Source of the DNA: a virus
Length of the DNA stretch: 34,585 nucleotides
Direction: 5' to 3' (one strand)
IMG/VR virus record: IMGVR_UViG_3300032286_000363
Span: 1-34,585 of that record
Under the pieces are notes generated by a model. It was not told the DNA's origin and did no database searches. It worked only from the letters and a program-made list of their open reading frames with translations. Below are positions 1-34,585 of this stretch, in pieces (the stretch's first letter is position 1; the number at the start of each line of letters is the position of its first letter). The position numbers and the translations under genes are program-made.

Positions 1-135
1 AGCAACGATTGATTCAGTTAATCCAGTAATTGCTGCATCTTTTGCAGAAATTAAGATAGCAATTTGTTCTTGCTCAGCATCAAGAGCAGCTTGTAATTCA
101 TCTACTTTCATAGAGATTTCTTCTAATGTAGCCAT
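1..135 (-). CDS. Small coiled-coil protein, 3' end outside window
   Basis: The ATG is at 133-135 and the frame stays open to base 1, giving 45 codons with no stop, so the gene continues past the left edge. The visible part starts MATLEEISMKVDELQAAL and is rich in Glu, Gln, Ala, Leu and Ile with heptad-like spacing, so it probably forms a coiled coil. It is the last gene seen in the right-to-left series of small genes, 19 bases after the stop of its upstream neighbour. No family is recognised and the function is unknown. It is too short for a standard ORF cutoff, but its spacing and strand fit the operon. Confidence 0.6.
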   Translation of the reverse strand, partial: MATLEEISMKVDELQAALDAEQEQIAILISAKDAAITGLTESIVA

Positions 136-154
136 GTTTATTTGTTTTTAGAGG

Positions 155-352
155 TTAAACGGTTGAATTAATATCATCTATAGATTCTTCTAACTTATCA
201 TATATTTCTTGCTTGAGCTTTGTGTTCTCAGCAAGAATCATATCAAGTTTTTTTTCTATCTGCCTAAGTCTTTTCTTAGTGTCATTATCTATAGAGTCAT
301 TTTCTATATTGTCATTATCTTTAACGTTGATAATAAAGGTAAATAGTCTCAT
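155..352 (-). CDS. Small coiled-coil protein, unknown function
   Basis: This is a 65-residue protein. The first ten residues are hydrophobic (MRLFTFIINV). An Asn/Asp-rich stretch follows, then a strongly charged helix (about residues 26-60) with the heptad spacing of a coiled coil, for example KRLRQIEKKLDMILAEN. It has no signal peptide or enzyme motif. It sits 6 bases after the stop of the upstream gene, consistent with co-transcription. Its size and composition resemble the accessory coiled-coil proteins found among small late genes of tailed phages, but no specific family is recognised. Confidence 0.55.
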   Translation of the reverse strand: MRLFTFIINVKDNDNIENDSIDNDTKKRLRQIEKKLDMILAENTKLKQEIYDKLEESIDDINSTV

Positions 353-358
353 ATTAAT

Positions 359-538
359 TTATTTTGATAATCTTTTTTGCATCATTGGTTGCATAGGTGA
401 TGTTCGTATTGCTTTGTCATCCATAGATTTATTCTTGGAAAAAGGTTTATCCTTCTTAGGAATACCAACCTTTGGAGCTTTTCTTGGAGCTCCTGATTTC
501 TTAGCTTTACCAGCTGTCATAGATTTACTTGCAGCCAT
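359..538 (-). CDS. Small Lys-rich basic protein
   Basis: The protein has 59 residues from the ATG at 536-538 and starts MAASKSMTAGKAKKSG. A longer reading begins at GTG 565, but the ATG version is preferred because it overlaps the upstream stop by only 14 bases and gives a composition like its neighbours. It is full of Lys, Pro, Met, Ser and Ala and ends with PMQPMMQKRLSK. The PMM motif recurs in the proteins at 525-752 and 3133-3486. It has no hydrophobic segment or enzyme signature. Such strongly basic small proteins could bind DNA or nucleate virion interactions, but the role is unknown. Confidence 0.55.
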   Translation of the reverse strand: MAASKSMTAGKAKKSGAPRKAPKVGIPKKDKPFSKNKSMDDKAIRTSPMQPMMQKRLSK

Positions 539-752
539 ATTTACATTTTTTAGCCATCTTACCACCAGATTTCATCATAGGTTTCATAGAAGCAGCTTCA
601 CCACCATAGTTCATTTTCTTCTTTACTTTCGTTCCTTTCTTAGCTGTCTTAGGAAGAACACCTCTTCCAATTAACACATCTTTGAAAGTGGTTTTACCAT
701 CTTTATTAAGATCAAAAGAACCACCTTTTTTTGCTTTTTTTACAGTTGCCAT
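525..752 (-). CDS. Small basic protein with an EF-hand/dockerin-like loop
   Basis: The protein has 75 residues and starts MATVKKAKKGGSFDLNKDG. Residues about 14-25 read DLNKDGKTTFKD, matching a calcium-binding EF-hand/dockerin loop: acidic or Asn side chains at positions 1, 3 and 5, Gly at 6 and Asp at 12. The rest is Lys/Gly/Met-rich, with MKPMMKSGGKMAKK near the end and a C-terminal CKYGCK. Only one loop is present, so calcium binding is inferred from the pattern alone. The start lies 3 bases after the stop of the upstream lipoprotein gene, and the 3' end overlaps the next gene by 14 bases. Its function is unknown. Confidence 0.65.
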   Translation of the reverse strand: MATVKKAKKGGSFDLNKDGKTTFKDVLIGRGVLPKTAKKGTKVKKKMNYGGEAASMKPMMKSGGKMAKKCKYGCK

Positions 753-755
753 TAT

Positions 756-887
756 TTACTTTTTTAAAGTGTCAACAATTTTGATTGAATCAGAGATTTT
801 AGTTGAATCAGTAGAAACAACTTCTGTAGAAGCACCACCACCACATGCTGATAACGCTACAGCTAATACGAATAACAATTTTTTCAT
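756..887 (-). CDS. 43-aa lipoprotein (small)
   Basis: This short gene encodes MKKLLFVLAVALSACGGGAS followed by a Ser/Thr/Asp-rich tail ending in VDTLKK. It shows a classic lipoprotein signal: two N-terminal Lys, a hydrophobic core and a lipobox LSAC with the modified Cys at position 15. The mature peptide would be only about 29 residues. No acidic run follows the Cys, so the surface-export signal described for Bacteroidota lipoproteins is not obvious. It lies between a small membrane-protein gene and the EF-hand-like gene. An outer-membrane spanin subunit is conceivable because of its size and lipidation, but it lies about 7 kb from the peptidase gene, so that remains a guess. Confidence 0.7.
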   Translation of the reverse strand: MKKLLFVLAVALSACGGGASTEVVSTDSTKISDSIKIVDTLKK

Positions 888-907
888 TTTTATATTTTAG
901 ATTTTAT

Positions 908-1126
908 TTACAAACTTAATAACAAAACAAGTAGTCCACCAGCCATAGTCCATATGAAATCCCACCAGTCTGGTGTTCCTTTTTTAGAATAATAATCATA
1001 TGCTTCTTTACCTGCACCAATAACTATAACTGGAATCATAGACAACCAATTATTCAATACAATATTAGATAATATGTATATAATCAAACCAGCAGTAAAG
1101 TGATAAACCTTATCTATATGTTTCAT
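908..1126 (-). CDS. Small YfiM/DUF2279-like membrane protein
   Basis: The protein has 72 residues. It starts MKHIDKVYHFTAGLIIYIL, then has a second hydrophobic stretch (about residues 29-37), the motif GAGKEAYDYYSKKGTPDWWD (about 37-56) and a final hydrophobic helix ending LLVLLLSL. The order D-K-x-x-H-F, then G-x-x-K-E-x-Y-D, then D-x-x-W-T-x-x-G-G resembles YfiM/DUF2279-type small membrane proteins, which also occur in phages; this match is from memory. It is predicted to lie in the inner membrane with two or three helices. The biochemical role is unknown. It lies 12 bases after the previous gene and 20 bases before the lipoprotein start. Confidence 0.65.
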   Translation of the reverse strand: MKHIDKVYHFTAGLIIYILSNIVLNNWLSMIPVIVIGAGKEAYDYYSKKGTPDWWDFIWTMAGGLLVLLLSL

Positions 1127-1138
1127 AAATTGTATTTC

Positions 1139-1420
1139 TTAATTGATGTAAGTTGAAGCCCAAATCAGATTTACAACAGCAGATACAAAGAACATCATCC
1201 ACACTTGGTTAATTACAGGTTGTTTAGGATTGATATTTAAGTCCCCGAAATGTTTTGGATGAGTTGTATAGTTTGAAAAGCCATACGTTATCCCACTACC
1301 TATAAAAGCAGACAATAAACCTATAAATCCAAACCACCATTGGTGTGTATCAGGAATAAATAATGGAAAAGGCATTCCAATCATAAAAAACATTCCTATT
1401 AACCACTTTAATTGTTTCAT
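1139..1420 (-). CDS. Small multi-pass membrane protein
   Basis: The protein has 93 residues from the ATG at 1418-1420 and starts MKQLKWLIGMFFMIGMPFPL. A longer reading from 1450 would add ten residues overlapping the previous gene. The internal start is preferred because an A/T-rich leader typical of this genome lies just before it, after the upstream stop at 1438. Three hydrophobic segments are visible (about residues 5-22, 28-48 and 74-90), with a short His/Pro/Asn-rich loop between the last two. No motif points to a function. A holin-like or envelope role is possible for a small late-region membrane protein but is not shown. Confidence 0.6.
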   Translation of the reverse strand: MKQLKWLIGMFFMIGMPFPLFIPDTHQWWFGFIGLLSAFIGSGITYGFSNYTTHPKHFGDLNINPKQPVINQVWMMFFVSAVVNLIWASTYIN

Positions 1421-1437
1421 ATTATATTTTATTTTAT

Positions 1438-1785
1438 TTAGCATTTCCATTTTTTTCTTGCTAATCTTAATCTACTATTTGGATCTTTTGCTGCTTTAGG
1501 AAACTTTTTCATTTGCCCTGCAGATCTAGCACAGAATGATTTTTTTCTAGGGCCACCTTCTGGTTGTGGAGCTTTAAGATGTGATCCAGGATTAGCAGCA
1601 TTGTATGAAGCTCTACCTTTAGCATTTAATCCACCTGAAGGATTCTTTCCTTCTTTTCTTTGCCAAGCTGGACTGCTACCACCATTCTTTAAAGAAGATC
1701 CTTTAAATGGACCTTTCTTCTTAATAAGAGGACCATTAGATACAGGTGTAATACCGCCTTTTTTATTTACTATTGCTCTTCCCAT
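1438..1785 (-). CDS. DUF6321-like small basic protein
   Basis: The protein has 115 residues from the ATG at 1783-1785; an upstream TTG at 1794 would add three residues. The C-terminal two thirds carry a pattern I recognise from many environmental phages: AWQRKEGKNPSGGLNAKGRA, then SFCARSAGQMKKFPKAA, then DPNSRLRLARKKWKC. This is usually labelled DUF6321 (from memory). It is strongly basic with two conserved Cys and no hydrophobic segment. The biochemical role is unknown. DNA or RNA binding fits the charge but is inference. It overlaps the 3' end of the preceding gene by 23 bases, suggesting translational coupling. Confidence 0.8.
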   Translation of the reverse strand: MGRAIVNKKGGITPVSNGPLIKKKGPFKGSSLKNGGSSPAWQRKEGKNPSGGLNAKGRASYNAANPGSHLKAPQPEGGPRKKSFCARSAGQMKKFPKAAKDPNSRLRLARKKWKC

Positions 1786-1972
1786 TTCTTCCAAATGTTA
1801 TATTGTTCTTAACTATAATGTCCTTGTGACAATATTGCCACATTTCTCCTGTAGAATCAATAATCACTGTATAAATTGTATCAGTTTCATGACCGTAGTC
1901 TGTAACTAACCAAATGATACCATCACCTTTAGGTGTACTAACTTCCACTCTATTGTGAGGTTCGTATATCAT
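1763..1972 (-). CDS. Small beta-rich conserved phage protein
   Basis: The protein has 69 residues and starts MIYEPHNRVEVSTPKGDGII. The pattern VEVSTPKGDGIIWLV, then a hydrophobic strand TVIIDSTGEMW, then HKDIIV suggests a small SH3-like beta barrel. It is translated from an ATG one base after the TAG of the upstream carbonic-anhydrase-like gene, so it is probably coupled to it, and its end overlaps the DUF6321-like gene. No catalytic residues are apparent. It may be a partner of a neighbouring virion protein, but nothing in the sequence proves this. Confidence 0.6.
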   Translation of the reverse strand: MIYEPHNRVEVSTPKGDGIIWLVTDYGHETDTIYTVIIDSTGEMWQYCHKDIIVKNNITFGRNGKSNSK

Positions 1973-1973
1973 A

Positions 1974-2972
1974 CTATAATGTATTTCTAAAATCAGTTGT
2001 AAGATCTGTCCAAGTTCCTGAGTTTCTCAACCATAATTCATTAAAGTTTATAGATGGTGCATATCCATCATCTACATTAATAAATGTTCCAGATAGGAAA
2101 TAAAGATCTTTTTGTCCTGTAAGAACAGGAATCAATGTATTCTTTAAATCTGTAAAACTTGCCACTCTTATATATTCTGTAGCTAATTTAACACCAGCAC
2201 TGTATTTAGTGGGGTCTAAAACAAAGTTATAAGGAGCAGAACAAAGTGTAGCTCTATTTGTATATAGAATACTAGCAAGTGTATAGTATTGATCATTATC
2301 AGCAAATACACCAGCACCTCTAGTTGGAGCAGAACCACCAGAACCATTTGTCATAACCCAGTTAGCAGCTGTAACAACAGCACCACAGGTATTATCACTT
2401 GTAGCAGAAGTCTTTCCTCTTCTTAACATTCTACCTACATTATCATTAGCAGTAACAAGATCAGCTTGTTGTGTAACTCCTATGTGAGGCATGTTAATTA
2501 ACAATAATGGTCCATCAGTAGGAGTCATTGTTGTAGCATGACTTTGCCAAGCTTGTAATGCTAGAGCTCCTGTATGAGGATAACCAGCTAATCCACCACC
2601 CATAAATGGTCCAAGATAGGAATTTAATGCTGGAGGATTTTGTCCTATGTTATTAATATCAGCAAACTCAGAAGCATTAACATCATCTGAACACACTGTA
2701 AGATTTAAAACTGTATCACTGGTTTTCACACCTCTATCAGAAAGGAATAATTGTAATCTTGTAGCAAGATGTTGAGCTAATACAGCATCTGGATAGGTTG
2801 TTTGTACAACATCAAGATAGTGCTGAGTAGTCTTATTAAAATATTCTATAGGTTGAACCTCTTTCCATATACCCACCTTAGGAGCATGAGTGTATAAACC
2901 AAGACTTCCTGGTACTATTTCTCCATTTCTTAGAAACCTTGCATAAGGTTTTAACTTTATACTTTTTGTCAT
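1974..2972 (-). CDS. LCIB-type beta-carbonic-anhydrase-like protein fused to phage N-terminal module
   Basis: The protein has 332 residues. Residues 6-40 form a module (GSLGLYTHAPKVGIWKEV) shared with the protein at 4844-5581. Residues about 45-332 follow the order of the LCIB/LCIC family (limiting CO2-inducible B/C, a beta-carbonic-anhydrase relative). These are LTVCSDDVN (C94, D96), GGGLAGYPHTG (125-135), MPHIGV (H163), GRMLRRG (180-186), TCGAVVTAA (C196) and a C-terminal INFNELWLR. C94, H163 and C196 match the Cys-His-Cys zinc set of that family, and D96 keeps the C-x-D spacing of beta-type enzymes. The expected reaction is CO2 hydration. Algal and bacterial relatives, as I recall, often read CRDE where this protein has CSDD, so activity needs testing. 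It has no signal peptide. The stop is TAG, and the start overlaps the previous stop (TAATG). The domain call rests on motif order and spacing, not on a search. Confidence 0.8.
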   Translation of the reverse strand: MTKSIKLKPYARFLRNGEIVPGSLGLYTHAPKVGIWKEVQPIEYFNKTTQHYLDVVQTTYPDAVLAQHLATRLQLFLSDRGVKTSDTVLNLTVCSDDVNASEFADINNIGQNPPALNSYLGPFMGGGLAGYPHTGALALQAWQSHATTMTPTDGPLLLINMPHIGVTQQADLVTANDNVGRMLRRGKTSATSDNTCGAVVTAANWVMTNGSGGSAPTRGAGVFADNDQYYTLASILYTNRATLCSAPYNFVLDPTKYSAGVKLATEYIRVASFTDLKNTLIPVLTGQKDLYFLSGTFINVDDGYAPSINFNELWLRNSGTWTDLTTDFRNTL

Positions 2973-3130
2973 TATTTTCCTTTTCTAGCTTTGGCCATTT
3001 TCTTAAGAGTGTGAGCTAATGCTTTCCTTTTCGGTGTACAAGTGGGCTTACTTTCAGGTGTGCAAAAACCCTTATGTTTAGGATTGATTGCCTTCTGTAT
3101 CCACTTTTTATCCTTCTTAGCTGTAGCCAT
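2972..3130 (-). CDS. 52-aa Lys-rich protein with two cysteines
   Basis: This short gene encodes MATAKKDKKWIQKAINPKHK, then GFCTPESKPTCTPKRKALAH, then TLKKMAKARKGK. About a third of the residues are Lys or Arg. Two Cys nine residues apart lie in a Pro/Thr context (FCTP and TCTP). Similar W-I-Q-K-A small proteins occur in other phages of Bacteroidota and marine phages, to my recollection, with no known function. Its TAA overlaps the ATG of the carbonic-anhydrase-like gene (TAATG), so the two are probably translationally coupled. Two bases separate its start from the upstream gene's stop. Confidence 0.75.
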   Translation of the reverse strand: MATAKKDKKWIQKAINPKHKGFCTPESKPTCTPKRKALAHTLKKMAKARKGK

Positions 3131-3132
3131 AA

Positions 3133-3486
3133 CTATTTCTTTTTAGACATTTTACCACCCATTTTTTTCTGAGGAAGACCTGGACTAGTTCCATAAGCTT
3201 TTTTAGAAAACTTAGTTTCTTTTTCTCTAGCTTCAGCAGCTTTTTTTCTAAGGCCACTTGCTTTACTAGTTCCCATTGCATTCACTGCCTTTGCACTATA
3301 ATCATCAAACTGCTTACCGTAGATTGCAACACTATCCTTATAATTAGGAGACTTTGTGCTTTCACTAGTAGTTGTACCAAGTTTAGCCTTTGTTACCTTC
3401 CCACCTGCTTTCATCATTGGAGCAGCTTTCTTAGCTGATTTTTTAACCATAGACTTTTTAGCCATGGGTTTTTTCATCATTGCCAT
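3133..3486 (-). CDS. Lys/Met/Ala-rich basic protein (PMMK/GG type)
   Basis: The protein has 117 residues and starts MAMMKKPMAKKSMVKKSAKK. Residues about 21-36 read AAPMMKAGGKVTKAK, and the end is KKMGGKMSKKK. A central segment (about 40-100) is less biased and predicted helical, with SPNYKDSVAIYGKQFDDYSA and KKAAEAREKETKF. Both ends are histone-tail-like in composition. The PMMKxGG motif recurs in the protein at 525-752. It has no membrane segment or enzyme signature. A role in condensing or escorting phage DNA, or as a minor virion component, is an inference from charge and location only. Confidence 0.65.
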   Translation of the reverse strand: MAMMKKPMAKKSMVKKSAKKAAPMMKAGGKVTKAKLGTTTSESTKSPNYKDSVAIYGKQFDDYSAKAVNAMGTSKASGLRKKAAEAREKETKFSKKAYGTSPGLPQKKMGGKMSKKK

Positions 3487-3492
3487 TGTAAA

Positions 3493-3639
3493 TTATTTAG
3501 ATTTTGATTTAATCTTTTTCTCCTGTTGAAGCATTTGTTTAGTGGGCTTCTTACCACTTCCTTTATTCGCACGGAGGTTGTCCCACAACCCTCGTTGTGA
3601 GACAGAACCATCCTTACGTTTAATCATTTGCTTAGGCAT
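3493..3639 (-). CDS. 48-aa basic protein
   Basis: This short gene encodes MPKQMIKRKDGSVSQRGLWD, then NLRANKGSGKKPTKQMLQQE and KKIKSKSK. A G-L-W-D-N-(I/L)-R-A-N/K-(K/R)-G-S-G-K-K-P-T core recurs in small phage proteins as I remember them, without known function. Its ATG overlaps the stop of the upstream 54-aa membrane-protein gene (TAATG), and its own stop is 6 bases before the next ATG. The tight coupling and the match of composition with neighbours support it as a real gene. Confidence 0.7.
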   Translation of the reverse strand: MPKQMIKRKDGSVSQRGLWDNLRANKGSGKKPTKQMLQQEKKIKSKSK

Positions 3640-3803
3640 TAGCTAACTTTCTTTACATCTTGAGCAGAAAATCCTAAGAAGAACAATCCTACAGCTTGTA
3701 TGATTTGTCCAACAAGGTTTAACACTCCTATTTGAGTGTTTACTAAAAATGTTCCAGCAGCAGCTAAAAGGCCACCGATTGTTGTTTTCCAACTTTGATT
3801 CAT
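3639..3803 (-). CDS. 54-aa membrane protein (holin-like candidate)
   Basis: This short gene encodes MNQSWKTTIGGLLAAAGTFL, then VNTQIGVLNLVGQIIQAVGL and FFLGFSAQDVKKVS. Two hydrophobic helices (about residues 8-22 and 26-47) are separated by a short polar turn, with a charged C-terminus. Size and topology fit small phage membrane proteins of the class II holin type, but also many unrelated ones. It is not next to the M15 peptidase gene (about 4.3 kb away), so holin is only a candidate call. It is coupled by TAATG overlap to the 48-aa gene downstream. Confidence 0.65.
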   Translation of the reverse strand: MNQSWKTTIGGLLAAAGTFLVNTQIGVLNLVGQIIQAVGLFFLGFSAQDVKKVS

Positions 3804-3832
3804 AACTTGAAGTTTAATTGTTACAGAATAAA

Positions 3833-4069
3833 TTATTCACTAACTTCTTCAGGAGCTTCTTTAACAACACCATTTTCAACAGCCTTAGCTAATGTAGCTT
3901 CAACAATTGTGTTAGCTTGGTTTGCTAATAAGATTTTACTTGCTTCAGGTGTGCTAAGAATAGCTCTTAAAGTGTTTAAAATTACACCAAATTCTCCTCC
4001 AGATAGAGTGAAAGAATCTTCAGGTGTCCATGAGTACTTTTTGTTTGGATCGTAGGTGATCTTTTCCAT
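3833..4069 (-). CDS. Small acidic helical protein, unknown
   Basis: The protein has 78 residues and starts MEKITYDPNKKYSWTPEDSF. The core TLSGGEFGVILNTLRAIL, then STPEASKILLANQANTIVEA, is predicted helical, and the C-terminus is acidic (APEEVSE). Unlike most genes around it, this protein is not Lys-rich. A W-T-P-E-D, E-F-G-x-I-L-N pattern is familiar from other Bacteroidota phages but I know no function. It is the first gene after the promoter-like site at 4094-4125, with a leader of about 25 bases after the -7 element. Confidence 0.6.
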   Translation of the reverse strand: MEKITYDPNKKYSWTPEDSFTLSGGEFGVILNTLRAILSTPEASKILLANQANTIVEATLAKAVENGVVKEAPEEVSE

Positions 4070-4093
4070 GTTGATTTATTTTGGTTTAAAAAA

Positions 4094-4125
4094 CGAAGAT
4101 ATGTATTTGATTTGTAATTTCCAAA
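4094..4125 (-). promoter_or_regulatory. Promoter-like site, Bacteroidota type
   Basis: On the minus strand, TTTG (4125-4122), a 20-base spacer and TATCTTCG (4101-4094) resemble the Flavobacterium/Bacteroides -33 TTG and -7 TAnnTTTG elements, with one mismatch in the -7 element. It lies in one of the few gaps of this window and faces the gene starting at 4069. Confidence 0.4.
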
Positions 4126-4126
4126 T

Positions 4127-4411
4127 TTAATTTAGCTCTATGTCAAAAGTTATTGTTGCAGAAGTTTTAATACTCTTGCTCATATTTAATTTGATTTGGA
4201 ACATGTTGTGAAACTTTAACAACTCCTCTAATAGAAGATTGTTATATTTAGGAACAGATGTTGCTATTCTAAAATGATATGATTCTGGACCTCTGGTTAT
4301 TTCCATTGAACAAAGCTCATCTATGGAATCAATAAGTCCTTCTAAATGTGAGAAGTATGCAAGCTCATTGTCTGGCATAATCTCAGGAAAAAACTTCTTA
4401 TTTATTTGCAT
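4127..4411 (-). CDS. Conserved protein next to the Dps-like gene, unknown
   Basis: The protein has 94 residues and starts MQINKKFFPEIMPDNELAYF. It mixes a helical first half (LEGLIDSIDELCSMEI) with beta-like strands (YHFRIATSVP and SATITFDIEL). Its ATG overlaps the stop of the upstream Dps-like gene (TAATG), so the two are probably made together, which hints at a partner role. A second Met at residue 12 could also serve as start. It has no transmembrane segment or known enzyme motif. It is the last gene before the promoter-like site at 4094-4125. Confidence 0.6.
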   Translation of the reverse strand: MQINKKFFPEIMPDNELAYFSHLEGLIDSIDELCSMEITRGPESYHFRIATSVPKYNNLLLEELLKFHNMFQIKLNMSKSIKTSATITFDIELN

Positions 4412-4833
4412 TAAGACAGGGTTAACAAATACAATGTTTTAGCTGCTTCTCCAGATAGAGATTGTGCAATGTTTTCAATGTCACACATGTTATTAGCTTC
4501 TCCATACTCTTCCAACTCTTTAGCAAACATCTTAAGATCGTTCACCACAGATTTTGTTATTCCTATAGAGTAGTCTCTTAACATTTCGTGCTTCATTGCT
4601 TTAGGACGAGTTCCAGAATAGCCCATTATTTTTTCTACAATCTCATCCTTCAAGTCAAACACCTTATCATATAGTCCACCAAGAGCTTGGTGTTCTGCAT
4701 AACTAGTTGTTTGCCAATGTAATAGATGTAATTGGTCTACAAAATGTGTAAGCTTAGCAGCTATGCTGTCTAAGTTTAGAGAGCTTCCTCCCACACCTTC
4801 CATCATTCCTTCTGGGAATATTGATAATGCCAT
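4411..4833 (-). CDS. Dps/ferritin-like protein (DUF5856-like)
   Basis: The protein has 140 residues. Residues 23-70 form a helix pair with HLLHWQTTSYAEHQALGGLY (36-55) followed by DKVFDLKDEIVEKIMG (56-71). This is the Dps/ferritin-like pattern: H39-W40 then H48, acidic D56, and D63/E64/E67 on the next turn, as at Dps metal sites. A second helical half (about 82-138) would complete a four-helix bundle. Phage members are often called DUF5856 (from memory). Dps proteins bind DNA, oxidise iron and detoxify peroxide. Whether this one forms cages or binds metal cannot be seen. The first 17 residues are non-conserved. Its position among virion-type genes leaves open a structural role. Confidence 0.75.
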   Translation of the reverse strand: MALSIFPEGMMEGVGGSSLNLDSIAAKLTHFVDQLHLLHWQTTSYAEHQALGGLYDKVFDLKDEIVEKIMGYSGTRPKAMKHEMLRDYSIGITKSVVNDLKMFAKELEEYGEANNMCDIENIAQSLSGEAAKTLYLLTLS

Positions 4834-4843
4834 AAAGTTTGGT

Positions 4844-5581
4844 TTATATAGATACAGTCATCGTTAATGCTTGTTGTCCAGAGCAAATAGCTTGCTTCTG
4901 AAGATCTGTCATCACTAAAGTTAAATTTGTACCACCTGTTGTAGAGAAAACTCCAAGAACAGGATATGTAGTATTTAATCTAGTAACAAGGTCTGCAACA
5001 GTAGTAGACGATTGTGAAGAAGCAAGAGTTAAAACTAATGAATTAGATTGTTTAATTGAAACTATTACAGTACCATTGAACGCTGTAAGAGGTGTGATTA
5101 CTAAGTTTCCTACTCCTGTAGCTAATACATTAAGGGTTGTAGTTGCAGCTATTGCTGATGTAGTTACACCACCAAATGCTACACTAATACTTCCAGCAGA
5201 TGCACCAGTGATTGTAATACTAATTGTATATCGTTTACCTACTACAGCAGCTAATGAATTAGATAAAGCAGCTGTTCCTGTTGCATGAGCATATCCTGCA
5301 GCAAATGAACCAGACCATCCTGTACCAGCAGTCCAACCAGTGCTAGAAAGTAATTCACTTCCTATAGAACCACCACAATACATTCTCACTTTAAAGTTAG
5401 TGATTGCTGTAGCTACAGTTGTAGTTAATGTGTGATCTGTACAACATTCATATCCTTGTACTTCTGTCCATTTACCAACTTTAGGTTTTTGTCTTCTCAA
5501 GATCAATGATCCTGCAACAACTCTTCCGCTACCATCATAGCGAACAAAGGCTCTTAAGTCTTTCTTATTGTTTCCATTCAT
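4844..5581 (-). CDS. Probable virion protein with jelly-roll insert and shared N-terminal module
   Basis: The protein has 245 residues. Residues 9-41 include GSLILRRQKPKVGKWTEV, matching the N-terminal module of the carbonic-anhydrase-like protein at 1974-2972. Residues about 72-178 look like a carbohydrate-binding-type jelly roll: TGWTAGTGWSGSF, then GKRYTISITITG, then GNLVITPLTAFNGT. This pattern is frequent in phage tail and decoration proteins. The flanks (45-70 and 180-245) appear to be one domain interrupted by the jelly roll. A surface or tail decoration role that may bind glycans is inferred. It lies between the glycosyltransferase and the Dps-like gene. Confidence 0.65.
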   Translation of the reverse strand: MNGNNKKDLRAFVRYDGSGRVVAGSLILRRQKPKVGKWTEVQGYECCTDHTLTTTVATAITNFKVRMYCGGSIGSELLSSTGWTAGTGWSGSFAAGYAHATGTAALSNSLAAVVGKRYTISITITGASAGSISVAFGGVTTSAIAATTTLNVLATGVGNLVITPLTAFNGTVIVSIKQSNSLVLTLASSQSSTTVADLVTRLNTTYPVLGVFSTTGGTNLTLVMTDLQKQAICSGQQALTMTVSI

Positions 5582-5593
5582 AACTAATTGTTT

Positions 5594-6622
5594 TTAGGGG
5601 TTATAGGTTAAATTATATTTATTTTTTAATTCAATAAGTTGTATAACATAATGATGTGTACAATACTTTGCACTTTCTTCACTATTTAAAACAATGTTTA
5701 AATGAGAATCGTTAAAAGGATTTTTACCAGTGTGATATTTTCCTTTATAGAAAGCTGGATAACCTTTCATATAGTCTCCCACTATTCCTGCATTATGTAA
5801 AATTGTACATCTACTTAATTTCTCAATAGGATCTGAGCTCCAAGCAAATTCCATTTCTGGAACATTCTTTGTTTCTAAGTCTCTCTTCCAAAGGTTCCAA
5901 AGAACAGCCCACATATCAGCGCACCAACTTTGAAATCCTGTATCCTCATCCTTAAAAAACTCCTTATTTACATTTTGTAAATACACTCTTAAATAAAGAC
6001 AATGATTTTTAACATCTTCCCAAAAAGAAGCATCTATATTCTTAAGGAAGTATTGTGCACCTCCTGAATGTAGATTGTTCTTTTCACATGTTGCTCTATC
6101 TATTCCTACAAGACTAGTTGCATTACCAAGGATGTCATGTTTTTTATATTCCTCTAGTTTATTTGGAAGAACATCCTTAATCTTACTATCAAAATATGAA
6201 GCGTTTACATAACTATTTGTATCAGATAGATAGCAAACATCGTCATCTATAAACTTAGAAACATCAAACTTCTCTGTAAAAACAATGTCTGAATCACAAT
6301 AGAACACAGCATTATTTTTCATATCTGGATTGTCTTTAAAATATCTTTGAAGACAATAAGGTCTAAGAACAGGTATGTAAACACCAATTTTATCACTTAT
6401 ATCATTCTCTTCATCTTTGTAGAAAACAAATTCTGCTTCTGGATAGAGGTTTACAACCTTTTCCCATCTTGCAGATGCTTTGTCTCTAAAGGAAGGAGTG
6501 AACACAAGAACAATAGCCTTGTCTGACATTCCTATTTTCCTAAGACTCTCAATCCATAAATGCACTTGCCAAACATAATAATTATCATCAGGCTGGCATA
6601 CTACGAACTTTAGTTCCTTCAT
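5594..6622 (-). CDS. GT-A-type glycosyltransferase-like protein
   Basis: The protein has 342 residues. The N-terminal half alternates strands and helices (LKFVVCQPDD, WIESLRKIGM, KAIVLVFTP) and leads to YCDSDIVF, where D110-S-D112 is the D-x-D metal/nucleotide-sugar motif of GT-A transferases. Further conserved-looking parts are NNLHSGGAQ (182-190), CADMWAVLWNLW (234-245) and ILHNAG (274-279), where H276 is a plausible metal ligand. The overall pattern recalls peptidyl-serine/hydroxyproline galactosyltransferase-type enzymes, but the sugar and acceptor are unknown. It has no signal peptide or membrane segment. Because it sits among fibre and decoration genes, it might glycosylate virion proteins or alter host surface sugars. 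Confidence 0.8.
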   Translation of the reverse strand: MKELKFVVCQPDDNYYVWQVHLWIESLRKIGMSDKAIVLVFTPSFRDKASARWEKVVNLYPEAEFVFYKDEENDISDKIGVYIPVLRPYCLQRYFKDNPDMKNNAVFYCDSDIVFTEKFDVSKFIDDDVCYLSDTNSYVNASYFDSKIKDVLPNKLEEYKKHDILGNATSLVGIDRATCEKNNLHSGGAQYFLKNIDASFWEDVKNHCLYLRVYLQNVNKEFFKDEDTGFQSWCADMWAVLWNLWKRDLETKNVPEMEFAWSSDPIEKLSRCTILHNAGIVGDYMKGYPAFYKGKYHTGKNPFNDSHLNIVLNSEESAKYCTHHYVIQLIELKNKYNLTYNP

Positions 6623-6638
6623 ATATGTAGTTTTGGTT

Positions 6639-7907
6639 TTAATCTGTTATGACTGTCCAATTTCTAGTTATCAATATACCTTTATCAATCAACCCTTGAC
6701 CTGTTGGAGGTGCTAGTGGTATTTGACTATTGATCAATAACCTACCTCTATTGTTTCCATTAGCCACTAACTGATTTAAAAGTTTATTCACTTGTGTAGA
6801 TGATAGTTTGTTTCCATAAAGTATTACAGTATTAAGATTCAATCTACTATAATCAACTTCTAATATTTGAAAATTACCATGATCACTAGTGCTATCAACA
6901 TATCCTATAACTGTTGGATCTTTCATATAAACTTTTACATCAAAGATATCATTAGAAGTAAATGTATGACTAATAATTTGAGGATGATTTGAAATATAAT
7001 ATTGTAAATTACTACCATCTCCCCAATCAATAAACATTTCAGTGTTTAATTGTACTATTCCATCATATTGTGCACCATCTGGACTACCAGCATTCCCTGC
7101 ACTATTATCTACTTTAAATGTAAACCCTAAAACGTATGAAAAATCTATAGATCCCTGTACACCTATAAATGGGTTAATTGGATCATAAACTCCTGTAACA
7201 TTTGTTATTGTATATCCACTTGCTGATTGATCTGTTATTTGAGCAGACAATGTATTTCCTTTGAATATTAATAATTTAGTCTTAGCTAATACTGTTAAAG
7301 GTGCTGTTGGTGGAGTGAAATTTAAACTAGGGATGCTATATAAATGCTCACTTGTCCATCTAAAATTAGTAATCTTGCCTTTAATTGCATTACCATTTCC
7401 TCTAGATCCTAAATATAATGGTAGACCATTTGTTGGAATAGTACCAGAGTAAAATCCATTTGCTATCGCTATACCATTTTGAAAAATCCCTATTTCATTT
7501 CTACGTCTAGTTACAGTGAAATAAGACCATGTTCCTATGTAGTTTTGTGGTAATGTAGCTGATAAAACTATACTTCCACCAATCCAATAATTCATTACTC
7601 CACCTTCTATACTAACAGCATGTGCTCCAGCAGAACCCACACTCCAAGCTCTAGGATTATTATTGTTAGAATCTATATTAGCCCACCATTCTATTGTATA
7701 ATCACTATCTGCAACAATCCCTTCTTGATATTCAGGAATGTCAAAGTTTGGACTGTTATCAATCATTAATGTAACGTTAGGAATGATAGGAACAAGAGGA
7801 CCTAAAACAACTTTAGATGTTACACTAATCAATCTTTCAAGTTGTTGAGAGATTTGATAGTATAAATTAGCCTCAGGGCCCCATCCTATTTGTTTTGATA
7901 TTCCCAT
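6639..7907 (-). CDS. Receptor-binding-type protein with LamG-like and PKD-like domains
   Basis: The protein has 422 residues. Residues 1-33 (QIGWGPEANLYYQISQQLER) form a module also encoded alone by the 42-aa gene just upstream. Residues about 65-212 look like a LamG/concanavalin-type lectin domain: SDYTIEWWANID, GTWSYFTVTRRRNEIGIFQN, PLYLGSRGNG, ITNFRWTSEHLY. Residues about 250-335 contain DWGDGSN (294-300) and SHTFTSNDIFDVKVYM, typical of PKD-like beta sandwiches. The C-terminal 80 residues resemble leucine-rich strands (LNLNTVILYGNKLSS). It probably recognises host surface glycans as a tail or fibre tip protein. The short N-terminus is likely the virion attachment segment. The ATG overlaps the stop of the 42-aa gene (TAATG). 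Confidence 0.75.
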   Translation of the reverse strand: MGISKQIGWGPEANLYYQISQQLERLISVTSKVVLGPLVPIIPNVTLMIDNSPNFDIPEYQEGIVADSDYTIEWWANIDSNNNNPRAWSVGSAGAHAVSIEGGVMNYWIGGSIVLSATLPQNYIGTWSYFTVTRRRNEIGIFQNGIAIANGFYSGTIPTNGLPLYLGSRGNGNAIKGKITNFRWTSEHLYSIPSLNFTPPTAPLTVLAKTKLLIFKGNTLSAQITDQSASGYTITNVTGVYDPINPFIGVQGSIDFSYVLGFTFKVDNSAGNAGSPDGAQYDGIVQLNTEMFIDWGDGSNLQYYISNHPQIISHTFTSNDIFDVKVYMKDPTVIGYVDSTSDHGNFQILEVDYSRLNLNTVILYGNKLSSTQVNKLLNQLVANGNNRGRLLINSQIPLAPPTGQGLIDKGILITRNWTVITD

Positions 7908-8035
7908 TATGGTATTGTAGTGGTGGTTGTTGTTAATGCTGCTGTCACCTTGATCAATCTATCTAATTGCATAGATATTTGATAAAGAAGATTTGCTTCA
8001 ACACTTTGTCCTATTTGTCTATTTGGTACTCCCAT
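7907..8035 (-). CDS. 42-aa free copy of the LamG-protein N-terminal module
   Basis: This short gene encodes MGVPNRQIGQSVEANLLYQI, then SMQLDRLIKVTAALTTTTTT, then IP. It aligns without gaps to the first 30 or so residues of the next gene product: M-G-x-x-x-x-Q-I-G-x-x-x-E-A-N-L-x-Y-Q-I-S-x-Q-L-x-R-L-I-x-V-T. It ends in a Thr run and a TAA overlapping the next ATG. The gene is directly behind a good promoter-like site, so it is the first gene of its transcript. It may compete for, or cap, the same attachment site, or be the remnant of a partial duplication. Confidence 0.75.
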   Translation of the reverse strand: MGVPNRQIGQSVEANLLYQISMQLDRLIKVTAALTTTTTTIP

Positions 8036-8053
8036 TTTATTAATTTTATTTTA

Positions 8054-8083
8054 CAAAAGTAAACACTTTATTATAATTAACAA
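8054..8083 (-). promoter_or_regulatory. Promoter, Bacteroidota type
   Basis: On the minus strand TTG (8083-8081), a 19-base spacer and TACTTTTG (8061-8054) match the Flavobacterium/Bacteroides consensus TTG-N17-23-TAnnTTTG exactly. Transcription would start roughly at 8047-8049, leaving a leader of about a dozen bases before the ATG at 8035. It lies immediately downstream of a terminator-like hairpin, as expected where one transcript ends and the next begins. Confidence 0.65.
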
Positions 8084-8091
8084 TGTAATTG

Positions 8092-8113
8092 AAAAAATTA
8101 CAATAATGTAATT
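8092..8113 (-). terminator. AT-rich hairpin with T-run after the M15 peptidase gene
   Basis: On the minus strand, three bases after the TAA of the peptidase gene, AATTACA (8113-8107) and TGTAATT (8102-8096) form a 7-bp stem with a 4-base loop. Together with the last two bases of the stem, six T residues run from 8097 to 8092. The stem has only one G-C pair, so termination would be weak. Confidence 0.4.
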
Positions 8114-8115
8114 AG

Positions 8116-8532
8116 TTAAATCTTTGCCAACTGGAAGTGCATACCATCAGGTTTAGACCATGTACCACCCCAATAAAAACCATTGTCTGTAAAACATTTT
8201 ACAAATCCTGCAGACAATACTGGTTTACAACCAAAACAGTTCCAAGCTGCATTGAGATCTACAGCTATTCCCCAGCTATGTAAAGACATACTAGCTTGTC
8301 CTCTTTTCTTTCTAATATTAAAACAACCATCCCATGTCTTAAGTTCTTTAACATGATCTGTTGTTATAAGAGCTTGGAAAGCTGCAGCTAAAGGAACAAT
8401 AAGATCTTTGTTACAATATATCTTCTTAGGAATAACACCTATCTCTAAATATCCTGGAACATCCCACATAATCATAGCTGATTGATTGTTGGGATCTCCG
8501 TATTTCTTTAGTGCTTGTGCTGATGTAACCAT
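8116..8532 (-). CDS. M15-type peptidoglycan peptidase (endolysin)
   Basis: The protein has 138 residues. SLHSWGIAVDLNAAW (83-97) gives the M15/VanX-VanY pattern H85-x6-D92, and KPDGMHFQL (127-135) supplies the third zinc ligand H132 with D129 in the usual acidic position three residues before it. This is the Peptidase_M15_4 type of D-Ala-D-Ala/L-Ala-D-Glu peptidase found in many phage lysins. The expected role is cutting peptide stems of peptidoglycan at lysis. It has no signal peptide, so a holin or similar pore would be needed for release. Three extra Cys (C98, C101, C113) may form another metal or disulfide site. It follows two membrane-protein genes and overlaps the upstream stop (TAATG), as in a lysis cassette. 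Confidence 0.85.
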   Translation of the reverse strand: MVTSAQALKKYGDPNNQSAMIMWDVPGYLEIGVIPKKIYCNKDLIVPLAAAFQALITTDHVKELKTWDGCFNIRKKRGQASMSLHSWGIAVDLNAAWNCFGCKPVLSAGFVKCFTDNGFYWGGTWSKPDGMHFQLAKI

Positions 8533-9170
8533 TATTTATTCTTTTTTAACAATGTATAATAGGAAACTCCGTATGTCAATCTTCCACCTTCCCAGAAAAC
8601 ATTTCCTCCATACATCCTATTGTGAAGATCTTTATATAAGATTCCTCCGCTTACACCAAAAGATGTTGGAGATAGGAGTCTTAATGAAGGACCAATGTAA
8701 AACTCTCTTTTGTTCACTACAACATTATTATTTACAAATGCTGTCTTTTCAGGAATCTTTATATTCTTTACAAACTCTCTTCCTGTAAGTGTGTTCTTTT
8801 GAACAGTGTCTATAATTTTCACCCAACCAAGACTGTCTAAATAAATTGAATCCTTATATATATTCCTGGATAGAAGTTCTTGTTTAAGGCTTTGAAACTG
8901 TTCTAACAGTTCAGAATATCCTTCTTGAGGATAGTATTCTACAGAACTTTCAAGTAGTGTATCTCTTATCCTCTGTATAAGTATAGGGAACGTTCTAGTT
9001 GTATCTTTATAATATACATAATGTACATATGTAATTGTATCTGATTTAACACCTCCACCACCAGCATTCTGACGTTTACATGTTTCATATAATATCATTA
9101 TCAACAATACTATTATAAGAATGTATATTATATTATTTTTATTACGCACGTTTGATATTGTAATAAACAT
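8532..9170 (-). CDS. Membrane-anchored periplasmic protein (spanin-like candidate)
   Basis: The protein has 212 residues. A single N-terminal membrane helix (about 14-28, IIYILIIVLLIMILY) is followed by a Gly run, a charged helical region with coiled-coil character (about 60-120, SELLEQFQSLKQELLS) and a C-terminal beta-rich part (about 155-208, REFYIGPSLRLL, GVSGGILYKD, RLTYGVSYYTLL) that looks like outer-membrane strands. The layout suggests a protein reaching from the inner membrane towards the outer membrane. Next to the M15 peptidase gene this suggests a spanin-like lysis role, but homologous phage proteins are uncharacterised as far as I know. The start overlaps the upstream gene by 29 bases. 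Confidence 0.6.
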   Translation of the reverse strand: MFITISNVRNKNNIIYILIIVLLIMILYETCKRQNAGGGGVKSDTITYVHYVYYKDTTRTFPILIQRIRDTLLESSVEYYPQEGYSELLEQFQSLKQELLSRNIYKDSIYLDSLGWVKIIDTVQKNTLTGREFVKNIKIPEKTAFVNNNVVVNKREFYIGPSLRLLSPTSFGVSGGILYKDLHNRMYGGNVFWEGGRLTYGVSYYTLLKKNK

Positions 9171-9459
9171 TTACAAAATATTGTAATATTAAAGCTACCC
9201 CTACCACTATGCCAATAGTCCAATAAACTCTATTCTTGAAGTTTTCATATTGCAATTGACTCTTCTCTAAAATCTCAATCTTTTGTTTCATAATCTCAAT
9301 ATCCTGCATGAGTCCTCCAATTTTTGTAAGAGGGTTGCCAAGGATAGCATCTACCACTTGTGTAAGCTTTGTATCAATTACATCAATTTTACTCTCCATA
9401 TCGGTTAGTCTGTCCTCCATTTGTTCAAGTTGGGATGTGAAGTTTGTATTCGTTTCCAT
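9142..9459 (-). CDS. Coiled-coil protein with C-terminal membrane anchor (XhlA/holin-accessory-like)
   Basis: The protein has 105 residues. Residues 7-75 are heptad-rich (LEQMEDRLTDMESKIDVIDT, then QDIEIMKQKIEILEKSQL). A single membrane helix follows at about 80-98 (IGIVVGVALILQYFV) with a short basic tail. The topology is that of XhlA-type proteins that sit next to phage holins and lysins. It is the first gene of a lysis-like group, behind the promoter and hairpin at 9470-9553, and is followed by the periplasmic protein and the M15 peptidase. A holin function for this protein itself is possible but not demonstrated. Confidence 0.6.
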   Translation of the reverse strand: METNTNFTSQLEQMEDRLTDMESKIDVIDTKLTQVVDAILGNPLTKIGGLMQDIEIMKQKIEILEKSQLQYENFKNRVYWTIGIVVGVALILQYFVNVYYNIKRA

Positions 9460-9469
9460 AGAAAAGTTT

Positions 9470-9507
9470 AAAAAAAAATATTCCCATGCTCAAGAGAGAG
9501 GGAATAT
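9470..9507 (-). terminator. Strong terminator-like hairpin in a leader
   Basis: On the minus strand, ATATTCCC (9507-9500) and GGGAATAT (9485-9478) form a perfect 8-bp stem with a 14-base loop, followed by a run of nine T residues (9478-9470, the first shared with the stem). This is a standard Rho-independent terminator shape. It lies between the promoter-like site at 9522-9553 and the ATG at 9459, so it could end the large upstream transcript, attenuate the downstream one, or both. Confidence 0.7.
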
Positions 9508-9521
9508 GTAGTTTAGGTTTA

Positions 9522-9553
9522 CAAAAATATATGATTGTATTGAGATTACCAAA
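9522..9553 (-). promoter_or_regulatory. Promoter, Bacteroidota type, upstream of the hairpin
   Basis: On the minus strand TTTG (9553-9550), a 20-base spacer and TATTTTTG (9529-9522) match the TTG / TAnnTTTG consensus of Flavobacterium and Bacteroides. The predicted RNA start is near 9515, so the transcript would begin just before the hairpin at 9507-9478 and then reach the gene at 9459. Confidence 0.6.
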
Positions 9554-9559
9554 TTTATT

Positions 9560-9892
9560 TTACTCATCTTCTTCTATAGCCTTGAGAGAGTGGTTTCTAT
9601 CTAGGAGCTCCAAAACACAATCTAAAACAATACCTAATTTAGTTAATGTATTTACCAATTTGTTTTTCCCAATAACACTACTAATGGTTTCATCCTCATT
9701 TCCAAACTTATAAATACTGTAATGTTTTATTAAAGTTGAATTGAATAATCTAGCACATATAACATTTCCTAATTGGTCTATTGCTCTAGCTATATTATAA
9801 AAATACTTTCTTCTTCCTGGATAGAACATTGCAAATACAAATCCTATTGGGAAAAGAATAATTGATATTATCGTAGCAACTATAAGAATCAT
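9560..9892 (-). CDS. Small membrane-anchored protein, unknown
   Basis: The protein has 110 residues. An N-terminal hydrophobic helix (about 2-24, LIVATIISIILFPIGFVF) is followed by a basic patch (PGRRKYF) and a soluble domain with IDQLGNVICARLFN (38-51), YKFGNEDETISSVIGKNK (61-78) and LDRNHSLKAIEEDE at the end. The I-D-Q-L-G-N-V and F-G-N-x-D-E-T-I-S-S-V-x-G-K-N patterns are familiar from other Bacteroidota phages, but I know no assigned role. The ATG overlaps the stop of the upstream gene (ATGA). It may help fibre assembly or belong to the lysis group. Neither is supported by a motif. Confidence 0.6.
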   Translation of the reverse strand: MILIVATIISIILFPIGFVFAMFYPGRRKYFYNIARAIDQLGNVICARLFNSTLIKHYSIYKFGNEDETISSVIGKNKLVNTLTKLGIVLDCVLELLDRNHSLKAIEEDE

Positions 9893-10323
9893 AACAAGTC
9901 TATAAAAGTTTTTCCCTGTGTTATTGCATTATCTCTAGCAGCTGTATTCAATTCTTTAGCATATGTTATACCTCTAGCTATTAGTTGCCAATATGCATTA
10001 TCAGGTATATTACCTTCTTCATCTGGACCTATACCATCTGTAATTTCTTGTATTACACCTGCTGTTATCTGTGGAGTAAGAAGATCATCCATTTCAACAT
10101 TTAGTCTATTAGCTTGACCTTCAGGTAACACTGTTAGTGTTTTGAACATATCAACAACTTCCACTACACTAGCATTTACATCAAAAGAAGCATCTAAATC
10201 ATTATTCCCATTTAATGCTGTTTTCAATCTATTGATTAATGAAAAATATTGTTGAACTGAACTATTTCTTAGATAGTGAACTATGTAATAATAATGTTTT
10301 GCTTTTAATCTAATTTGTACCAT
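9889..10323 (-). CDS. Unknown protein next to fibre genes
   Basis: The protein has 144 residues and starts MVQIRLKAKHYYYIVHYLRN. The pattern is mostly helical, with an acidic middle (DGIGPDEEGNIPDNAYW, about 104-120) and no hydrophobic helix long enough for a membrane. It lies 13 bases after the stop of the large fibre gene and overlaps the next gene by 4 bases (ATGA), so it is probably co-translated with it. Its position after fibre genes would suit a fibre chaperone or a minor tail protein, but no family is recognised. Confidence 0.6.
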   Translation of the reverse strand: MVQIRLKAKHYYYIVHYLRNSSVQQYFSLINRLKTALNGNNDLDASFDVNASVVEVVDMFKTLTVLPEGQANRLNVEMDDLLTPQITAGVIQEITDGIGPDEEGNIPDNAYWQLIARGITYAKELNTAARDNAITQGKTFIDLL

Positions 10324-10336
10324 GTTTTATATTTTA

Positions 10337-13300
10337 TTATTCAATGTAAATTGTTCCTCCAAATACATTATTTCCTGGAGTTACTGTATTAACAGATACT
10401 ACCTTTATTTCAAAATAATCTCCTTCTGTAACATTTATTGATAATGCATTGTTATTATAAGTCCTAAAAAGGGCTGATGCTGTTGATGTTGCAACTAATG
10501 TATCAGTTGTATTATTCAGTCTTATACTAACAGTAATTGAAGTTATTGTACCTGTTGTAGCTGAATAGTGTCCAATGTAAGCTTTTGTTATTGTGCCTGT
10601 TTTTGGAATATACACTCTTGACACATCAGGAACAATAACTGGTGATCTACCAACATTTCCAAAATAATAAGTTGTTCCATTATTTAAATTACCTACTGAT
10701 GCTACTAATGCTAATGTATATCCTTTACTATCTAATTGCGTTTGTACAGCACTTGTAGCACCCTTTACATAACTTAACTCAGTTAATGATGGATATGTAG
10801 CTGTACTAAGACTTGCTATTGTACTTCCTGTTGAATTAAAATAAGCTATCTGATTATTTGTACCTGTTCCTGTTACAGGGTTAGTTAATGTAGCTTGCTT
10901 CCCATTTAGTTGTGATTGTATACCACTTGTAACACCTGAAACATATCCAAGTTCTGTATCAGTGGTAGCACTTACAGCCACCTTACCACTTACATTACTA
11001 ATTAATGCTCTTGATGCTGTAAGATCAGCTGATGTTATTGTTGTAGCAGCTCCTGTTATAGTGGCTTGTTTTGTTCCTATTTGAGTTTGTATAGAGGATG
11101 TAACTCCTTTTACATATGCCAATTCACCTGGTGATGGATATGTTGCAGTGGGTAATCCTGTAACACTTTGGTCTGCATTTACACATAATATTAATTGACT
11201 ACCACTACTATTAGGTATTTTTATATTTGATGTAAATGTTTTTTGTCCTGCGATAGTTTGTGCTCCTGTTGTAATTAAACCCCTTGCACTTGCACCAGCA
11301 TCAGGAAGATTAAACGTATGTGTTGTTCCTGAGGAAACAATAGTAAAGTCTGTACCACTTGTTCCTGTTACCAATGTTTGTGCTGCTCCTGTAAGACTAT
11401 TAATAGCAGTGATACCTGTACCAGCCATTATTCCACTTTGTTGTGTTACTGTTAAAATTGCAGATGGTATTGCTGGATGTGGAGCTGCAGCAGCTGAAGC
11501 TACTATTTCAACATTTGTATTACTTGTTGACCACATTAATTGCACATAATCATTTTGTACTAAATCTAAAACATAGTTCCAAGCTGCTACAACTGGAGAA
11601 GCGTTTGCACTTCCTGTTAATACAACCTTTCCTGTAGTTGATGGAATATCAACACCATTTTTTCTAATCCAAATGTCTGCAATCATATTTCCACTACCAC
11701 CTGTTTTCTCAAGTTGTAATGAAAACTGTATATTGTAAATTCCAGTATTTGCTAATGTTACTCTTGTTGGATTGCTACTACCATCATTAACTACACTAAC
11801 ACCATTTGTTAAATCTGTTGTATTTAATTTTACAGCATAAGCAGTATTAATAGATGCAGCAGTTTGTGTTGTAGTATCTTGAAATGCACCATAATATCCT
11901 GTAGCTGTAGGAGTGGCTGTACTATTAAGTGTGCCACCTGTAAGAGTGAGGCCTGAACCAACAGTAATTTCTTCCATAACACCTGTTCCTGCAGAACTTC
12001 TACCAATCAATTTATTGGTAGCCATTGATGTAGATATGGTTGGTGTATTTCCACCACTAGATGTAATAGGACTAGTTGCTCCTACTGATGTTACAGCAGA
12101 TGTTAAATAAGTGTTTGTATCTAAAGCAAATGTACCAGCAGCTGTCATCTTTACAAAAGATGTAGAAGCATACGTTAGTCCTGATAAAGATGTAAGATTT
12201 GTAGCAAGAGGTTGTCCTCCTAATCCACTCAATGTATATGTAGGAACGTTCAACACTCCTGAAATTAATGTACTTGCTCCACTATTTCCTGTAACAGTTA
12301 GAGATGAAAATGTAGCTGTTGGAGGTGTTGGTATATTTAGAACATTAGCAACCAATGTTGCTGCTCCTGAACCAGTGGTTGTAAGAGATGTAATTCTATT
12401 AGTGTAAGCAGAATCCCAATTTGTATTATTGTAACTAGCTGTTGTAGGTATTAAGTATCCTGATGTAAGACTAAATACACCTGTAGTATTTGTATATGTA
12501 AGTCCTGTAGCTGTTGAGCTAAGAGATGTAAGAGTTATACCACCAAGTCCTGCAAGTGTATATGTAGGAACATTTAGTACACCACTTATTAAAGTTGAAG
12601 CTCCTGATGAGCCTGTAGTGGTGAGAGATGTGAATGCTGCAGTTCCAGGAGTAGGTATATTTAATACATTTGCTATGAATGTAGCAGCTCCTGATCCTGT
12701 AGTAGTTAGTGTTATTGGATTTTGTTTACCGTTAAACGTAGTCCAATTTGCAGAAGATAGATAACCATCTTGAGATCCACTAGCTTGCTGAATAGTTATA
12801 TTAGGAGTGGTTCCTCCTGTAGAGGATAATGGAGAGCTTGCTGTTACAGCTGATACACCACTTGTTCCAGTAGCAGCAATTGTGAAATTAGGATAGGTTC
12901 CTGTAACCGATATACCTGTTCCATTATTTAACACAACTGTTTGATCAGGAGCTGTGTTAGTTATTGTTATGTTTGGTGTTGTTGTAGGATTTGATACAGA
13001 TGCTGATATCCCTGTTCCTGGTGTAACAGAAACACTTGTTACTGTTCCAATTCCTCCACTACCTATAGCCACTTGACTAATTGATGTAATAAGTCCCTTA
13101 CTATTCACATTTATAATAGGAATAGCTGTAGCACTTCCATAAACTCCAGGTGTAGAAAGCACATTTGCTAACGTTAAACTAATTGGAGATCCTGTGTTTC
13201 CATACCCATAAACATCTCCATTAATAACAACGCTACTTGAAGGAACAGCAATCACTGTTGTTGTTACCCCTGTAATAAGTCCTTTAGCATTCACTGTTAT

Positions 13301-13798
13301 AATAGGAACTCTTGTAGCACTTCCGTATGTAGCAGGAGCATTGAAAACTGTAGATAATGTAAACACAGAACTTCCTGGTCCACTAGCTGTTCCATCTCCT
13401 GTTAATTCTGTAATATATGCACCTGGACGTTGTGCACCTCCATCATCTAAAGAACCATCACCTTTAACAAACTGGAAAGATGTTCCTCCTGTTGTTATAA
13501 ATGCACTAGCTTGAACTGTTCCAGATAGACCAAATGTAAACCCTTGACTGTTGATTGCGGTATCATTAACTAACACACCACCAAGTTTTACTGGTTGTCC
13601 AGGAGCAGTTTGTATCACACCATTTGTAAACACATATCCAAGTCCTGCATCTCTAAACTTATTATCAATCTTTTCTAATACAAGTTGAAGATTATCATTG
13701 GTGTTCACTCCTGTATATACAAGATTAGCTCCTGAGTAAAATACACAAGTGCTATCTAATATTATAGGACATGCAGGTGCTGAACAAATATTATTCAT
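10337..13798 (-). CDS. Large tail-fibre-like protein with repeats
   Basis: The protein has 1153 residues, rich in Thr, Ser, Gly and Ala. Residues 1-50 (C5, C10, C18, STCVFYSGANL, LEKIDNKF) match the N-terminal module of the protein at 13808-14749, probably the virion-attachment part. The shaft has two copies of a module of about 60 residues (TTTGSGAAT, ANVLNIPTP, SGASTLISGVLNVPTYTL) near 360-419 and 467-526. Residues about 633-787 look like a TNF/C1q-like jelly roll (GAFQDTTTQTAASINTAYAV, ANTGIYNIQFSLQLEK, DIWIRKNGVDIP). Three copies of E-L-x-Y-V-x-G-x-T-S-x-x-Q-x-Q follow near 888, 946 and 1005. The last 100 residues form a beta-rich tip. It is likely a trimeric host-recognition fibre. Confidence 0.8.
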   Translation of the reverse strand: MNNICSAPACPIILDSTCVFYSGANLVYTGVNTNDNLQLVLEKIDNKFRDAGLGYVFTNGVIQTAPGQPVKLGGVLVNDTAINSQGFTFGLSGTVQASAFITTGGTSFQFVKGDGSLDDGGAQRPGAYITELTGDGTASGPGSSVFTLSTVFNAPATYGSATRVPIITVNAKGLITGVTTTVIAVPSSSVVINGDVYGYGNTGSPISLTLANVLSTPGVYGSATAIPIINVNSKGLITSISQVAIGSGGIGTVTSVSVTPGTGISASVSNPTTTPNITITNTAPDQTVVLNNGTGISVTGTYPNFTIAATGTSGVSAVTASSPLSSTGGTTPNITIQQASGSQDGYLSSANWTTFNGKQNPITLTTTGSGAATFIANVLNIPTPGTAAFTSLTTTGSSGASTLISGVLNVPTYTLAGLGGITLTSLSSTATGLTYTNTTGVFSLTSGYLIPTTASYNNTNWDSAYTNRITSLTTTGSGAATLVANVLNIPTPPTATFSSLTVTGNSGASTLISGVLNVPTYTLSGLGGQPLATNLTSLSGLTYASTSFVKMTAAGTFALDTNTYLTSAVTSVGATSPITSSGGNTPTISTSMATNKLIGRSSAGTGVMEEITVGSGLTLTGGTLNSTATPTATGYYGAFQDTTTQTAASINTAYAVKLNTTDLTNGVSVVNDGSSNPTRVTLANTGIYNIQFSLQLEKTGGSGNMIADIWIRKNGVDIPSTTGKVVLTGSANASPVVAAWNYVLDLVQNDYVQLMWSTSNTNVEIVASAAAAPHPAIPSAILTVTQQSGIMAGTGITAINSLTGAAQTLVTGTSGTDFTIVSSGTTHTFNLPDAGASARGLITTGAQTIAGQKTFTSNIKIPNSSGSQLILCVNADQSVTGLPTATYPSPGELAYVKGVTSSIQTQIGTKQATITGAATTITSADLTASRALISNVSGKVAVSATTDTELGYVSGVTSGIQSQLNGKQATLTNPVTGTGTNNQIAYFNSTGSTIASLSTATYPSLTELSYVKGATSAVQTQLDSKGYTLALVASVGNLNNGTTYYFGNVGRSPVIVPDVSRVYIPKTGTITKAYIGHYSATTGTITSITVSIRLNNTTDTLVATSTASALFRTYNNNALSINVTEGDYFEIKVVSVNTVTPGNNVFGGTIYIE
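10720..11135 (-). repeat. Three-copy coding repeat in the fibre gene
   Basis: Three degenerate copies of a motif such as ELAYVKGVTSSIQTQI, ELGYVSGVTSGIQSQL and ELSYVKGATSAVQTQL recur about every 58 residues (about 175 bases). Boundaries are approximate. Such repeats are typical of trimeric fibre shafts and permit length change by recombination. Confidence 0.7.
12217..12718 (-). repeat. Two-copy coding repeat in the fibre shaft
   Basis: Two copies of a unit of about 180 bases lie near 12541-12718 and 12217-12395. Both encode TTTGSGAAT, ANVLNIPTP, SGASTLISGVLNVPTYTL and GLGG, separated by about 145 bases of different sequence. The DNA is diverged, so the copies are held together by protein constraint rather than recent duplication. 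Boundaries are approximate. Confidence 0.7.
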
Positions 13799-13807
13799 AT
13801 TGTATTA

Positions 13808-14749
13808 TTATGGATAAACTCTAATTTCAATTAATTGATTTGCAAATGGAAGTGCGCCAGTAGCTCCATCAGATAATCTTTTTGAAAATATACGAACTAT
13901 AGCATCTGTGTTTCTTAAACCTATCAAACAGTAACTATCTAATCCTGACCCTGGAAAATATATTCCACTTGTAGGTACTGCTGTTTTATTATTTGTAAAT
14001 GGACCAGCAGTCATTGTTGCTGTAAAAAATACGCCTGTGTAAGCCCATGCAATATCATTTATACCATCTGCAGAACCATTACCTATTGTATTCTGTAAAA
14101 CTATAGTTGTTGTAGAAGTGCCATCGTAGCTAAGAAATGCTGTATAAACCTTATATTTTTCTAACGCTAATGTACCAGTTGTAGAAGGAAAATCAATAGT
14201 TTGATCATTATTGTTGAAGTTTATCACCATTTGATCAGTATTAATTATACTATCTATCACAATACCTGTAGACTGATATGTTGTACTTGTATCAGCAATC
14301 GCACTCTCTAAGGTAATTATTCCTGAATCAATAATAGATGATTCTGTAGGAGTGGTTAATGTATTCCCAATAGTAAGTGGTGTTGTGGAAACATCTCCAG
14401 CAATTAAAACCTGATCAAGCGTTGGTGCATTATTAGCAACATATGTTGCAACAGCACTTTGTGTAGGGAATAATGTAGCTGAAGGAACTCCTGTATTAAA
14501 TGTACCATCAGTAGATTTATTAGAAGAGCTTTCTTTTAAAGCAACATTACCATTGATTGTTATAACACTTGAATTGAGTGTGGTTATACTAGTGTTCACC
14601 GCACCAACTGAACTGTTGATGTTAGTTAATATTTTATCTAAAGCATCTAATGGAGATGCGTTGATGTTTGATAAATAGGTTCCGTTATATATAACACATA
14701 AAGAATTTATATATGTTGTACAGGTTGGGCAAATTTGGGATGTTCTCAT
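13808..14749 (-). CDS. Fibre-like protein sharing the cysteine N-terminal module
   Basis: The protein has 313 residues. Residues 1-45 contain C7, C10 and C18 (ICPTC, SLCVIYNGTYL, LDKILTNINSS) in the same register as the large fibre that follows, so both probably attach to the same virion component. Residues about 47-80 are a coiled-coil-like Ser/Asn/Thr helix. Residues 80-200 are low-complexity beta repeats with a phage-fibre look (TDGTFNTGVPSATLFPTQSA, TIDFPSTTGTLAL). Residues about 205-313 form a C-terminal beta-rich domain ending in ANQLIEIRVYP. The 72 bases upstream (14750-14821) hold no gene and no clear promoter. A shorter fibre or fibre adaptor is the likely role. Confidence 0.65.
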   Translation of the reverse strand: MRTSQICPTCTTYINSLCVIYNGTYLSNINASPLDALDKILTNINSSVGAVNTSITTLNSSVITINGNVALKESSSNKSTDGTFNTGVPSATLFPTQSAVATYVANNAPTLDQVLIAGDVSTTPLTIGNTLTTPTESSIIDSGIITLESAIADTSTTYQSTGIVIDSIINTDQMVINFNNNDQTIDFPSTTGTLALEKYKVYTAFLSYDGTSTTTIVLQNTIGNGSADGINDIAWAYTGVFFTATMTAGPFTNNKTAVPTSGIYFPGSGLDSYCLIGLRNTDAIVRIFSKRLSDGATGALPFANQLIEIRVYP

Positions 14750-14821
14750 AATAGTAAAATTAATTGTTTTTAATGTATTTACAATGTAGTCTTATGGGAT
14801 TTTTGATATAATATAGCGTTA

Positions 14822-17800
14822 TCAACGAACAAATCCTGATTGAGATTGTGCCTTAATACCAAGATCTTTGGCCACTTCTGGAACAAACAATGGTAGATAT
14901 TGTACAATCTGATTTGATACAGGGAACTGTTTCATTAAATATTTGACTGGTTTAGCACTTTCCACCCACTCATCATTTTGAAGAACAAGTCCAAACACTT
15001 CTTCCATAAAGTTTCCTATAAGCTTTCCAAAATTAGTCAATAGCCCTATAGAAGGGAACAATCCTCCAGATACAAGTTGTAATAGATTGGCAGGATTGTA
15101 GAAATACTGAATCTCATCTTTTAGTTTATCAGCAGCTCTCATCATAAACTTGTACTGATTTTTAACCATAGGATCTTCATCATCATCAGGAGCGTTTGCT
15201 TTAAGTGCTAAAACAAGACCAATCATTGATAAGAAGAACAATGTATCAACCATTTGACTTTTAACATTCCTTCTTACAAGATCCATGAATTCAGACTCTG
15301 TCATGTTAAGAGTCTTTCCTGTTTCTCTTTCATATTCTTCTTTCTTCTTTTCCCACATCTCTCTCATGTATTTAACACCTTCTTCATTACCTGAAAGAGT
15401 GTTGCTCAATCTTTTTACACTCTTTATAAGATCTAAAGAAAGCATACCATATACAGTTCTCATTCTTCCCCACTCATAAGCATCTGATGCAGAATTGTAT
15501 TTAAGATCTCCTGCTCTAACATCCACAAGTCTAGGAATCCAACGTTTAAACATCATGAATGAATTTCCGTACACATTCATATCTATAAGCCTTCTGCTAT
15601 CATCTGTTGCATTACCAAGAGCATCCTTAGTTATTTGTTGTATCTTTCTTCTAAGTGCAACAACACTTTCACTTTTTCTTTCAACACCTGGTATGACAAA
15701 CTCATTATCAACTATTTGTCCTAATTTAAGAACACCTTTTTCTTCTATAAGTTTAGCAACATCCTCTTCAAACTTAGCTTCTCTAGTCTTTCTTTGTTCA
15801 TTTGTTCCTTCATAGAAGTTTGCATATTCAGGAGACTTCTTAAGGAATTCTCTAGCATTCACCACTTCTCCATTTTCCACTATAGAATTCTTTAGGAATG
15901 AATAGAAATTCACTGTCTGAACATGTTTATCAGATTGTCTCATCAATATAAACATTGCATCTTGAATGTTCTCCTGGTTTAATGTGTTTAATGAAAGCTT
16001 TTTAGCAAACTCTCTATTGTAGTTTTCTGTTAAAGGAAGGAAGTATTCAAGTGCACCTATTGCTTTCTTTTGAAAATCTGTATTACCAAGCCCAATCATT
16101 TTACTATTAATCCAAGCTTCTGTAGCTAAATAATCAGATTTAGTAAAATACTTACCTGAATTAATTATAGATTGAGCTGTACCACCAAATAAGTTAGAAG
16201 TTGCTGATAGTAAGTTTAATCCCATTGTTTTTGTCTGAAACATCTTGTTCAATGTATCAATAGACTTGTTCAAAGAAATTTGTCTTCCCTCTAGTCCTTC
16301 TGGGAATAATTTAAATCCTAGTTTTGCATTCACCTTCTCTCCAAACTTACCAAAGGTGGCAAGTGCTTGATCAAATGTATCATTCTGAAGATACTTCTGT
16401 CCATATATAATACCCTTCACCATACTTTCTATAAGCTCAGCATTCTTACTATTATCTGGAGAAACGTCTATTTTTCCATTTTTATATTGTGTTCTAGAAA
16501 AATTGGAGGTTCTTATTGTTTCTTTGTTCCTTTCTAAATCAATTAGTGCAAGAGCTTGATCTTCAATTTCTGATAGATATTTAAACTTAATAGCCATCTC
16601 ATTGTATAAAGACATGTTCTTAAAAAGATCTTCACTAGCTTCTTCCTGCAGTTCTGTTGTAAAGTATTTAGGAATAGTGTCTATAGGTCTTCCTGTATGT
16701 GGATCTATTTTACCAAATCCAACATCACCTTCAGACATTGATATAGATTTTAAAAACTGTTCTCCCAAGGAAATATTCCCACCCATAACAATCTTTTCTA
16801 CAAGACTCTTTCTTATCCAAGGAAGGAATGTTCTATCCTCACCTCTTCCTAAATATCCTATAGAACGATAGTATTCATTTCTTTCTCTAATGTAATTATA
16901 GAAATCCAGAGCTGCTTGATTTTGTGGAGCATGTAGTTCTTTCCATTCTGCTGTTTGCCATTTCTCTTTAGGAAACTTCTTAATAAGTTCATATTGAAAC
17001 CATCCTGCACCATCTTTTGTAGATGTGTTGTACATCTTATCCACCTTGTTTAACTCATTGTTCATCTTCTGCTCATTCTCATCAGACTGTTCTCTATCTT
17101 TATATTTCTCTGTGATTCTTGTCTTCTCACTAGCAATCTCTTCTTTTAAGAATGCGTTATATTCAGAAATGTTTATATTATCTTTAACCCATTTGAAAAG
17201 ATCTGGATCTTTACTGTTAATTCTTTTCTGTAGTTCCTTATAGAAGTCAGCTTGATATTCATCAATCAATTCGTTTGTTCCTTTCTTCTTAAGGATATTG
17301 AAATAGTTTTTACCTGTTAAACCTTTTCCTTTAGCCCAAGCATCATATTTATCCTTAAGAGTTTGAAGCTTCTTACTTTGGTCCACTGTATCCATAGCTG
17401 CAAATGTAAGAGCTCTGTTTGCTTTTCTAAATAAGACTTTTGCAGAGTTAAGCTGTATTGTTGCTGTATCACTCCACCATTTAGCAAGCCCACTAATTGT
17501 TTTTTCCTCCTTTGTAATATCTTCCACCTCTTCAGCCTTACCAATAAAATTCTTAACAAATTCAGTCTTCATTCTATCAAGCTTGCTTTCTAACGATCTA
17601 GCTATCTTCACTGTTTTAGAAAGATCATTTTCAAGATCAGGATCTTCATCTTCTATAAAAAGATCTGCAAGATCAACATCAAGAGTGGTGTATGTACCAA
17701 GTGCTTTTTCAGCATCTAATATTTCTTTTACGAAAGCATTTACATCTTCTTCAGAAAAAGATTTTGGATCATTCCCTTTCCAATTATTCTCAAATCTCTC

Positions 17801-20665
17801 CATTAGATTCTTAATGCTTGAGTTGAAAACCTTAGCTTGTTCTAACAAAGGTTTAAGGTTTTGTCTCATTTGAAGCTGTCTAATAGCTGTAAACAAAGCA
17901 TTCAATTGTTCAGCCTTACTCTTCTTCTCTGAAGGAAGAACAGTCTTTTCAGAAAGTTTTCTATAATCAGCATTAAGCTTTTTCAATAACTTATCAACAT
18001 CATCATTTCCTGTTCTTTCTTCCTCTAGTCCTACAGGAACAAGATATGCATCTGTAATATTTTTAGGATCTACAGCACCTATCTCTACACCTATTAGTTC
18101 AGGAAGTATTCTTTGTTTAATGTCTCCTTCAGAATACTTTGCTTTAATAGGAATCATTCTTGTTTGATCAAATTGTTCCTCTTTAATACCATACGCATTA
18201 ATCAACATTGTCTTATATTGATCCATTTGGTTTTTCCATGCAGCCACTTTATACCAAGGAATTTCTTCATAAGCATCAGATAGAGCCATGAACTTCCAGT
18301 CAAGAAGGTTTACTCTTCCTTCAGGAGTGATGGCCATAAGATCTATTGTACCAGCTTTGTTTGTTTTAGGATCAAATATCTGCATCTCAGAAAGAAACAC
18401 TGTTCTATTACCTTCAGCATCCACCTTATCTAACGATCTAAGTCTTTCTAAAAGATTTTCTTTAAGAGTGTTATATATGTTTCTATTAGGATCTGTAGGA
18501 TCTATTTGAGGAACATATCCTGAATCATCCAATGGAACATCTCTTAAATGTCCATTCTCATCTACTAACACACCACCACGACCATCATTAAGCCCTCTTA
18601 TCAAGTATTCAAAATCATTATGTCCTGCTGTTCCTTTCTCAGCTTTAAGATCATCAACAGCTTTAGCTTCTTGACTCTTGAGAATCTCTCCACCTCTAAA
18701 TCTTCTTGCATACCAGTCTTTAATTTCATCAGAGACTCTTCTAGCTATCTGTGTAACACCATCTAAGAAATAACGATCTTGTTTTTCTCCATCTATTATG
18801 ACTTCCTTCTTTGTAAGCTTAGCATCTATCTCTCTAATTTTATCAATAGCAGATTCTTGTCTACTCTTTTGTAAGAACACCTTGCCTTCTTCAGCCCTAA
18901 TATCCTCCACTGTACCTATTTCTTTTCCAGATATAATGTCCATAGCAGCTCTATCAAAACCACTCTTCATAAACAATCCTTTAAACCATTCCACCATAGA
19001 AGACCACCAAGACTGTGATTTTGCTAGGAGCTCTGGTTTTTCTGTACTTCCTTCATTTTGGTTAATGATTGTTTCCACTAACACTTTTGCTATAGCCTCT
19101 TCTTTAAGTTTTAAGATGTCTGGTTTACCATCCTTCCCTTGATAGTTAGGATCAGATCCATAATCAGATAACACTTGCTTATATAAAGCATAGTTATTAA
19201 TTTCCTTAAGGAGAGTTTTATAAAGACTTGGGTTTGTTTGTTTTATAATCTCAACAGCAAAGTGCATCGCTTCCTCAGAAAGAGAAACACCTTCTGTTCC
19301 TTCAACCACTTGTACAAGATTTTGTGCAATTAAAGCAGCACCATTAGCATTTTGCTTAACACCATTTATAACAATCTCTTTCATTCCATTAATATCAACA
19401 CCTATTCTCTTAAGGAATTCCTTAACAAGAGCAAGTGTTTTAGGAGATGCTGTTGAAGACACTGTACTTTCTTCATTACCTTTTTGTTCTTGTTCTATAG
19501 CTTCTTCCTCATTAATTTCTTGTAAGAAATCATTATACACTTTTATATCTTTATTGTTTACATCCTGTGTGTAATATATAAATATACTTCCATCATCATT
19601 ATATGTAGCAGCTTTATAAAGTTTACCAGATACAATGAATGGTTTTTGTGTCAGGTTTACCATTTGTTTTATAATGGGAGTGTTAAGATCAAGATCCCAT
19701 CTATCAGAATACTGAAGATAATATCCTGTTCCATCTCTACCAACCTTCATAGCATACTTACCCATTGTAGCATTTTGTTTATCCACACCTGAAGTACGTC
19801 CTTTACTAAGCCATCTATTTAAATCTTTTTCATTAAATTCAAAATCATTGAAGTCATAGATGTCTTCTCCATTATTATCAAACACTACATTACCATTACG
19901 AATAAATCCTCTACCTACATATTTGAATGTATTATGTTTTTGTGGAAGACCGTTTGATAGTGCCCAAGCATCTTCTCTCTTCTTATATTGTTCAGGAGTG
20001 ATTTCTGTAGCCCACTTTGGTATAATCTTGTTCTCCTCACTTACATTGTTAGCAAGATCATCTTCTCTCCATTTCTTAATGGTGTTGATGAAATCATTAT
20101 AATCTCTACCTACAAATAAAGAAACGAGTGATTTTTTTAATATACGTGTTTTATTGTAGTTAGCTGGAGTGAGTGCTCTATATAGAAGTTTATTGATTAA
20201 TGGTATTTTACTTTTTTGATTAGATGTAATACCATATATCTTCATCTTTTCTGCATCTTCAAATATAGGTTTTGGTGTAGCAACTTTGTTTAATTGGAAT
20301 AATGTTCCTTGTGTTGGAGTTTTTGGTAACTTATCATATTCCTGTTGAGCAATAGGATGTACACTCACAATCACTTTAGCATTGTTTCCTGCTACAGTGA
20401 GTTTTGATTTAATCACAGAAGTTCCTTCTGGAGCGTTTAAAGACTTATTAATCTTCTGAATCAGTGCTACTTGTTTCTTGTTTTGTTCTGTTCCTGGAGA
20501 AGAGAATAAATATGTAGCAGTTGGTCCACTTCCATATTTTCTGAACAATCCAGAACCAGTGATTTGTTTCCAAACATCATGATAGATGTCAGTCAGTCTA
20601 TTGGCTAACTGAGGATAGTCTCCAAACTGTCTATCTATATATTCTACTCTACAAACATTACTCAT
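14822..20665 (-). CDS. Giant virion-type protein with PD-(D/E)XK nuclease-like domain
   Basis: The protein has 1947 residues. A PD-(D/E)XK-like site is visible: GTAGHNDFEYLI (H682, E686), AGTIDLMAI (D775) and LLDWKFM (D789-W-K791), the arrangement seen in Cas4/RecB-type nucleases. Further N-terminal, SEEAMHFAVEII (E464/E465, H468) resembles a metal-binding helix but is unassigned. The middle (about 800-1300) is long and helical with many charged residues. A hydrophobic helix lies near residues 1803-1823 (TLFFLSMIGLVLALKA), with further hydrophobic stretches near the C-terminus. It lies 14 bases after the giant polymerase-containing gene in one operon. By analogy with crAss-like phages it may be packaged in the capsid and injected. 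Nuclease activity, if any, could trim host or phage DNA. No frameshift is seen. Confidence 0.7.
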   Translation of the reverse strand: MSNVCRVEYIDRQFGDYPQLANRLTDIYHDVWKQITGSGLFRKYGSGPTATYLFSSPGTEQNKKQVALIQKINKSLNAPEGTSVIKSKLTVAGNNAKVIVSVHPIAQQEYDKLPKTPTQGTLFQLNKVATPKPIFEDAEKMKIYGITSNQKSKIPLINKLLYRALTPANYNKTRILKKSLVSLFVGRDYNDFINTIKKWREDDLANNVSEENKIIPKWATEITPEQYKKREDAWALSNGLPQKHNTFKYVGRGFIRNGNVVFDNNGEDIYDFNDFEFNEKDLNRWLSKGRTSGVDKQNATMGKYAMKVGRDGTGYYLQYSDRWDLDLNTPIIKQMVNLTQKPFIVSGKLYKAATYNDDGSIFIYYTQDVNNKDIKVYNDFLQEINEEEAIEQEQKGNEESTVSSTASPKTLALVKEFLKRIGVDINGMKEIVINGVKQNANGAALIAQNLVQVVEGTEGVSLSEEAMHFAVEIIKQTNPSLYKTLLKEINNYALYKQVLSDYGSDPNYQGKDGKPDILKLKEEAIAKVLVETIINQNEGSTEKPELLAKSQSWWSSMVEWFKGLFMKSGFDRAAMDIISGKEIGTVEDIRAEEGKVFLQKSRQESAIDKIREIDAKLTKKEVIIDGEKQDRYFLDGVTQIARRVSDEIKDWYARRFRGGEILKSQEAKAVDDLKAEKGTAGHNDFEYLIRGLNDGRGGVLVDENGHLRDVPLDDSGYVPQIDPTDPNRNIYNTLKENLLERLRSLDKVDAEGNRTVFLSEMQIFDPKTNKAGTIDLMAITPEGRVNLLDWKFMALSDAYEEIPWYKVAAWKNQMDQYKTMLINAYGIKEEQFDQTRMIPIKAKYSEGDIKQRILPELIGVEIGAVDPKNITDAYLVPVGLEEERTGNDDVDKLLKKLNADYRKLSEKTVLPSEKKSKAEQLNALFTAIRQLQMRQNLKPLLEQAKVFNSSIKNLMERFENNWKGNDPKSFSEEDVNAFVKEILDAEKALGTYTTLDVDLADLFIEDEDPDLENDLSKTVKIARSLESKLDRMKTEFVKNFIGKAEEVEDITKEEKTISGLAKWWSDTATIQLNSAKVLFRKANRALTFAAMDTVDQSKKLQTLKDKYDAWAKGKGLTGKNYFNILKKKGTNELIDEYQADFYKELQKRINSKDPDLFKWVKDNINISEYNAFLKEEIASEKTRITEKYKDREQSDENEQKMNNELNKVDKMYNTSTKDGAGWFQYELIKKFPKEKWQTAEWKELHAPQNQAALDFYNYIRERNEYYRSIGYLGRGEDRTFLPWIRKSLVEKIVMGGNISLGEQFLKSISMSEGDVGFGKIDPHTGRPIDTIPKYFTTELQEEASEDLFKNMSLYNEMAIKFKYLSEIEDQALALIDLERNKETIRTSNFSRTQYKNGKIDVSPDNSKNAELIESMVKGIIYGQKYLQNDTFDQALATFGKFGEKVNAKLGFKLFPEGLEGRQISLNKSIDTLNKMFQTKTMGLNLLSATSNLFGGTAQSIINSGKYFTKSDYLATEAWINSKMIGLGNTDFQKKAIGALEYFLPLTENYNREFAKKLSLNTLNQENIQDAMFILMRQSDKHVQTVNFYSFLKNSIVENGEVVNAREFLKKSPEYANFYEGTNEQRKTREAKFEEDVAKLIEEKGVLKLGQIVDNEFVIPGVERKSESVVALRRKIQQITKDALGNATDDSRRLIDMNVYGNSFMMFKRWIPRLVDVRAGDLKYNSASDAYEWGRMRTVYGMLSLDLIKSVKRLSNTLSGNEEGVKYMREMWEKKKEEYERETGKTLNMTESEFMDLVRRNVKSQMVDTLFFLSMIGLVLALKANAPDDDEDPMVKNQYKFMMRAADKLKDEIQYFYNPANLLQLVSGGLFPSIGLLTNFGKLIGNFMEEVFGLVLQNDEWVESAKPVKYLMKQFPVSNQIVQYLPLFVPEVAKDLGIKAQSQSGFVR

Positions 20666-20679
20666 TGTATATTATTTTT

Positions 20680-23600
20680 TTATATTATTCCACAAGGGTT
20701 TGGTTCATCAGCACCATCAAGGTCTTCATTATTTGGATCAAATGTTTGAGGTGCACTTGGTTTTCCTCCAAGTTTTTCAAGAGCATCTACTGTAGCTCTC
20801 ACTTCAATAGCAATCTTGTCTGGTGTAAGAAGGTCTTTGCTGTTTAACCAATACACATCTTTATCATTGTTGTCAATATGACTTTGCTCATGCAAAATTA
20901 AGAAAGTATTAATTAACTTGTTAGTATTTAGCATAGATTTTATAACATCTATTGTATATCCTTGTTTAGCTAATTCACTAAGCACTTGAGCTTTCTGTGC
21001 TGATGTAGGCCCTCCTTCTTTTCCTTCAAAATAATCAAAGAACTTATTCGCATCACTCACAGGATTGATGATTATTTTACCACCATCTGTAGAAGCATAT
21101 CTAATTGATCCATCAGTATTCTTAAGAGTTTTATCTACAGTGTATTCAGGAAGTTTTAATCCTTCTTCAGCTTTCTCACTTACAGGCTGTGTAGGTTGAG
21201 CTGTTAATTGCTTTTTATAATTTTCAAGATCTTTGTAATCATTTGGACCAGCTACACCATTTTCTATACGCTCTTCTAACTTACTAATTTTATTTTCAAT
21301 CTCAGCTTGTTTAGCAAGAGCTTCATCAAGTCCTTCAGGAGATTCAAAATTAGCAGCAGTTAATCCATATCCAGGTTCTATCTCAGCTTGTCTACCAATA
21401 TCTTCAACCTTTTCTGATTCTTTCTCAATCGTTGCTATAATAGGATCTGCAAGATCTTGTGTAACTGTTTCTCCTCCATAGAAGTCAATGATTGCTTGGT
21501 CTGGTATTTCGTTGCTCACTAACGTACCCTCTATATTTTTTATATTCTTTTCAGAACCATTGTTGAAAATAGAAGGTCTTCCATCTCCATAATATTCTGT
21601 AGCATACTGACCATCACCATGCAAGTTGATAAACTTGTAAACATATGTAGGATTACCATCTTTGTCATATCTTGCTATTACAGGAGAACCATCAGCATAT
21701 TTTACTTTTTGATATCCATAATAGTTTCTAAGAGAAAGATCTCCTTTCTCAGCCATCTTAGCATAATCTCTTGCTGTAATTTCTTTTCCTGTAGCAACAT
21801 CTATACGTCCTTCTGTAACATCTTTCTTGTTTATAGGAACTGTTCTAGGAACCTTGATCACATCATAGTTAGCCACCTTACCTTGATATTTTGCACTGAT
21901 GAACAAAAGATCTCTTTGCTTTTTTAGATTTGCTCCAAGTTCTTTTACCACTGGAAAAAATCCAGGAACAAGTATTTCTTGATCATTAAATTTCCCCAAC
22001 TTTTTAGTTCTTCCTTGAAATGTTCTTGGAAGATCATTTATTATTGCATAACTGTCTTGTTCTTCTGCCTCAAATGTAGGTTCTATAACAGGAACTACAT
22101 CATTATCTTGCCACTCATTTCTTTGGAACTCATTGCTTGTAGCAAATGCTCTTATCTCATCATCTACCGTTAAGCCTGCAAGAATAGGTGTGATGTGTGC
22201 AGAATAATCCTCTACAGGAATAATATTCTTTATAGAAATAGGAGATTGGTAGGTTCCTTGAATAATAGCAAGTCTAACTATTCCTTTATATAAAGCATTT
22301 GTTCTTGGATCATCTCTTAGCTCCCTCATCATTCCTGCATACATATTCTCATTATATGCAATCTTATCGTTCACTTTAAGCTTGATGGTTTGTGCACCAC
22401 CAATTCTTCCTGAACTATCCACTTCAAGGTCTTCTAAGATTTGTACTCCTGGGAATTCTTGTTTAGCTTTCAATAACATTTGTGCTACAGACTTACGATC
22501 ATCTACCAATTGTTCTTGTAGATTTGTAGCTATGTCAGATCTTTTCTGTATAATGTAGTCTAAGAACGCAGCTTTAATCTTGTTAGCTATTCTATCAAAC
22601 TTATCTTTAGTTAAGAATCTATCTTGTTCAAAACTTTTCAACACCTCATTTGTAACATCTGTAAACTGTGGAGTTTCTAAAACCAATGCCTCACCTAGAG
22701 CATCCATACTCATATCAAGATATTCTGCTTGCACCCCTATAAAGTTATTTTGTAAAAGGTTTCCTACAGAAGAAATGATATTTTTCTTTTGGGCAGCTTC
22801 TGTTCTCCATTGTTTTAACTGGAGTGAATCACCACTTTGGAATTTAGTGGTGTCATAGTTAGATGCTTGACCAAAGTTAAAACTGTATTCAGCCATCTTA
22901 GAATATTTCAAAAACTCGTTGAATATAGCAACTTGTTCACGGTTCTTTGCATCACCAAGATCTTTTGTAGCATAATAGTTTTTAATATTAGCTTCTAGTT
23001 CTCCCTTATTAAACCCAAGTGTACTAGCTGTTTCTGCAACTCTTGAAGGAAACTTATTTTTAATTGCTGAAATCTGCCTTGTATCAAATAAAGTTTTAAC
23101 ACCTTTGTTATCAAGCATTGTTAAATACTCATTGATAATAGGTTGGTTCATAAACATTACAAGTTGTCTGCTAGGAACACCTGTTCTTCTAAGGAACATA
23201 AATGTACCAACAGCAAGATTGTTCTTTATTATTTTAAGAATGTAAGGATCTTTTGCCACATCCACGAAAGAAGTTGCATATCCAGACAATCCATCAGATA
23301 TAAATTTACCATCAGTATCAAGCCTACCAGAAAGAGATATATAACTTTTCCCATTATCTTCAATTGTGTTATGATCTAATAACATTTCTCCACCATTATA
23401 TCTTAATATGTCTCTATCTTCTTTAGAAACATTATTAAATCTAGCTGGATCAATGTATGCTTTAAACTTCTGTGTAAGAGAATGTCCTGTAATATTAACA
23501 GCAGCTATACCCACCCACTTCTTAGCTGTAACGAACGCATGTCTAAGAGAAGTCATGTAGTTTCTATCAAGAAGTCTGTTCTTAATCTTACTCTCATCAT

Positions 23601-26600
23601 ATCCTCTCAACTCATCTAATACATTAGACAAATCCTTAAGACCATCATCACTTACAGGAGATATTAATCTTTGGAAGTTTTCTGGCATTGTTACAAGTTT
23701 TTCCAGAGAATCATAGTATTCATTCTCAAGAGCACGTCTATAAGAATCTTCTACAAACTTTTCTTTAAGCAATGCTTGTGCATCCTTGTCTCCAAGTTTC
23801 TCAAGTCTCTTCATAATATCATCCAATACATCTCTTTTTTCTTCCAATGTATTAGCTTCTGCAAATAAAATATCTATTGCATCTGCATATCTATCACCAA
23901 GGTTTTTAGGATCATCAAGACCTTCCACCATTATTGTAGCTGCATCAAATAGTTCAGCTTTGTTTATTTTTTGTAACTCAAGCTTTTCATCAAACACTTT
24001 AGCATAGAAATCTTTTGTAGCTTCTTCTGTACCCTTTAATTTTATAATCCTGATTTCACCATTCTTATCAATGTATACAGATTTAAGATACATGTTTAAT
24101 TTATCTATATCAAAATCCGATCCTGATTTAGTAGTGATCTCTGAAGGAACAATCACTGTCTTACCCATGTATTTAGGAAGAAATGCTTTCACTTTAAATG
24201 CTTCTACAGAAGATAGAGATTGTGTAGGAATACGGAAACCTATTCCAGATAGCAATTCTTTTCCTTCAGCTGTAGTGTTAAGAAACTTTATAAGTTCTTC
24301 ATCTGATTTATTTGCATGTTTACCAAGCTTACTTTTAAACCAATGAGGAAGCATAACTTCACAATAACGTTTACCATCTTCATCTTCATAAAACTTAAGA
24401 GTGTCATCTGTAAGAACCACCTTCTTTTGTTCTTCAGCAGAAAGTGCATCAAATTCTTGTCTTGTGATTTGCTTATAACCATCTGCTGTTTTAATTGCTA
24501 TCTTCCTTCCAGCTTTTTCATTTTCCCATAATGTAACAGGGGCCTGTACATAAGCACCACCATTCATTTTAGGAGATGTAATTTCTTTATCTATAAAGGA
24601 ATAAAGAATACTCTTAATCTGAAGATATGCAGGGGATGCTTCGAAAGGAATTATAAACTCCTTATTCTCATCAAGTTGTATAGAATCTTTAACATTATCA
24701 GAAAGTTCTCTTCTGAACATTTCATCTTGTAATGTTTTAGCAAGTCTTGTCTTATCGTTAATTTTATATGAACCACCAAGATCTTCAATACCAAGTCTTT
24801 TTAAGAATCTTTCATAACCATTCTTATGCAGTCTATTTAGGATGTCTCTATTTCTAGCTACCTCTTTAGCTATCTCTTCTTTTCTTTGAGGAGTTGCACC
24901 AATAGGTTCTCCATTCTCATAAAGATCTAGTGTAGAAATTTTTGTAACCTGTGATCCTCTTGTTTGCATTCCAGATCCTTCATATGCAGTTTCCACCTGA
25001 ATACCATATGCTTTCCAAGGAATTTCTATATTATTGTTAAATGCAGCATCATTGAATTGACCATTCTTAGTATAAAGATCATGCAAAGCTTCAGCTCCCA
25101 CCTTTCTACCAGAGATCATGATGATATATCCTTTCTTTTCTGCCATCATCTTTAAGTATAGTTTTTCAAGGTTTGTTCCTTGCACCATACTGTAATACAA
25201 AGGCATTTGGGAAAACTTATCTAATACAAGGTTTATTCTATTAACCCCATTAGTTACACCAGATACAATAGGTTTAACTATCTCAATCTTATGATCAGGC
25301 TGTTTAGTCTTTAGAAGAGCTATGTCATGTTTCTCAAGAGCTTTTCCTCTAACATCTTCTGAATATTTAAATCCAGGAAGGTTTTGTCTTGTGTAAGCCA
25401 TTTGCCATTGATGCCAAGCTTCTTCAACACCTTTGATGTTCCATTGACCATTCTTAATTTTCATTTCTCTATATGTACCATCCATCATTATAGAAGCTGC
25501 ATCACCTTCATTTGTTTTAGCAAATGCTTTTTTTACATCTTCAGGAACATTCTTCATGTTAGTAACACTTCCTACAATATTAACATCACTCACAGTCACT
25601 GTATCCATCCATGCTTTAGCCTGATGATAACCAGGTTCTCCAGGTAGTAATTGTATATCTCCTGCATTATTCAAATCCTCATTTATGAATGTGTTTAATT
25701 CAGGACTATCAATTGTTGTTCTTCTTGGAGAGAAGAAAGATTTAAACCTTTTAGTTGCATCCAATGTTCCATCTTCCTTAATAGCAAATTGATAAGGGTC
25801 ACCAAATATAATCTTGTGAAACTCTATGTTGTTGATTATATAGTTTGCATTTGCAAAAGTTATAATATTTGTAAGATCGTCTATTGTAAGTTTGCTCTTG
25901 TTAAGTTTTTCATTTATAGCAAACTTACCATTCAACATGTCATATCTATAATAATCTATACCAGTCGCTGCATCTCTAGTAACAAATTTCACTTGATTGT
26001 TCTGTAATAAGAAGTCTTTAGTTTTTGCAACTGTTCCATCTATGTATTCTTTTATAGAAGCGTTTACATCTTCAATATTATCATCTATAAAACTTTCAAT
26101 ATCTTGTTGTGTAGCATTTTCCTCAATCATTTGATTGATCTTAGTCAATGTTTTTTCAGAAAGAATGTCCTTAAAGAAACGAAGCTCGTAAGGTTTTTTC
26201 TTAAGATATTCTAGTTGAGCATTTAACTTTTTAACTTCTTCTTTTTGAGCATCTGATTTATTAGTTACAGCTTTTAAAGTTTCTAGTTTAGATTCTATAT
26301 CAGCAATTTTACGTAAACCACCAACATTCTCTACCTGCATTCTATTATCAGCATCAAGAGCAAGAGCTACATCATCTGTTAAATATCCTCTGAAGATTTC
26401 ATTAATCTTCTTCCAACCATCTTTTCCTTGTTCAATATCCTCAAAGGCAACATGGTTCCCCATATTCATCATCCATTCTGTAGAACCATCTGCAGGAATC
26501 ATGATGTAATACTGCCCAGTAAGGTTTTGATTTATCTCTTGTGTGTAACGATCACCTTCAGTGAGAGCTGTAGAACTAGTTCCTTTGTTTTTATCTTTAT

Positions 26601-29600
26601 CTTTTGTACCCTCAATATACCCCACTTTTAATTCAAGCTTAGTTCTCTTTCCATCTTTATCAAAGAACTGTCCTCCTTTCTTAAGAAGCAAAGCTCCTCT
26701 TGAATAAAGATCTTTAAGTTCTGGCCTAATAGCAAGAAGCTCATCTAAGGTTTTAGCTTCATTAAACTCATTCTCAAATACAGAAGGAACATTGTTATCA
26801 GTGAATGAATTAGATTGCTTACCATCAATATTTATACGTGTACTTTCTTGATTAGGATGTGTTACATTTACAAGAAGCGTAGCAAGTGTATCATAGTGAC
26901 CACCAACATCTAATGTATTTTTCTGTATACTCTTAATCTCTTTAGCTTTTTGTAAATACTCTTTGATGTTAGCTACAGCAAGTGTAAATTCTATTTTTTG
27001 AGGGTCTTTTAATTTAGCCCAAGCCTCTAGTGGAAATATAATACCAAGCTTAGCTAAGAATTTTTCTTTCTCTTCAGGAGTACCTGATGGTATTCCAGAT
27101 AGATCTGTAACAGAATATGATTTGTCAACACTATCCCATTTAATAACAGAGTCTTCCTCTTTAGAAAGTCCTTTTAGATTTGACACCCAGCTGTTTACAG
27201 TTTTATTAACTATACCTGTAACTAACGCAGAACCAGAATAAACTTGTCCTTGAGAGATGTATTGTATAACAGCGTTAGGTTTTTGCTTAGTGTAAGTTTG
27301 CATAAACTCAATGAAAAATCTCCAGTCTTCAAATTTAAAATCTTTGAAGTTAATAGTTTTATTTTCCATATTACCACCAAGTCTTTGGAACATAGATACA
27401 TAATTTGCATCTTCATTACCAAGCTTTACAACTTTACCAATAAGCTTTCCTATTGATGTGGTATTTTTAAATGCATCAAGCATTGTAACAAACGCTCTTG
27501 TGTAAGGAAGAAGAGAGAAAGTTTGATACTTTTTATTAATCTTAGGTTTAGGAAGATTGAATGAATTACTATCCTCTTGATTAGTTGGAACTCTATCAAG
27601 AAGTGTAGCAGATGCAAACTTAATACCCATAGGAGCATTCTTTTTCCAATCTGTAGAGAATGGTTCTCTAGTATAGTCATTCTTGTTTGTTTCTCCTTCA
27701 TTTATGTTTACAAGATCTTCTTCATTGAAATCCACCTTCAATAATGTTTTCAATTCTTGTTTAGTTTTAATAACAAGATCTTTCCAAGCTATGTCACCCA
27801 ACTCTTGTCTCACTCCTTGTTTTGTGTAAAACTCATCAATCATGCTGAATATATCATCACTTGTAAGATTTCTAAGATTGTACAAGGCAGTCTTATCTAT
27901 TGTTCCCATCTTACCACTTCCAAATATAATATTAGAAGCAATTGCCATCATATCCTTAACATAAGCATTTGTTTCTTCTTCTGTTAAATGTCCAGCACCT
28001 CTATATTGAGGAGGTATTGATTTTGATTCAGTTGACAGTTGTCTATCTTTAAACTTGCCTGATTCAATAGCTTTAAACAATTCTTCCTTAAGAGAAGGTT
28101 TTGCTACAAAGGATTTTATAAAATCAAGTATTCTTCTAAAGAAGTTTGTAATCTTTTCTCCAAGAGTTCTTACAGGAAGTTTACCTACTCTAAAATCAGC
28201 AAAATCATCTAAGATTCTTTCTTTCACCATATCATCACTCACTGTAGGATCATCGTGATTATATTTCTTACCAGTTTCTCTATCTGTAAACTGTCCAGTT
28301 TTATTTCTAAATTCAGCAATCAGTGCTGCTCTTTCTTCTTTTGTAAGCATACCATTCCAGATGGCTTCACCCACCTCATGGTATTCTGTACCCCTAAGAC
28401 CACCTTTGACAAATTTAGCTACACCATTTTCAAACACACCCCAAGCTTTTTCTCCATTGTGAAGATTAATCATGTTCTCCAACACCTCAAAAGGAATGAA
28501 TGGAACATATTTAGCATGCCATTCTTTAAAAGCTTTAAGATCAGCTTCTGTCATTCTATCTGTTCTATCCTTACCAACCTTTCTAAATCCAACATCATCT
28601 CTCTTTCCTATGTTATTAGGATTGAATGATCCTGGTTCCTTAGGAGTAGAAACTTGACCACCTTCTAAAGCAGCTAGTTCTGCATTATAATCTTCTTTAG
28701 AAATTACTTCTGAATCACCTGTTTTTAAATTTCTTACATCTATACTATTTTCTGTAACTCTTTCAACTTGGTATTCATCTAATTGAAACTTAATAATATC
28801 TCCTCTTTTTAAACTATCAGCTTTAGCATTTGTAGAAATAGGAGCTGATGTAGTTCCTTTTAATGCATCTATCTTAGCTTGATATTCAGCTCTAATCTTT
28901 ATTACAGCAGGATTGTTATCAAATTCTTCTGTTGTTTCAGTACCAGTTATTAATTCAAATAACTTATCATCTCTTTCTTTTTCTAATTTTTCTATTTCAG
29001 TAAGAGGGGCAGGAGGAACTATAGGAGCTACAGGTGGTACAACTACTACTGGTGGTGCAGGAGCAACTACAACATCTGTTTCTAATTCCTTTTTAACATA
29101 AGTGATGATGATGCTGTTTGCTTGAGGGATTAGTTCTTCTTCAGAAAGAGGAGCTTCTCCCTTTTTAATTCTAACATCATTTAATTTCTTAATGATTTTA
29201 TCTCTTGTAGTTTTAAATGTCTTATCCTCTTGATCAAACTTAGGATCTTCTCCTTCTTTTACAGTGAATATAACATCACCAAATGGTGTTGTGAATATAT
29301 TATCTGTCTCACCATCATAATCATATTTCCTTTTTGATTGTGTTGGGGGAGCTACTGGAGGAGCTGCTGGGGGAACTGGTTTAGCTATTACACCTACAGG
29401 AAGTTCTAGTCCTACAAGAGTAGAATACTTCTGTTCATGTGTTGTAGGAACTGCATCTGTGGGTTTTGTAATTTTTGTAGAAAGAGGTGTATCTTCTACA
29501 CTCCTTGAGGAGCCATTAGGATATTTAGAAGAAAGTAGATATGTTTGATAGTTAGTCCAATCATTGCTAACTAGCACACCATCCTTCATGTAATACTCTG

Positions 29601-32600
29601 TAAAGGGCTTGCTGAAGTTCTCAGGAGTAAGAGGATCATTGTTTACATTGTGGAAAGTTTTTTCTAAAGTCTCTATTATATCATCTTTTCTTTCAGCTAT
29701 TTCAGGAATAGAATAAGTGTTTCCTGATAGAGAAATAGAACTTCCATCTTCAGAGATGTTTATTTGATTAGATTCTGCTTCTGTTTTTCCTAGTCTCCAA
29801 TATAAAACATTCTGTAAAAATCTAGAAAGTTTTTTGTTTATAATGATTCTCTTTCCAGCATTAGATTGCTCATTGATTTCTGTAGCTATCTGTTTAATAA
29901 CTTCATAAATACCTTCTGCTTGTTTCTTTGTAAACTTCCTATTGTTTAAGAATTCAACATTGTCATTATGCACAAGCATAGGTCTACCATTAGGAACATT
30001 AATCTGTCCTGTATGATGTGCTACAACACCAGCTGTAGGAATTTGAATCAGTGTTTGATCTGTAGCAAGTGTTTGAGCTTCAGTCTTTTCATCAATAAGA
30101 ACACCTGATATATGATTGTCTACATCACCCATCTTAGCAATACCTCTAGACACTTGGAATGCAAAAGGTGTTGGTGATTCATTTGGATCTATACTAAATA
30201 TTTTTGCTCTTTGTATTTTCCAAGCAGCAGCATATGCTTCAGCTTCAGCTTTTTGATCTTTTCTATGTCTTGGTGCTCCGCTTTTATAATTAAGTTCTGT
30301 TGTACGCATTGTTTGAAAAACAACATCACTTAAATTTTCCACCTGTACACCCACCTCACCTATTTGATTTCCTTCCTTATCTACAAAGAATAATCTATCA
30401 CCCACTTGTTCAACAAACACTTGAGCAATAAATCCCTTATCAACACTTTCTACATCAGGAATTTCACTAAGAGGTTTGTTGTATGATAGTTCTACAAGTC
30501 CTTCCAGTCCATAAGCTTTTGCAAGAGCAGGAGTGACAAGAATAGCTCTCATGTTCTTTCTATTAGCCATTCCTCCTACATTATTCAAAAACTCTCTTTG
30601 GTTTCTAAGATTTATTGCTGCTTGTTTTGGATCTAGTGGTTCTCCATTCTCATCAATGTAATATCCTTCAGCTTCAGATTCTGATGTTCCAGATATAAAC
30701 AATATGCTTGCAGGTGGGATTTTTCCTTCAGGAGCAACACTATCCTTATTAGGATTGTTTGTTCCTACAGTACCAGAGTTATTAACAATCTCACCTTGTT
30801 GTTTTGTTATTTCTTCCTTGTTCTTTTTTAATTTATCAATTTCTTTCTTTCGTAATTCTTCTTCTTCTGTTAATTTTTTATTTTGTTGAGCTTGACTTTT
30901 GTAAACTTTATCAATATTATTTGTAACAATGCCTACCACTTCATCAAGAGCAGTATCATCCTCTATACCAAATAATCTTCTGAAGAAAGTTTTAAGATTG
31001 TCTACAAATGTATCCCAAGTACTCCTTTGTGTATTTTTATAAGGAATGCTATCTAAATATCTTTGAAAATCTCTATTTGAAAGAGCTTCTGTTGCAAACT
31101 CTTTTATGTTCTTAAATGCATAAAATTCTCCATTTCTTATAAGACCATTTTTTGAATATTTATTTTCATCTTTTTTGAAATGTTCTTGAACAAAATTGAA
31201 TAGAGGAAGTAATTCATCATAAAAAGAATTACTTTTATCTGATAATGCGTACACTGTAAGATCGTGTCCTATTTCATGAAGTATCACATATTCAACAGGA
31301 ATTGTAGTTCCTTCATAATCATCAGCGTTGTATTCAAAGTTTATTCTACTTATAGCATCTGTTGGACTAGTTAATGTTGTAGTAGATACTCCTGGATTAG
31401 GAAGAGTTCTATCTCCAAGAATAATCTTAGCGTTTCTATCTGTAAACTTCATAAACTGAGCAGCAAGTTCTTTCTCCATAGTTGTAGCATATGGAGATTC
31501 TAATATCTTCTTAAGAACTTCATACTTACTTTGTGTTCCTTGACCATACTGATTTACAAGATCGTCATATGTTCTTTTATCACCTTTAAATGGAAGTCTA
31601 CTTTGAACAGCATAGTTAGGCCCCCCTTTTTCTGGTTCACTAGAAGGAGTTGTTCTAAATTTCTTTCCCTGCTTATTTGTTCCTTTTCTCTCTCCTGTTT
31701 CATCATAAGCATTTGGATTATTTACCATATCCTTATACTCATTTAAAAACTTCCTTCTTCTTAAAGACATTTCTACAACATCCTTAACACTTTGTTTTGT
31801 ATTAGGAGTTGATATAGGATCACCATTTTTATCAAGTTCGTTTAACTGAGAAGCTAATGCTACTGATGAATCATTTGATAATTCATCATCTACAATACTT
31901 TGTATATCAATTCCTTTAGAAATTGCTGCTGCTGCTACTTGAGGAATACGAAGATCGTAATCAGCCACTTTACTAGCTGCATAAACCATCTTATCTATAA
32001 CTTGTGGAGAATACTTTTTTTGTTGTTTTCCATCAGGAGTTAATATAGCTTCACCATTATCATCTCTTAACACTTCACCACTAAATCTAAGATCTGTTGC
32101 TTTATATATTTCTTGTGTGTTCTTAGCAACTGTTTCAAAGTTTGAAAGTCTTTGTTGATATGATTGAATAGTGTCATTAATATTTGCAAACCCTTGTTGT
32201 TTAAGTGCAGCAAGTCCTTGTTCTGTAGAACCTTCTCTTTTAAGATCAGCAATATCATCCATCACCATATCAAACCTACCATATTTAATTCTAGGAGCAA
32301 TATAGTTATGCATCATATCAGCATCAAGATCTTTTGCCTCAAGCTTATCTCCTTGAATTACAGCAGCTTGTTGTTGTTGTTGTAATACAACACCTCTATT
32401 AGCACCAGCAAGTCTTTCTTTAAATGCTTCTTTAAATGTAGGAGCAGGATCTAATTCATTTATAAAATTTTGAGTGTTTGTTTTTAAAGCTCTACTTTCT
32501 TGGATGTTTCCTTTAATTTGCATCAGTCCACCTGTTAAACCTCCAAGAGCAATACTTTCCATACCCTCTTTAGAAACAAATGTACCTACACCTTTACCAC

Positions 32601-34005
32601 TTGCATCTCTACCTACAAGTCCATATAATACACCATCTACCCAAGCATTAGCATCATTAGATTCACCTGCCTTTTTGAAATAGTTTTGTGTACCCACTTG
32701 AAGAGCATATTGCAGACCTTCTTGAGCAGCTTCTTTAGGATCAAATACATATCTAGAAACTCCAGTAACTCTATCATAGAGTTTACCAAATTTAGTAGTG
32801 GCTTCTTTAGCAACATATTTTCCTTCTTTTAAAAGAACATCGTCTGTTCTTCCCATTAAACTATTAGCAGCTTGTTTACTTGCTGAATAGTTAGATCCTA
32901 AAAGTTTTGGAAGTTGTACATATTCTGTAATAGAAAGAAGAGCCATGTTACCAAAGAATGATGTTGCTCCTACAGAGTCTGTTCTAGAATTAATACTTTC
33001 TAAATCACGACCTGTTGGTTCTTCACCATTGTGTGTAGCTTTATATTCTTCAATTAAACTCTTTTTAAATTCGTTTCCTGTTTGTATTGCTTCAAAGGAT
33101 GCTTCTCCTGCAGAGGAAAATCCTGCAACCAACGATCTTCTACCAACATCTCCAAACTTAGCAAATGAATTTGATAGTTTTGAAAGTTCAGCAATCTTAG
33201 ATGCTTTAGCAGTCACATCTGCAATATCAGATAGACCCCCCTCAAGAATGTTAGCCACCTCAATATTCTTTCCTGTAGAAAATGCCCTTGCAGTATTTCT
33301 TAATAAAGGAGTGAATAGTTTAAAAGCTTGCGATGCTTCAGTTGCTGTAGCTCCTGCCATAGCAGCTTTACCAACAGCACTTCCTAATTTTAAAAGTCCT
33401 GCATTTGCCATATTACCTGTAACCATTGCTCCTACAGCAAACCCTGCATTCTTAATTAGTTTATCAAAAAGAAAGTTTGTTTTAAACCAGTTTGTTGTAG
33501 AATACCACTCAGTATTTTTTTCTGCATTAGTGTAATAGTTTGGAAGAAATTCATTGTCCACTTTATTATTCCATTCATCCAAATCTCTTGATAATTCATT
33601 ATCCCAAATATCAGCAAGTCTTCCTGAAAATATTGATTTAACAGCACCACCTAACATTGCTCCTGTACCAGCAACAGTTGTTGCTACAAGATTTAATCCT
33701 TTAAGAACACCGTTAGCTGCCTTATCAAAATTAGATTGGGCATATGCTTTCTGATCTTCTATATCTATAATGTTAGCATCATATGTAGCATATCTTCTAT
33801 TGCTAAATAACTCACCTGCTGAAACAGTAGGTAACATTTTTGACACAATGGGACCTTTTCCAAATATAGGATCTATGTCTCCACCATTAGCTGCTTCAAG
33901 AGGTGCATAGTTAGAGGGGACAGGAGTAGCTGGATTGTCTAATTTAGGAATACTTGTTTGAGTATTTACTAAAATTGGATTTAAACCTTTATCAAAATCT
34001 GGCAT
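20680..34005 (-). CDS. Giant protein with virion RNA polymerase and three zincin-like domains
   Basis: The protein has 4441 residues. The polymerase core shows SGSDFDIDKLN with D3297, D3299 and D3301, preceded by FRIPTQ (R3258). This R-x-P-T then D-F-D-x-D order and spacing matches both the crAss-like phage virion RNA polymerase and the cellular beta-prime subunit (RAPT, then DFDGD). Zincin-like sites are HEIGH (910-914) with a downstream EFATEAL helix, HEVGE (1876-1880, second His replaced) with ERILDDFADF, and HEQSH (4372-4376) with IEVRAT. Hydrophobic segments lie near 100-126 and 183-222. Pro/Ala-rich linkers near 1537-1557 and 1642-1669 separate modules, and a Lys/Glu coiled coil lies near 1040-1080. 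The likely role is injection with the genome, transcription of early genes and possibly self-processing by the proteases. It is one continuous frame. Confidence 0.85.
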   Translation of the reverse strand: MPDFDKGLNPILVNTQTSIPKLDNPATPVPSNYAPLEAANGGDIDPIFGKGPIVSKMLPTVSAGELFSNRRYATYDANIIDIEDQKAYAQSNFDKAANGVLKGLNLVATTVAGTGAMLGGAVKSIFSGRLADIWDNELSRDLDEWNNKVDNEFLPNYYTNAEKNTEWYSTTNWFKTNFLFDKLIKNAGFAVGAMVTGNMANAGLLKLGSAVGKAAMAGATATEASQAFKLFTPLLRNTARAFSTGKNIEVANILEGGLSDIADVTAKASKIAELSKLSNSFAKFGDVGRRSLVAGFSSAGEASFEAIQTGNEFKKSLIEEYKATHNGEEPTGRDLESINSRTDSVGATSFFGNMALLSITEYVQLPKLLGSNYSASKQAANSLMGRTDDVLLKEGKYVAKEATTKFGKLYDRVTGVSRYVFDPKEAAQEGLQYALQVGTQNYFKKAGESNDANAWVDGVLYGLVGRDASGKGVGTFVSKEGMESIALGGLTGGLMQIKGNIQESRALKTNTQNFINELDPAPTFKEAFKERLAGANRGVVLQQQQQAAVIQGDKLEAKDLDADMMHNYIAPRIKYGRFDMVMDDIADLKREGSTEQGLAALKQQGFANINDTIQSYQQRLSNFETVAKNTQEIYKATDLRFSGEVLRDDNGEAILTPDGKQQKKYSPQVIDKMVYAASKVADYDLRIPQVAAAAISKGIDIQSIVDDELSNDSSVALASQLNELDKNGDPISTPNTKQSVKDVVEMSLRRRKFLNEYKDMVNNPNAYDETGERKGTNKQGKKFRTTPSSEPEKGGPNYAVQSRLPFKGDKRTYDDLVNQYGQGTQSKYEVLKKILESPYATTMEKELAAQFMKFTDRNAKIILGDRTLPNPGVSTTTLTSPTDAISRINFEYNADDYEGTTIPVEYVILHEIGHDLTVYALSDKSNSFYDELLPLFNFVQEHFKKDENKYSKNGLIRNGEFYAFKNIKEFATEALSNRDFQRYLDSIPYKNTQRSTWDTFVDNLKTFFRRLFGIEDDTALDEVVGIVTNNIDKVYKSQAQQNKKLTEEEELRKKEIDKLKKNKEEITKQQGEIVNNSGTVGTNNPNKDSVAPEGKIPPASILFISGTSESEAEGYYIDENGEPLDPKQAAINLRNQREFLNNVGGMANRKNMRAILVTPALAKAYGLEGLVELSYNKPLSEIPDVESVDKGFIAQVFVEQVGDRLFFVDKEGNQIGEVGVQVENLSDVVFQTMRTTELNYKSGAPRHRKDQKAEAEAYAAAWKIQRAKIFSIDPNESPTPFAFQVSRGIAKMGDVDNHISGVLIDEKTEAQTLATDQTLIQIPTAGVVAHHTGQINVPNGRPMLVHNDNVEFLNNRKFTKKQAEGIYEVIKQIATEINEQSNAGKRIIINKKLSRFLQNVLYWRLGKTEAESNQINISEDGSSISLSGNTYSIPEIAERKDDIIETLEKTFHNVNNDPLTPENFSKPFTEYYMKDGVLVSNDWTNYQTYLLSSKYPNGSSRSVEDTPLSTKITKPTDAVPTTHEQKYSTLVGLELPVGVIAKPVPPAAPPVAPPTQSKRKYDYDGETDNIFTTPFGDVIFTVKEGEDPKFDQEDKTFKTTRDKIIKKLNDVRIKKGEAPLSEEELIPQANSIIITYVKKELETDVVVAPAPPVVVVPPVAPIVPPAPLTEIEKLEKERDDKLFELITGTETTEEFDNNPAVIKIRAEYQAKIDALKGTTSAPISTNAKADSLKRGDIIKFQLDEYQVERVTENSIDVRNLKTGDSEVISKEDYNAELAALEGGQVSTPKEPGSFNPNNIGKRDDVGFRKVGKDRTDRMTEADLKAFKEWHAKYVPFIPFEVLENMINLHNGEKAWGVFENGVAKFVKGGLRGTEYHEVGEAIWNGMLTKEERAALIAEFRNKTGQFTDRETGKKYNHDDPTVSDDMVKERILDDFADFRVGKLPVRTLGEKITNFFRRILDFIKSFVAKPSLKEELFKAIESGKFKDRQLSTESKSIPPQYRGAGHLTEEETNAYVKDMMAIASNIIFGSGKMGTIDKTALYNLRNLTSDDIFSMIDEFYTKQGVRQELGDIAWKDLVIKTKQELKTLLKVDFNEEDLVNINEGETNKNDYTREPFSTDWKKNAPMGIKFASATLLDRVPTNQEDSNSFNLPKPKINKKYQTFSLLPYTRAFVTMLDAFKNTTSIGKLIGKVVKLGNEDANYVSMFQRLGGNMENKTINFKDFKFEDWRFFIEFMQTYTKQKPNAVIQYISQGQVYSGSALVTGIVNKTVNSWVSNLKGLSKEEDSVIKWDSVDKSYSVTDLSGIPSGTPEEKEKFLAKLGIIFPLEAWAKLKDPQKIEFTLAVANIKEYLQKAKEIKSIQKNTLDVGGHYDTLATLLVNVTHPNQESTRINIDGKQSNSFTDNNVPSVFENEFNEAKTLDELLAIRPELKDLYSRGALLLKKGGQFFDKDGKRTKLELKVGYIEGTKDKDKNKGTSSTALTEGDRYTQEINQNLTGQYYIMIPADGSTEWMMNMGNHVAFEDIEQGKDGWKKINEIFRGYLTDDVALALDADNRMQVENVGGLRKIADIESKLETLKAVTNKSDAQKEEVKKLNAQLEYLKKKPYELRFFKDILSEKTLTKINQMIEENATQQDIESFIDDNIEDVNASIKEYIDGTVAKTKDFLLQNNQVKFVTRDAATGIDYYRYDMLNGKFAINEKLNKSKLTIDDLTNIITFANANYIINNIEFHKIIFGDPYQFAIKEDGTLDATKRFKSFFSPRRTTIDSPELNTFINEDLNNAGDIQLLPGEPGYHQAKAWMDTVTVSDVNIVGSVTNMKNVPEDVKKAFAKTNEGDAASIMMDGTYREMKIKNGQWNIKGVEEAWHQWQMAYTRQNLPGFKYSEDVRGKALEKHDIALLKTKQPDHKIEIVKPIVSGVTNGVNRINLVLDKFSQMPLYYSMVQGTNLEKLYLKMMAEKKGYIIMISGRKVGAEALHDLYTKNGQFNDAAFNNNIEIPWKAYGIQVETAYEGSGMQTRGSQVTKISTLDLYENGEPIGATPQRKEEIAKEVARNRDILNRLHKNGYERFLKRLGIEDLGGSYKINDKTRLAKTLQDEMFRRELSDNVKDSIQLDENKEFIIPFEASPAYLQIKSILYSFIDKEITSPKMNGGAYVQAPVTLWENEKAGRKIAIKTADGYKQITRQEFDALSAEEQKKVVLTDDTLKFYEDEDGKRYCEVMLPHWFKSKLGKHANKSDEELIKFLNTTAEGKELLSGIGFRIPTQSLSSVEAFKVKAFLPKYMGKTVIVPSEITTKSGSDFDIDKLNMYLKSVYIDKNGEIRIIKLKGTEEATKDFYAKVFDEKLELQKINKAELFDAATIMVEGLDDPKNLGDRYADAIDILFAEANTLEEKRDVLDDIMKRLEKLGDKDAQALLKEKFVEDSYRRALENEYYDSLEKLVTMPENFQRLISPVSDDGLKDLSNVLDELRGYDESKIKNRLLDRNYMTSLRHAFVTAKKWVGIAAVNITGHSLTQKFKAYIDPARFNNVSKEDRDILRYNGGEMLLDHNTIEDNGKSYISLSGRLDTDGKFISDGLSGYATSFVDVAKDPYILKIIKNNLAVGTFMFLRRTGVPSRQLVMFMNQPIINEYLTMLDNKGVKTLFDTRQISAIKNKFPSRVAETASTLGFNKGELEANIKNYYATKDLGDAKNREQVAIFNEFLKYSKMAEYSFNFGQASNYDTTKFQSGDSLQLKQWRTEAAQKKNIISSVGNLLQNNFIGVQAEYLDMSMDALGEALVLETPQFTDVTNEVLKSFEQDRFLTKDKFDRIANKIKAAFLDYIIQKRSDIATNLQEQLVDDRKSVAQMLLKAKQEFPGVQILEDLEVDSSGRIGGAQTIKLKVNDKIAYNENMYAGMMRELRDDPRTNALYKGIVRLAIIQGTYQSPISIKNIIPVEDYSAHITPILAGLTVDDEIRAFATSNEFQRNEWQDNDVVPVIEPTFEAEEQDSYAIINDLPRTFQGRTKKLGKFNDQEILVPGFFPVVKELGANLKKQRDLLFISAKYQGKVANYDVIKVPRTVPINKKDVTEGRIDVATGKEITARDYAKMAEKGDLSLRNYYGYQKVKYADGSPVIARYDKDGNPTYVYKFINLHGDGQYATEYYGDGRPSIFNNGSEKNIKNIEGTLVSNEIPDQAIIDFYGGETVTQDLADPIIATIEKESEKVEDIGRQAEIEPGYGLTAANFESPEGLDEALAKQAEIENKISKLEERIENGVAGPNDYKDLENYKKQLTAQPTQPVSEKAEEGLKLPEYTVDKTLKNTDGSIRYASTDGGKIIINPVSDANKFFDYFEGKEGGPTSAQKAQVLSELAKQGYTIDVIKSMLNTNKLINTFLILHEQSHIDNNDKDVYWLNSKDLLTPDKIAIEVRATVDALEKLGGKPSAPQTFDPNNEDLDGADEPNPCGII

Positions 34006-34012
34006 AATATTT

Positions 34013-34585
34013 TTACTTAATGTCTAGTTGAGAAAAATCATAATTTGGATATTCTATTTTCAAATATTTTAATAGAACATTGTCGGTTAAATTATCTAAG
34101 TTCTTTTTACCTTGATCAAATCCCACTCTTGATAACTTATCTGTTCCTGATAAAATAAAATTTTGATAACTACCATCCTTCTTCATTATATTTATTGATG
34201 GAATATATAATTCACGATTACTAATATCTTGATCAAAGTCTGCTGTAACATTCATTTTTTTAATTCCTGGAAAATTACCAAACGCTTTTTGCATATAAGA
34301 TTGGTTTGGATCACCTGTAACATTTGTATTACCATTTCCCATCTTAAGTCTTGTCGATTCTTGTGTATTATCATTTACATATTTTGCCCCAAAGTTAGCA
34401 ACTACCTCATCTCTTGATACTTTTATTCTTTGAACTTTTTTTGGATCAGATTCACTCTTAAGAATCACCTCATAGTTATCTCCAGATTGCTGTATAAAAA
34501 TTCTTGTATCTTTGGAGTTTTTACTTTCCAACATACTTGATGAAGTTTCAGGATCATAATCGCTATCAGCGTATGTGCCTCTAGC
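34013..34585 (-). CDS. Partial gene of unknown function, 5' end outside window
   Basis: The stop is at 34013 and the frame is open to the right edge: 17 further codons upstream of the first ATG (34532-34534) contain no stop, so the true start is probably outside. The 190 visible residues have alternating beta-like strands (TRIFIQQSGDNYEVILK, RELYIPSINIMKKDGSYQNF) and an Asn/Thr-rich middle, with no membrane segment or enzyme motif. It ends 7 bases before the ATG of the 4441-aa gene, so it belongs to the same operon. A virion component is likely from position only. Confidence 0.55.
   Translation of the reverse strand, partial: ARGTYADSDYDPETSSSMLESKNSKDTRIFIQQSGDNYEVILKSESDPKKVQRIKVSRDEVVANFGAKYVNDNTQESTRLKMGNGNTNVTGDPNQSYMQKAFGNFPGIKKMNVTADFDQDISNRELYIPSINIMKKDGSYQNFILSGTDKLSRVGFDQGKKNLDNLTDNVLLKYLKIEYPNYDFSQLDIK

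Follow-up and report, generated by a model that had tools for sequence, protein, structure and literature searches.

A predicted LCIB-type carbonic anhydrase with an N-terminal module common to a neighbouring late protein in a crAss-like phage genome

Introduction

The LCIB/LCIC family of beta-carbonic anhydrases (also called theta-carbonic anhydrases) and its structural relatives are already well described, with PtLCIB4 (5b5y), 6kfs, 9vzj and Chlamydomonas LCIB and LCIC among the members. The two Chlamydomonas proteins keep the fold, with no activity shown, and a review associates the inactivity of the algal proteins with disorder of His162/161 and Arg194/193 (PMC5876011). Carbonic anhydrase genes occur in viruses too: those predicted in Pandoravirus and Harvfovirus belong to giant viruses of eukaryotes. 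Vaccinia virions carry D8, a carbonic-anhydrase-fold domain that binds chondroitin sulfate (PMC4256255).

Here we describe an LCIB-family gene in a crAss-like phage. The window, which is the whole stretch of DNA analysed (34,585 nucleotides), comes from a virus record of 113,975 bases (IMGVR_UViG_3300032286_000363). We consider it probable, at roughly 0.6, that the gene encodes an LCIB-type zinc beta-carbonic anhydrase displayed on or packaged in phage particles.

Results

The window encodes an LCIB-family protein

The open reading frame starts at an ATG on the minus strand and encodes 332 amino acids, and the plus strand across the same interval is full of stops. The first-pass annotation had the coordinates exactly right, and all of the motifs that it quoted, from VCSDDVN to FNELWLR, are present at the residues given.

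1974-2972, minus strand: LCIB-type beta-carbonic-anhydrase-like gene, 332 aa (Pfam, PDB profile matches, AF2 model)
1977-2825, minus strand: LCIB catalytic-type domain, about residues 50-332 (alignments, tree, model)

Pfam LCIB_C_CA (PF18599) matched residues 65-228 with an E value of 1.9e-17 and a score of 63.7 bits, against a curated cut-off of 25 bits. Among PDB sequences, phmmer matched the protein to 6kfs, PtLCIB4 and 9vzj, and a profile built from 22 phage homologues found 6kfs at 2.4e-27 and also reached Chlamydomonas LCIC and LCIB. As far as residue 304, its C-terminal part aligned colinearly with a bacterial LCIB. An AlphaFold (AF2) model made with 52 sequences reached a pLDDT of 86.3 and a pTM of 0.84 (an earlier model had a pLDDT of 76), with a loop at residues 99-109 falling below 50. 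Foldseek aligned the model to 6kfs over 280 columns at 7.9e-14, with a TM score (target) of 0.81, and in both models the top seven PDB structural matches were LCIB-family entries, followed by beta-carbonic anhydrases. Giant-virus carbonic anhydrases matched the structure only weakly (best E=2.4e-3).

The LCIB-family assignment made in the first-pass annotation is supported by profile, structure model and conservation, with LCIB entries matched first and the Pfam score above cut-off, and we regard it as close to certain that the protein is an LCIB-family beta-carbonic-anhydrase homologue. The model has the same fold and the domain is colinear; residue identity in the structural match is only 20-23% for 6kfs and PtLCIB4. 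Relative to the LCIB/LCIC family, the phage proteins carry insertions around residues 105-115, and members of the window's clade have another at 166-176.

The catalytic set is invariant

We compared 81 phage and 30 cellular LCIB sequences, between which the median phage-cell identity is 26%. Across these 111 sequences, 15 of 283 core columns were invariant (C94, D96, F123, G126, G127, G130, G135, A141, H145, H163, G165, G180, R184, C196 and G197), and once Gly, Ala and Phe are set aside the invariant columns are exactly the following six, none of which was lost in any of the 81 phage sequences.

2691-2693, minus strand: C94 of the CSDD motif, predicted zinc ligand (no variation across the 81 phage and 30 cellular sequences)
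2685-2687, minus strand: D96, the CxD Asp, predicted to be catalytic (invariant)
2538-2540, minus strand: H145, aligned with PtLCIB4 H88 in the 5b5y and 5b5z alignments (invariant)
2484-2486, minus strand: H163, predicted zinc ligand, PHIG motif (invariant)
2421-2423, minus strand: R184, predicted partner of D96 (invariant)
2385-2387, minus strand: C196, predicted zinc ligand, TCGA motif (invariant)

The phage protein thus has in common with the LCIB/LCIC family the Cys-His-Cys set, the CxD motif, the H88-equivalent His and the invariant Arg. The H145 column holds Ala in the crystallised PtLCIB4 H88A mutant, marking H145 as the H88 equivalent. S95 corresponds in the alignment to PtLCIB4 Ser47, which is changed to Arg in the S47R mutant; here every phage sequence has either Ser, as in wild-type PtLCIB4, or Ala, and none has Arg. 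At position +6 from the first Cys, PtLCIB4 has Arg and the phage proteins do not. Tandem LCIB paralogues, two per locus, were found in seven of the loci fetched around homologues (L012, L013, L014, L015, L016, L017 and L099), and both copies have full catalytic sets. A comparison with one near relative (one pair) gave a dN/dS of 0.23, indicating purifying selection.

The C94/H163/C196 set proposed in the first-pass annotation as a zinc site is supported at the sequence level by its invariance in 111 sequences. That annotation had left the choice between CO2/bicarbonate chemistry and a non-catalytic scaffold; since the catalytic set is invariant in 81 phage sequences, paralogues included, a working metal site is favoured and the pure scaffold disfavoured. 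The alignments are strong evidence for a predicted intact metal site in the phage proteins, and the window protein would be expected to bind zinc and to be catalytic. An intact site is no proof of catalysis: in Chlamydomonas, both LCIB and LCIC retain the fold yet showed no activity. H145 and R184 are probably the equivalents of the His162/161 and Arg194/193 that the review associates with algal inactivity (PMC5876011).

Phage LCIB proteins form a clade spanning two phage groups

A single-sequence scan of IMG/VR found 34 relatives. A profile scan found 138 and we retained 80 of these; the contigs were as long as 272 kb. Searches by tblastn with the window protein, a T4-like relative and a bacterial relative gave no LCIB match in 50,697 phage records. 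Bacterial genomes yielded no match when searched with the phage profile and two loci in metagenome-assembled genomes (MAGs) when searched with a cellular profile, and cellular LCIB was present in 35 of 396 genomes sampled from the phylum to which a Bacteroidetes MAG belongs. All 41 phage rows in our tree grouped together beyond a branch with 100/100 support and a length of 1.59, with no cellular row within. The chromosomal LCIB proteins of Bacteroidota have the catalytic set and C-terminal part seen in phages, but they are about 225-255 aa long, lack the N-terminal module described below and never fall inside the phage clade.

LCIB genes occur in at least two unrelated phage groups. Because crAss-like and T4-like members are mixed within the phage clade of this unrooted tree, the gene has probably moved between the groups.

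On bacterial chromosomes, some LCIB genes adjoin genes for an SbtA-type bicarbonate transporter, PEP carboxylase or a SulP transporter. These neighbours connect the family in bacteria with bicarbonate. The SbtA neighbour was seen in three Bacteroidota genomes (L124:2332-3592, L127:2317-3577 and L134:86-1346), where the loci also encode a 100-aa protein that is PII-like in L124, the one tested; the arrangement resembles a bicarbonate-uptake operon. The PEP carboxylase gene lies in a Bacteroidetes MAG (L106:3224-6672) and the SulP gene, whose product has a STAS domain, in a Calditrichota MAG (L107:2308-4904).

The N-terminal module is common to LCIB and nearby proteins

Residues 1-47 of the window protein form a separate module, which the first-pass annotation had also recognised on a neighbouring protein. 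By blastp against all open reading frames of the fetched loci we confirmed that the protein encoded at 4844-5581 has the module (46% identity over 37 aa of the roughly 40-residue module, E ~1e-5 in a 720-protein set). The description of this neighbour as a jelly-roll protein was not confirmed, as no Pfam family scored above cut-off.

2832-2972, minus strand: N-terminal anchoring-type module of the LCIB protein, residues 1-47 (blastp against all ORFs of fetched loci)
4844-5581, minus strand: 245-aa protein that shares this N-terminal module, remainder without known domain (Pfam, blastp)
5441-5581, minus strand: the neighbour's copy of the module (blastp)

The window-type module is also found on small proteins encoded nearby in L003, L005 and L011, as if it worked as a general docking tag. 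In these proteins (L003:5444-5677, L005:4818-5060 and L011:5960-6424) the module is followed by threonine-rich linkers. Several different N-terminal modules occur among phage LCIB proteins, differing by lineage, and in four lineages (the window clade, L062, L085 and L065) the module is common to LCIB and a nearby protein. The L062 module matched the N-terminus of a 776-aa protein at L065:8917-11247 with 63% identity over 46 aa, and the C-terminal part of that protein resembles proteins annotated as tail spikes in Flavobacterium phages. A domain that stays constant while its docking modules are exchanged is the pattern expected of a virion-mounted enzyme.

Searches of phage records with the window module and with a T4-like module found no relatives, and no informative PHROGs family was obtained for either the LCIB proteins or their N-terminal modules. 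In L083 and L084 (7632-9962), the LCIB domain is embedded in a 776-aa protein with an extra 376-aa C-terminal region of no known family; both loci also carry a T4-like capsid gene.

LCIB genes often lie beside virion genes

Phage LCIB genes are often found beside capsid, portal or neck genes. In the T4-like loci L022 and L026, LCIB lies directly behind the major capsid gene and the portal gene, respectively, and in the crAss-like L008 it lies a few genes behind the portal and Crass_capsid genes. The fetched flanks contained a structural hallmark in 55 of 98 viral loci; the other 43, including those nearest the window's clade, had none within ~8 kb.

The terminase, portal and major capsid proteins of the window genome (G000) belong to the crAss-like families phrog_6681, phrog_6547 and phrog_11589, and the portal is most closely related to those of gut crAss-like phages. 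The window genome is that of a crAss-like phage (Crassvirales). All of its larger genes from ~72 kb down to the LCIB gene are on the minus strand, placing LCIB at the far end of a late/structural block; the run comprises the terminase, portal and capsid genes, tail-type genes and genes for very long proteins, as well as those for a lectin-like protein, for the 245-aa module protein and for LCIB itself. The lectin-like protein is a probable surface or fibre protein.

6639-7907, minus strand: 422-aa Laminin_G_3 protein, lectin-like and concanavalin-A-like (Pfam, 1.6e-09)

The suggestion that the LCIB protein carries a virion-type module is supported by this neighbourhood evidence together with the sharing of modules. 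The case for virion mounting of phage LCIB is good but indirect, and points to a protein that would be physically present in the virion.

Discussion

We propose that the short N-terminal module would dock the LCIB protein to the virion, as for the neighbouring late protein, and that the C-terminal LCIB domain would interconvert CO2 and bicarbonate. The virion may thereby carry a converter of CO2/bicarbonate and protons to the surface of the cell or, during entry, into its interior. The biological purpose is the weakest step of the proposal, and a thin one: the enzyme might change the local pH or might provide bicarbonate for the carboxylations behind nucleotide synthesis. The fuller proposal, that an active carbonic anhydrase sits on the particles, that one LCIB lineage has been mounted on crAss-like and T4-like virions by module swapping and that CO2/bicarbonate chemistry between virion and cell is part of infection, is tentative, and we put it at slightly under even odds.

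The late gene surroundings and N-terminal modules, along with the long branch to a separate clade, set the phage proteins apart from the described LCIB/LCIC family. The protein could instead be an intracellular auxiliary enzyme that supplies bicarbonate for purine, pyrimidine and lipid synthesis or balances pH, with a module that merely anchors or oligomerises it. We think this unlikely. Conservation of the full catalytic set suits such an enzyme, and the SbtA, PEP carboxylase and SulP transporter neighbours of the bacterial relatives fit metabolism; however, the phage genes are often in structural blocks rather than in early metabolic regions, and lineage-specific modules that recur on nearby proteins are unexpected for a free enzyme.

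Virion-type modules and lectin-like and tail-spike-like neighbours are also what one might see if the LCIB fold were used to bind a receptor or glycan, for which vaccinia D8 is a precedent (PMC4256255). We rate this use as improbable, as every catalytic residue is kept, with 0 losses in 81 sequences; this total conservation, extending even to the L012-L017 tandem paralogues, weakens the adhesin reading. The D8 and phage proteins would be alike in placing a carbonic-anhydrase fold on a virus particle together with an extra domain, oligomer-forming in D8. D8 is an adhesin with a fold of the alpha class, unlike the beta-type phage protein, which keeps a complete beta-carbonic-anhydrase catalytic set.

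The beta-carbonic-anhydrase fold also includes carbon disulfide hydrolase, and 3ten was a weak structural match, but all better matches were LCIB proteins and true carbonic anhydrases, so that a different small substrate, for instance carbonyl sulfide or carbon disulfide, seems very improbable. Chance resemblance or misassignment can be dismissed, since profile, PDB, structure and conservation evidence agree and nothing was found in its favour.

In the open literature we found no description of LCIB in phages, of its docking to virion-type modules or of its spread over two phage groups, although unpublished or subscription reports may exist. If active and on the virion, the protein would represent a new type of virion enzyme whose target is dissolved inorganic carbon and pH, in contrast to those acting on cell wall or capsule, and it would provide a convenient means of testing whether phages control CO2/bicarbonate during entry. 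The viral relatives, numbering at least 138, form a large natural set from a family in which the algal founding members, once purified, seem to lack activity.

Host and other genes of the window genome

The closest match of the large terminase subunit was a Leptolyngbya phage (38.8%), with Cellulophaga phages also among its relatives. A cyanobacterial host was set aside, given the best portal matches in gut crAss-like phages, and is also disfavoured by a host-like 827-aa protein (G000:80735-83218, equal to L038:8736-11219) that carries a TIG domain along with SprB and T9SS sorting signals scoring below threshold, which are typical of Bacteroidota. These sequence features point to a probable Bacteroidota host.

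Two giant open reading frames, at 20680-34005 (4441 aa, scanned against PHROGs only) and 14822-20665 (1947 aa), had no Pfam or PHROGs assignment worth naming. The gene at 8116-8532 encodes an M15-type peptidase, a probable endolysin. A DUF6321 protein is encoded at 1438-1785 and has relatives near LCIB in eleven loci, and the Dps/ferritin-like (DUF5856) gene at 4411-4833 has counterparts near LCIB in nine loci from different crAss-like phages.
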